DNA from: a virus
IMG/VR virus record: IMGVR_UViG_3300018422_000005
Location: 1 to 39,261 of that record
Direction: 5' to 3' (one strand)
DNA: 39,261 nt
A program made the position numbers and the translations under genes. How positions within the stretch are numbered: the first letter of the stretch is position 1; each line of letters starts with the position of its first letter. Below are positions 1 through 39,261 of this stretch, in pieces. The notes beneath the pieces are model-generated. The model was not told where the DNA came from and ran no database searches. It saw only the letters and a list, made by a program, of their open reading frames with translations.

Positions 1-34
1 CGACCTGCTCGACTCGACGCGGCGCCGCTCGTGA
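1..34 (+). CDS. 3' end of a tiny gene split by the window ends
   Basis: This is the last eleven codons of a frame that ends in TGA at 32-34. It reads DLLDSTRRRS from base 2. The stop overlaps the GTG start of the next gene (GTGA, 31-34), the usual junction in this phage. Joining base 39261 to base 1 continues the frame opened by GTG 39203 without interruption and gives a 30-residue protein. The function is unknown. It is a separate fragment only because the sequence was cut here. Confidence 0.5.
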   Translation, partial: DLLDSTRRRS

Positions 35-288
35 CGGTCCAGCAGACGATCGTTCTACTGAGCGTGATCGGCTGGCCCGCCGTGGCCCTGTTCGCGCTGT
101 GCGCGGCGATCGTGGCCGGGGTGGCGTTCTGGTGCCCGCGCGGCACTGCAGCGCGCCTGCGGGCCGGGGAGGCGGCCGTGGCGGCCAACACGGCGGCCCT
201 GGTCGAGCTCCGGATCCGCATCGATCGCCTGGACGCGGCCCGGTCGAGCGAGGCGCAGGGCACCTGGCGGCCGGGGATGGGGCGGTAG
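31..288 (+). CDS. small single-span membrane protein
   Basis: An 85-residue product. Residues about 7-33 are strongly hydrophobic (IVLLSVIGWPAVALFALCAA and onward) and form one predicted membrane span. The C-terminal half is Ala/Arg/Glu-rich and could form a short helix or coiled coil. The GTG start at 31 overlaps the previous stop as GTGA. Many phages carry holins or inner-membrane spanins of this size, but no family motif is recognisable and it is far from the peptidase gene at 13783. The function is unknown; membrane location is the only supported statement. Confidence 0.7.
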   Translation: MTVQQTIVLLSVIGWPAVALFALCAAIVAGVAFWCPRGTAARLRAGEAAVAANTAALVELRIRIDRLDAARSSEAQGTWRPGMGR

Positions 289-503
289 TGAGCGCGTTCC
301 ACGGTCCACCGCTCGTGCTGTGCGACTGCCCGATGGGGCCGGGCAAGCGCTGCGGCGCATGGGCGTGCGCGCGCTTCGGGTGCGACTGCCCGCCGCCGAA
401 GGGCGCGTGGTGCGAGCACTACCACGTGGAGTTCGCTCTGCATCCCGCCTCCGAAGTCCAGCAGAAAACCCTGGAAACCGAAGGCACCGGGGGAGTTTCG
501 TGA
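288..503 (+). CDS. cysteine-rich small protein
   Basis: The 71-residue product starts at GTG 288, which shares its first base with the preceding TAG stop. It is rich in cysteine within its first 45 residues: CDC, CGAWAC, CDCPPPKGAWCEHYH. The spacing, with a trailing His, suggests a structural zinc site. No known family is recognised. It lies in a chain of tiny overlapping genes and must be co-translated with them. A longer reading from 99 is possible in this frame but would run through the preceding gene, so the overlap start is preferred. Confidence 0.65.
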   Translation: MSAFHGPPLVLCDCPMGPGKRCGAWACARFGCDCPPPKGAWCEHYHVEFALHPASEVQQKTLETEGTGGVS

Positions 504-625
504 CGATCGCGCTCCTCGAGTTCGCCGCGTGGCTCGGAGCCGTCGCGAACATGCGCGGGCGCTGCCCGTACAAGCCCCGGGGCTGTGTCAACCGGTGCCC
601 GGACGCATGGCGGTGTCGCGAGTGA
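500..625 (+). CDS. tiny Cys-containing protein
   Basis: A 41-residue product from GTG 500 (GTGA overlap with the previous stop) to TGA 623-625. The first half is hydrophobic (ALLEFAAWLGAVA). The second half carries four cysteines in a basic context (RCPYKPRGCVNRCPDAWRC). The function is unknown. Its reality rests on the unbroken chain of coupled junctions on both sides rather than on homology. Confidence 0.5.
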   Translation: MTIALLEFAAWLGAVANMRGRCPYKPRGCVNRCPDAWRCRE

Positions 626-735
626 TCGCCCGCCTCCTGCACGCCTTCGACATGCTCGTCTGCTGGGCGGTCGGCCACGCCGGCCTCGGCTCCATCTGCC
701 ACCGCTGCGGCAACCGCTACCGGAGAAAGCTGTGA
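622..735 (+). CDS. tiny protein with CxxC motif
   Basis: A 37-residue product from GTG 622, which forms a GTGA overlap with the preceding stop. ATG 607 is an alternative start that would overlap by 19 bases. The N-terminal part is hydrophobic (FDMLVCWAVGHAGLG). The tail contains CHRCGNRYRRK, a single zinc-knuckle-like CxxC pair followed by basic residues. The function is unknown. Confidence 0.5.
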   Translation: MIARLLHAFDMLVCWAVGHAGLGSICHRCGNRYRRKL

Positions 736-884
736 CGGCGGTCGTGCTCAACGTGATCTCCATCGGCAGCGTGCTGCTCGTGCTCGCGGTGTTCGGATTC
801 CTCGCCTGGGGCATCGTGCACGCGACCATCCGCGAGGCCGTGCTCACCGCGCTGCGCCAGTGGGACAAGGAGCGCGAGCGGTGA
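732..884 (+). CDS. small single-span membrane protein
   Basis: A 50-residue product from GTG 732 (GTGA overlap). Residues 4-28 form a clear membrane span (VLNVISIGSVLLVLAVFGFL), followed by a charged amphipathic helix ending DKERER. The N-out, C-in or reverse topology cannot be told. It is the second of three tiny membrane proteins in the first 1.3 kb. That clustering is compatible with lysis or superinfection functions, but this is inference from context only. Confidence 0.6.
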   Translation: MTAVVLNVISIGSVLLVLAVFGFLAWGIVHATIREAVLTALRQWDKERER

Positions 885-1039
885 TCGGCGTGCTCGAGCT
901 GCTGGCCGTCATGTCGCGCATCCTGCGCTGGCGCGCCTCGCTCTCGGGCCACGACCCGCGACCGCAGGACGGGCCGCCGCCCAAGGTGACGCAGGAGTGG
1001 AACAGCACGGGCACGCGCATCGTGTGGAGGCTCGCGTGA
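881..1039 (+). CDS. small hypothetical protein
   Basis: A 52-residue product from GTG 881, overlapping the previous stop by the GTGA arrangement and ending at TGA 1037-1039. The N terminus is an amphipathic helix (VLELLAVMSRILRWRASL), followed by a Pro-rich linker and a polar tail. No family is recognised. It is too short for standard ORF thresholds but fits tightly between two coupled neighbours. Confidence 0.5.
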   Translation: MIGVLELLAVMSRILRWRASLSGHDPRPQDGPPPKVTQEWNSTGTRIVWRLA

Positions 1040-1233
1040 TCGAGCTGCGCTTCTACCTCATCGCCACGCTCGGGACTGCGCGCGCCTACCAGGCGAGCGT
1101 GATGCTCCCGAACGTCCCGCGGCAGGGCGACACCGTGATGCTCAACAGGCGGAAGTGCACCGTGTCGGAGATCGTCTGGAACGTCGAGCTCGGGCTCGCG
1201 ACGATCGGTGACGTGATGCTGGAGACGCCGTGA
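1036..1233 (+). CDS. small beta-rich hypothetical protein
   Basis: A 65-residue product from GTG 1036 (GTGA overlap). The alternation of hydrophobic and polar residues (ELRFYLIATL; GDTVMLNRRKCTVSEIVWNV) suggests a small beta-barrel or sheet, with a central VPRQGDTV segment resembling turn regions of SH3-like folds. No catalytic motif is visible and no family is recognised. Confidence 0.6.
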   Translation: MIELRFYLIATLGTARAYQASVMLPNVPRQGDTVMLNRRKCTVSEIVWNVELGLATIGDVMLETP

Positions 1234-1328
1234 CGCCTCTCGCCGACAAGCTGCTGCCGCACGTGCTGCACGTCGTCGTTCTCGTGGTGATCGGGCTGTG
1301 CCTCTGGAAGTCGGGGCTGCTGTCGTGA
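1230..1328 (+). CDS. 32-residue membrane peptide
   Basis: A GTG 1230 to TGA 1326-1328 frame with GTGA overlaps at both ends. The product is a charged N terminus followed by one hydrophobic stretch (HVVVLVVIGLCLWKSGLL). It is the third tiny membrane protein in this cluster. Possible roles include a pinholin-like or membrane-anchoring peptide, but nothing in the sequence proves either. Confidence 0.45.
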   Translation: MTPLADKLLPHVLHVVVLVVIGLCLWKSGLLS

Positions 1329-1519
1329 GCACCGACGCCGCCGAGCGCGCTCGGATCCGCGTCGCCTTGGCGCAGCTCTACGTGCTGATGGAGACGTGCC
1401 CGCGCCAGGGGCTGGAGTTCATGCTGGCGCACATGCCCGACGACGCGCGGCAGGATCTCGAACGCAACGTGCTCGACTTCATCCGCGACAAGATCGCCGA
1501 GCATGGAGTGCTGCCGTGA
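1325..1519 (+). CDS. small helical protein
   Basis: A 64-residue product from GTG 1325 (GTGA overlap). The composition predicts two or three helices (ARIRVALAQLYVLMETC; RQDLERNVLDFIRDKIAEH). It is acidic overall and has no Zn or catalytic motif. It sits directly before the methyltransferase with a 4-base overlap, so the two are translationally coupled. The function is unknown. Confidence 0.6.
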   Translation: MSTDAAERARIRVALAQLYVLMETCPRQGLEFMLAHMPDDARQDLERNVLDFIRDKIAEHGVLP

Positions 1520-2691
1520 CGCCCGAGTACGGCACGCTCTCCCGCGCCAAGCTGCTCACCATGCGCGCGGACTACAACCCGCGCACCATCACGCCGCAGC
1601 AGAAGGAAGCGCTCGGCCGCTCGCTCGGCGTGTTCGGGTTCGTGCAGCCCATCATCGTCAACCGCCGCTTCGAGCGGATCGTCGGCGGACACCAGCGCGT
1701 GGAGGTGGCACCCGACGGCGACCTGCCCGTCGTCTGGGTCGACCTGGACGAGGCCGGTGAGCGGCAGCTGAACCTCGCGCTGAACCGCATCCACGGCGAG
1801 TGGGACGACCTGAAGCTGCGCGCGCTGCTGGTCGATCTGGACACGCGCGGCGCGGACCTGACGCTCACCGGCTTCACCGAGGACGAGCTGCGCGCGCTGC
1901 TGACCGTCGAGACCGTCGGGCTGACCGAGCCCGACGACGCGCCGGCGCTCGGCGAGAGCAGCGAGAACGCGCAGGGCGTGCTGTGGGAGATGGGCCGGCA
2001 CGTGCTCGTGTGCGGCGACTCGACCGACGTGGCCGTGCTCGAGAAGCTGATGGACGGCTACCGCGCGGACCTGGTGCTGACGGACCCGCCGTACAACGTC
2101 GCCTACAACGGCGGCGGCAAGCGACGCGAGATCGCGAACGACGACCAGACCGACGGCGACTTCGCCGCGTTCCTCGCGCGCGCCTTCCACGCCGCGCTCT
2201 CCGTCTCGAAGGACGGCGCCGGCGCGTACGTGTTCCACGCCGACACCGAGGGCGCCAACTTCCGGCGCACGTTCGTCGAGAGCGGATGGCGGCTCGCGCA
2301 GTGCTGCGTGTGGGTGAAGAGCAGCCTGGTGCTCGGGCGCTCCGACTACCACTGGCAGCACGAGCCGTGTCTGTACGGCTGGAATCAGGACGGGGCGCAC
2401 CGTTGGTACGGCGACCGCAAGCAGACGACGGTGTGGCACTTCGACCGCCCGCAGAAGAGCGACCTTCACCCCACCATGAAACCCGTCGCGCTGCTCGAGT
2501 ACCTGCTCGGCAACAGCTCGCGTGGCGGCGACGTCGTGCTCGACCCGTTCGGCGGCTCGGGCTCGACGCTGATCGCGTGCGAGAAGGCAGGTCGTGCTGC
2601 GCGCCTGGTCGAACTCGATCCCAAGTACTGCGACGTGATCGTGAAGCGGTGGGAGGAGTTCACGGGGCAGCAGGCGGTGCGACATGGCTGA
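1516..2691 (+). CDS. ParB-N domain / DNA adenine or cytosine-N4 methyltransferase fusion
   Basis: A 391-residue, two-domain protein. Residues about 10-110 match the ParB/sulfiredoxin-like N-terminal domain (YNPRTI, GFVQPIIVNRRF, VGGHQR). Residues about 160-385 are a beta-class SAM-dependent DNA methyltransferase: catalytic DPPY at D190 comes before the SAM-binding DPFGGSGST at D343, and SDLHPTMKPVALLEYLL is also typical. Such enzymes methylate adenine N6 or cytosine N4 and in phages usually protect DNA from host restriction; the ParB module may act in DNA recognition. No partner endonuclease is visible, so it is an orphan methylase. The GTG start at 1516 forms a GTGA overlap; the longer in-frame opening from 1396 would overlap the preceding gene. 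Confidence 0.93.
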   Translation: MTPEYGTLSRAKLLTMRADYNPRTITPQQKEALGRSLGVFGFVQPIIVNRRFERIVGGHQRVEVAPDGDLPVVWVDLDEAGERQLNLALNRIHGEWDDLKLRALLVDLDTRGADLTLTGFTEDELRALLTVETVGLTEPDDAPALGESSENAQGVLWEMGRHVLVCGDSTDVAVLEKLMDGYRADLVLTDPPYNVAYNGGGKRREIANDDQTDGDFAAFLARAFHAALSVSKDGAGAYVFHADTEGANFRRTFVESGWRLAQCCVWVKSSLVLGRSDYHWQHEPCLYGWNQDGAHRWYGDRKQTTVWHFDRPQKSDLHPTMKPVALLEYLLGNSSRGGDVVLDPFGGSGSTLIACEKAGRAARLVELDPKYCDVIVKRWEEFTGQQAVRHG

Positions 2692-3355
2692 GATCGCCAA
2701 CGCCGCCGCGGTCGCCCAGATCCTCGGCCTCGACGAGGCGCAGATCAGCGCGCTCGTAGCCACCGAGGTGCTGCCCCGCCCCGAGCGCGGACAGCTCGAC
2801 CCGCTGGCCTGCGTGCGCGCCTACACCCAGCACATGCGCGACCTCGTGGCGCAGCAGACGATCACGTGGACCGAGGCGCGGCGCCGCTACGAGTGCGAGG
2901 GCGCGAACCTGTCGTCGCTGGCGCCGCTGATCGGCGTCTCCAAGCAGCGCGTGCACCAGCGCGCCCGCAACGAGGGCTGGATCGACAAGCGTGAGGCCGT
3001 GGCGCAGGCCACCGCCGAGGCCATCCGCCGATTCGTCGCGCGCGACACTGAGGCCGTGCTCGCGAACATCGCCGAGAAGCACACCATCTCGCGCGACCTG
3101 CTCGCGATCATCCGCAAGCAGACGGAGCTGGCGCGCGAGGACAAGGCCAACGTGCGCACGTGCCTGGCGCTGCGCCACCTCTCGTTCGCGCTGCGGACCA
3201 TCGAGGCGATCGACTCAGGTCTCGCGGGTCTGCGCGAGGGCGACTGGCGACCGCGCAAGCCCAGCGGCGAGAAGCTCCCGCCGCTGCCCACCGACTTCGA
3301 CTTCTTGGAGGCCTTGACCAAGAGCAAGACGAAGCAGCCGCAGGAGATCCAGTGA
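2684..3355 (+). CDS. probable terminase small subunit
   Basis: A 223-residue protein starting at ATG 2684, overlapping the methylase by 8 bases. The N-terminal part has the look of a MerR/excisionase-like helix-turn-helix (AAAVAQILGLDEAQISALVA). A second HTH follows at about residues 75-100 (LAPLIGVSKQRVHQRARNEG). The rest is helical and ends in a Lys/Pro-rich tail. A DNA-binding N terminus followed by an oligomerising helical region is typical of small terminases, which recognise the packaging site and regulate the large subunit. Its position upstream of the large terminase supports this, although eight small genes lie between. A DNA-binding regulator is the main alternative. Confidence 0.55.
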   Translation: MAEIANAAAVAQILGLDEAQISALVATEVLPRPERGQLDPLACVRAYTQHMRDLVAQQTITWTEARRRYECEGANLSSLAPLIGVSKQRVHQRARNEGWIDKREAVAQATAEAIRRFVARDTEAVLANIAEKHTISRDLLAIIRKQTELAREDKANVRTCLALRHLSFALRTIEAIDSGLAGLREGDWRPRKPSGEKLPPLPTDFDFLEALTKSKTKQPQEIQ

Positions 3356-3714
3356 TCGATCCAGCGACCGAGCACCTGCCCGCCACCCAGGGCGCCGTCG
3401 ACAACGCGTACGAGGAGCGCAACCGCGTCGTCGCGCTGCTCGCCTCGATCTTCCCGAGCAGGCGGTGCAAGACGCACATCGACGGCTGGGACCCGACGTG
3501 GTTCAACTGCGTGTTCATCGACCTGCCGACCGGCCAGGCGAGCTGGCACTACCACGACCGGGAGGCGCACCTCTTCGCGCACGTGCGCGAGGCGGACGCG
3601 ACCTGGGACGGGCACACGACGGCCGAGAAGTACGAGCGCGTCGCCGAGTGCGCTCGGCGCGCTGCCACACCCGAGTTCGAGTGGCTGCCGCTCGTCGCGA
3701 AGGATCCGGCGTGA
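3352..3714 (+). CDS. conserved phage hypothetical protein (WDGHTT motif)
   Basis: A 120-residue product from GTG 3352 (GTGA overlap). It contains PTGQASWHYHDREAHLFAHV followed by ATWDGHTTAEKYERV, a combination I recognise from many unrelated tailed phages, where it remains without an assigned function. The conserved His, Asp and Trp residues suggest a small folded domain, possibly metal- or ligand-binding; this is inference. Confidence 0.75.
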   Translation: MIDPATEHLPATQGAVDNAYEERNRVVALLASIFPSRRCKTHIDGWDPTWFNCVFIDLPTGQASWHYHDREAHLFAHVREADATWDGHTTAEKYERVAECARRAATPEFEWLPLVAKDPA

Positions 3715-4160
3715 CCCGACTCCGCGACCCCCGCCAGGCCGCCGCCATCCTCCGCCAGCGCGAGCTGGAGCAGCAGGCCGCCGCCAAGCGGCAGGCCGAG
3801 CACAACGCGCTGCTCGCACGCATGCCCGACGACCTGCGCGAGATGTATCAGGTCGGCCTCGGCGTCGACTTCGTGTGCGGACTCCTGAAGCGCGGGATGT
3901 TCCCGAACGACACGCACGACAGCGTGCACGAGGGGATCGCGTTCATGACCAAGCACGTGCACGCGCTGGACCAGACCATCTGCGCGCACCCGCGCTTCGC
4001 CGAGTTCTTCCCTGAGCAGGCGGCCAAGCTGGCCGCGCGGAACGCCGCGCGCGAAGCGCTGGAAAAGCCCGCTCCGCAGCTCGTGGGCCCCGACGGCGCG
4101 CCGCTCGACCTGGCCGCCGCGCCGGGGATCATCCACGTCGACGACCCGGGGATGCACTGA
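3711..4160 (+). CDS. helical hypothetical protein
   Basis: A 149-residue product from GTG 3711 (GTGA overlap). The N terminus is a charged, likely coiled-coil helix (ILRQRELEQQAAAKRQAEHN). The middle is a folded helical section with GVDFVCGLLKRGMFPND, and the C terminus is a Pro/Ala-rich tail. No catalytic motif is recognised. It lies in the pre-terminase cluster, so a head- or packaging-related accessory role is possible but unsupported. Confidence 0.65.
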   Translation: MTRLRDPRQAAAILRQRELEQQAAAKRQAEHNALLARMPDDLREMYQVGLGVDFVCGLLKRGMFPNDTHDSVHEGIAFMTKHVHALDQTICAHPRFAEFFPEQAAKLAARNAAREALEKPAPQLVGPDGAPLDLAAAPGIIHVDDPGMH

Positions 4161-4372
4161 TGGTGCGGTCGCTGGGGTCGACCGAGCTCGTGATTACCGG
4201 GCGGCCGAAGGCGCTGACGCTGCACTACATCCTCGGCGATCCGTCGGTGCGCGTCTCGCCGCCGGTGGACGGGATCATCCCGTTCCCGTCCGACCCCGAC
4301 GCGGGCCGCAACCGGTACACGGGCGAGCGTCTGCCCGTCCGCCGCCTCTTCGGCTTCGGGGGGCCGTGGTGA
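4160..4372 (+). CDS. small hypothetical protein
   Basis: A 70-residue product beginning at ATG 4160, whose A is the last base of the preceding TGA (TGATG junction). The sequence alternates beta-strand-like segments with Gly/Pro turns (ELVITGRPKALTLHYILG; VDGIIPFPSDPD). It ends GFGGPW. No family is recognised. Confidence 0.6.
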   Translation: MVRSLGSTELVITGRPKALTLHYILGDPSVRVSPPVDGIIPFPSDPDAGRNRYTGERLPVRRLFGFGGPW

Positions 4373-4644
4373 TGCAGTGCACGTGCACCGACCCGCGCTC
4401 GTTCTGCTCGGCGTGTCCGCCGGAACGGCGCGCGCAGCACGACGTGCGCCTCGCGCCGGCGGGCCTCGCGCGCATGCCGATCGCGAACCAGCGGGAGCGC
4501 ATCGACGAGGACATCGCCTTGAAGCTCACGGGCATCGTGCGCGAGCAGAAGCGCATCGTCGCGTGGCTCGAGCAGATCGCGGCCGGGCACCCGGACTGCC
4601 CGTGCCCCCACTGCGCCCACCTGCGTGCGGGGGAGGCCAAGTGA
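4372..4644 (+). CDS. small protein with paired zinc-like motifs
   Basis: A 90-residue product. ATG 4372 forms a TGATG junction with the preceding stop; GTG 4366 and 4369 are in frame but less likely. The N terminus (MQCTCTDPRSFCSACPP) and the C terminus (HPDCPCPHCAHL) are both rich in cysteine and flank a helix (RERIDEDIALKLTGIVREQK). The arrangement suggests a helical hairpin held together by one zinc site. The function is unknown. Confidence 0.65.
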   Translation: MQCTCTDPRSFCSACPPERRAQHDVRLAPAGLARMPIANQRERIDEDIALKLTGIVREQKRIVAWLEQIAAGHPDCPCPHCAHLRAGEAK

Positions 4645-4901
4645 TCCGCCGCGAGTACGCCCTGTGCGCCCTGCTGCTCGGCATCGGCCTGGCGCTCGTG
4701 CTGGTGAGCGGGTGCGGGGGCGAGAGCGCGAGCGGGCCGCAGGCGACGCCAGCGCCGGCCAAGCCCGCGCTCCCGTGCGCCACGCTCGGCCAGCTCGTCT
4801 ACCACGGTCTGTACACGTGCGACTTTGGCGACCGCATCTGCACCGTCGCGAGCCGCTACAACAGCGTGGCGATCTCCTGCCTCCCGAAGGGGGCGCCGTG
4901 A
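4641..4901 (+). CDS. lipoprotein with four extracytoplasmic cysteines
   Basis: An 86-residue product from GTG 4641 (GTGA overlap). It has a type II signal peptide: basic N terminus MIRREY, hydrophobic core LLLGIGLALVLV, and lipobox LVSGC with the lipidated cysteine at position 25. After a Pro/Ala linker there is a compact domain with Cys46, Cys60, Cys67 and Cys80, which could form two disulfides in the periplasm or on the cell surface. Known phage lipoproteins are outer-membrane spanins (Rz1) or superinfection-exclusion/receptor-blocking proteins. The disulfide-type domain fits exclusion better than the Pro-rich, cysteine-poor spanins. The choice is inference. Confidence 0.7.
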   Translation: MIRREYALCALLLGIGLALVLVSGCGGESASGPQATPAPAKPALPCATLGQLVYHGLYTCDFGDRICTVASRYNSVAISCLPKGAP

Positions 4902-5062
4902 GCGCGCAGAAGCGGACAGACTGCGGCGCCTTCGAGGCGAAGCGCTACCGCGGCCCGTACGTCGCCGATCCGTGTGACAAGTGCGGCGTTGACTACCTCT
5001 CGCACGCGCGTGCCATCCCCGCAGAGCAGAAGGACCCCGCGGTGATCCACCGCCAGGAGTGA
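4898..5062 (+). CDS. small zinc-ribbon-like protein
   Basis: A 54-residue product from GTG 4898 (GTGA overlap). It contains TDCGAF early and DPCDKCGVDYLSHAR later, giving a CxxC pair plus a further Cys and His that could hold zinc. The rest is charged. The function is unknown, and it is too short to classify. Confidence 0.55.
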   Translation: MSAQKRTDCGAFEAKRYRGPYVADPCDKCGVDYLSHARAIPAEQKDPAVIHRQE

Positions 5063-5313
5063 GCAAGCCGCGCGGGCTCGACCGCGCGAAGACGGCTCGC
5101 ACCGACCGCGACGCGCATCGCGAGCGGCTGGCGCGCGCACGCGCACGCGGCGGCGAGCCGCTCACGCCCCGCGAGCTGCTGCTCGACGTCTTGTTCGGCG
5201 GGCTCGGCGAGCTGGCCACGCTCCGCCGTCGCTACGGCGCGCACCGCGACTTCGACCTCGTCGAGACGCACCAGCGCAAGCTCATCGCCGAGCTGGAGGC
5301 CAGCGATGCATGA
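5059..5313 (+). CDS. small basic helical protein upstream of terminase
   Basis: An 84-residue product from GTG 5059 (GTGA overlap). It is very rich in Arg/Ala/Leu (RTDRDAHRERLARARARGG; LTPRELLLDVLFGGLGELAT) and is predicted to be helical and basic. It overlaps the large terminase gene by four bases (ATGA at 5310), so the two are translationally coupled. Adjacency makes it a weak alternative candidate for the terminase small subunit, but it lacks a recognisable HTH. Confidence 0.6.
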   Translation: MSKPRGLDRAKTARTDRDAHRERLARARARGGEPLTPRELLLDVLFGGLGELATLRRRYGAHRDFDLVETHQRKLIAELEASDA

Positions 5314-6794
5314 GCGCAGCCAAGCAGCTCGCCCTCGACCAGATCGCCGCCAACCCGCTGCTGCGGGCCGCGATCGTCGAGCAGGCGTGGGAGCGCGGGG
5401 AGCTCGACTACCTCTGCCGCGACTACCAGCTCGACGCGTACTGGACGCTGATCCGGTGGATCGAGGACAAGACCGTCCTCAAGGGATGCTTGAACGTCTG
5501 TCGGCGCTGGGGCAAGACCACGCTGCTCTGCATCGCCGCGCTCCGCACCGCGATCCTGAAGCGCAACGCGCGCATCCGCTTCGCCGCGCCGACGCTCGAC
5601 GAGCTGCGCGAGCGGCTGCTTCCGATCTTCGAGCAGCTCCTGGAGGACTGCCCGGAGCACCTGCGCCCGGTCTGGCGCGCGCAGCGCAAAGCCTGGGTGT
5701 TCCCGAACGGCAGCCGCATCTACCTGGCCGGCGTGAACAATCAGGGCGCGAACAAGCTGCGCGGCTCGGGCGCCGAGCTGTGCATCGTGGACGAGGGCGG
5801 GTTCATCGATCAGGTCAAGAAGCTGATCAACGACGTGCTCACGCCTCAGCTTCTCGACACGGACGGCACGCTGCTCACCGGCTCCACCCCGCCGGAGTCG
5901 CCCGCCCATGAGTACGTCGCGATCGCGCGCGGTCTCAAGGCCGTCGGGAACTACTACCACGCCGACGTCTACTCCATGGGCTACTCCCAGGAGAAGGTCG
6001 ACATGTTCGCGATCGACGCGGGCGGCTACGAGTCCCCGACGTTCGAGCGCGAGTACCTCGCGAAGTTCGTCGTCGACCCCGAGCTCGTCGTCATCCCGGA
6101 CTTCCGCGAGGCGCTGCACGTGCGCCCGGTGCCGGCCGACGAGCGCTACCCGTTCTGGCGGAAATACACGGCCATGGACATCGGCGCCACGCGCCGCGAC
6201 TTCACGGCGGTGCTCTTCGCCCACTTCCACTACACCGAGGCGCGTTGCTACGTCGAGCGCGTGCTCATCGACCGGAAGCTGCCGCGCATGCTGAATCCCG
6301 ACCTCGCACGCGAGATCCGCGCCACAGAGCGCGAGCTGTGGGGCGAGCACGCGGCGCCGCACCGCTGGGCGGACAACAACAACGTGGAGATGCTCGTCGA
6401 GCTCGCCACCGACCGCGACAACCCGATCATCTTCAAGCCCACGTCGAAGGACCAGCTCCCGGCCATGGTGGCCAACGTGCGCGACTGGGTCAAACGCGGC
6501 GCGCTCGCCATCAGCGACCACCCCTCGTGCGTCCCGCTCATCGACTGTCTGCGCGACGGCACGTGGGCTGGCGACGACTGGATCGGCCGCGAGTTCGACC
6601 GCTCGACGGACCTGGGGCACCTCGATGCGCTGGCCGCGCTCGTCTACCTGCTCAGGAACATCGACGAGCGCCAGGAGAGCCCGGTGCCGGCGAACTGGGG
6701 TCTCAAGCCCGATCAGATCCGCATCCACCGCAAGACGGATGCGCAGCAGACGCTCGACGAGTGGTACGGCGGCGTGAGGAGGACCGATTCGTGA
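5310..6794 (+). CDS. terL: terminase large subunit
   Basis: A 494-residue packaging motor. The ATPase domain has an atypical Walker A (CRRWGKTT, residues 64-71, Lys69) and Walker B IVDEG with Asp161 and catalytic Glu162. The RNase H-like nuclease domain shows the three expected acidic positions: AMDIG at Asp290, WADNN at Asp355 and GHLDALAALVYLL at Asp439. The enzyme pumps phage DNA into the procapsid through the portal and cuts concatemers. The length is normal for the family. The ATG at 5310 overlaps the preceding gene as ATGA, and the portal gene follows after one small gene. Which packaging strategy it uses (cos, pac or terminal repeat) cannot be read from this sequence. Confidence 0.96.
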   Translation: MSAAKQLALDQIAANPLLRAAIVEQAWERGELDYLCRDYQLDAYWTLIRWIEDKTVLKGCLNVCRRWGKTTLLCIAALRTAILKRNARIRFAAPTLDELRERLLPIFEQLLEDCPEHLRPVWRAQRKAWVFPNGSRIYLAGVNNQGANKLRGSGAELCIVDEGGFIDQVKKLINDVLTPQLLDTDGTLLTGSTPPESPAHEYVAIARGLKAVGNYYHADVYSMGYSQEKVDMFAIDAGGYESPTFEREYLAKFVVDPELVVIPDFREALHVRPVPADERYPFWRKYTAMDIGATRRDFTAVLFAHFHYTEARCYVERVLIDRKLPRMLNPDLAREIRATERELWGEHAAPHRWADNNNVEMLVELATDRDNPIIFKPTSKDQLPAMVANVRDWVKRGALAISDHPSCVPLIDCLRDGTWAGDDWIGREFDRSTDLGHLDALAALVYLLRNIDERQESPVPANWGLKPDQIRIHRKTDAQQTLDEWYGGVRRTDS

Positions 6795-7048
6795 GGCGAG
6801 TGGCGTTCTGGAAGCGGGTCATGGCGATCGGGTACGCGATCGGCTGGGGTTGGCTCGAGAAGCAGGCGCGCACGCGGCACTTCCGCGCGCGGCTCGCGCT
6901 GGAGAAGTTCGACCGCGCTCGCGCGCTGGCTCGCGAGAACGAGCGCGACACGAGCGACGACCAGGACGCCGCGATCGAGGAGGACATCCGCCCGATCGTC
7001 CGCCGACCGCGCGCGAAGCGCGTGAAGAGGAGCGCCGAGGGTGGCTGA
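6791..7048 (+). CDS. small basic helical protein between terminase and portal
   Basis: An 85-residue product from GTG 6791 (GTGA overlap with the terminase stop), ending 8 bases inside the portal gene. It opens with a hydrophobic/aromatic helix (VAFWKRVMAIGYAIGWGWL), followed by a long charged helix and a basic tail (RRPRAKRVKRS). It could be membrane- or DNA-associated. No family is recognised. Confidence 0.6.
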   Translation: MRRVAFWKRVMAIGYAIGWGWLEKQARTRHFRARLALEKFDRARALARENERDTSDDQDAAIEEDIRPIVRRPRAKRVKRSAEGG

Positions 7049-9194
7049 CCAGGAACAGAAGCGCATCTCCGCCGACCAGTACTGGCCCACGCTCGACGCC
7101 GACGAGCTGCTGCCGAAGGCCGTGGCCCAGATCGACGCGTACCACGAGTTCACCTGGCAGTCCGGCCTCGTCGACATCTGGCAGCGCACGCTCACCATGT
7201 ACAACTGGGCGCTGGCCAGCTCGCGCATCGAGCGCGTGGGCAAGAAGGGCCAGTACCTGAAGCTCGTGCTGAACGACTTCGCGTCGCTGGTCCGGCGCGC
7301 CCACACGCTCCTCACCGCCGAGCGCCCGGGCATGGAGCCGGCCGCGCAGAACGGCGACTACAAGTCGCGCGGAGCCGTGTCGCTCTGCCGCGGGCTGCTG
7401 GAGTACTACCTGCGGCGCCAGCGCGGCGAGCGCAAGATGAAGCGCGCCGTGTGGCGTGGCTTCCTCGCCGGCGAGATGATCACGTTCTGCTGGTTCAACC
7501 GGAACCTGGGCGAGATCGAGGACATCGACATCGAGACCGGCCAGCCGATCTTCGGCGGCGACGTGGACATGCAGCCGGTCCACCCGATCGACCTGATCCG
7601 CGACATCACGGTCCACACCTTCGAGGAGTGTGACTGGTTCATCGTGCGCACGCGCCAGAACCGGTGGAACGTGCTCGCGCTCTACGCCGGGCAGAGCGGC
7701 CCAGCCGACGGCGCCGACGAGGCCAAGAAGGACCTGCGCACGCGCATCCTGGCCGCCCGGAACGAGGACGCAAAGGGCTGGAAGCAGCGCACCATAGGCT
7801 TGGTCGACGAGCCGGCGCGCGGTCGCGAGACCGATCAGGTCGAGGTCTTCCACCTGATCCACCGGCGCACCCCGGCCGTGCCGCGCGGGCGCTGGGTCAC
7901 GTTCCTCGACGCCGAGACCGCGCTCGAGGACCGCACGCTCGACGAGATCACGGTGCAGGAGGAGGGCGATACCCGCGAGCCGCCCTCGTGGGACTTGGAG
8001 GACTTCGTCCAGCGCACGGCCTCCGAGGAGTGCGAGGGCATCCCGTTCGGATTCAGCCCGGCCTGGGAGCAGCTCGCACCGCAGGACGCCGTCAACATCG
8101 GTGAGAGCACGCTGCTCACGAACCTGGCGAACCACGGTGTTCAGACCGTGGCCGCCCCGGCCGGCGCGATCGTCAAGCCCTCGATGCTGGCCGAGGGCAT
8201 GCGCCTGCTGGAGCTCGAGACCCCGCGCGCGGAAGGCACGGTCACGCCGGTGAACCTGCTCACGATCACGGACGGCATGATCGCGATGCCCGACCGGTGG
8301 GTGCGCCGCATGGGCACCAACTTCGGCGTGAACGACACCGCGCGCGGCAACCCGCCGCAGGGGATCAAGGCGGGCAACGCCCTCGCGTTGCTCACAACCC
8401 AGACCATCGAGTCGCTCCAGGGGCCGGAGCAGGCCAAAGACGAGCTCTGGGAGATGTACGGCACCGCGATGGTGAAGCACTTCCAGTGGAACGTCACCAC
8501 GAAGCGCCTGGCCGCGATCGTGGGCACGGGCAGCGAGCAGCACCTCGTGGCGCTCCAGGGCTCGGACCTGGACGGCATCGAGCGCGTGAACGTCGAGAGC
8601 GTGCCGCACACGGCGCGCTCTGCCGCGCAGAAGCGCGACACGGCCGAGTTCTATGCGGGCATCCCGGGCTCGGGCTTCACCCTCGAGGACGCGCAGGACG
8701 TGCTCGACACGGGGGCGCTGGACCCGCGCGTGCACAAGCGGCGCGACAAGTACCTGCTGATCCAGAAGGAGAACGAGATGATGCTCGAGGGCAAGGTCCC
8801 TCGCGTGATCATCTCCGACCAGCACGTCGACCACATCAACGAGCACCTGACCCTGCTCGACCGGCCCGACGCGCGCGAGGACAAGCTGCTGCAGACCGTC
8901 GTGCTGGCGCACGTGCAGGAGCACCAGAACATGCTGGCGGTGATGCCGCCGATGCTGGCCATGGTGCGCGGGCAGCCCGCGATGCCGCAGGGCCCGGGGA
9001 TGGGCGCGCCGCAGCCGAGCCCGCAGGCGGGGGCGATCGACGACGTGCAGGCCATCGCCGGCCAAGCGACCGGGCCGGGGCCGGGCGGCCCGCCACCGGC
9101 GCCGCGCATGGAGCTGCCTATCGCCAATCCCGTGACCGGCGAGCCGGCGTCCGTCGGCATCGCGCAGCCGCCGCCGACGGCGGAGATGCAGTGA
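7041..9194 (+). CDS. portal protein
   Basis: A 717-residue protein that forms the dodecameric ring through which DNA enters and leaves the capsid. Position directly after the large terminase, size and domain pattern support the call: an N-terminal mixed region with WQSGLVDIWQRTLTMYNWA, a long central wing and stem, then a helical crown-like region (HINEHLTLLDRPDAREDKLL). It ends in a Pro/Gly/Met-rich low-complexity tail from about residue 640. The GTG start at 7041 is supported by the short overlap with the preceding gene. The product is longer than T7-type portals and closer in size to P22-type portals, which often have extended C-terminal barrels. Confidence 0.9.
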   Translation: MADQEQKRISADQYWPTLDADELLPKAVAQIDAYHEFTWQSGLVDIWQRTLTMYNWALASSRIERVGKKGQYLKLVLNDFASLVRRAHTLLTAERPGMEPAAQNGDYKSRGAVSLCRGLLEYYLRRQRGERKMKRAVWRGFLAGEMITFCWFNRNLGEIEDIDIETGQPIFGGDVDMQPVHPIDLIRDITVHTFEECDWFIVRTRQNRWNVLALYAGQSGPADGADEAKKDLRTRILAARNEDAKGWKQRTIGLVDEPARGRETDQVEVFHLIHRRTPAVPRGRWVTFLDAETALEDRTLDEITVQEEGDTREPPSWDLEDFVQRTASEECEGIPFGFSPAWEQLAPQDAVNIGESTLLTNLANHGVQTVAAPAGAIVKPSMLAEGMRLLELETPRAEGTVTPVNLLTITDGMIAMPDRWVRRMGTNFGVNDTARGNPPQGIKAGNALALLTTQTIESLQGPEQAKDELWEMYGTAMVKHFQWNVTTKRLAAIVGTGSEQHLVALQGSDLDGIERVNVESVPHTARSAAQKRDTAEFYAGIPGSGFTLEDAQDVLDTGALDPRVHKRRDKYLLIQKENEMMLEGKVPRVIISDQHVDHINEHLTLLDRPDAREDKLLQTVVLAHVQEHQNMLAVMPPMLAMVRGQPAMPQGPGMGAPQPSPQAGAIDDVQAIAGQATGPGPGGPPPAPRMELPIANPVTGEPASVGIAQPPPTAEMQ

Positions 9195-9247
9195 CGACCT
9201 GGCAGCGCGCGCGCCAGCAGGCACGCGAGCGCGAGGGCAGGGCTTGA
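9191..9247 (+). CDS. possible 18-residue peptide bridging portal and next gene
   Basis: GTG 9191 overlaps the portal stop (GTGA), and its own TGA (9245-9247) overlaps the next ATG (TGATG). It therefore exactly fills the gap between two genes. The peptide is MTTWQRARQQAREREGRA. It may exist mainly to carry ribosomes across the gap by coupled termination and re-initiation rather than to make a functional product. Confidence 0.35.
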   Translation: MTTWQRARQQAREREGRA

Positions 9248-9447
9248 TGCCCTCCCGCCACGTCTTCGTCGCGCCCGACGCCACTCACGGCCGCACGCTC
9301 TGCGGCCTCGACGTGAAACCGCCCGACCCGCTGCTGTCCAAGCGGAGCTGGCAGGGCTGCCCCGCGTGCAAGCGGCTCGCGAAGCGGCTCGAGCGCGTGA
9401 ACGCGCCGCGCCGCAAACACCACACCGACCGCATCGCAGAGGAATGA
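9247..9447 (+). CDS. small basic zinc-like protein
   Basis: A 66-residue product from ATG 9247. It carries TLCGLD, then QGCPACKRLAKR, and a basic His-rich C terminus (RRKHHTDR). The three cysteines and nearby histidines could bind a zinc ion. It lies between the portal and scaffold genes, where minor head proteins are often found, but no family is recognised. Confidence 0.6.
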   Translation: MPSRHVFVAPDATHGRTLCGLDVKPPDPLLSKRSWQGCPACKRLAKRLERVNAPRRKHHTDRIAEE

Positions 9448-9451
9448 TCCG

Positions 9452-10792
9452 ATGAGCGCACCCGCCGACACCGGCTCCAGCTCCCTCGCCAGCACGCCCG
9501 CGCCGAGCGCCTCGACCCAGGCGTTGGCCGGCGCGAGCACGCCTTCGAGCACGACTACCAAGTCCGCCACCGATCGCGGCGCGAGCGACGGCGCCGAGCG
9601 CCGTCCGCGCATCGACCCGCACACCACGTGGGAGCAGCTCCGCACCGGCAAGGGCGACGCCAAGCCCGAAGAGCCGAAGGTCACGCCCGACACGCTGAAG
9701 GCGTACCTCGACGAGCGCAAGCGCGAGCGCGCCGAGGTGAGCGAGGACCCGGAGGCCGGCGACGCGAAGGCGCAGACCGCGCGCGCCGTCGACGACGTGC
9801 AGAAGGTCGCGGCCGAGGCCACAGCCAATAAGCAGCCCGACCCGGAGCCCGAGCAGGCCAAGCCGCCCCGCACGTTCAAGGTGAAGGTGCGCGGCGAGGA
9901 GACGGACGTCCCGCTCGAGAAGTTCGCGGCGCTCGTGAAGCTCTCGCCCAAGGCGGTCGAGTACATCGCGGAGACCGAGGGCGAGCAGGCCGCACAGCAG
10001 CTCTACCAGCGCCTGCACCGCGGCGACGAGGACGCGCGCCAGCACGGCACGCTGCGCAAGCAGATGGACCGGCTGTTCGCCGGCCTGAAGGACAAGCCGC
10101 TCGACGTGCTCGAGTACCTGGCCAGCCGCGAGGACGTGGGCCTCGACCTCCTGAAGCTCGGCTACGACATCGTCGAGCGGGACATCGACAGCAAGGCCAT
10201 GACGCCCGAGGCCAAGCGCCTGGCCGTGGTCGAGAAGCAGCTGAAGGCGTACGAGATGCGCGACGCCCGCGATGCGTCCGAGCGCGAGCGCGTGCTGCGC
10301 GAGACGCACGCCACGGCCGAGCGCAACCGGGTCCAGACGTTCGTGACCCAGCTCGGCGAGGAGATGGACGCGGCGCTGGCGGAGGCGGGGCTCCCGAGCG
10401 ACGAGTACCACCGCGGTCTGGTCGAGTCGATGATGAAGGCCGACATGGCCCGGCAGGGCGACGCGTACCGTGCTCCGGCGATCGGCGACCGCGCCGAGAT
10501 GCGGCGGCGTGCTGCTGCGCACATCCCCGCGGTGCGCGCTCAGCTTAAGGCGGCGCTGAAGGCACTCTACGGGAGCGCGGACCCGGCGACGGTGAAGGAG
10601 TTCATCGCCGAGCTGCCTGAGCTGCACACGGCGGCGGCGAAGGAGCGCGTCGCCGCGTTCAAGAAGAACAGCTCGGCGCAGACTCAAGGTCGCGCTGGCG
10701 CTGCCGATAACGAGCGCGGGGCACCGCCCACGCAGATGGGCAAGCCCAAGACGTACGAGGAGTGGCGGGAAAATCTCCGGCGCAGAGCCTAG
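9452..10792 (+). CDS. capsid scaffolding protein
   Basis: A 446-residue, highly charged and mostly helical protein placed between portal and major capsid protein, the classical scaffold position. The N-terminal 90 residues are Ser/Thr/Ala/Glu-rich and probably disordered. A middle segment (TFKVKVRGEETDVPLEKFAA) has a small folded look. Long coiled-coil-like stretches follow, with DARDASERERVLRETHATAE at about residues 270-290. The C-terminal tail is basic with GKPKTYEEWRENLRRRA, a short helix like those scaffolds use to bind the inner capsid surface. Scaffolds guide procapsid assembly and are then removed. The ATG at 9452 is three bases after the preceding stop. Confidence 0.85.
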   Translation: MSAPADTGSSSLASTPAPSASTQALAGASTPSSTTTKSATDRGASDGAERRPRIDPHTTWEQLRTGKGDAKPEEPKVTPDTLKAYLDERKRERAEVSEDPEAGDAKAQTARAVDDVQKVAAEATANKQPDPEPEQAKPPRTFKVKVRGEETDVPLEKFAALVKLSPKAVEYIAETEGEQAAQQLYQRLHRGDEDARQHGTLRKQMDRLFAGLKDKPLDVLEYLASREDVGLDLLKLGYDIVERDIDSKAMTPEAKRLAVVEKQLKAYEMRDARDASERERVLRETHATAERNRVQTFVTQLGEEMDAALAEAGLPSDEYHRGLVESMMKADMARQGDAYRAPAIGDRAEMRRRAAAHIPAVRAQLKAALKALYGSADPATVKEFIAELPELHTAAAKERVAAFKKNSSAQTQGRAGAADNERGAPPTQMGKPKTYEEWRENLRRRA

Positions 10793-10795
10793 AAT
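10790..10795 (+). promoter_or_regulatory. possible -10 element before the capsid gene
   Basis: TAGAAT (5 of 6 bases of TATAAT) overlaps the scaffold stop codon in a GC-rich background. About 17 bases upstream the sequence GGGAAA is only a poor -35 match. If active it would give the major capsid gene its own transcript with a leader of about 165 bases. This is a weak call. Confidence 0.25.
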
Positions 10796-10818
10796 CCCGC
10801 GACACACATACAGGTCGG

Positions 10819-10830
10819 CGAGGGCCCTCG
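10819..10830 (+). repeat. 12-bp perfect palindrome in the capsid leader
   Basis: CGAGGGCCCTCG is fully self-complementary. Nine of its bases (GGGCCCTCG) recur just after the capsid gene, in the left arm of the hairpin at 12284-12309 (see that entry). The two sites bracket the capsid gene. It could be a protein-binding site or part of the folded 5' leader. Confidence 0.45.
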
Positions 10831-10909
10831 AGAGAGTTTCCCGAGCCGTGGGATACGAGCAACCAATCCAGCGCAGTCCTCGCGAGAGTTCGCTGCCAGG
10901 AGGAACACG

Positions 10910-10936
10910 ATGATGAAGCGCCACACCCCGACATAG
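10910..10936 (+). CDS. possible 8-codon leader peptide upstream of the capsid gene
   Basis: A perfect AGGAGG at 10898-10903, six bases before ATG 10910, heads a short frame reading MMKRHTPT and ending in TAG 10934-10936. This ideal ribosome site cannot serve the capsid gene, whose ATG is at 10967 with its own GGAG at 10956-10959. The peptide may be a translational enhancer or leader for the most highly expressed gene, or the AGGAGG may be a ribosome standby site. Confidence 0.4.
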   Translation: MMKRHTPT

Positions 10937-10966
10937 TCGGACAGCACGGCGCTGTGGAGTTGTGCG

Positions 10967-12268
10967 ATGGCGTCCAACGACGCGGTCAGCAATCTCAACG
11001 GCAACTACAAGACGGTCCACGGCGAGCTCGTGGACCTGAGCCCCAAGGCAGACTTCCTCCACTCGACGATCGCGTACCGCAAGGACAAGAAGGTCGGCGC
11101 CAAGTTCGAGGAGCCGATCGTCCTCGGCGACGAGAACGCGATCACCTACGCCGGCTCGGACACGACCGAGGTCACCTTCGAGGTGCCCACGGGCATGTTC
11201 ATGGCCCCGGCGCAGATCACCCCGAACACGTACTACAACCGTGTTCGCATCACGTATCCCGCGGCCACCCGCGCCGAGTCCGAGGGTCCCGCCGCGTACA
11301 TGGACGCCGTCTCGCTCGTTCTGATGAACGGGCAGAAGGCGCTCCAGAAGCGCCACTCGATCTCGATGATCTACGGCCGCTGCGAGACCGGCATCGGCCA
11401 GGTCGCGATCGGGGCCGCGGTCACCGTCGACTCCACCACGATGGACTTCGAGTTCTCGGAGCAGCAGTGGGCTCCGGGCATCTGGCGGCGGCTCAAGAAC
11501 GCGCGCATCCAGACGACGAACGCCTCGGGCACGATCGACTCGGGCGGCGGCTCCGACGCGATCACGATCGCCCGCATCACGCACTCGACCCGCACGGTCC
11601 GCGTGACGTTCGCGAACGGCACGCTGAAGACCAACGTCGCCAACCGCAACGCCACCGAGGTCCTGAACTGCTTCTTCTACGGCTCCGTGGCGAACGACAT
11701 GCTCGGCATGGTCGAGATCTTCGGCAACGTCGACGGCACGGTCTTCGCGATCGACGCGCAGGCCAACAGCGAGTGGCAGGGCAACGTGTTCAACGTGGGG
11801 AACAAGCGCCTCACGGGAAACCACGTCCAGGGCTACGCAAGCGTGCTCCAGGACCGCGGGCTCGAGGACGAGGACCTGATCCTCTTCTGCAGCAACCGCA
11901 CCTGGGCTGACCTGCACGGCCAGCTCCAGTCCGCTCGCGTGTGGGACTCGTCCTACCAGAGCAACATGGCGAAGCAGGGCTTCAACGCCATCCGGTACTT
12001 CTCGTCGAGCGGCTGGATCCAGGTGGTCGGCAGCTCGTACATGAAGGGCGGCGACGCGCTGATGTTCCCGAAGTCGTGCATGTCGCGCATCGGCTCGAAG
12101 GACCGCTCCTTCAACATCCCGGGCGCAGAGACGGATCCGTGGCACGACGTGCCGGACAAGTCGAGCGCCGAGCTGACGCTGATGACCGACATGGGCCTGT
12201 TCTGCAACGCCCCGTCGGTCTGCGCGTACATCTCCGGGATCACTAACGAGCGCACCGTCACCGGCTGA
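10967..12268 (+). CDS. major capsid protein
   Basis: A 433-residue protein forming the icosahedral shell. The call rests on position (directly after the scaffold), length, and a composition typical of capsid folds: beta-rich, few charged runs, LVDLSPKADFLHSTIAYRKD near the N terminus and a helix-strand pattern in the centre (SYMKGGDALMFPKSCMSRIG). I see no obvious propeptide. An immunoglobulin-like or beta insertion may lie around residues 180-230 (TTNASGTIDSGGGSDAITIA, then RTVRVTFANGTL). The ATG at 10967 is preceded by GGAG at 10956-10959. An untranslated leader of about 170 bases with a palindrome and a leader peptide precedes it, and a GC-rich hairpin follows. Confidence 0.88.
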   Translation: MASNDAVSNLNGNYKTVHGELVDLSPKADFLHSTIAYRKDKKVGAKFEEPIVLGDENAITYAGSDTTEVTFEVPTGMFMAPAQITPNTYYNRVRITYPAATRAESEGPAAYMDAVSLVLMNGQKALQKRHSISMIYGRCETGIGQVAIGAAVTVDSTTMDFEFSEQQWAPGIWRRLKNARIQTTNASGTIDSGGGSDAITIARITHSTRTVRVTFANGTLKTNVANRNATEVLNCFFYGSVANDMLGMVEIFGNVDGTVFAIDAQANSEWQGNVFNVGNKRLTGNHVQGYASVLQDRGLEDEDLILFCSNRTWADLHGQLQSARVWDSSYQSNMAKQGFNAIRYFSSSGWIQVVGSSYMKGGDALMFPKSCMSRIGSKDRSFNIPGAETDPWHDVPDKSSAELTLMTDMGLFCNAPSVCAYISGITNERTVTG

Positions 12269-12283
12269 CGCACGCGGGTGTAC

Positions 12284-12309
12284 GGGGGCCCTCGTTCGCG
12301 GGGGCCCCC
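12284..12309 (+). terminator. GC-rich hairpin after the capsid gene
   Basis: GGGGGCCC at 12284-12291 pairs perfectly with GGGCCCCC at 12302-12309 around a 10-base loop. It starts 15 bases after the capsid stop. No U-tract follows, so it is not a canonical intrinsic terminator. It may attenuate transcription or act as a 3' stability element that keeps capsid mRNA more abundant than the downstream message. AGGAGG for the next gene begins only 5 bases later. Confidence 0.55.
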
Positions 12310-12325
12310 CACCCAGGAGGGCACC

Positions 12326-12868
12326 ATGTCTGCGTTCAGCACGCTCATCATCGAGTCGCGCCACTCGGGCGACGACGTCGCAAACTTCACGCAGCCGCAC
12401 AGCGGGGACATCTCGGCCTCCATCGAGAGCGTCGCCCGGTACGTCCACGGGTACGCCGTCGGTGCGTGGCGCGGCGACCTCCTGTGGCGCATGGGAGCCG
12501 TCAAGGCGCGCGCGATCCTCGCGCTCTCGGGCCAGCCGTCCGACTCCGAGACGTTCGTGCTCTGCGGCACGACGTTCACGGCGAAGACGAGCGGCGCAAC
12601 CGGGAACGAGTTCAACCTCGGCGCCACCGTGCCCGAGACCCTCGCCAACATCGCTGCCGCGGTGAACGCGAGCGCCACCACCAAGGTCACGGGCAGCGTG
12701 ACCTCTTCAGTCATCAGCGCGACGCAGGTTGCGTTCGACGCGATCGACGCGGGGGCAGCCGGTAACGGCTACGTGCTCACCGAGTCCATGTCCAACACGA
12801 CCCGCACGGACTTCACGGGCGGGAGCGACGGCACCGAGACGGTGCTGAGCGCCGGAGGAGCTTCGTAA
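12326..12868 (+). CDS. capsid-associated or decoration-type protein
   Basis: A 180-residue product from ATG 12326, with a perfect AGGAGG at 12315-12320. GTG 12278 is in frame but would place the start upstream of the hairpin. Residues 1-70 form an alpha/beta region. Residues about 75-150 contain ETFVLCGTTFTAKT, ETLANIAAAVNASAT and VAFDAIDAGAAGNGY, a beta-domain pattern I recognise from virion proteins of many phages (extracellular-facing modules, also near tail sheaths). The C terminus is Gly/Ser-rich. Position between capsid and another structural gene suggests a capsid decoration or head-fibre role. Confidence 0.55.
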   Translation: MSAFSTLIIESRHSGDDVANFTQPHSGDISASIESVARYVHGYAVGAWRGDLLWRMGAVKARAILALSGQPSDSETFVLCGTTFTAKTSGATGNEFNLGATVPETLANIAAAVNASATTKVTGSVTSSVISATQVAFDAIDAGAAGNGYVLTESMSNTTRTDFTGGSDGTETVLSAGGAS

Positions 12869-13599
12869 TGGGTTTCGATCAGGTTGTTCAGCGCATCACG
12901 GCCATCGTGAATCCGATCGGTGCGGGCGCCACGCCGGACGGCAGCGACCGCGTGCGGCGCGGAGACAAGTACGGAAACGCGTTCTGCCTCCCGGCCGGCC
13001 TCACGCCCGCGCAGGGCGGCGCGCTCTCGGGCAACTACTTCCGCGGCGCGAACGCGACTCCGGGTACGGAGATCACGACCCACGCGAACCAGACGGCATA
13101 CGACCAGAACCTGCCCATCGCGGTCTTCCGCAACACGTCGAGCTCGCGGATCATGGTGCCCGACTTCCTCGCCGTGAAGGCCGAGACGGTGCTCGGCTCC
13201 GCGACGCGGCTGCTCTACACGGTGTCGGGCTCGCTGACGGACGACGTCTCGGTCTCGGGCACCGTGCTGACCGCCAAGAACGCACGGCTCGGCGACACCA
13301 ACACGGCGCAGGGCGCGCTGCACTTCGGCGTGCCTGAGCTCACCGACGTCACGAAGGTCATCCTGGCGAACGGGATGTTCAGCGACGTGGTGCCGGTGAT
13401 CGACTCCAACTTCGTCCTGCGCTTCGGCTCGCCGTTCGAGGGGAGCTACATCTCGGGCGCCGCGACGGCGGCGCACGCGGTGCGCGACGCCGGCGCGGTC
13501 GCACTCATGCCCGGCGCCACCCTCGGCATCTACCTGTACGGCGACTCCGGCTCGGCGTCGCCGACCTATGAGGTGTTCGGCGGCTGGTACGAGTTTTGA
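12868..13599 (+). CDS. virion structural protein near the capsid gene
   Basis: A 243-residue, strongly beta-rich protein. ATG 12868 shares a base with the preceding TAA (TAATG), and GGAGGAG lies upstream. Features include RGDKYGNAFCLPAGLTPAQ, ANATPGTEITTHANQTAY and a C-terminal ATLGIYLYGDSGSASP. Proteins with this look follow capsid genes in many podovirus-like genomes and are called virion structural proteins, likely surface decoration. No enzymatic motif is visible. Confidence 0.6.
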   Translation: MGFDQVVQRITAIVNPIGAGATPDGSDRVRRGDKYGNAFCLPAGLTPAQGGALSGNYFRGANATPGTEITTHANQTAYDQNLPIAVFRNTSSSRIMVPDFLAVKAETVLGSATRLLYTVSGSLTDDVSVSGTVLTAKNARLGDTNTAQGALHFGVPELTDVTKVILANGMFSDVVPVIDSNFVLRFGSPFEGSYISGAATAAHAVRDAGAVALMPGATLGIYLYGDSGSASPTYEVFGGWYEF

Positions 13600-13636
13600 T
13601 CTAACTCGCAGTCACCCCCAGTGTCGCGAGACGTGC

Positions 13637-13672
13637 GCCGGCCCCGGGTTGAGTCTCCTTCCCGGGGTCGGC
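13637..13672 (+). terminator. strong 12-bp hairpin ending the head-gene block
   Basis: GCCGGCCCCGGG (13637-13648) pairs with CCCGGGGTCGGC (13661-13672); there is one G-U pair and a 12-base loop. It lies in the 91-base gap between the last head gene and the lysis-like pair. There is no U-tract. It resembles factor-assisted terminators or processing hairpins of GC-rich phages and probably lowers expression of the lysis genes relative to the capsid genes. Confidence 0.6.
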
Positions 13673-13690
13673 CACGGCCGCGGAGGCTCC

Positions 13691-13786
13691 ATGGAACGAC
13701 TCGTCTGCTTCCTCGCCGCGCTGTTCGTGCTGGGCTGCGCGGCGCTGCTCTGCCTGCACTGCTACCTGCGCGCGAACGGGACATGA
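13691..13786 (+). CDS. 31-residue membrane peptide, holin-like candidate
   Basis: ATG 13691 is preceded by CGGAGG (13681-13686). The peptide has a single hydrophobic span (RLVCFLAALFVLGCAALLCL) and a short polar tail. It overlaps the M15-type peptidase start by four bases (ATGA at 13783). Tiny membrane proteins coupled to an endolysin gene are often holins or pinholins that control when the endolysin escapes. At 31 residues it is at the small end of that range, and a regulatory antiholin or an unrelated membrane peptide remains possible. Confidence 0.5.
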   Translation: MERLVCFLAALFVLGCAALLCLHCYLRANGT

Positions 13787-14124
13787 CCCTCAAGCCCGGC
13801 GTCCGCATCCGCGGCGTGCAGCCCGAGCTCCTGCTCGGGCTCATGGTGCTCGAGGGCGCGTTCGCCGAGCTCGGCGCGAAGATGCACGTCACGTCGCCGA
13901 TCCCGATGGTCGTGACGTCGCTGCTCGACGGCGAGCACATGCCGAAGAGCCTGCACTACGAGGGTCTCGCCGCGGACATCCGGAGCCGCGACCTCACGCC
14001 CGACCAGCGCACGCGGCTGCTGCGCGACGCGCGCGCGCGCCTCGGCGAGTGCTTCGAGCTGATCCTCGAGGCGGACCACTTCCACCTGGAGCTCTCGCCC
14101 ATCGGGCTGAGGGCGAGGGCGTGA
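13783..14124 (+). CDS. M15-type peptidase, probable endolysin
   Basis: A 113-residue protein with the metal-peptidase signature of the M15 (D-Ala-D-Ala carboxypeptidase / L-Ala-D-Glu endopeptidase) superfamily. It has SLHYEGLAADIR with predicted zinc ligands His58 and Asp65, then EADHFHLEL with Asp98 as candidate catalytic acid and His99/His101 as third-ligand candidates. The fold would cut peptide stems of the cell wall. No signal peptide is present, so release would need a holin; the overlapping upstream membrane peptide fits that role. It is shorter than typical T5-like endolysins (about 137 residues). The alternative is a virion-associated wall peptidase, given its place among structural genes. 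Confidence 0.75.
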   Translation: MTLKPGVRIRGVQPELLLGLMVLEGAFAELGAKMHVTSPIPMVVTSLLDGEHMPKSLHYEGLAADIRSRDLTPDQRTRLLRDARARLGECFELILEADHFHLELSPIGLRARA

Positions 14125-14125
14125 C

Positions 14126-14326
14126 GTGCCCCTGAATGACACCCAGGCCATCGCCGAGGCGCTCGTGCGCGTGCGCGGCCGCAAAGGCGGGCCGTCGCGC
14201 GCGGTGCTCGCCGCGGCCGAGATCACGGGTGACGTCGTGACCGTGGTGTTCCTGGCGGCGGGTGCGAACGGATCCGAGAGCGGCCAGCTCACCTACACGC
14301 GCGCCGAGCTGGAGCTGCCCGCGTGA
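14126..14326 (+). CDS. small hypothetical protein
   Basis: A 66-residue product from GTG 14126, one base after the peptidase stop, ending in a GTGA overlap with the next gene. It has a basic Arg/Gly segment (RVRGRKGGPSRAVLAAAE) followed by a beta-strand-like stretch (DVVTVVFLAAGANG). No family is recognised; it is probably a minor component of the same transcript. Confidence 0.55.
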   Translation: MPLNDTQAIAEALVRVRGRKGGPSRAVLAAAEITGDVVTVVFLAAGANGSESGQLTYTRAELELPA

Positions 14327-15036
14327 CGGCTGAGCGGCACTACTGCCACCAGACGGCCGAGAGCGTGACGGTGCACGCCGACGAGATCGCTGACGCGGTC
14401 GACGGCCTGGTCGAGATCGACGCGAGCCAAGTCACGAGCGGGACGTTCCCCGACGCGCGCGTCGCCGCCTCGAACGTGACGCAGCATCGCGCCGCCGCCG
14501 CGACCGGCTGGGTGTGGATATCGCGACAGTCGGCGGTGGGATTGTCCGCCGTCGAATTCACCGGTCTAAGCACGTACGCCCGCTATCGCATCGACATGCA
14601 CGGCGTACTGCCCTCAAACGATGGCGTGTCATTGTTCATGCGCGTCTCGACGAACAACGGCTCGAGCTATGACAGCGGCGCGGCGACGTACAACTACGTG
14701 TTGTCCAGCGTGAAGGGCGCCGGCACGGCCCAGGACATCGGCGGTGCGGCCACCGCGTTCATCTTGGTCGGCAACAGCTCGGGCTGGTTCATGGACAACG
14801 GCGGCGCGATTTCGGCCTGGAATGGCCACGTCGAGCTGTACAACGCCAGTCAAGCAGCCCACTTCCATGCGCAGTGGAAGCTCAGCGGCGGCGAAAATTC
14901 AGCGTCGGACTGGACGCAGCACAACGGCTCGGGTCGCTACAACGCAGCCGTGAACGTGAACGCCGCTCGGATCGCCGTCGGCAGCGGCACGTTCACGACG
15001 GGCATCTTCGACCTCTACGGGCTGAAGGCGAGCTGA
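14323..15036 (+). CDS. fibre-like receptor-binding or head-fibre protein
   Basis: A 237-residue product from GTG 14323 (GTGA overlap). Residues about 30-55 (IDASQVTSGTFPDARVAASN) match the repeat style of phage fibres (ITSGTI.DARV). The rest is a beta-rich, Gly/Ser/Asn-rich domain ending in ARIAVGSGTFTTGIFDLYGL, like the C-terminal trimerising knobs of fibres. The codons between about 14510 and 14900 are visibly less GC-rich than the neighbours (for example ATATCGCG, TCATTGTTCATG), suggesting a recently acquired binding domain. It probably forms a surface appendage; attachment to head or tail cannot be told. Confidence 0.65.
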   Translation: MTAERHYCHQTAESVTVHADEIADAVDGLVEIDASQVTSGTFPDARVAASNVTQHRAAAATGWVWISRQSAVGLSAVEFTGLSTYARYRIDMHGVLPSNDGVSLFMRVSTNNGSSYDSGAATYNYVLSSVKGAGTAQDIGGAATAFILVGNSSGWFMDNGGAISAWNGHVELYNASQAAHFHAQWKLSGGENSASDWTQHNGSGRYNAAVNVNAARIAVGSGTFTTGIFDLYGLKAS

Positions 15037-15043
15037 GGAAGCG

Positions 15044-16027
15044 ATGTCCCGCAACTACACCAGCGCGACCCTGATCGAGAGCGTCCAGCGGCGCTGCGCG
15101 CTCCCGATCAACACGAGCACCTGGACGCCGACCACGATCCTGGCCGCCGCGACCGAGGTCATGCTCGAGCACGTGGTGCCGCTCGTGCGCACGCAGCGAG
15201 CGAACCACTTCCGCACGTTCCACGACCAGGCCGTGGTCGAGGCGACGCTTCGCTATGCGATCCCGACCGAGGCCATGAATCGCGGGCTGCGCAACGTCGC
15301 GGCGCTCGACGCGGAGGGCAACCCGGTCAAGATCCAGGCCGTGGACCTCGACGCCGAGATCGACATCGGCGCTTGGTGGCGCGACCACGTGCTCGCCAAC
15401 CCGGACACGCGGGCGGGCTACTACATCGAGGGCGACGAGCTGGTGCTCCACCCGCGCAGCTTCGCTGGCACGATGCGGCTCTACTACGACCGCCTGCCCA
15501 ACCGCCTGTGCCGCAGCGAGACCACGACGCTGCAGGGCACGAGCTACCTGGCCGAGGCGGTGCAGGTCGTCAGCGTGGACACGGTCACCGGCGCGATCAC
15601 GTGCACGGCCACGGCCGTTCCGGCGGCAATCACCACGTCCACGCCGATCTGCGTGGTGCAGGGCACGCCCGGGTTTCGTCTCAAGATTGCGAGCGCCACG
15701 CCCTCGGCCAAGACGTCGACCATCGTGACGCTCGGCAACGACATCGCGGCCGTGGCCGCGGCCGGCATCGTGGCTGGCGACTGGGTCTGCCTCGCGGGCG
15801 ACTCGCCCGTGATCCAGCTCCCCGTGGAGCTGCACGGCATGGTCGCTGAGTACGTCGCGCACATGGTGCTGCGCGTGGCTGGCGACGCGCGCATGGCCGC
15901 GAGCGAGAAGGTGCTCGGGATGATGGCCGAGAACTACCGGAAGAGCTTCCGCGGGCTGCGTGTCGACGACGATCCGCGGGAAGTCGCCTCGGACAACAAG
16001 CTGTCCGACTCGGTGCTCGGGTACTGA
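15044..16027 (+). CDS. tail tubular protein A-like adaptor
   Basis: A 327-residue protein at ATG 15044 with GAGGAAG upstream. The N-terminal 60 residues are a helical adaptor (SATLIESVQRRCALP; ILAAATEVMLEHVVPLVR). They are followed by a beta-rich insertion and a C-terminal helix pair (LHGMVAEYVAHMVLRVAGDA). This arrangement and the following large tail gene are characteristic of gp11/TTPA-like head-to-tail adaptors of podoviruses, which sit under the portal and seed the tail nozzle. The ATG of the next gene overlaps the TGA. Confidence 0.75.
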   Translation: MSRNYTSATLIESVQRRCALPINTSTWTPTTILAAATEVMLEHVVPLVRTQRANHFRTFHDQAVVEATLRYAIPTEAMNRGLRNVAALDAEGNPVKIQAVDLDAEIDIGAWWRDHVLANPDTRAGYYIEGDELVLHPRSFAGTMRLYYDRLPNRLCRSETTTLQGTSYLAEAVQVVSVDTVTGAITCTATAVPAAITTSTPICVVQGTPGFRLKIASATPSAKTSTIVTLGNDIAAVAAAGIVAGDWVCLAGDSPVIQLPVELHGMVAEYVAHMVLRVAGDARMAASEKVLGMMAENYRKSFRGLRVDDDPREVASDNKLSDSVLGY

Positions 16028-18711
16028 TGGCGACGCAGGCGAGCAGCATCAAGCTGCGCGGCGTCGTGTGCCACCCGAACATCTTCTCGGCGTCGGTGCG
16101 CGAGGGCTCGCTCGCGCGCGCGGAGAGCGTGCGCATCGACTCGGAGAACCTGATCGAGCCCCGGCGCGGCGTGCCGTTCGACGGATTCACGCCGATCGGC
16201 ACCCCCGGCCAGGCGTTCGGCCAGCTCATCCCGTACGACGGCGTGCTGCTCGCCCACATCGGCTCGTCGATCTACCGCCGAACGGCTGCCGACACGTGGA
16301 GCGCCAACAGCGGCACGTTCGACGTGCCGGCGGCGGGATACCGGATCCGCGACGTGCAGATGCAGGGGAGCCTCTACCTCGCGGGCTCGACCGGCATCCG
16401 CGTGCAAGACTCCGCCGCCGGCAGCTCGCTGAACCTGCCCGACAGCCGCCACCCGCCGCTCGACGGGCGCGCCTCCACGACGGGCTCCAGCGGATTCCTG
16501 GCCGACACGATGTACGTCGGCTACCGGGCCACCTTCTACACGCTCGGCCTGCGCATGATCAAGCACGAGACCGCCCCCTCGGCGCGCGTGATCGTGCAGA
16601 ACACCGCGGGCGGCGCCGCAACCCGCGACGTGCTCGTGCGCTTCTACCTGCCGAGCTCGGCGACGGTCACCGCCGGCACGCGCACGAAGGTCTTCCGCTC
16701 GGCGCAGGCCACCGCCGTGCCGAGCGACGAGCTGCAGCTCGTGTACGAGGCCAGGCTCACGTCGACGGACGTGTCCAACGGCTACTTCGAGTTCACCGAC
16801 TCGACGCCGGACGACCTGCGCGGCGAGACCATCTACACCGCGCCGTCCCAACAGGGCGCCGCCCAGGCCAACACGCCGCCGCCTCACGTGCGCGACATAG
16901 CGGTGTTCGCCGACTGCCTGTTCGGCGCGTACATCACGAGCAAGCACCGCTTTTTCCTCGACCTGATCGGCACCTCGACGACGGGCGCGGGGATCCGGCA
17001 CTTCACCGACGCCACGGTCGGCACCACGAGCGGGAACGGGATCCTGACCGGGATCTCGTCGACGACCACGCTGCGCGTCGGCATGCGAGCCAAGGGCACG
17101 GGCGTTAACGCGCTCGCGCGGATCCTCTCGATCGACTCCGCTACCCAGGTGACGGTCTCGCACAACTCGTCGGCCACGGCCACCGTCTCGGTCGAGTTCG
17201 GGGACGTGCTGCGCATCGGGGGCGTCGAGTATTTCGCGGCGTCGGCCACGGTCGCTGGCAGTCGCGAGTTCCTGGTGAGTCTCGGCGGCACGCCCAGCCA
17301 AAACATCGAGGCGACCGCGCGCGAGATCGAGTTCGTGGTCAACCGGGACGGCGCGGCCACGATGTACGCCTTCTACCAGTCGTCCTTCGAGGGCAAGCCC
17401 GGCCAGCTCCTGTTCGAGGAGCGCAGCATAAACGGCTCGAGCTGCCAATTCTCCAGCACGGCCGGCACCGCATTCTCGCCCGCCCTGCCATCGACAGACG
17501 ACGCGAGCCAGGTGTCGAGCCAGGACGTGAAGCCCGACCACGCGACGGTCTCGAAGAGCGAGCAGCCGCAGGCGCACCCACTCGGGAACACGATCCGCCT
17601 CGGGAACACGCCCCTCAAGCGCATTCTCGCGCTGCGCGCGGCGCTGGTCGTGCTCTCGGACGTGGTGGGGCTCGTGACCGGCACGGGCCCTGGCAACTTC
17701 CGATACGACGAGCTCGACCCCTCCATCAAGCTGATCGCGCCCGAGACCGCGCGCGTCGTGAACGACGCGGTGTACTGCTGCTCGAACCAGGGCATCGTGC
17801 GCATCACGCCGAACGGCGTCGAGATCGCCGGCCGCGAGATCGAGAACGAGATCCGACGCCTCGCGAAGCTCGCGAGCTTCGAGAGCGTGGCGCACGCGGC
17901 GTCCTACGAGAGCGACCGCGCCTACATCCTGTTCGTGCCGACGGGCGGCGCCGACACGTACGCCAAGTTCGCCTGGCGGCTGAACCTCTTCTCGAACGAC
18001 TGGACGCACGCGATCGTCGATGCATCCTGCGCCGTGGTCGACCCGGTTGGTGACACGCTCTGCATCGGGGACTCGGCGGCCTCGCTGATGCGGCGCGAGA
18101 ACAAGACCCTCGACTTCACGGACTACTACGACGGCTCCCTCCCGGTGAACATCACGGCCAGCGACGGGCTGACCGTAGACCTCACGTCGAGCGCGAACCT
18201 GCTCGTGAACGACGTGCTCGTGCAGGGCGCGAACGTGGCACGGATCGACGCGATCGACGGGAACGCCCTCACCATGCGCACCGTGCAGGCGTGGGCGAAC
18301 GGCGCGGCGACCGCGTTCCGGCCGGTGGACTGCAGCATCGACTACCTGCCCTGGCACGGCGGCGATCCGCTCGTCAAGAAGGTGATCACGCACATCACGC
18401 TGCTGTTCCCGCGGGCGGAGTTCGGGCGATTCACGGTCTTCTTCGCAACGGACTTCGAGCAAAACTTCACGCACAGCGTGACGTGCCACCCCGGGGAGTT
18501 CGGGAGCGACTGGGGCACCACGCTGCCCGCGGCGAGCGCCTCGAACAACCACCAGCCGGTTCGGCTCGAGGTCCCGTTTCCCTGCCAGGAATGCCACTGG
18601 ATGAAGGTCCGCATCGTCTGGTCGATCTGCCTCGAAACGATGGCGTTCGGCGGCATCGACTACGAGGTGGCGGGTCAGGGTCCGGGCTACCGCGGGAGCC
18701 ACGCGGCATGA
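16027..18711 (+). CDS. tail tubular protein B-like (tail nozzle/hub) protein
   Basis: An 894-residue, almost entirely beta-rich protein. The start resembles other podoviral nozzle proteins: SENLIEPRRGVPFDGFTPIG near residues 38-57, then HIGSSIYRRTAADTWS and repeated beta-propeller-like blades. The middle includes HRFFLDLIGTSTTGAGIRHF and a cluster of Ig-like strands. The C-terminal part (RIVWSICLETMAFGGIDYEV) is the type of sheet found in platform domains. TTPB-type hexamers form the distal tube that contacts the cell. TGATG at 16025-16029 couples it to the adaptor gene. Confidence 0.75.
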   Translation: MATQASSIKLRGVVCHPNIFSASVREGSLARAESVRIDSENLIEPRRGVPFDGFTPIGTPGQAFGQLIPYDGVLLAHIGSSIYRRTAADTWSANSGTFDVPAAGYRIRDVQMQGSLYLAGSTGIRVQDSAAGSSLNLPDSRHPPLDGRASTTGSSGFLADTMYVGYRATFYTLGLRMIKHETAPSARVIVQNTAGGAATRDVLVRFYLPSSATVTAGTRTKVFRSAQATAVPSDELQLVYEARLTSTDVSNGYFEFTDSTPDDLRGETIYTAPSQQGAAQANTPPPHVRDIAVFADCLFGAYITSKHRFFLDLIGTSTTGAGIRHFTDATVGTTSGNGILTGISSTTTLRVGMRAKGTGVNALARILSIDSATQVTVSHNSSATATVSVEFGDVLRIGGVEYFAASATVAGSREFLVSLGGTPSQNIEATAREIEFVVNRDGAATMYAFYQSSFEGKPGQLLFEERSINGSSCQFSSTAGTAFSPALPSTDDASQVSSQDVKPDHATVSKSEQPQAHPLGNTIRLGNTPLKRILALRAALVVLSDVVGLVTGTGPGNFRYDELDPSIKLIAPETARVVNDAVYCCSNQGIVRITPNGVEIAGREIENEIRRLAKLASFESVAHAASYESDRAYILFVPTGGADTYAKFAWRLNLFSNDWTHAIVDASCAVVDPVGDTLCIGDSAASLMRRENKTLDFTDYYDGSLPVNITASDGLTVDLTSSANLLVNDVLVQGANVARIDAIDGNALTMRTVQAWANGAATAFRPVDCSIDYLPWHGGDPLVKKVITHITLLFPRAEFGRFTVFFATDFEQNFTHSVTCHPGEFGSDWGTTLPAASASNNHQPVRLEVPFPCQECHWMKVRIVWSICLETMAFGGIDYEVAGQGPGYRGSHAA

Positions 18712-18887
18712 AGGACAGCGGGATCAAGCGTGGTCTGCGCCTGCTCCGCGAGCGCGCCGCTGCCAGTCGCAAGCGCGAGCAGCCAAGGCGGTGTGAGGGG
18801 TGCGAGGAGAACTACTACGCGTCGCACGACGCGCAGCGGTGCTGCTCGCGGAAGTGTGTTGGCAGCGCGCGCAGGAAGCGCGGATGA
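18708..18887 (+). CDS. small zinc-finger protein
   Basis: A 59-residue product from ATG 18708 (ATGA overlap). It is highly basic at the N terminus (IKRGLRLLRERAAASRKR) with a C-terminal zinc motif (RCEGCEENYYA, then CCSRKCVGSARRKR), giving CxxC and CCxxxC. It is probably a small nucleic-acid- or protein-binding adaptor. Its placement among tail genes is unusual for a regulator. Confidence 0.65.
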   Translation: MKDSGIKRGLRLLRERAAASRKREQPRRCEGCEENYYASHDAQRCCSRKCVGSARRKRG

Positions 18888-19300
18888 GCGGCCTCCCGAA
18901 CATCCCGCAGGTGACGCGCTCCGACGTGCGCGACGCGCCCGCGTGGGTGGACCCGATCCTGCGCGTCCTGAGCATCACGCGCGACTACCTGATCCAGCTC
19001 GCCGACGGCGGAATCGACCAGTCCAACCTGCGCTCCCACATCCGCGAGCTCGAGGTGCGCACCGGCGCCGACTACCCGGACGGCGAGCTCGAGCGGGTCG
19101 AGTTCGAAACGGCGCTCGTGGGCAAGCTGATCGAGGTGCGCGTGCTGAAGATCTGGGACCGCGACGACCCCGAGGGCGTGCTTTCGGGCTCGTTCGGGTG
19201 CCAGGGCGGATGGACGCAGGACGCGGGCCGCGTGCGCATCCGCTGGATCGACGATCTCCAGCCGAGTAAGCGCTACGGCGTCGTGTTCGAAGCGAGGTGA
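18884..19300 (+). CDS. minor tail protein with C-terminal beta domain
   Basis: A 138-residue product from ATG 18884 (ATGA overlap). An N-terminal helix (WVDPILRVLSITRDYLIQLA) precedes a beta-rich domain with VRIRWIDDLQPSKRYGVVFE, like the strand pairs in small tail accessory proteins. It sits between the nozzle gene and the internal virion genes. Its assignment as a tail or virion component rests on this position. Confidence 0.55.
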   Translation: MSGLPNIPQVTRSDVRDAPAWVDPILRVLSITRDYLIQLADGGIDQSNLRSHIRELEVRTGADYPDGELERVEFETALVGKLIEVRVLKIWDRDDPEGVLSGSFGCQGGWTQDAGRVRIRWIDDLQPSKRYGVVFEAR

Positions 19301-19309
19301 GGGGGGAGC

Positions 19310-20998
19310 ATGGCAACGCTACCGGTCACAGCGGAGGACGAGGAGCGCGAGCGGCTGCAACGCGACAGCGCGCTCTCGCCCGCGACCTCGGGCGGCGTCA
19401 GCGGCGGATCGACCGGCAACGGCGGCGCGCCCGCCACTGGCGGAACGGGCGGGCTCGGCGCGCCATTCGTGGGCCTGTCGTCCTACCTCGGCGCGAACGA
19501 AAGCACCACGCGCGAGCTCGGCGACCGCGTCGTCGGCAACGTGGAGAAGGTGGGTGCAGACGCTCGGTCCGCGATTGGCCGGGCCAGCGACGCGTTCAAC
19601 GCGCGGGCCGGCGGCGGCACCGTCCGCACCAACCAGTCGATCCTCAACCGGCTCGGAGCCGGCGACGCCTCCGGTCTCGCGAGCGACGCGTCGCACGCCG
19701 CCGAGTTCGCGCGCATGCGGGACGCGAGCTACACCGGCCCCCGATCCCTCGAGGGAATCGACGAGTACGGCGACGTCGCCACGAAGCTCTCGAGCGCGCG
19801 CGAGACCGACGAGCTTGCGAGCAGCGACTACGGCCTCGGGGCGCTGTCCGACCGCGCCGTGACCGGACCGCGCACCGCCGGGGGCCGCTCGCTCGACACC
19901 CAGCTCCTGCGCGGCGACACCGGCCTGCAGTCCCGGATCGGCGCAGCTCGGCAGGGTCTCGCGTCCCTGGCCGGGGAGCGCGACGCGGCCAGCACCGCTG
20001 CCCAGACACGGGCTGGCGAGGCCAAGGCCACGACGGACAAGACCCGCGGCGACACGCGCGCGGCGCTCACCGCCGCCCAGGACGCCTTCGACAAGTCGCT
20101 CAACCAGAGGGTGGATCAGAACCGACTGGAGGCGTTCTACCGCGGCGCGACGGCATACGACGCGCTGGGGCCGAACGCGATGCCGATCCCGACCGCGGGC
20201 GCGCAGGGGCGCTACTACGCCGGAAACGACCCGACGCGCGGCAGCTACACCGACGGCGCGCAGGCGGGCAACGTGCCGGAGTTCATTCACAACACGGGCG
20301 GCGAGGCGCTGCTCCCGGGATTCGCGCTCAACACCGCGGCGCGGGACTACGAGCGCGCGGGTGCGCCGCCGAGCGCCGACGTGCTCCAGACGCTCGGCAT
20401 GACCGCGCAACAGTGGCATGCCCTGACGGAGCTGCGGCCCGTGGCCGACATGGCGCGCTCGGCCGCAAGCGGCACTTCGAACGTCAACCCGTACGCGTAC
20501 ATCGAGGCGTTCGACGCGGGTCTGGGCGACCTGCGCGGCTACCTCGACTGGACCGACCCGAACCTGTCGATCACGCGAGACAACGTGGCGACGGCGGCGG
20601 ACTACGGGAACGCGACGGGACTCGCCACGCTGGCGGGCCCGGAGCTATCGCGCACGCTGCTCGATCCGACGCGCGCGGGCGAGGCTGGCACCGCCGACCT
20701 CGATATAGTCGACTTCGACCTCGCGCGCGCGCAGCGCGCGCGCGCGAGCACGCTCGAGGACCTCGCGGGCCGGACCGGAGCACACGTCGCGGGCAACGCC
20801 CGCAGCGGCAGCGACTCGATCCTGAAGCGCTACGGCTTCATCGCGAATCCGTTCGACCCGCGGCACTACACCGACCCGGGAATGATCATCGGCGGCGGCG
20901 CGCCGGGCGTGACCGTCCCCGGCGCGATTCTCGACTACCACGACGATCCGAAGAATTTGGACGTAGACCGGGGTGAAAAGCCTCGGCCCGGGAGGTGA
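19310..20998 (+). CDS. internal virion / structural protein 1
   Basis: A 562-residue protein after a GGGGGGAG ribosome site. Residues 20-60 are Gly/Ser/Thr-rich and disordered (SGGVSGGSTGNGGAPATGG), ending in FVGLSSYLGANEST, a start I recognise from virion proteins of other podovirus-like phages. Helical, Ala-rich segments follow, including LASLAGERDAASTAAQTRAG at about residues 220-240, which may span or line the capsid core. Proteins in this slot are ejected with DNA or form the internal core. No peptidoglycan hydrolase motif is seen. Between 20720 and 20748 the gene carries a CG-alternating palindrome. Confidence 0.65.
   Translation: MATLPVTAEDEERERLQRDSALSPATSGGVSGGSTGNGGAPATGGTGGLGAPFVGLSSYLGANESTTRELGDRVVGNVEKVGADARSAIGRASDAFNARAGGGTVRTNQSILNRLGAGDASGLASDASHAAEFARMRDASYTGPRSLEGIDEYGDVATKLSSARETDELASSDYGLGALSDRAVTGPRTAGGRSLDTQLLRGDTGLQSRIGAARQGLASLAGERDAASTAAQTRAGEAKATTDKTRGDTRAALTAAQDAFDKSLNQRVDQNRLEAFYRGATAYDALGPNAMPIPTAGAQGRYYAGNDPTRGSYTDGAQAGNVPEFIHNTGGEALLPGFALNTAARDYERAGAPPSADVLQTLGMTAQQWHALTELRPVADMARSAASGTSNVNPYAYIEAFDAGLGDLRGYLDWTDPNLSITRDNVATAADYGNATGLATLAGPELSRTLLDPTRAGEAGTADLDIVDFDLARAQRARASTLEDLAGRTGAHVAGNARSGSDSILKRYGFIANPFDPRHYTDPGMIIGGGAPGVTVPGAILDYHDDPKNLDVDRGEKPRPGR
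20720..20748 (+). repeat. 29-base (CG)n palindrome within a virion gene
   Basis: CTCGCGCGCGCGC (20720-20732) is a perfect inverted repeat of GCGCGCGCGCGAG (20736-20748) with an AGC loop. It is almost pure CG alternation, able to form Z-DNA or a very stable hairpin. It codes for the Arg/Ala-rich segment ARAQRARAS. Confidence 0.7.
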
Positions 20999-21001
20999 CC
21001 G

Positions 21002-22177
21002 ATGGCCAGCTTTCTTGACGGCATCTTCGACCCCGGCAAGGACGAGCGGCGGCGCGCGCAGGAGGTGCTGGACGGCGTCCGAACCCCCGACGCCAGCGAT
21101 CTCGAGCTCAAGCTGCAGAAGCTCGTGCAGATGGGCGAGATCACGCCCGAGGACATCGAGACGATCCTGCAGGGCGAGAGCGCCTACAAGACGATCGGCA
21201 CCGACCCGCGGCTCGCCGCTGCGCAGTACGATTCGCTCGCGGACCTGCGCGGCGTAGCCGACGCGGGCGGGCTCGACGCGCGCGCGGTCGCGAACCTCGA
21301 CGAGGCGATCGGCGCGCAGCGAACGGCCTCGCGCGGCTCGCAGGACGCGATCCGGGCCGATGCGCAGCGCCGCGGGATCAGCGGCTCGGGCATGGAGCTC
21401 GTCTCCCGCTTCATCGCCGACCAGGAGGCGGCCACGCGCGGCAACAAGGCGGCCATCGAGTCGGCGGCGCTCGCGCAGCAGCGGCGCGACGCTGCGATCC
21501 GCGACTCGGCCAGCCTGGCCGGGAGCATGGACGACCGCCGCTTCAGCCAGCAAGCCACGGTGGCGGGCGCAGAGGATGCGATCGACCGCTACAACGCGGT
21601 GAACGCGCAGAACGTGGCCGCGCAGAACGTGCAGGCGCGCAACGTAGCGCGGGCTGCAAACCTCGCAGAGAAGCAGCGCGTCAGCGACTCCAACGTTGGG
21701 CTCGAGAACAAGCAGCGCGAGCGCGCGGCCAACATGCCGCTCACGATCTACGACCTGCAGCGCGGGAATGCGCAGGATCGCGCCGGGTACCAGATGGGCG
21801 AGGCGCAGGCCGCGGACGCGCGCAACCAGCAGCTCGCAAGTCTCGCGACGTCGGCCGCAATGGCGTTCGCAATGTCGGACGAGCGCGTTAAGGAGGACGT
21901 CGAGCCGCTCGACTCGAGCGAGATTCTGCGGGACCTCGACGGCTACACCTACTCCTACCAGGGCGACCCGTCGGGCGAGCGACACGACGGAGTTATGGCC
22001 CAGGACATGGAGCGCGGCCCGCTGGCCGACTTCGTGAGCGAGGACGACAGCGGCGTGAAGCGCATCGACTACGGCGGGATGGGATTCGCGGACGGGCGGG
22101 AGGGATCGATGACCATGGGGCTGATGGCCGACATAAACCGCCGCATCGAGGAGCTGGAGGGCTCTATCCGTGGCTGA
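21002..22177 (+). CDS. virion protein with C-terminal S74 self-cleaving chaperone domain
   Basis: A 391-residue protein with GGGAGG before ATG 21002. Residues 1-290 are helical and Ala/Gln-rich (DLELKLQKLVQMGEITPED; AQNVAAQNVQARNVARAAN). Residues 292-391 form a peptidase S74 / intramolecular chaperone domain. SDERVKEDVEPLD starts with candidate nucleophile Ser292 and Lys297, the five-residue Ser-Lys spacing known from endosialidases. YTYSYQ, GVMAQDME, VKRIDYGGMG and a closing helix LMADINRRIEELE follow. In known cases the domain trimerises, folds the upstream part and cuts itself off just before the Ser. Here it would release about 11 kDa. It is usually on fibres, so its presence on a helical internal-type protein is notable. 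Confidence 0.8.
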   Translation: MASFLDGIFDPGKDERRRAQEVLDGVRTPDASDLELKLQKLVQMGEITPEDIETILQGESAYKTIGTDPRLAAAQYDSLADLRGVADAGGLDARAVANLDEAIGAQRTASRGSQDAIRADAQRRGISGSGMELVSRFIADQEAATRGNKAAIESAALAQQRRDAAIRDSASLAGSMDDRRFSQQATVAGAEDAIDRYNAVNAQNVAAQNVQARNVARAANLAEKQRVSDSNVGLENKQRERAANMPLTIYDLQRGNAQDRAGYQMGEAQAADARNQQLASLATSAAMAFAMSDERVKEDVEPLDSSEILRDLDGYTYSYQGDPSGERHDGVMAQDMERGPLADFVSEDDSGVKRIDYGGMGFADGREGSMTMGLMADINRRIEELEGSIRG

Positions 22178-23537
22178 CCCGAATCGTGTGCAGCGGTACC
22201 TGGAGAGCCAGCGCGCGCCGCGCGAGAGCGCGCGTGACGTCGGCCTTTTCATCCGCGACTTGACTGACCCGAGCACGCCCGACGAGGACGTGGAGCGCTC
22301 CTACCAGGAGATGCGCGCGGCCGGGAAGTCGGACCCGGAGATCGGGCAGGCGTACCTGTCGGCGGGCAAGAAGCACGCGACGACGGACTGGGTCCGCCGC
22401 CGCGGCGAGCTGATCAAGAGCAACACCGACGAGCGCGCCCGGAACGACGCGCTCGCGCAGGCCGAGACCGGCGTGCAGAAGGTGGCTCGGATCATCGCCG
22501 AGCTCGGCAACGCCTACACCGGCGGCAAGCCCGGCGAGGTGACGGCCACCCTTCGCAAGTACCGCACCGACAACCGCGACCGCGCGAACGAGTCGGCGGA
22601 TCGGCGGCTCGGGCTCGAGCTCGAGGGCCTCGGCCAGGAGCGCGACGATCAGCGCTTCAGGGACACGCTCACCGCGCAGGCCGAGCGGGATCGGCGTCAG
22701 GCGTCGCGCGAGAGCATCGCTGCCCAGGGGGAGCGCAACTTCCGCGTCGGCCAGGACGATCGCAAGCGGACGTTCGACGCCGAGCAGAACAGGCTCGACC
22801 GCGTCAGCGAGGAGGAGCGCGCGCGCATCCGGGCGAGCCGCACCACGAACGTGGGCCCCGGCCAGAAGGCGCTCGATGTCGCGGCGGCCAAGGACTACCA
22901 GGAGTGGGTCTCGGGCTCCCGCGCCGGCTCCATGCGCTCCATCGCCGAGCTGAAGGACGCGTCGGATCGGCTACTCAACACCGACAACGTGTCGGGCGAG
23001 ATCCGCGGCAACCTCCCGGACTGGGCGAACACGATCACCGGCGGCGGCAAGGCGGTCGATGTGCGCGAGCAGGTCGAGAACATGGTGCAGACGTCACTCC
23101 GCACCACGCTCGGCGCGCAGTTCACGGCGAACGAGGGCGAGCGTCTGATCGCGCGCGCCTACAACCCCACGCTGCCGGAGCACGTGAACTACCGACGCCT
23201 GCGGTCGCTGGCCACCCAGCTCGAGGAGGCGGCGGCCGACCGCGACGCGGCGGCGAAGCACTTCGAGAAGTACGGCACCATGGAGGGCTACACCTTCAGG
23301 TTCCAGACGGCCGACGACTTCAAGTTCGACGGCGACGACGGCGAGGCCGCGTACGAGCAGGCGGGCCGCGAGAAGCGGGCGCGCGACGGCCAGGCGCCGC
23401 CTGCACCTGCGGCCGCTCCGAACGCGGGGCGCGCGGGCAAGATCAAGATGCGCAACGCGCAGACCGGCGAGGAGCTGTATGTCGTTCCAGACGACGTGCG
23501 CGACGCTGAGGCCGAGGGATTCAGGAGGGCCCCGTAG
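22170..23537 (+). CDS. internal virion / ejection-type helical protein 2
   Basis: A 455-residue protein from GTG 22170, overlapping the previous gene by 8 bases. Residues 100-240 are highly charged and helical, likely coiled coil (RDTLTAQAERDRRQASRES). Residues 300-375 contain LGAQFTANEGERLIARAYNP and HVNYRRLRSLATQLEEAA, a module I recognise from structural proteins of several podovirus-like phages. The C-terminal 35 residues (IKMRNAQTGEELYVVPDDV) look like a small SH3-type beta domain. It is probably a core or DNA-ejection protein. Confidence 0.6.
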   Translation: MADPNRVQRYLESQRAPRESARDVGLFIRDLTDPSTPDEDVERSYQEMRAAGKSDPEIGQAYLSAGKKHATTDWVRRRGELIKSNTDERARNDALAQAETGVQKVARIIAELGNAYTGGKPGEVTATLRKYRTDNRDRANESADRRLGLELEGLGQERDDQRFRDTLTAQAERDRRQASRESIAAQGERNFRVGQDDRKRTFDAEQNRLDRVSEEERARIRASRTTNVGPGQKALDVAAAKDYQEWVSGSRAGSMRSIAELKDASDRLLNTDNVSGEIRGNLPDWANTITGGGKAVDVREQVENMVQTSLRTTLGAQFTANEGERLIARAYNPTLPEHVNYRRLRSLATQLEEAAADRDAAAKHFEKYGTMEGYTFRFQTADDFKFDGDDGEAAYEQAGREKRARDGQAPPAPAAAPNAGRAGKIKMRNAQTGEELYVVPDDVRDAEAEGFRRAP

Positions 23538-26500
23538 TGGCGCCCGGATGGCGTGACCGAGCGGTGTCGGTGCAGGCGTTCGAGGCGGACCTGTCCCGCG
23601 GCTCCTGGCGCGACCGCGCCGAGCCGGTCGAGGAGGAGCTGCCGGGCGAGTACGACGACCTGGCGCCGCGGCTGCCGACGAGCGACGAAATGGTCGACAC
23701 CGGGAAGCGTGTCGGCGACTGGCTCGTGCCGCCGGAGCAGCCCGGCGACGCACCGGTGTCGATGGGCCGCACGGCCGCCATCGCCGCGCAGCGCGTCACC
23801 GGCCTCGACGAGGCCGACACGAACGCGCCCCCGCGCGTCGCCGGCTCGCCGCGCGGATTGGTCGGCAAGCTGGCGGGCGCGCCGCTCCCGCCGCAGGTCC
23901 CCGGCGAGCCGAAGGCCGACGAGCTGCGACGCGCCGTGGGGCAGAATCCGGGCACCTACTACACGACGATGGGCGTGCTGGAGGCGCCCGAGCTCGTGGT
24001 CGGCGCGGTGCGCGGTGCTGCGCGGGCCGGCGCGCGCGCGGCCGAGCGCCGCTCGGTGGACCTCGGCGAGCGCGCGGTGCGTGCCGGCGAGCTCGAGGTC
24101 ATCGACGAGGCGCGGGACAACCTGCCCTACGCGCGGCGCCAGGCGGCGCGTGGACGACGCAACGCGAACGCCGAAGGCACGCCTGGCCCGTCGGTGCCGA
24201 TCGATTACCCGGACTACCCTGGCGGTCCGGCTGCGGAAGCGGCCGCGCGCGCGGAGAACGGTCCGGGGCTCGTGCGCCGTGGTGTCGCTCGCGCGACGCG
24301 CGTCGCATCGGACTGGACGGGCCGACACGCGGGGGCCAGCGCGTCAGTGTCGGGGGGAGTGGGCGAGGCGGTCTCCGACAAGATCCTGCGCGGTGGCCGC
24401 AAAGCGTCCGGCGACCTGCAGCGCAGCGCGAGCCGCGCCGGTGACTGGGCGTACCGGCTGCGCGAGATCGGCGGACGCGATGCGCGCATGGTCGAGGCGC
24501 TGATGACCCGCGCCGTGGAGGCGGGCAACGTCGAGGTGGCCGCCGCCGGGCTCAGCCGGAAGTTCCCGGACCTCGCGGAGGAGATCCAGGAGGCCGCGCG
24601 CACCGCGAGCGAGCCGCTGCCGCGCGACCCGCTGCGCGTGCCGGCGCGGAAGGTCGACGTCCCGACGACGCCGATCGCGCGCGAGACGCGTGGCGTCGAG
24701 GCGCAGATGTACCCGCCTGGCACGCTGACGCGGGACGGTTACGACGACGCGGCCGAGGTGCGGCGCCTGCAGGAAGCCGGCGAGCTCGACGAGCGCGGGT
24801 ACTTCGCTGACGGGAGGATCGAGCGGCCCGACGGGGCGGTGGAGTCCCCGCCGCGCTTCGGCGAGTCGCGCACACCGCGCCCGGCCGACTACGCCGACGA
24901 GCTCGGCGAGAACCAGACGGGGCGCGGGGAGCCGTGGGATCGGGACCCGGACGAGGCGCCCGACCTGGCGCCCGAGGAGCTGATGGCGCGCATCTCGCGC
25001 GCGCGGCAGCAGGGGCGCGAGCTGGAGGCGGGCGAGCTGGAGGAGCAGCTCGAGCGCATGGCGCCGCGCGGCGATGACTCCGACCTGGCCGACGAGCTGG
25101 AGGGAGAGTCGTGGGAGCGCTGGGTGCGTGGGGGGAGTCCGCACGCCGCACCGGGTGAGCCGTCGTACCCGCCGCGATTCGGCGAGTCGCGCCCGTACGA
25201 AAACATCGCCGCTGAGACCGAGCGGGCCGAGGGGATGGCGCCGGGCCGCGGCATGGAGTCGCTCGCCGGCCCCGCGCCAGAGCGTCGCGCACCTCCGCTG
25301 CGCCAGGAGGAGCGCGACTACGTGACGCAGCGCGCTGCCGAGAGGCCGGGCACGCTGACCCGCATCGACAACGAGGTGGACCTGCGCGCGCGGATCGCGC
25401 GCCTGCGCGAGCAGGGCAACACGGCAGAGGCGGACCGGCTCGACCGCGTGCTAGAAGGGGGCGGCATCCCGCAGGGCACGCCGCCGCCGCGGCCGGTGGC
25501 GCCGCGCGCGCCGGAGCGCGTTACCGAAGAGGGCCTCCGGCGCGAGTGGGGCAGGACGCTGCCTGGCGGAGACCACCCCTTCACCGACTCGCGTCGCGAG
25601 TTCGCCGACGCGATCCGCGACGAACATCAGCGTCGCACCGCGCAGCAGCGTCGGGGCCCCGAGCCGGTCATGGGCCAGGAGACCGACGACGAGCTGATGG
25701 ACATGGGCGCCGAGGAGCTGCGGCGCCGTGCTGCCGCAATGCGTCGCGCGGGCGACGAGGATCAGGCGTCGTTCTACGACGACTGGGCGGAGCAGGCGGA
25801 CGAGGTTGAGGCGGACATGGCCGCGGAGGAGGGCCTCGACACCGGCTGGCAGGGCCCGGTGCCGGCCGGGGCACGGGTCGCGGCGGAGCCGACCGAGTTC
25901 AGTCGCTACGCCTCTGGGCGCCGTGCCGAAATGGATGCCGAGTCCGCTCGCGTGCGGGCGCAGAACGAGGCGGGCCCGTGGCCGAACGCGAGCCGCCGGC
26001 CTTCGCAGCCCGGCATGGATGCAATCGCTCCGCGACCCGCACCTCGCGCGCGCGGGCTCGCACGCGAGGCTCGTGCGGGTCAGTCGATCATCCTGCCTGA
26101 CGGCAGCCGGGCGACCGTCGAGAGCGCTGGCGACTTCGGTGTGACCATCCGGAGCACTGACGGTGGATCGCAGTGGCTCCGCCACGGCGAGTACCAGATG
26201 CCTCCGACCGATGTGGCCGTCCAGGACGTCGTCGGCCGCGTGATGGGCGACCAGCAGATCGTGTCCGAGGACGCGATCGAGAGCACGTCCCTCGGCTCGC
26301 GCATCCCGCGCGGCGACGAGCGCCGCCGCCAGCTCGAAGGCGCGCTCGCGGCTGCACGCGCCGAGGGGCGCACGGCCATCGCGCAGCGGATCGAGCAGAT
26401 CATCGCGCGCGAGTTCGGCACGCGGTCCGACGCGCGCGTGAAGCGCGACGCGCAGCCGCTCGACTCTCGGGAGGTGCTGCGCCGCTACGTGCAGGTGCAG

Positions 26501-26713
26501 GCGAAGAAGCGCGGCGCCGGTCCAAGGGCTCCCGATCGTGCTGTGGCAGGGCCTGCCGGCGGGCCGGCGCCGTCACCCGAGAAGCGGCGCGAGGCGTTCC
26601 GCATGGTGCACGAGGGCGGGAAGCTCCGCTCGCTCGAGGGCGCGCGCAAGCGCGTCACGATCGTGCGCGACAAGGAAGGGCTGCCCGTGACCATGGAGAT
26701 CGAGGAGCTGTAG
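23537..26713 (+). CDS. giant internal virion protein with helical-hairpin repeats and a truncated S74 motif
   Basis: A 1058-residue protein from GTG 23537, whose G is the last base of the preceding TAG. It is largely helical and charged. At least four related segments occur: EELMARISRARQQGRELEAG near residue 479, LRARIARLREQGNTAEADRL near 615, EELRRRAAAMRRAGDEDQAS near 725, and RRQLEGALAAARAEGRTAIA near 929. PPRFGESR occurs twice (about 438 and 545). A small beta segment (GQSIILPDGSRATVESAGD) precedes residue 900. At 964-983 SDARVKRDAQPLDSREVLRR matches the start of the S74 domain in the 21002 gene, but the rest of that domain is absent. It is the longest product here and a likely ejected or core protein. 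No transglycosylase motif was found. Confidence 0.6.
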   Translation: MAPGWRDRAVSVQAFEADLSRGSWRDRAEPVEEELPGEYDDLAPRLPTSDEMVDTGKRVGDWLVPPEQPGDAPVSMGRTAAIAAQRVTGLDEADTNAPPRVAGSPRGLVGKLAGAPLPPQVPGEPKADELRRAVGQNPGTYYTTMGVLEAPELVVGAVRGAARAGARAAERRSVDLGERAVRAGELEVIDEARDNLPYARRQAARGRRNANAEGTPGPSVPIDYPDYPGGPAAEAAARAENGPGLVRRGVARATRVASDWTGRHAGASASVSGGVGEAVSDKILRGGRKASGDLQRSASRAGDWAYRLREIGGRDARMVEALMTRAVEAGNVEVAAAGLSRKFPDLAEEIQEAARTASEPLPRDPLRVPARKVDVPTTPIARETRGVEAQMYPPGTLTRDGYDDAAEVRRLQEAGELDERGYFADGRIERPDGAVESPPRFGESRTPRPADYADELGENQTGRGEPWDRDPDEAPDLAPEELMARISRARQQGRELEAGELEEQLERMAPRGDDSDLADELEGESWERWVRGGSPHAAPGEPSYPPRFGESRPYENIAAETERAEGMAPGRGMESLAGPAPERRAPPLRQEERDYVTQRAAERPGTLTRIDNEVDLRARIARLREQGNTAEADRLDRVLEGGGIPQGTPPPRPVAPRAPERVTEEGLRREWGRTLPGGDHPFTDSRREFADAIRDEHQRRTAQQRRGPEPVMGQETDDELMDMGAEELRRRAAAMRRAGDEDQASFYDDWAEQADEVEADMAAEEGLDTGWQGPVPAGARVAAEPTEFSRYASGRRAEMDAESARVRAQNEAGPWPNASRRPSQPGMDAIAPRPAPRARGLAREARAGQSIILPDGSRATVESAGDFGVTIRSTDGGSQWLRHGEYQMPPTDVAVQDVVGRVMGDQQIVSEDAIESTSLGSRIPRGDERRRQLEGALAAARAEGRTAIAQRIEQIIAREFGTRSDARVKRDAQPLDSREVLRRYVQVQAKKRGAGPRAPDRAVAGPAGGPAPSPEKRREAFRMVHEGGKLRSLEGARKRVTIVRDKEGLPVTMEIEEL

Positions 26714-26716
26714 CGC

Positions 26717-27322
26717 GTGGCCACGCTCACGATCGACTCGACATACTCGCGCGACGTGCGCATCGCCCCGACCGCGGCCGGCAACGCGAACGACGGCAGC
26801 GACACGGTCGGCGTCGGCTCGTCGAACGACCGCAACTACCGCACCGGCATCAAGTTCCCGCTCACCGACGGCGCGCTCACGGGCGCCACGATCACCGGCG
26901 TCGAGCTGATCGTGAACGTGCTGATCGCAAGCGGGGTGAGCGCCGACTCGTGGTACGTCGGGCCCTACAACGGCGACGGCGCGGCCGACCCTAACTCGGA
27001 CACGGTCACGGTGCAGTACGGACGCTGCGCCGTGGCGGCCGACAACTACGGGACGTTCACGGACTTCCGCACCACGGGCTCGAAGACGCTCACGCTCGGC
27101 AACCCAGCGCCCGCCGACGTCGAGGCACTGATCGGCGCCACGTTCTCGATCGGCGTGCAGCAGCTCGTCGAGACGCTCGGCGGCGCGGTCCACTACATAG
27201 ACCTCGACGAGACCACGAGCGCGGCGCCGCCGCAGCTCCGGCTCACCTACACCCCGGCCGGCGCGACAATCCCTCCAGCGGTCGCGGTGCATCACCAGCG
27301 ACACCACAACGGAGCACTGTGA
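26717..27322 (+). CDS. beta-rich virion surface protein
   Basis: A 201-residue product from GTG 26717, four bases after the previous stop. The sequence (TYSRDVRIAPTAAG; RNYRTGIKFPLTDGALTGAT; VELIVNVLIAS; FTDFRTTGSKTLTLGNPAPA) is a jelly-roll pattern like carbohydrate-binding or DNRLRE-type surface domains. It opens the second fibre-type group, so it may be a tail accessory or receptor-contact protein. The C terminus is His-rich (VAVHHQRHHN). Confidence 0.55.
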   Translation: MATLTIDSTYSRDVRIAPTAAGNANDGSDTVGVGSSNDRNYRTGIKFPLTDGALTGATITGVELIVNVLIASGVSADSWYVGPYNGDGAADPNSDTVTVQYGRCAVAADNYGTFTDFRTTGSKTLTLGNPAPADVEALIGATFSIGVQQLVETLGGAVHYIDLDETTSAAPPQLRLTYTPAGATIPPAVAVHHQRHHNGAL

Positions 27323-27323
27323 C

Positions 27324-28208
27324 ATGACGTTGGTCCTCAAGCAGAGCACCGCGGTTGACGTCTTGATTGGGCCCTTCCTGGACCTGAGCGACGGATCAAC
27401 CGCCGAAACCGGCGAGTCGCCCGCGGTGAAGCTCTCGAAGAACGGCCAGGCGCTGGCGGCCAAGAGCGACGTCACGACGCCCGTGCACGACGCAGACGGC
27501 TACTACAACTGCGAGTTGGACAGCACGGACACGGGCACGCTCGGAACGCTGGTGCTTTCGGTGGCGGCCAGCGGAAACGCGCTCCCGGTGCGGCACGAGT
27601 ACCAAGTGGTGCGCGCGAACATCTACGATTCGATCTACGCGAACGCCGCGGCGTTGCAGGTCAACACGATCCAGATCGACAGCGTGAACATCAGCACGAG
27701 CACGGCCCAGATCGGCGTGAACGTCGTGAACGCCGCCGGCACGGCCTGGGGCTCGGGCGCGATCACCGCGGGCGTGATCGCCGCGAACGCGATCGGCGCG
27801 AGCGAGCTCGCGGCCGACGCCGTGGCGGAGATCCAGTCCGGGCTCTCGACGCTCGACGCGGCCGGCGTGCGCACGGCGCTCGGCTCGGCCGGGGACCTGG
27901 ACGCGAGGTTCGACGCGATCGAAGACGAGCTGCTCGTGATCGACAACTTGCTCGACGATCTGCCGACGCTGCTTGAGGGCATCATCTCCGGCTCGACCGC
28001 GGCCGGCACGCTCACCACGACGGCGGTTACGACGGATCTCACGGGCTACCTGGACGACACGCTGATCGGGCGCGTGATCGTGTTCCTGGAGGGCGACAAC
28101 AAGGGCGTGCCGCGCGCGATCACCGACTACACCGAGAGCGGCGGGCTGATCACGTTCGCTGCGCTCCCGGCGGTGCCGGCCGAAGGCGCCGCGTTCAAGA
28201 TCGTCTGA
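27324..28208 (+). CDS. tail fibre-like protein
   Basis: A 294-residue product from ATG 27324. The start (VLKQSTAVDVLIGPFLDLSD; ESPAVKLSKNGQALAAKSD; DGYYNCELDSTDTGTLGTL) matches a common phage and prophage family of fibre or base-associated proteins. Residues about 110-200 are an Ala-rich repeat stretch (AITAGVIAANAIGASELAAD). The last 70 residues form a conserved beta domain (DDTLIGRVIVFLEGDNKGVP). It probably trimerises and forms part of the adsorption apparatus. The biochemical role is not known. Confidence 0.65.
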   Translation: MTLVLKQSTAVDVLIGPFLDLSDGSTAETGESPAVKLSKNGQALAAKSDVTTPVHDADGYYNCELDSTDTGTLGTLVLSVAASGNALPVRHEYQVVRANIYDSIYANAAALQVNTIQIDSVNISTSTAQIGVNVVNAAGTAWGSGAITAGVIAANAIGASELAADAVAEIQSGLSTLDAAGVRTALGSAGDLDARFDAIEDELLVIDNLLDDLPTLLEGIISGSTAAGTLTTTAVTTDLTGYLDDTLIGRVIVFLEGDNKGVPRAITDYTESGGLITFAALPAVPAEGAAFKIV

Positions 28209-28552
28209 TGGCGCTCAGCGGCGCGGTCACGCAGCTCGCGCTCTACGGCGGGATCGGCCTGCCGTACCCACCGCTCACGGTGGAGCCGGAGCCGCCGACA
28301 CCGGCTGCGGTCACGGGTGGCGCGCACGGCGGGCGCTGGGTGCATCCGAATCGGCGCACGCTCGAGCGGGAGGGCGTGCCGGAGCGCGAGCCCTCACGCG
28401 AGCGTGCAAAACCGGAAGTGCAGGCCGCTGCCCCCGCACCGACACCGCCCCCTCCTACCTCTACCGGCGAGCTGGAGGTTCTCGCCACGGACCCGGCCGA
28501 GGAGGAGCTGCTGCTGCAGGCGGCGCTCGTGCTGCTCGGACTGGTGGACTAG
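28208..28552 (+). CDS. small proline-rich virion-associated protein
   Basis: A 114-residue product from ATG 28208 (TGATG overlap). The start MALSGAVTQLALYGGIGLPY is hydrophobic and is a pattern I have met as the last small gene after fibre genes. Residues 25-85 are Pro/Glu/Arg-rich and disordered (PAPTPPPPTSTGELE). It ends in a hydrophobic helix (EEELLLQAALVLLGLVD). Its stop codon lies inside the palindrome TGGACTAGTCCA. The function is unknown. Confidence 0.55.
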   Translation: MALSGAVTQLALYGGIGLPYPPLTVEPEPPTPAAVTGGAHGGRWVHPNRRTLEREGVPEREPSRERAKPEVQAAAPAPTPPPPTSTGELEVLATDPAEEELLLQAALVLLGLVD

Positions 28553-28660
28553 TCCAGCCAGCACTGGACACGACCGCCGACGCGGTCAGACCACTGAGAA
28601 AATAGCCTGTGATAAGGGATCGTTATCAGAATCACGCGCGCTCTCTGGACAGCGGGTCCA
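28545..28660 (+). promoter_or_regulatory. operator-like cluster of TGGAC inverted repeats plus TGATAA dyad
   Basis: Five copies of TGGAC or its complement GTCCA lie in 116 bases: TGGACTAGTCCA (28545-28556), GTCCAG-N6-CTGGAC (28552-28569) and TGGAC-N5-GTCCA (28646-28660). Between them is TGATAA-N7-TTATCA (28610-28628) in an unusually AT-rich stretch. The third TGGACA (28646-28651) is followed 17 bases later by TAAGGA, a poor -10. It looks like a control region for the two small genes downstream, and the first dyad could also fold as a terminator hairpin for the tail operon. Confidence 0.5.
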
Positions 28661-28681
28661 CCGACCCCTAAGGATAGGGGG

Positions 28682-28861
28682 ATGAGCACCTCATCCCGCC
28701 GCCCCATCCCCAAACGCGTCATCCTGACCTCTGACCTGCTCCGACCCCACGGCACCCGGGTCACGGTGTGCACGCTCGACGGCCGCGAGCTCGGGTCGCT
28801 CGACCGGCCGCTCGCCGAGTTTCTCCAAGAGGCGCTGGAGCGGAAGGCGGGCGCGGCGTGA
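28682..28861 (+). CDS. small hypothetical protein at the end of the late region
   Basis: A 59-residue product from ATG 28682 with GGATAGGGGG upstream. It is mixed beta/alpha (KRVILTSDLLRPHGTRVTVC; PLAEFLQEALERK). It is the first gene after the operator-like gap and is coupled to the next gene by GTGA at 28858. No family is recognised. Confidence 0.5.
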   Translation: MSTSSRRPIPKRVILTSDLLRPHGTRVTVCTLDGRELGSLDRPLAEFLQEALERKAGAA

Positions 28862-29058
28862 GCTACTCCGACGAGCGCAGCCTGATCCGCGGTCTCTTCG
28901 GCGTCCTCCCGCCCGGGCCGACGTGGCCGGCGAAGCGCCGCCGGCAGTGGCTTGTGGCGGCCGCGGCTGTCCTCGACGTCGTGTACCTCGACGAGGAGCG
29001 CGGAACGCTGCGCGGGCTGCTCGCCGAGCAGTGGTGCGGCGCGCTGCACGACGCATAG
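28858..29058 (+). CDS. small conserved phage protein
   Basis: A 66-residue product from GTG 28858 (GTGA overlap). FGVLPPGPTWPAKRRRQWLV followed by AAAAVLDVVY is a pattern seen in small proteins of many phages without known function; the helix AAAAVLDVVYLDEERGTLRG dominates. It is the last rightward gene before the convergent gap, so its mRNA end must lie at 29059-29138. Confidence 0.55.
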   Translation: MSYSDERSLIRGLFGVLPPGPTWPAKRRRQWLVAAAAVLDVVYLDEERGTLRGLLAEQWCGALHDA

Positions 29059-29138
29059 CGGCAGCGCCGCCAGCTCTGGCCGAGCACGCAACGCTGCCGC
29101 CCACGCGTGGCCCCCGGGGGCGCGGTCAGCTTACCACA
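29059..29138. terminator. convergent gap with several inverted repeats
   Basis: This 80-base gap separates rightward and leftward transcription. CGGCAGCG (29059-29066), right after the stop, is an exact inverted repeat of CGCTGCCG (29092-29099). Two perfect palindromes stand back to back: CCACGCGTGG (29101-29110) and GCCCCCGGGGGC (29110-29121). No U-tract is seen on either strand. The concentration of hairpins at a convergent junction supports a bidirectional termination zone, probably factor-assisted. Confidence 0.5.
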
Positions 29139-29501
29139 CTAATCGGTGTCGGTGTTACCCGCGCTGTACCGCCACTGTTCTCGGATTTTCCTGTCCGCTA
29201 GGTCCTCGACCGGCACCAGCTTCGCGAGGCCGTGCTTCGTGTACATCCGCACCGCGGCCATGAGCTTCCGCGCGTCCTCGACCTGCTCCGCGGTCGGGCG
29301 CGGGATCTCGACCAGCAGCGCGGCAGCGGCGCCGCATCCCTGACACGTGAGCGCGTCGGCGCGCGTGGTCATGTGCGCCTGCTTGGCGGTCATCTTGGGC
29401 GGGCGGTCGTCGACGTCGTGGCGGATCTTGCCGTCGACGCACGGGTGCCAGCGGCCGGGCCGGCGCGCGTTGCCGCAGTCGGGGCAGAGGGAGCTGGTCA
29501 C
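29139..29501 (-). CDS. small zinc-ribbon protein, last gene of the leftward operon
   Basis: A 120-residue product. GTG 29501 overlaps the upstream gene's stop (GTGA). An N-terminal zinc motif (SLCPDCGNARRPGRWHPCVD) and a second CxxC (TCQGCGAAAAL) lie before a helical C-terminal half (TAEQVEDARKLMAAVRMYTK). The two CxxC pairs could hold one zinc. Such proteins are often nucleic-acid- or RNA-polymerase-binding in phages, but no family is recognised. Confidence 0.6.
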   Translation of the reverse strand: MTSSLCPDCGNARRPGRWHPCVDGKIRHDVDDRPPKMTAKQAHMTTRADALTCQGCGAAAALLVEIPRPTAEQVEDARKLMAAVRMYTKHGLAKLVPVEDLADRKIREQWRYSAGNTDTD

Positions 29502-29839
29502 GCGTCGGGCTCCTGCGTCCGGTCGCGCTCCTCGAACGCGGGGCCACCCACCTGGCGCCGCCACTCCACGCGCAGCATCTGGACCAGATCGGGCAACGCG
29601 CCCTGCGGTGCCGCCACGCGGAACATGCGCACCAGCATCCCGAGCAGATGGAAGAGCACGATGCCCGAGCTGCCCTTCACGACGGTCGCCAGAATCGACG
29701 AGCTGGCGGCGATCAGCACGAGCGCGGGATCCTCGAGCCGGGTCTTCTGCAGTTCGGCCCACGCGCGGTCGCCGTGGCTCATCGCGATCGGCGTGAGCTT
29801 GCCCGTCACGCGCAGCGTCTTCTCGCGGTCGACGGCCAT
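29498..29839 (-). CDS. hydrophobic helical protein of the leftward operon
   Basis: A 113-residue product, ATG 29839 (ATGA overlap). Residues about 40-75 are hydrophobic (DPALVLIAASSSILATVV; GIVLFHLLGMLVRMF), possibly one or two membrane-inserting helices, followed by a charged tail. A membrane-acting toxin, exclusion protein or soluble helical bundle are all possible. Nothing visible decides between them. Confidence 0.6.
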   Translation of the reverse strand: MAVDREKTLRVTGKLTPIAMSHGDRAWAELQKTRLEDPALVLIAASSSILATVVKGSSGIVLFHLLGMLVRMFRVAAPQGALPDLVQMLRVEWRRQVGGPAFEERDRTQEPDA

Positions 29840-30504
29840 CAGGCGCTCCGCTCCCCGCACAGGCCGACGTGGTCGTCGAGGCGGCGCTCCAGCGCGTCGA
29901 TCCGCTCGTGTAGCTCCTCGAGCGCGGCGTCGCTGCTCGGCCCCACGACGCGCAGCCCCGCGTTCGGCCACAAGCCCGCGTCGCGGAGCGGCACGGTGAC
30001 CTCGCCCTTCGCCGCCTCCATCCGCGCGAGCAGCCGGTTGGCCTGGGTCGCGATCGGGCCGGGGTCGGTGTCGCGCAGCACCGCCGGCCTGTTCCCCCCG
30101 AGCCACGTCACGCGCAGCATGCCGTCGGGGTCGATCGCAGCCGAGAAGGCGGCGCCGTTCACCGCGAATTCCTGGGGCTCGCCCGCGGTGAGGATCGCGA
30201 TCCGGCGCCGCAGCTCGTCGCGCTCGGCGGTGAGGTCTGTCAGCTCGTTGACGACGTCCCTGAACTCCGCGCTGGACAGCGCGAGCGAGCGCCAGTCATT
30301 CTCGCGCGCGGCGAGGACCTTGCCGATGATCGGCGCCACGCGGTCGCTCGTCGGTCGCGTCGGATCCGGGCGCGCGACGTAGCGCGCGAGGATCCAGTCC
30401 GCGACCTGCCGCAGCACGATCGATCCCTCGGGAAAGAACTCGCCAAGGTCGCCGGCCTCCGCCAGCTTCCGCGCCAGCGCCTCGACGTCGGTAGGGTCGC
30501 TCAT
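29839..30504 (-). CDS. two-part hypothetical protein of the leftward operon
   Basis: A 221-residue product from ATG 30504 (ATGA overlap). Residues 1-60 are helical (DVEALARKLAEAGDLGEFFP). Residues 75-105 and 195-220 are coiled-coil-like (FRDVVNELTDLTAERDELRR; EELHERIDALERRLDD). Between them is a beta segment (AAIDPDGMLRVTWLGGNRPA). Coiled coils at both ends of a small beta domain suggest an oligomer. No enzymatic motif is visible and no family is recognised. Confidence 0.6.
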   Translation of the reverse strand: MSDPTDVEALARKLAEAGDLGEFFPEGSIVLRQVADWILARYVARPDPTRPTSDRVAPIIGKVLAARENDWRSLALSSAEFRDVVNELTDLTAERDELRRRIAILTAGEPQEFAVNGAAFSAAIDPDGMLRVTWLGGNRPAVLRDTDPGPIATQANRLLARMEAAKGEVTVPLRDAGLWPNAGLRVVGPSSDAALEELHERIDALERRLDDHVGLCGERSA

Positions 30505-30782
30505 CGCATCAGCTCCCTGTGCAGGCCGACGTGCACCGCGTGCGTGTCCTCGTGGAAGACGTGGCAGCGCCCGCAGTAGCGCTGCTCCACGTCGTTCTGG
30601 TTGTACGACGTGAGCCCGCAGCCGTTGCAGCGGATCGCGGGCAGCGGGCCGTCGATCAGCGTGTACCGCATCGAGCGCACGTGCTCGGTCAGGTGCGCGA
30701 GGATTGCGTCGCGCGCCTGCTCCGGTGACACCTCGGGCTCCGGCGCGAACAGCGACCGCAGCCAGCGAACCAGCCGGATCAA
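30501..30782 (-). CDS. small zinc-ribbon protein of the leftward operon
   Basis: A 93-residue product from TTG 30782, the only start forming the operon's standard 4-base overlap (TTGA). Amphipathic N terminus (IRLVRWLRSLFAPE), then IRCNGCGLTSYNQNDVEQRY and CGRCHVFHED, a four-cysteine zinc ribbon I recognise from small uncharacterised phage and bacterial proteins (CxxCG...HYCGxCHVF). It probably binds nucleic acid or a protein partner; the role is unknown. Confidence 0.65.
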   Translation of the reverse strand: MIRLVRWLRSLFAPEPEVSPEQARDAILAHLTEHVRSMRYTLIDGPLPAIRCNGCGLTSYNQNDVEQRYCGRCHVFHEDTHAVHVGLHRELMR

Positions 30783-31066
30783 GCCGCCGCCTCCTTGTGC
30801 ACTTCGTGCACGCCCACCGCCAGCTCGAGCCCGATCCCCTGGCGCATCAGGTCCGTGATCCGCGCCAGCGAGAAGCGCTCGCCCTCGACCGCGTGGTACT
30901 CGTGCAGACCACCGACGTAGTCGACGACGCGCGCGATCGTCTGCGCGCTGTTCAGCGCCACCAGGCACTGCCCGCGCTTCAGCGAGCGCGCCTTCTTGCC
31001 CTGCAGCAGGTCGTGCTTCGTTCGCATGTCCTGGTTCTCGATCAGGTGGACCATCCGGCACTTCAT
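30779..31066 (-). CDS. hypothetical protein of the leftward operon
   Basis: A 95-residue product from ATG 31066 (ATGA overlap). It begins with a basic part (KCRMVHLIENQDMRTKHDLL; GKKARSLKRGQCLVAL). Next come NSAQTIARVVDYVGGLHEYH and SLARITDLMRQGIGLELAVG. The pattern is mixed alpha/beta with no known motif. A longer reading from 31318 exists but runs antiparallel through the repeat-containing end of the upstream gene, so the overlap start is preferred. Confidence 0.6.
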   Translation of the reverse strand: MKCRMVHLIENQDMRTKHDLLQGKKARSLKRGQCLVALNSAQTIARVVDYVGGLHEYHAVEGERFSLARITDLMRQGIGLELAVGVHEVHKEAAA

Positions 31067-31665
31067 CCGGTGTTGCCTTTCAAGTCTGCACCGCACTGCG
31101 GGCAGAAGTTCAGAGACCGGAAAGATTGCAGATTCGCACCGCACTGCGGGCAGAAGTTCAGCGAGGTCTTGCGGGAGCGGGGAGCGTTCGCGATGGCGCG
31201 GGAGTTCGAAGGGCGGGGCACGCCGCCTGCGCGGGTGATCGGCTCGGTCGGAAGGGAGAGCTGACCGTTTGTGGGCGGCGCCGCTAGATCGCCGGCAATC
31301 GCGGGGTTCGTGACCCAAGATGAGAGCGTGGATTCAGCGATGCCAGTCTCCTTGCTGATGGCCCGCTGGGTGGTCTCGCCAGCGAGCACGCGCGCGACAA
31401 CGGCGCGCTTCGTCTCGAGCGAGTGGCTGGTGTAGCCACGGTTGCTACGAGTCGAGTTCCAGCCGCGCGCCGCGCGCGCCGCGTCTCCATCGTACGCCGG
31501 GTCGCCGCCGAGCCTCGGATTCATGAGCCAGCGGCGCAGCGTCGTGGCGTCGATCTCGATGTCTCGCGCGACGTGGGCCGCCACCTCGCCGGCCAGCACG
31601 CGCGCAACGACGGCGCGGCGGGTCGCTTCGTCGATCTCGCGGCGCTTGTGGCGCTTGCGGGTCAC
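31063..31665 (-). CDS. double helix-turn-helix, double CPxCG regulator
   Basis: A 200-residue product from GTG 31665 (GTGA overlap). It contains two related HTH units: residues about 13-50 (TRRAVVARVLAGEVAAHVAR, TTLRRWLMNPRL) and 83-122 (TKRAVVARVLAGETTQRAIS, STLSSWVTNPAI). Each resembles transposase- or resolvase-type HTH domains. The C terminus has two nearly identical zinc half-motifs (SLNFCPQCGANLQ and SLNFCPQCGADLK; Cys172, 175, 188, 191). It has no nuclease or recombinase residues, so it is not a transposase but a DNA-binding protein, probably a regulator made by internal duplication. It is the second gene of the leftward operon, next to a shared operator region. The longer frame from 32133 is a shadow. 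Confidence 0.75.
   Translation of the reverse strand: MTRKRHKRREIDEATRRAVVARVLAGEVAAHVARDIEIDATTLRRWLMNPRLGGDPAYDGDAARAARGWNSTRSNRGYTSHSLETKRAVVARVLAGETTQRAISKETGIAESTLSSWVTNPAIAGDLAAPPTNGQLSLPTEPITRAGGVPRPSNSRAIANAPRSRKTSLNFCPQCGANLQSFRSLNFCPQCGADLKGNTG
31088..31161 (+). repeat. 26-bp direct repeat encoding the duplicated zinc motif
   Basis: Identical 26-base copies lie at 31088-31113 and 31136-31161, offset by 48 bases (16 codons). They begin GCACCGCACTGCGGGC on the plus strand. They encode LNFCPQCGA twice on the minus strand. The exact identity at synonymous positions indicates a recent duplication or conversion. Confidence 0.85.
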
Positions 31666-31856
31666 GAGGCGCGCTTCTTGCGCCTCGGCTGCGGCTGGCG
31701 CTCCACCTCGGCGTCTGCCAGGTCGCGGAGCCATGCTGCCGCCGACTTGCCGGCGGCGCTCGCCACGGCGGTGTAGCGCTCTTTCTCGTCCAGTCGGACT
31801 GGAACCTTGATGATCTCGTCGCGGGAGGCTCCCGCGGGGAGGGCGTTTCTGGGCAT
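31662..31856 (-). CDS. ribbon-helix-helix repressor candidate
   Basis: A 64-residue product from ATG 31856. Residues about 14-53 match the Arc/CopG ribbon-helix-helix pattern: strand EIIKVPVRLD, helix KERYTAVASAAGKS, helix AAAWLRDLADAEVE. A basic tail ends RKKRAS. Such dimers bind short palindromic operators through the strand. It is the first gene of the leftward operon and lies next to the divergent promoters, as autorepressors usually do. The proposed -10 box ends six bases before the ATG, so the message may be leaderless, as for lambda cI from PRM. No ribosome site is visible upstream. Confidence 0.75.
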   Translation of the reverse strand: MPRNALPAGASRDEIIKVPVRLDEKERYTAVASAAGKSAAAWLRDLADAEVERQPQPRRKKRAS

Positions 31857-31862
31857 GGGGCG

Positions 31863-31891
31863 AGCCTACCGGGGGGCCAAAGGTTTGTCCA
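31863..31891 (-). promoter_or_regulatory. leftward promoter candidate
   Basis: Read on the minus strand: TGGACA (5 of 6 of TTGACA, 31891-31886), a 17-base spacer, then TAGGCT (31868-31863). The spacer contains CCTTTGGCC, the same motif as in the opposite promoter. Initiation about seven bases later would fall at or next to the ATG of the ribbon-helix-helix gene. Confidence 0.5.
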
Positions 31892-31961
31892 GTTCGGGCC
31901 CGCGGCGGCCGAAGAGGGCCCTGTGACACCGCTTGACGTTTGGCCAAAGGAATGGCCAAAT
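31875..31961. promoter_or_regulatory. GGCCAAA operator set shared by divergent promoters
   Basis: GGCCAAAGG occurs at 31875-31883 (inside the leftward promoter spacer) and at 31942-31950 (inside the rightward spacer). A third GGCCAAA lies at 31954-31960. The two rightward copies are palindromic or nearly so (TTTGGCCAAA). This is the arrangement expected of a bidirectional switch controlled by one dimeric repressor, for which the adjacent ribbon-helix-helix protein is the natural candidate. Confidence 0.5.
31933..31961 (+). promoter_or_regulatory. rightward early promoter candidate with operator in the spacer
   Basis: TTGACG (31933-31938, 5 of 6), a 17-base spacer, and CCAAAT (31956-31961) preceded by TGG as an extended -10. 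The spacer holds the palindrome TTTGGCCAAA (31939-31948), and a second copy, ATGGCCAAAT (31952-31961), covers the -10 box. The centres are 13 bases apart. A repressor on these sites would block polymerase directly. It should drive the genes from 31989 onward. Confidence 0.55.
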
Positions 31962-31988
31962 GGCGTTGTGGGGACGAAAGGGCAGGCG

Positions 31989-32342
31989 ATGACGAAGCGA
32001 GCGGCGAACGCGGTCCACTTGATCCTCGGCAACCGGCCGCTGTGTGGGGCCAAGCGCCCGAACGGTGGGCTGCACGGTGCCAAGCCTGGCAGCGGCTACG
32101 AGAGCGCAGTCGACTGCGAGCGCTGCCGAGCATCGGTGGCCCGCATGGCTCCGAAGCGCGCGCGAGAGAAGGCGAGCGACGCGACGGCGGCAGCCAGCCA
32201 GGAGATCAGCCGGTTGCTGCCGCTGCTCGACGACAAGGTGAGCCGGTCGGTCGACGCGGGGCTGAAGGGCGACTGGGGCCACGTCGGCGACCTGAACGAG
32301 ATTGTGAGCAAGCTGAAGCAGCTTGTCGGCGAGGAGGGCTGA
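31989..32342 (+). CDS. early hypothetical protein with Cys motifs
   Basis: A 117-residue product. ATG 31989 lies just downstream of the promoter and has GGGCAGG before it; the longer in-frame GTG at 31923 would start upstream of the promoter. The N-terminal part (VHLILGNRPLCGAKRPNG; SAVDCERCRASVAR) has a zinc-like CxxC. The C-terminal part is helical (EISRLLPLLDDKVSRSVDAG; LNEIVSKLKQLVGEEG). As the first rightward early gene it may be a regulator; no family is recognised. Confidence 0.65.
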   Translation: MTKRAANAVHLILGNRPLCGAKRPNGGLHGAKPGSGYESAVDCERCRASVARMAPKRAREKASDATAAASQEISRLLPLLDDKVSRSVDAGLKGDWGHVGDLNEIVSKLKQLVGEEG

Positions 32343-32344
32343 CC

Positions 32345-32656
32345 ATGACGAAGACGGTGGGACGGGGCGACGCGGCGAGCAACAGCATGCTCGCGGACCT
32401 TCGGGCGGCGCGGGCGGTGCGGCGGGCGACGAAGCGGGCGGAGCAGCACGGGCGCCAGGGATTCGAGCTGGGATTCGCGGCGAGCGACAACCCGCACACG
32501 GCGGGCACGCCCGAGGCGGCGGCTTGGGAGCGGGGGTGGGAGGATCAGCGCAACTGCAGCGACGAGGCGATGCTGCAGCGGCGGGTGCGCGCGATCGAGC
32601 GCAACGAGCAGGACGCCCTGCCCCCGCACAGCCCCTGGGCGAAGGGGGACGCCTGA
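32345..32656 (+). CDS. early hypothetical protein
   Basis: A 103-residue product from ATG 32345, two bases after the previous stop. Arg/Ala-rich helix (ADLRAARAVRRATKRAEQHG), then FELGFAASDNPHTAGTPEAA and AAWERGWEDQRN, and a polar tail. The GxxxGTPEAxAWERGW part resembles small ribosome modulation factor-like pieces seen in phages (single Trp, Gly-rich turn). No firm assignment is possible. Confidence 0.55.
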   Translation: MTKTVGRGDAASNSMLADLRAARAVRRATKRAEQHGRQGFELGFAASDNPHTAGTPEAAAWERGWEDQRNCSDEAMLQRRVRAIERNEQDALPPHSPWAKGDA

Positions 32657-33087
32657 TGCCGATGAACAGACCGACCACGGTGCGCCTCGGTGAGCGCCAG
32701 AAGGACGCGCTCTCGTCGCTTGTGCGCGAGGGCAGCTTCCGCCACGGCGGGCACTGGACGATCGGCACCCGCAGCATCGCTCAACGCATAATGGAGTCGC
32801 TCGAGCGCGCGGGCATGGCGCGCAAGCAGGGCAGGATCTTGATGCCGGCCACCCGGCGCGGCGAGGCGCGCTCGGTGACGGAGTGGGTCCCGACCGACGA
32901 GGGCCGCGCGCTCGGCGAGTCCTGGGAGGCCGAGCGCAAGCGCCGACGCGCAGAGAACGACCGCGTGTGTGCGGAGATCGCCCGGAAGGCTCGCCCCGGG
33001 CAACTGCGCGCACAGATCGCGTATCTCACGAAGCAACTGGCCGAGGCAGAGGCGGAGCTCGCCGGCCTCGATGAGGGGGACGCCTGA
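32656..33087 (+). CDS. winged-helix-like early protein with coiled-coil tail
   Basis: A 143-residue product from ATG 32656 (TGATG junction). Residues 8-95 read like a winged helix: RLGERQKDALSSLVREG, RSIAQRIMESLERAGMAR, then a wing and VPTDEGRALGESW. Residues 95-140 form a charged coiled coil (LRAQIAYLTKQLAEAEAELA). It could be a MarR-like DNA-binding regulator or a structural helper of the recombination genes. The fold is inferred from pattern only. Confidence 0.6.
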   Translation: MPMNRPTTVRLGERQKDALSSLVREGSFRHGGHWTIGTRSIAQRIMESLERAGMARKQGRILMPATRRGEARSVTEWVPTDEGRALGESWEAERKRRRAENDRVCAEIARKARPGQLRAQIAYLTKQLAEAEAELAGLDEGDA

Positions 33088-33443
33088 TGAACGTCAACGC
33101 GTACCTGCTCGTGCAGGTGGTCATCGACGAGGTGCGCCGCAAGCCTGCGCTGCTCGATCTTCCGCTGAGCGGCGTGCTGGACGCGATCTACCGCGCTTGC
33201 CCGCCCGGCGTGCATCTCGAAGGCGGCCCGCTTGCCTTCTGTCTGCGGCAGGAGTTCGGCACGCTGCTGCGCAAGTACCGCGCGCTCGAAGAGGTGGAGA
33301 CTGACGATGATGAGGCGATTTGTCACTGCGGCCACGCGAAGGCGTGGCACATGGCCGAGCGCTGCTTGGTGAACGCTTCCGACATGTCGCAACCGCGCTG
33401 CGGTTGCGAGGGATTCACGCGAGACGAGGAGGCTACTCGATGA
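33087..33443 (+). CDS. early protein with C-terminal zinc motif
   Basis: A 118-residue product from ATG 33087 (TGATG junction). The N-terminal 70 residues form a helical domain (AYLLVQVVIDEVRRKPALLD; LAFCLRQEFGTLLRKY). The C-terminal part, EAICHCGHAKAWHMAERC and CGCEGFTRDE, is a Cys/His-rich zinc site of the kind (CxCGHxxxxH) found in small phage proteins. It overlaps the exonuclease gene by four bases, so the two are co-translated; the function is unknown. Confidence 0.6.
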   Translation: MNVNAYLLVQVVIDEVRRKPALLDLPLSGVLDAIYRACPPGVHLEGGPLAFCLRQEFGTLLRKYRALEEVETDDDEAICHCGHAKAWHMAERCLVNASDMSQPRCGCEGFTRDEEATR

Positions 33444-34357
33444 GTTTCGTACGTCTGTGCGGCACCGACGACCGCGCCGCCTGGCTGAAGGCGCGGCGCA
33501 CCGGGCTCGGCGCGTCCGAGGCGCCCGCCCTGTTCGGGATCGGATTCCGGTCCCTGCTCGAGCACTACCTAGAGAAGACCGGTGACGAGCCCGAGGGCGA
33601 TGAGCCCGAGGAGGAGAGCGAGGTGCTGCGCTGGGGGCGCCTGCTGGAGCCGCTCATCCTGAACGAGTTCTCGCGCGAGACCGGCCGGCGCGTGGAGCAC
33701 GGCGGCCAGCTCCTGCGCTCGCGCGAGCACCCCTGGATGCTCTGCACGCTCGACGCCGAGCAGTTCTGCCCGAAGCGCAAGACGCCCGGGATCGTGGAGG
33801 GCAAGGCCACGCGCTGGCTCGCCGGCGAGTGGCTCGAAGGCGAGGTGCCGCGAAGGATCTGGATCCAGGTGCAGCAGCAGCTCGCGGTGACCGGGCGCTC
33901 GTGGGGCTCGGTGTGCGTGCTGCTCTTCGGCTCGCAGTTCCTCTGGAGCGACATCGAGCGCGACGACACGTTCATCAACGAGGCGCTGATCTCGGCCGGC
34001 GCCGACTTCTGGAAGCGGGTGCAGGAGCGACGGCCGTGCCCGCCCGACGGCACCGACAGCGCGCGCAAGGCGCTGCAGCGGCTCTACCCGGAGCACGTGC
34101 CCGGGAAGGTCGTGAACCTCGGCGGGGAGCTGGTCGAGTTCGACGGCGAGCTGCAGGCGCTGGAGAAGGACGCGAAAGCGATCAAGAGCCGAATCGACCA
34201 CATCAAGCAGTCGCTCTGCATGGCCATCGGCGACGCCGAGTTCGGCGCCCTTGCCAACGGCGTCACTTACAGCCACAAACTCCAGCACCGCGGCGCGTAC
34301 ACGGCGGAGGCAACCAGCTTCCGCGTGCTGCGCCGACACGCACCGAAGGGAAGGTAG
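33440..34357 (+). CDS. YqaJ-type viral recombinase exonuclease
   Basis: A 305-residue PD-(D/E)XK nuclease of the YqaJ / lambda exonuclease family, which degrades the 5' strand of duplex ends to expose single strands for annealing. Visible motifs: RRTGLGASEAPALFG (residues 20-33), LRWGRLLEPLILNEF with Glu70, LCTLDAEQF with Asp105, IVEGKATRW with Glu120 and Lys122, and QVQQQLAVTG with Gln144-147. The C-terminal third (LVEFDGELQALEKDAKAIKS) is a helical region common in this family. It is directly followed by recT, forming a two-component recombination system like Red or RecE/RecT. ATG 33440 overlaps the previous gene (ATGA), with GAGGAGG upstream. Confidence 0.92.
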   Translation: MSFVRLCGTDDRAAWLKARRTGLGASEAPALFGIGFRSLLEHYLEKTGDEPEGDEPEEESEVLRWGRLLEPLILNEFSRETGRRVEHGGQLLRSREHPWMLCTLDAEQFCPKRKTPGIVEGKATRWLAGEWLEGEVPRRIWIQVQQQLAVTGRSWGSVCVLLFGSQFLWSDIERDDTFINEALISAGADFWKRVQERRPCPPDGTDSARKALQRLYPEHVPGKVVNLGGELVEFDGELQALEKDAKAIKSRIDHIKQSLCMAIGDAEFGALANGVTYSHKLQHRGAYTAEATSFRVLRRHAPKGR

Positions 34358-34362
34358 CCAGA

Positions 34363-35412
34363 GTGGCCGAGATGAAGAGGAAGCCCGCGCCGACGGCGCA
34401 GGGCGGTGGAAGCGGGAAGGGCCCGGAGGACGAGGACAAGAGCGGCGTGATCGCCATGCTCTCGCAGCCGAAGATGATCGCGCAGCTCCGCAACGCGCTG
34501 CCCCGGCACGTGACGCCGGAGCGGCTCACGCGCATCGTGCTCACGAACCTGCGCATGACGCCCGACCTGCAGCGGTGTACGCAGGCGTCTCTGCTCGGGG
34601 CGATCATGCAGGCGGCGCAGCTCGGGCTGGAGCCCGGCGTGCTCGGCCAGTGCTACCTCGTGCCCTACCGACGGCGCTTCCGCGATCCGAGGACCGACAC
34701 GTGGCAGGAGGAGATGCTCGCGCAGCTCATCATCGGCTACCGAGGCATGGCGCAGCTCGCCTGGCGCTCGGCGCTGGTGCGGTCGATCGCTGCGCGCGCG
34801 GTGTACGAGGGGGACTTCTTCCTCTTCGACTACGGCGAGGACACGCTACAGCACCGGCCGAACGACGAGGACGACCCGGACAAGATCACGCACGTCTACG
34901 CCGTGGTGAATACCACGAGCGGCGGGCGCCTCTGGGACGTGATGACGCGGGCTGCGGTCGAGAAGGTGCGCGGGCGGTCCGCTGCCGCTGCATCGGGCAA
35001 GAAGGGCCCCTGGGACAGCGACTACGCGGAGATGGCGAAGAAGACCGTGCTGCGGCGGCTGTTCAAGCTGGCGCCGCAGAGCGCGGAGATGCAGACCGCG
35101 CTCGGGCTCGAAGACCAGGCGGACACCGGGGACAAGCAGACGTTCGAGATCGACATCCCGATGGACGAGTACACCGTGGACCGGGCGCCTGCGGCCGGGC
35201 CGACGCCGACGGCGCCTGACGACGTGCCGACGAGGATGCAGCTCGACGTGACCATCAACGAGCGGGCGGAGGAGTTCACGAATCCGGAGCGCGCGCGCGG
35301 GCAGATCATCGCGGTGCTGGAGCGGGAGTTCGGTCCGCTGCGCGAGCTGGCGGGGGAGAAGCTGCGCGAGGCGCTGGCGGAGGCGTCGATCGTCAAGGTG
35401 GACGTTTCCTAG
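34363..35412 (+). CDS. recT: RecT-family single-strand annealing protein
   Basis: A 349-residue protein that coats the strands exposed by the exonuclease and pairs complementary sequences. Family hallmarks are clear: LTRIVLTNLRMTPDLQRCTQ, LLGAIMQAAQLGLEPGVLGQ, CYLVPYRRRF, AQLIIGYRGMAQLAWRS and TVLRRLFKLAPQS. The N-terminal 25 residues are a flexible Gly/Lys tail. After residue 260 there is a family-variable tail (NERAEEFTNPERARGQIIAV) that may bind partners. The start is GTG 34363, 5 bases after the exonuclease stop; ATG 34372 is the alternative. Confidence 0.95.
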   Translation: MAEMKRKPAPTAQGGGSGKGPEDEDKSGVIAMLSQPKMIAQLRNALPRHVTPERLTRIVLTNLRMTPDLQRCTQASLLGAIMQAAQLGLEPGVLGQCYLVPYRRRFRDPRTDTWQEEMLAQLIIGYRGMAQLAWRSALVRSIAARAVYEGDFFLFDYGEDTLQHRPNDEDDPDKITHVYAVVNTTSGGRLWDVMTRAAVEKVRGRSAAAASGKKGPWDSDYAEMAKKTVLRRLFKLAPQSAEMQTALGLEDQADTGDKQTFEIDIPMDEYTVDRAPAAGPTPTAPDDVPTRMQLDVTINERAEEFTNPERARGQIIAVLEREFGPLRELAGEKLREALAEASIVKVDVS

Positions 35413-35655
35413 ATGGCCACGCGCGCAGAGATCGAGGCCGCGCTGGCGATGCGCGAGCGGAGCGCGCTGCACGCGGTCGACTCCGGGGAGCGCAGCGACG
35501 TCGCGACGATGCGCTTTCTCCTGTCCGCCCTGCAGGAGCGGGACGAGCTGCTGCTGGAGGCGGCGCCCTACGTGGACTCTGCGACCGGCGACGGTGAAGA
35601 GGCTGGGCAGCTTGCCTTGCGCATCCGCGCGCTGCTGGAACGAGGTGGGGCGTGA
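35413..35655 (+). CDS. small helical early protein
   Basis: An 80-residue product from ATG 35413, directly abutting the recT stop. It is all helical and acidic (AEIEAALAMRERSALHAVDS; TMRFLLSALQERDELLLEAA). It is coupled to the next gene by GTGA. No motif is recognised; it may be an accessory of the recombination genes. Confidence 0.6.
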   Translation: MATRAEIEAALAMRERSALHAVDSGERSDVATMRFLLSALQERDELLLEAAPYVDSATGDGEEAGQLALRIRALLERGGA

Positions 35656-36308
35656 GCCCGTACAAGCTGTGTAAGCATGGCAAGTGGGATAGCTGCGCAC
35701 ACTGCGCCGAGCTCGCGCGCGTCCGGCGAGACATGGAGGACTGCGCGTATCAGCGCACGCTGCTCACGTCCGAGCGCGACGCCCTCCGGGCGGAGAACCA
35801 GCGCTTGGCGGACCGCATCTGCGCGTTGGAGGGCCACCCGGGCGCGCACGCCGCTTGGCCGGTCTGTACGTACCAGCGCGAGCGCGACGCCCTGCGGGCG
35901 GAGCTGGAGCGCTTCACGCGCATGGTATCCGAGGGCTCGGTCGAGCTGGCGGCGCAGGTCGCGCACACGCTGGCGGCAAGGCGGGATGCAGACGCCCTGC
36001 GGCAGGAGATGGAGCGAGCCAAGGCGTCCGCCGTCTGGCAGCGCAACGCTCGGCTCCGCGTGCGCTGCAGCGACGAGGCAGGAATCTACGAGTGCGCCCA
36101 CGACAAGCCGTGCGAGATGTGCGTCCTGCGGGCGCTGGTCGCGGAGCTGGAGGCCGCGCTGAGGCCGTACCTCGTCGGCGGGTGCGGCCGGTGCGACACC
36201 GAGAGCGGCGACGTGTCGATCGACTGTCACACGTACGCAGATGCGGACGAGCCGTGCACGTGCCCGTGTCACGCCGCCCGCGCCGCCCTCGGCACGGAGC
36301 GGACGTGA
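35652..36308 (+). CDS. coiled-coil protein flanked by zinc motifs
   Basis: A 218-residue product from GTG 35652 (GTGA overlap). N-terminal zinc-like start YKLCKHGKWDSCAHC; a coiled coil over residues 25-150 with ERDALRAENQRLADRICALE and ERDALRAELERFTRMV, the ERDALRAE unit occurring twice; and a Cys-rich C terminus (KPCEMCVLRALV; GGCGRCDTESGDVS; EPCTCPCHAA). I have seen similar ERDALRAE coiled-coil genes in many phages, where they vary in length and have no known function. An oligomeric scaffold or nucleic-acid-bridging role is guesswork. Confidence 0.65.
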   Translation: MSPYKLCKHGKWDSCAHCAELARVRRDMEDCAYQRTLLTSERDALRAENQRLADRICALEGHPGAHAAWPVCTYQRERDALRAELERFTRMVSEGSVELAAQVAHTLAARRDADALRQEMERAKASAVWQRNARLRVRCSDEAGIYECAHDKPCEMCVLRALVAELEAALRPYLVGGCGRCDTESGDVSIDCHTYADADEPCTCPCHAARAALGTERT

Positions 36309-36478
36309 GCGCCGAGCTCGACCGCATGGTGCTGGAGGCGCGCGACCGTTACCGCACCGCGTACACGAAGTGGATGCGCACGAAGAACGGGAGCGACGTC
36401 CAGGCGCGCGTGGACGCGCACGACGAGCTGGCAGCGGCCGAACGCGCGCTGCTGGAGATCGGGAGGAGGGAACGGTGA
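36305..36478 (+). CDS. small helical early protein
   Basis: A 57-residue product from GTG 36305 (GTGA overlap). All helix with charged faces (AELDRMVLEARDRYRTAY; DAHDELAAAERALLEIGR). Short enough to fall under usual thresholds but tightly coupled on both sides. The function is unknown. Confidence 0.5.
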   Translation: MSAELDRMVLEARDRYRTAYTKWMRTKNGSDVQARVDAHDELAAAERALLEIGRRER

Positions 36479-36660
36479 AGCTCAAGATGCTGGAGCTGGA
36501 AGTGGAGCGCGTGAACGACGTGGCGATCGAGATCCGGCAGGCGGATCCGACCGGCTGCTCCGACACGCCCATTACCATCGAGGTGACGCCCGAGCAGGTG
36601 CCGTTCCTGATCGAGTGGCTGCGCGAGGCGGCGCTCGATCGCAGGCCGGATCCGCAGTAA
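36475..36660 (+). CDS. small alpha/beta early protein
   Basis: A 61-residue product from GTG 36475 (GTGA overlap) with the strong ribosome site GGGAGGAGGG just upstream. Two beta strands (LKMLELEVERVNDVAIEI; PITIEVTPEQV) and a C-terminal helix (PFLIEWLREAAL). A small compact domain of unknown role; last gene before a hairpin-bearing gap. Confidence 0.55.
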   Translation: MKLKMLELEVERVNDVAIEIRQADPTGCSDTPITIEVTPEQVPFLIEWLREAALDRRPDPQ

Positions 36661-36691
36661 CGCTCGCCGCGCCGCGCCCCCTCAACCTGCC

Positions 36692-36724
36692 CGCCCTCCT
36701 GCCGATGCATCGGGCAGGAGGGCG
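36692..36724 (+). promoter_or_regulatory. 12-bp hairpin that buries the next gene's Shine-Dalgarno
   Basis: CGCCCTCCTGCC (36692-36703) pairs perfectly with GGCAGGAGGGCG (36713-36724). The right arm contains AGGAGG (36717-36722), the ribosome site for ATG 36730. The 9-base loop starts with the palindrome GATGCATC. Folding would hide the site; it could also terminate the upstream transcript. The remaining bases of this 69-base gap show nothing else. Confidence 0.65.
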
Positions 36725-36729
36725 TGGGC

Positions 36730-37023
36730 ATGGCGCAGGACGGGATCCCGAACGGGAACGGGAATGGACGCTCGCCGTCGAGCACGGCCCGCCGCGCCGC
36801 GTCGCACACCGTCGTGTCGGGCCAGGTCGTCGGTGTCGCCAAGCTGCTCGAGGGATTCGGCCTCGACCCGCTGCAGGCGTACGTGTGCGCGCTCGGCTAC
36901 GGCGCCGTGATGGGCGCGGCCGGGAAGGTCGCGCGCGACGCGCTGCACGAGCACGAGACCGGCGTGGTGCGCATGGACGCGTTCGGGCTGTTCCTCGCAA
37001 ACCTGTTCGCGGCGCTCGGCTGA
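36730..37023 (+). CDS. small membrane-associated protein under hairpin control, holin-like candidate
   Basis: A 97-residue product. ATG 36730 is 7 bases after AGGAGG; GTG 36724 is in frame but too close to it. The first 25 residues are polar (NGNGNGRSPSSTARRAAS). A moderately hydrophobic segment (AYVCALGYGAVMGAAGKV) and a second amphipathic one (AFGLFLANLFAALG) follow. Two short hydrophobic helices, a hidden ribosome site and the next gene being a membrane-anchored protein fit a holin, a class that is tightly timed, but no holin family is recognised. Confidence 0.5.
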   Translation: MAQDGIPNGNGNGRSPSSTARRAASHTVVSGQVVGVAKLLEGFGLDPLQAYVCALGYGAVMGAAGKVARDALHEHETGVVRMDAFGLFLANLFAALG

Positions 37024-37220
37024 TGCGACGGCAGGTCGCGATCGGGGCGGTGTGGCTCGCGCTCGCCATGGCGTTCGGTGGCCTAGTGCTCCTCGAGCTC
37101 CAGCAGCGACGGCTCGGCTCGGCCCGCGCGGCGGTGCTGGGGCGCTGTGCGCAGCTGGATCCCGAGGAGCGCGCGTGCTGCCTGGGGCAGGTGCGGGCGG
37201 AGTACTTCGCGCCGCTGTAG
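37023..37220 (+). CDS. N-terminally anchored small protein, spanin-like candidate
   Basis: A 65-residue product from ATG 37023 (TGATG junction). N-terminal membrane span (IGAVWLALAMAFGGLVLL), then a charged helix (ELQQRRLGSARAAVLGR) and three cysteines (CAQLDPEERACCLGQV). The topology is that of inner-membrane spanins (Rz-like), but it is short and lacks a long periplasmic coiled coil. Coupling to the preceding membrane gene suggests a joint role in envelope disruption. This is a moderate inference. Confidence 0.5.
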   Translation: MRRQVAIGAVWLALAMAFGGLVLLELQQRRLGSARAAVLGRCAQLDPEERACCLGQVRAEYFAPL

Positions 37221-37225
37221 CGACT

Positions 37226-37465
37226 TCCGGCCATCGGTCGGGCTATGCTGGCCGGATCACCGAGGGGGGTGATGTTGGATTCCGCCACCGCCGTTAAAAG
37301 CGAACGGCCCCCGCCAAGGGGCCGAACGCGCATCACTCTGAGGGGCAGTGCATTCCGCGGAACGCAGCGACAGGATAGCTGCGTTCCGGCTGGGCTGTCT
37401 ACCCTTGAACGTGTCGGATCCGCTACGGGCGTAGCGCTGCACCCCCCTCGCAATTGCTGGGGGTG
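37226..37465 (+). promoter_or_regulatory. structured leader with six inverted repeats before the replication gene
   Basis: This gene-free stretch of about 240 bases carries perfect inverted repeats: TCCGGCCA-N15-TGGCCGGA (37226-37256), ATCACC-N6-GGTGAT (37256-37273), CGGCCCC-N6-GGGGCCG (37305-37324), CGGAACGCAGC-N9-GCTGCGTTCCG (37358-37388; overlapped by TTCCGCGGAA at 37353), CGCTACG-GG-CGTAGCG (37421-37436) and CACCCCC-N12-GGGGGTG (37440-37465). The last covers the likely ribosome site of the O-like gene. TATGCT at 37244-37249 is a possible -10 without a good -35. On the minus strand the third hairpin is followed by CTTTTAA, weakly terminator-like. Confidence 0.6.
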
Positions 37466-37468
37466 CTC

Positions 37469-38275
37469 GTGTCCGAGGCCGTCGTCCCGTTCGTCCAGTA
37501 CCCGGTCCATGTTCTAGAGGCGCTCGAGCAGACGCCGCTGCCCGGTCAGCACCGTCGCGTGTTCGATAGCGTGGTGCGGCTCACGATCGGCTGGCATCGG
37601 CAGTCCGATCGCATCTCGGCTGGTCAGATCAGCAAGCGGACCGGGATCCCGCGCCAGCATGTTGCGGACATGCTGGCCGACCTTGAGCGGTGGGGGCTGC
37701 TGATCGTCGAGCGCGCCGGCCATCGCCGGAAGTCGACGCTCGCCGTGCAGCACGTCGTGGAGCGGTGGCAGGTGGGCGAGACGACGCATGCCACGCGGGT
37801 GCGCCGCGGGGCATCTGCCCCTGCAGAGCGGGGCAGATCATCTGCCCCGCCAGAGCGTGACAGCCTGCCCCGCCAGAGCGTGACAGATCTGCCCCGCCAG
37901 AGCGGACACTCCAAAGAGAGAAAGAAAACCTCTGAAAGAAAGCCGGAGTTCGCTGTCGCGCTTCCGGACCGGACCCGGGAACGGCGCGTAGCCCGCTCGG
38001 TGGCAGGGCCATGGGGACACCAACCGAGACCGTCGCCCCAGGATCAGGAGCGCGCTCGTGCCGAGCTCGCCGCCTATCGCGAGACGCTGGACCGCTCGAA
38101 GCGGGCGGAGTCGAGGCGCAGGCGCGACGAGGGCACACCGATCACAGCGGAGGCGCTCGCCGTGCTCGAGCAAGCGAAGGCCGCGCGTGCGGCGAGCGAG
38201 CTCTCTGACGCCGCCAAGGCAGGCCTCGAGGGATTCTTCGGGTCCGCTGCGCTGCAGAAGGCGAGCGCGGGATGA
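37469..38275 (+). CDS. lambda O-like replication initiator
   Basis: A 268-residue protein. Residues 1-85 match the N-terminal domain of phage replication protein O: FVQYPVHVLEALEQTPLPGQ, RRVFDSVVRLTIGWHRQSDR, ISAGQISKRTGIPRQHVADM and LADLERWGLLIVER, a winged helix-turn-helix that binds origin iterons. Residues 105-150 are low complexity and are encoded by the iterons themselves. The C-terminal part is helical and charged (QERARAELAAYRETLDRSK) and would contact the helicase side. No helicase or loader gene (P, DnaC-like) is seen, so host DnaB must be recruited some other way. GTG 37469 follows GGGGG by 5 bases; GTG 37463 and TTG 37454 are alternatives. Confidence 0.82.
   Translation: MSEAVVPFVQYPVHVLEALEQTPLPGQHRRVFDSVVRLTIGWHRQSDRISAGQISKRTGIPRQHVADMLADLERWGLLIVERAGHRRKSTLAVQHVVERWQVGETTHATRVRRGASAPAERGRSSAPPERDSLPRQSVTDLPRQSGHSKERKKTSERKPEFAVALPDRTRERRVARSVAGPWGHQPRPSPQDQERARAELAAYRETLDRSKRAESRRRRDEGTPITAEALAVLEQAKAARAASELSDAAKAGLEGFFGSAALQKASAG
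37813..37945 (+). other. intragenic replication origin: iterons plus purine/AT-rich tract
   Basis: Three exact copies of CTGCCCCGCCAGAGCG start at 37842, 37865 and 37889, and a two-mismatch copy starts at 37815. The first two exact copies are followed by TGACAG. Between the variant and the first exact copy is an inverted repeat with one spacer base, CGGGGCAGAT-C-ATCTGCCCCG (37829-37849). Immediately downstream, 37909-37945 is an A-rich purine tract (AAAGAGAGAAAGAAAACC and onward), a plausible unwinding element. The layout mirrors lambda ori, which lies inside gene O with iterons followed by an AT-rich stretch. Confidence 0.78.
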
Positions 38276-38625
38276 CAGCCGCTCTCGCCGTGGAACACTC
38301 GACCGCGCACACGTTCAACGCGGCGATGCGCTGCAGGCGCTGCGGCGTGCCGTTCGACGACCGTGGTCCGACCTGCCGCGCGACGAAGAAGTGGGCCTTC
38401 CGTCGGCGCGACTCGCTGCTGCGCACCAGGCGCCGCGAGCTGCGCATGACGCAGGCCGAGCTTGGCTGGCTGCTGGGCGTCTCGGAGTACGCCGTCGCGA
38501 ACTGGGAGCGGGGCAGTGCGATCCCGTTCGGGCGCAACGCCAGGCGTCTCGAGCGCGCCCTCGGCTACCCGCTGCAGGAGCTGCTGCCCGTAGCGGCCGC
38601 ACCCGACGTCGCTGTCCCACAGTGA
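38272..38625 (+). CDS. zinc / XRE-family regulator
   Basis: A 117-residue product from ATG 38272 (ATGA overlap with the O-like gene). N-terminal zinc-like MRCRRCGVPFDDRGPTCR (Cys21, 24, 35) followed by a Cro/CI-type helix-turn-helix (residues about 46-100: RTRRRELRMTQAELGWLLGV, SEYAVANWERGSAIPF, RRLERALGYPLQELLP). It likely represses or activates phage promoters as a dimer. The gap just downstream holds two dyads, GTTGCAAC and GTTGA-N6-TCAAC, natural candidate operators. Whether it acts on the next operon or on the divergent region at 31900 is unknown. Confidence 0.8.
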   Translation: MTAALAVEHSTAHTFNAAMRCRRCGVPFDDRGPTCRATKKWAFRRRDSLLRTRRRELRMTQAELGWLLGVSEYAVANWERGSAIPFGRNARRLERALGYPLQELLPVAAAPDVAVPQ

Positions 38626-38657
38626 CCAGAAATCGGTGGGTTAGCTGAAGATCGACC

Positions 38658-38694
38658 TTGAAAGTTGCAACGACACGCGTTGATCTATGTCAAC
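38658..38694 (+). promoter_or_regulatory. promoter/operator candidate before the Acb2-like gene
   Basis: This is the most AT-rich part of the local sequence. TTGAAA (38658-38663) is a fair -35; CTATGT or TCTATG near 38684-38690 could be a -10 with a long spacer. Two dyads overlap it: GTTGCAAC (38664-38671) and GTTGA-TCTATG-TCAAC (38679-38694). GGGGGG precedes the ATG at 38710 as ribosome site. The region fits a regulated promoter under control of the XRE protein just upstream. Confidence 0.45.
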
Positions 38695-38709
38695 ACCGGG
38701 GGGTGACAC

Positions 38710-38943
38710 ATGGCAAAGCCAACGATCGCGGAGCTGCAGGCGCGCTTCGGACCGCACGAGCTGGACGGCGAATGCCTCGACCACGTGAGCGTGGTGAACG
38801 GGCTCGTCCTCGACCTGGCCGTCTCGCTGTGCGAAGTGGTGCCCGAGGGGCGACAGCTCTCGCTGGCGCTCACGGCGCTCGAGGAGGTCCGCATGCGCTC
38901 GAACGCGGGCATCGCCGAGCCGCTGCCGCTGGCGCGCGCCTGA
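38710..38943 (+). CDS. Acb2-like cyclic-nucleotide sponge candidate (anti-CBASS)
   Basis: A 77-residue, two-helix protein. Residues 45-69 carry PEGRQLSLALTALEEVRMRS and NAGIA, which closely fits the pattern I know for the small phage family with the Acb2/Tad1-type hairpin domain (PxSREKSLALTKLEEAxMWA, NAAIA). The N-terminal ARFGPHELDGE matches its RFxYHxP start, and the length (77) is near that of Acb2. Acb2 forms a hexamer that binds cyclic di- and trinucleotides made by CBASS immune systems and stops the effector. Substitution of the Trp (here Arg-Ser) is a difference from the common motif. The family call is from memory; ligand binding is inference. It leads a separate operon behind a regulated promoter. 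Confidence 0.6.
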   Translation: MAKPTIAELQARFGPHELDGECLDHVSVVNGLVLDLAVSLCEVVPEGRQLSLALTALEEVRMRSNAGIAEPLPLARA

Positions 38944-39206
38944 TGGCCAAGCAGGCGCCCGTTCCACGGACCGAGATCGAGCAGCGCGTGCTCGACGGCG
39001 CCGCGAAGGCGCGCACGGCACCGCCGATCCACGTGTCGACGGTGCTCGGCGACGGCGACGGCCGCTGGATCGGCGTGCGCTTCCGGCTCGACCCGGACGG
39101 CCGCTGGTCGGAGGTCTCGCGCACGGACCCCACGGGCCGCGCGTGGGCCGAGAGCTGGCTGGCCGAGGAGATCCACCAGCAGCAGGAGGCGAGGCGGGCG
39201 TCGTGA
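38943..39206 (+). CDS. small hypothetical protein
   Basis: An 87-residue product from ATG 38943 (TGATG junction). A helix (TEIEQRVLDGAAKARTA) is followed by a beta hairpin (RWIGVRFRLDPDGRWSEVSR) and a C-terminal helix (WAESWLAEEIHQQQEARR). It is coupled both to the Acb2-like gene and to the tiny gene at the window end. An accessory or defence-related role is possible only by association. Confidence 0.55.
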   Translation: MAKQAPVPRTEIEQRVLDGAAKARTAPPIHVSTVLGDGDGRWIGVRFRLDPDGRWSEVSRTDPTGRAWAESWLAEEIHQQQEARRAS

Positions 39207-39261
39207 AGGACTCGCGCTGGAATCACGTTCGGGACCTGCTGCTGGAGGCCGATTGCATCGA
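39203..39261 (+). CDS. 5' part of a tiny gene running off the window
   Basis: GTG 39203 overlaps the preceding stop (GTGA) and reads MKDSRWNHVRDLLLEADCI up to the last complete codon. Two bases (GA) remain. Adding base 1 of the window gives GAC and the frame continues to TGA at 32-34, a 30-residue protein in total. This supports circularity. Confidence 0.55.
   Translation, partial: MKDSRWNHVRDLLLEADCI

Follow-up and report, generated by a model that had tools for sequence, protein, structure and literature searches.

Paired TGGCCA dyads between the divergent early gene blocks of a viral contig, with a 64-residue ribbon-helix-helix-like protein as candidate autorepressor

Genes flanking the divergent gap

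The window, meaning the whole stretch of DNA analysed, is IMG/VR record IMGVR_UViG_3300018422_000005, a linear contig of 39,261 bases with a GC content of about 70%. According to a codon-based gene map, with matches to terminase, portal and tail families, virion genes occupy the plus strand up to about 29.1 kb. A leftward block follows at 29139-31856, and a rightward block runs from 31989 to the end of the window. Between their start codons, at 31856 and 31989, lies an intergenic gap of 132 bp, slightly AT-richer than the surrounding 70% GC genome. From its setting, the gap (31857-31988) is read as the divergent control region of the phage early genes. The genes relevant to this reading are the following.

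31662-31856, minus strand: first leftward gene, 64-aa putative ribbon-helix-helix (RHH; NikA/TraJ-like) protein, ATG at 31856
31063-31665, minus strand: second leftward gene, double-HTH zinc-ribbon protein (Pfam PF01527, E 3.8e-9, two stretches)
29139-31066, minus strand: five further leftward genes from the gene map, function unknown, apparently the remainder of the left operon
31989-32342, plus strand: first rightward gene from the gene map (gene 48), 117 aa, function unknown
32345-38275, plus strand: remaining right early operon, with family matches to RMF, YqaJ, RecT and phage_O
32345-32656, plus strand: ribosome modulation factor-like (RMF-like) protein, second gene of the right operon (PF04957, E 1.8e-7)
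33440-34357, plus strand: YqaJ exonuclease, by family match
34363-35412, plus strand: RecT, by family match
37469-38275, plus strand: phage_O-type (Phage_rep_O) replication initiator (PF04492, E 5e-11)
38272-38625, plus strand: XRE/DicA-like HTH protein, N-terminal CxxC pair, close to the end of the right block

Family searches with the five further leftward genes gave nothing above noise, and the homologue search with gene 48 returned short look-alikes alone. Initiation of gene 48 at GTG 31923 would place the right dyad described below in a coding frame; this alternative is disfavoured, as third-position GC in the upstream frame is just 0.59, versus 0.88; this low value favours the start at 31989. 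Rfam families were not found anywhere in the window. Folded as RNA, the intergenic strand is slightly more stable than its shuffles (z -1.84), a modest difference which does not favour a riboregulator.

The O-type initiator gene contains three internal 23-bp iteron-like repeats (37840-37908) followed by an AT-richer stretch, an arrangement taken to be a lambda-like origin. Just upstream of this gene, a possible OOP-like leftward small RNA is encoded at 37290-37401 on the minus strand. Its promoter, TAGACA-N18-TATCCT, is the sole 9/12 promoter in the 20-39 kb interval, and about 50-60 nt past it lies a stem-loop with a T-rich tail, the fold being no better than that of shuffles. Besides the XRE-type HTH protein, the right block encodes at 38710-38943 an Acb2/Tad1-like hairpin-domain protein (PF24729, E 2.1e-9; homologue in CP017838), likely a cyclic-nucleotide sponge directed against CBASS/Thoeris-type defence. 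At 1516-2691, a ParB-like domain is fused to an N6/N4 DNA methylase.

Dyads and promoter candidates in the control region

Four elements have been mapped in the 132-bp gap; the two dyads are listed without strand.

31863-31891, minus strand: left promoter candidate TGGACA-N17-TAGGCT (-35 at 31891-31886, -10 at 31868-31863)
31933-31961, plus strand: weak right promoter candidate TTGACG-N17-CCAAAT (-35 at 31933-31938, -10 at 31956-31961)
31939-31960: O_R, perfect 22-bp dyad TTTGGCCA-AAGGAA-TGGCCAAA, filling the right spacer and overlapping the -10 in part
31874-31891: O_L, degenerate dyad copy GGGCCA-AAGGTT-TGTCCA, covering the left spacer and -35

An earlier note on this DNA had described two back-to-back promoters about 40 bases apart, with the same operator in both spacers. 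The hexamers are as the note gave them, the two -35 boxes being separated by 41 bases, and the repeated element GGCCAAAGG does occur once per spacer, at 31875-31883 and 31942-31950. A third copy, GGCCAAATGG, covers the right -10 (31954-31963), and TTTGGCCAAA at 31939-31948 is a perfect palindrome. Counting both strands, four of the five GGCCAAA heptamers of the 39-kb window fall inside 86 bp of the control region. What is repeated extends beyond the 9-mer of the note, and corresponds to an 18-22 bp dyad, TGGCCA-N6-TGGCCA; at the level of sequence, the divergent arrangement with matching elements in both spacers stands, with the dyad in place of the 9-mer as its unit. O_L and O_R are 67 bp apart centre to centre, and identical at 14/17 positions over the repeat-finder alignment. 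The TGGCCA subsites, two per dyad and 12 bp apart centre to centre, are each palindromic.

Allowing up to two mismatches, TGGCCA-N6-TGGCCA is found at six sites in the window, two of them in the 132 bp, where 0.006 are expected under a whole-phage model and 0.017 under a local dinucleotide model. At least two sites were encountered in one of 5000 local shuffles. The pattern had been taken from O_R, and the independent surprise is therefore O_L alone. It is improbable that the similar words arose by chance in a gap which is AT-richer than the rest of the genome. Such an origin would suit the broader statistics, which are marginal (p=0.06 for any 7-mer present four times, p=0.05 for the 14/17 repeat, and about 28 dyads of the O_R type expected per genome by chance); it fits poorly with the position-specific shuffles, and with the coincidence of both dyad copies with promoter elements. 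An equally rare 7-mer with like clustering was absent from 36 of 40 order-3 Markov copies.

Each promoter candidate scores 8/12, a level met about 0.46 times per kb per strand, and no site in the control region reaches 9/12. The left promoter is one of just two TTGAC(4/5)-N15-19-TANNNT sites in the window. Shuffled copies average 4.9 such sites and are thus richer in them, so that the case for this promoter is its position and orientation. Its TGGACA box doubles as the outer half of O_L; hexamer and operator consequently do not count as independent evidence. Between the left -10 and A31856, where the RHH start codon begins, lie six bases. Transcription from the left promoter, which is plausible, is predicted to begin at that A and so to yield a leaderless mRNA. 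The right promoter is weaker than the earlier note supposed, and has no canonical -10: CCAAAT is devoid of the T at -12 and the A at -11, the bases mattering most, and TA dinucleotides are missing between 31892 and 31988, hence 3' of the right -35. The right promoter is doubtful, and rightward transcription may need an activator, depend on another sigma factor, or start elsewhere.

Candidate binding proteins and related loci

The 64-residue product of the first leftward gene matches a NikA-like Pfam family (E 6.8e-5) at 23.4 bits, under the gathering cut-off of 27, and the NCBIfam TraJ family at E 3.3e-4. GC at the three codon positions of the gene is 0.71/0.55/0.85. The RHH pattern, defined as an N-terminal alternating strand, a helix, a G-x-S/T turn and a second helix (PMC2812701), can be read in the protein as IIKVPVRL, DEKERYTAVASAA, GKS and AAAWLRDLADAEV. 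The AlphaFold single-sequence monomer model (pLDDT 70, pTM 0.29), in which the strand is not formed, is uninformative as to the intertwined RHH dimer with its two-stranded sheet. Taken together, these data weakly support an RHH identity; the statement that an RHH gene comes first leftward is borne out by position and sequence pattern, the family match being sub-threshold.

Close homologues of the RHH-like protein were not found in viral contigs, phages or plasmids, nor in any of eight records having virion genes in common with the window. These searches yielded no relative combining the protein with a TGGCCA-N6-TGGCCA operator, so that co-variation of the two could not be seen, and the link between repressor and operator rests on position and geometry. 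Toxin families were not recognised in the left operon, where the neighbour of the RHH gene encodes the double-HTH zinc-ribbon protein. The latter features tandem HTH_Tnp_1-type domains and a duplicated NFCPQCGA zinc ribbon, the ribbon duplication corresponding to a repeat in the DNA at 31088-31162. It was modelled, with low confidence, as two three-helix units, and its homologue search returned zinc-ribbon look-alikes alone.

The HTH matches of the double-HTH and the XRE/DicA-like proteins are above cut-off and stronger than the RHH match, and the RHH-like protein is therefore not the sole candidate binder. An Arc/CopG-type repressor in place of a CI-type one, as earlier proposed, holds for the first-gene position, where no CI-type HTH repressor was found; the claim does not extend to the whole window, given the XRE/DicA-like gene and the second leftward gene. 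Either HTH protein might be the true ligand of the same operators, a dimer reading TTTGGCCA...TGGCCAAA as an ordinary inverted repeat with halves one helical turn apart. The placement of the double-HTH gene as second in the left operon and the relative described below, which has an HTH_3 protein in the corresponding slot, speak for this assignment, as do the above-cut-off matches. It is held to be rather unlikely, as the promoter-proximal gene is the RHH gene, palindromic TGGCCA subsites fit one RHH dimer each, a symmetry that an HTH monomer does not need, and HTH_Tnp_1 domains are mostly of the transposase type.

The relative is contig L139, which carries the closest RecT found (57% identity) and a YqaJ protein 46% identical. 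In L139, the corresponding divergent slot, preceding the early operon, is taken by a leftward XRE-type (HTH_3) gene, and the intergenic region features the dyad GTGCAAG-N6-CTTGCAC (7-bp arms, 6-bp gap). The comparison supports a regulatory role of this divergent slot, and indicates that the type of regulator in it differs between phages, although the two contigs are linked by RecT and YqaJ only. Portal alignments led to virion relatives whose early regions show no match to that of the window, and are thus uninformative on the switch. Prophages were not detected in bacterial genomes searched with the portal alignment, and the RecT search of bacterial genomes gave a single distant match, in a Sulfobacillus contig.

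A motif scan of viral contigs returned 113 stretches, mostly coding or attributable to chance. In two phage loci, L045 (5389-5904) and L047 (4099-4412), a similar gene is preceded by an intergenic TGGCCAAA cluster. The cluster in L045 neighbours a weak RHH-like gene; this locus was not counted as support because the similar L047 cluster has no neighbouring RHH gene. In three other loci, L058 (1150-1555), L074 (13530-13690) and L101 (5762-5986), TGGCCAAA clusters adjoin tyrosine integrase genes, two of which encode an arm-binding domain, and are possibly arm-type attachment sites. By analogy, the repeats in the window might lie near attP and serve a tyrosine integrase as arm-type sites, rather than being operators. 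This is very unlikely: the window has no integrase, its repeats coincide with a pair of promoter-like elements where operons diverge, and the three loci were chosen by eye among more than 100 hits.

Proposed control circuit and known systems

The reading preferred here, to which a probability of about one half is assigned, is that the RHH-like protein is an autorepressor acting on both divergent early operons. As operator copies lie on both promoter-like sequences, the protein would probably shut off its own gene and the replication and recombination genes. Each dyad would be bound by two adjacent dimers, one per TGGCCA. On the perfect O_R, presumably the stronger site, the protein would keep RNA polymerase off the right early operon, involved in recombination and replication; on the weaker O_L, sufficient amounts of the protein would repress the predicted leaderless transcript of its own gene. 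Against autorepression by the RHH-like protein stand the RHH match below cut-off, the uninformative structure model, the poor right -10, the degenerate O_L, the failure of the homologue searches to find a relative with both protein and operator, and the two rival binders. Gene order, the dyads with their positions, and their rarity are observed; promoter activity, binding by the RHH-like protein, repression and the ranking of the two affinities are inferred. The circuit may either maintain lysogeny or merely time early expression.

A stronger form of the autorepressor reading, compatible with it, is a lambda-like lysis/lysogeny decision, in which the RHH-like protein would be the immunity repressor and the right operon would supply a lytic counter-repressor. 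The lambda-like order of the region, with divergent early operons, RecE/T-type recombination and an O-type initiator with iterons, points in this direction, as does the tyrosine integrase of CP017838, a distant relative having terminase, portal and capsid genes in common with the window. The missing integrase, already remarked upon in the earlier note, was confirmed: neither PF00589 nor PF00239 is matched in the window, so that tyrosine and serine recombinases are both absent from a contig which may be incomplete. No Cro-like gene was found to open the right operon, the first three rightward proteins having no HTH family match. Taken alone, one autorepressor acting at two promoters does not give bistability, and a plain early-gene autorepressor would give an identical picture. 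With no integrase, no cro-like partner on the right and no demonstrated temperate relative carrying this switch, the phage decision circuit of the earlier note is not upheld, and the lambda-like decision is regarded as doubtful.

Features of the autorepressor reading recur in known systems. In the immI region of P22, Arc and Mnt are RHH repressors of divergent phage promoters, with an operator located within the promoter; immI is a secondary immunity region, and controls the antirepressor. The window resembles immI in its putative RHH repressor, its divergent phage promoters and the operator inside the promoter. It differs in that the RHH-like gene is at the divergence of the early operons, and no antirepressor was matched among the early proteins scanned.

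The cI genes of lambda and of PY54 have leaderless repressor mRNAs (PMC4488713). Their cI-cro regions and the window have in common a divergent early region, repeated operators on both promoters, a leaderless repressor mRNA (predicted here) and an O-type initiator downstream. In contrast to the three tandem sites per promoter of lambda and PY54, one dyad is found on each promoter candidate in the window, where the first gene is RHH-like and the contig contains neither cro nor integrase.

MobC of plasmid RA3 is an RHH protein which autoregulates via one palindrome between -35 and -10 (PMC4175270). The window is similar in having an RHH-like protein of the mobilization-protein kind, and a single palindromic operator between the -35 and -10 of its own gene; MobC belongs to a plasmid transfer operon with a relaxase, whereas here phage early genes and two divergent promoters are involved, and no relaxase is present. 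With RHH repressors, each palindromic subsite receives one dimer; RelB, which has a G-X-S/T/N turn, binds as dimers to abutting 12-bp half-sites (PMC2812701). RelB/relO and the window are alike in the turn and in palindromic subsites at 12-bp centre spacing, the RHH dimers being a proposal for the window. RelB/relO differs in serving toxin-antitoxin autoregulation, in half-sites that abut and in sequence; the left operon here holds no recognised toxin.

More tentatively, the primary early (immunity) switch of a lambda-organised phage could be controlled by an RHH autorepressor of minimal size (64 residues), with a leaderless mRNA and two graded dyads as sole operators, replacing the CI-type repressor found in the same slot elsewhere; this fuller description is judged unlikely. 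If the RHH-like protein is the binder, early switches can exchange both the operator and the whole repressor fold while the layout is kept, as an XRE-type regulator in L139 and an RHH protein here would each act on a dyad of its own between like operons. Protein and dyad would form a natural repressor/operator pair of very small size, and the locus would join P22 Arc/Mnt as another phage example of divergent promoters under RHH control.

Follow-up and report, generated by a model that had tools for sequence, protein, structure and literature searches.

A probable lambda-type replication origin with GC-rich iterons inside the O-like gene of a 70% G+C phage

Near the right end of IMG/VR virus record IMGVR_UViG_3300018422_000005, whose full 39,261 nucleotides form the window analysed here, a cluster of GC-rich repeats lies within a protein-coding gene. 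Do these repeats mark a replication origin built like that of phage lambda, as an earlier note made from the sequence had proposed, or do they reflect something else? The gene that carries them (37454–38275, plus strand; its start codon is uncertain, with GTG at 37469 as the alternative) encodes a product that matches Pfam PF04492 (Phage_rep_O) at 43.4 bits against a cut-off of 28.7 (5.1e-11), and several O-like PHROG families match it as well. A PF04492 search of the record recovers the same gene at 2.7e-13. Judged by these profile matches the gene is a true PF04492 member, which upholds the placement of the repeats within an O-like replication initiator gene.

An AlphaFold model of the product, built from 16 relatives and numbered from position 37469, folds residues 13–93 into a winged helix with mostly high confidence. 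This N-terminal domain (37490–37729, plus strand), also matched by PF04492 and MarR_2, is presumed to bind the iterons. Its neighbours among PDB folds, every one with E above 0.001, include MarR/ArsR-type winged helices, plasmid initiator domains (4pt7, 5kbj) and centromere-binding winged helices, and sequence matching to solved structures gave nothing convincing for the O-like protein. The C-terminal part is modelled as helical. Between the two, confidence is low across most of residues 106–165, including the stretch encoded by the iterons, which is predicted to be disordered.

The 16-mer CTGCCCCGCCAGAGCG occurs in three exact copies, starting at 37842, 37865 and 37889, and in a copy with two mismatches starting at 37815; no further site with up to two mismatches exists across the whole 39,261-base record. 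The earlier note had counted these same copies, three exact and one variant, but its 16-bp direct-repeat unit does not hold. The unit spans at least 22 bp, since CTGCCCCGCCAGAGCGTGACAG is identical between copies 2 and 3, and the consensus TCTGCCCCGC-CAGA-GCGGGGCAGA is an imperfect 10+4+10 palindrome in which inverted-repeat arms flank a CAGA core common to all four copies. The repeat is a hyphenated palindrome of 22–24 bp.

Four such iterons, the fourth of them weak, lie on the plus strand within the gene, right behind the N-terminal domain, with copy-to-copy spacings of 27, 23 and 24. Iteron 1 (CTGCCCCTGCAGAGCGGGGCAG, 37815–37836) has outer arms that are perfect over 7 bp, or over 9 bp with the flanks ATCTGCCCC/GGGGCAGAT; the inverted iteron half-site that had been listed as an extra element (37828–37838, minus strand) is simply its right arm. 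Iteron 2 (CTGCCCCGCCAGAGCGTGACAG, 37842–37863) and iteron 3 (37865–37886) share one sequence in different reading frames. Iteron 4 (37889–37910) keeps an exact left arm and core, while its right arm is degenerate, as if one base were missing, and runs into the A-rich tract that follows. Paired arm positions number 8/10, 7/10, 7/10 and 4/10 in copies 1 to 4. Among the 39,238 24-mers of the record, 52 have at least eight arm pairs and 416 at least seven. For any single copy this is modest evidence; the copies, however, share one register.

To what extent could the protein sequence alone account for the repeats? Among 300 synonymous recodings of the O-like gene, drawn with the record's own codon usage, none contained four copies and none three exact ones; 299 had at most two copies, and a single recoding had three. 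The copies are also read in two frames, as claimed previously for those spaced by 23 and 24 bases: copies 1 and 2 encode SAPAERG and SAPPERD, and copies 3 and 4 encode LPRQS in another frame. Were the repeats a recent tandem duplication within a fast-evolving linker, devoid of any DNA function, one could understand why iterons 2 and 3 are identical across 22 bases and why they sit in a region predicted to be disordered and hence tolerant of insertions. Such an event would fit poorly with copies that are palindromic, unevenly spaced, distributed over two frames and adjoining the most A-rich tract of the record.

That tract, a presumed unwinding region at 37904–37943 on the plus strand, lies directly 3′ of the iterons and tops all 40-mers of the record for A content, bearing out the purine tract noted before. 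The nearly coincident 40-mer at 37902–37941 ranks second in the record for A+T, at 0.57 against a mean of 0.30; the iterons are thus followed by an A+T-rich tract, though one with merely 57% A+T. The tract opens with a GACAC(tc)CAAAGA junction that resembles lambda's GGACACAAAAGA, and comparison across relatives reveals a recurrent ACAC(A/C)AAAGA junction from lambda to environmental phages, with GACACTCCAAAGAG in the record studied here. Elsewhere, at 28595–28634, lies the 40-mer with the record's highest A+T content (0.62); it contains the inverted-repeat-like GTGATAAGGGATCGTTATCA and is a possible promoter or att site.

In lambda, O dimers bind the hyphenated inverted repeats of ori and an adjoining AT-rich region of 39–40 bp opens (PMC6022878, PMC5043065). 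Stx phages carry six such iterons (PMC7466680), and binding of an initiator dimer to each iteron has been demonstrated in both lambda and Stx phages (PMC6022878, PMC7466680). Lambda (NC_001416) resembles the phage studied here in having four hyphenated-palindrome iterons, in several frames, behind the O N-terminal domain, and after them an A-rich tract on the coding strand. The two arrays differ in detail, with three frames and spacings of 20, 24 and 23 in lambda against two frames and 27, 23 and 24 here. The letters of the iterons, as the earlier note had remarked, are GC-rich and unlike lambda's (CTGCCCCGC-CAGA- versus ATCCCTC-AAAAC-), the arms are longer and less perfect, the tract has 57% A+T where lambda's has 73%, and no P gene lies downstream. 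Compared at the level of sequence, the iterons retain the geometry of lambda iterons written in GC-rich letters.

How general this arrangement is was examined in distant PF04492 relatives from gammaproteobacteria, Nitrospirota and environmental phages, comprising lambda, Gifsy-2, PAJU2, phiES15, Yersinia and Pseudoalteromonas phages, loci in Chromohalobacter, Vreelandella, Nitrospiraceae and Thermodesulfovibrionales genomes, and PF04492 matches from two phyla. Nearly all clear members carry repeats right behind the N-terminal domain; the units are mostly palindromic, their letters vary by lineage, and adjacent copies are as a rule 20–25 bp apart. Most of the arrays surpass 40 recodings of their own gene. 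The four-base palindrome centre is the best fit also in PAJU2, PunY3, Gifsy-2, L148, L245 and L254, and A-rich sequence follows the last repeat in most members. Gifsy-2, PAJU2, phiES15, Yersinia vB_YenM_21.09 and the Pseudoalteromonas Y3 phages thus share with the studied phage a PF04492-type N-terminal domain followed by lineage-specific palindromic iterons, but differ in having 2–7 copies and an annotated P, DnaC-like or helicase gene next. The order of N-terminal domain, palindromic iterons, A-rich tract and C-terminal part, likened to lambda ori from the start, therefore recurs in lambda and in almost all distant relatives examined. Taken modulo three, the pooled spacings are spread over every class (31, 20 and 18), and frames are often mixed; an iteron array in more than one frame appears, from these genes, to be normal for the family and no oddity of the studied gene. 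As exceptions, L246, L229, L247 and L260 gave no convincing repeat array. Weak PF04492 matches that fall short of the cut-off, among them L250, L251, L263 and L267, lack iterons; they were rejected as O relatives and are probably other winged-helix proteins.

The nearest N-terminal domain found, at 38% identity, belongs to the environmental phages L131/L132 (IMG/VR). These phages have the same domain, palindromic iterons and an AT-rich tract, but their gene is confined to the domain and their iterons are non-coding, ahead of a helicase-like gene. In L131 (region 2950–3500) the O-like gene ends behind the N-terminal domain, after 115 aa, and is followed in non-coding DNA by five palindromic repeats (about ATGTGTTGATTTCGACACAT) spaced by 24–26 bp, then by the AT-rich tract and the helicase-like gene, in what amounts to the lambda plan in split form. 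Because the L131 array lies in non-coding DNA, the repeats are DNA elements, coding only by happenstance in lambda and in the studied record. The recoding test, the mixing of frames throughout the family and this non-coding array all bear out the proposal that conservation acts on DNA. The comparison with relatives also weighs against tandem duplication, since palindromic iterons of unrelated sequence occupy the same position in almost all relatives and, in L131, such an array stands outside the gene; we consider that explanation very unlikely.

Two further functions for the sites must be weighed. The array could serve as operators, or as a centromere-like array, for the O-like protein or for the HTH protein encoded at 38272–38625, and so act in transcription or partition without marking a replication start. 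MarR-type and centromere-binding winged helices are indeed among the fold neighbours, and the HTH_3 gene lies immediately downstream of the O-like gene. A gene interior is nevertheless an unusual operator location and an array in coding sequence beside an A-rich tract is precisely lambda's origin plan, which leaves this alternative highly improbable. The palindromes might instead act as mRNA hairpins through which expression of the O-like gene is controlled, in keeping with a region that folds better than its shuffles (z = −2.9). Yet any DNA palindrome yields hairpins automatically, the arms are imperfect in copies 2–4, and DNA palindromes are kept in relatives despite varying copy number and sequence; a hairpin function is barely credible.

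The gene family, the repeats, their palindromic geometry, the A-rich tract and the presence of the same plan in relatives are direct observations, and with them in hand we infer origin activity, dimer binding, opening and the helicase step. The locus is very probably a theta-type origin of a GC-rich phage within its O-like gene. Dimers of the O-like protein would use their winged-helix N-terminal domains to bind the four palindromic iterons, assembling an O-some whose strain would open the A-rich tract just downstream; helicase would then enter via the C-terminal part of the protein. What the iterons encode is no more than a floppy linker, which would leave their DNA free to be kept for binding. 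The 57% A+T of the tract, the imperfect right arms (4/10 pairs in iteron 4) and the failure to find a P, DnaC-like or DnaB gene count against the origin reading, and the GC skew of the record has no clear turning point near 37.9 kb.

A P, DnaC-like or DnaB-type gene lies directly downstream in several relatives; here, searches with PF06992, PF01695 and PF03796 across all 39,261 bases of the record, which may be incomplete, matched none of these families. L213 likewise lacks such a neighbour, its next gene encoding RusA. Because a P-type partner was sought and not found, the locus is assigned to PF04492 origins and not to the lambda O-P replication module, and for the same reason helicase might be recruited either by a host loader or directly. 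We hold it doubtful that this is an intragenic lambda-type origin of a high-GC phage with neither a helicase loader nor a helicase of its own, where the helical C-terminal part of the O-like protein would recruit the host helicase.

The locus is a well-supported, ordinary example of O-type intragenic origins, a design already known, here with GC-rich iterons. It carries the plan of the lambda origin over to a phage of 70% G+C that has almost no relatives among the public phage records searched. The domain, the short-centred palindrome, the 20–25-bp spacing and the coding-strand A-rich tract emerge as the fixed parts of the plan and the arm letters as its free part. Recognition rules can be tested on a set of O domains that each come with iteron letters of their own.

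No close relative was found. Positions 27001–39261 have no DNA similarity to phage records, scanning viral contigs with one protein at a time (the O-like protein, terminase or RecT) returned no relative, and a search of viral contigs for three spaced CTGCCCC copies gave no O-like gene by profile at the loci examined among the matches listed. Terminase and portal (5310–9194) match just one phage record, from Silvanigrella aquatica, at 23–29% identity; the phage with this shared portal has no O-like gene by profile at 1e-4. Elsewhere in the record, 33829–35412 encodes a RecT-family single-strand annealing protein whose first 200 residues fall outside the matches, and the product of 1396–2691 is ParB-like in its N-terminal part and includes a DNA methyltransferase part (phrog_498, 7e-149). 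A GC-rich inverted repeat with 12-bp arms and a 9-base loop (36692–36724) is intergenic and terminator-like in shape. The small gene at 38710–38943 encodes an Acb2/Tad1 hairpin domain (PF24729, 2e-9) and probably counters CBASS/Thoeris defence as a cyclic-nucleotide sponge. Finally, a frame at the right end (39204–39261, VKDSRWNH...) would run on into 1–33 and reach its stop codon shortly past the left end, which hints at a possibly circular record.
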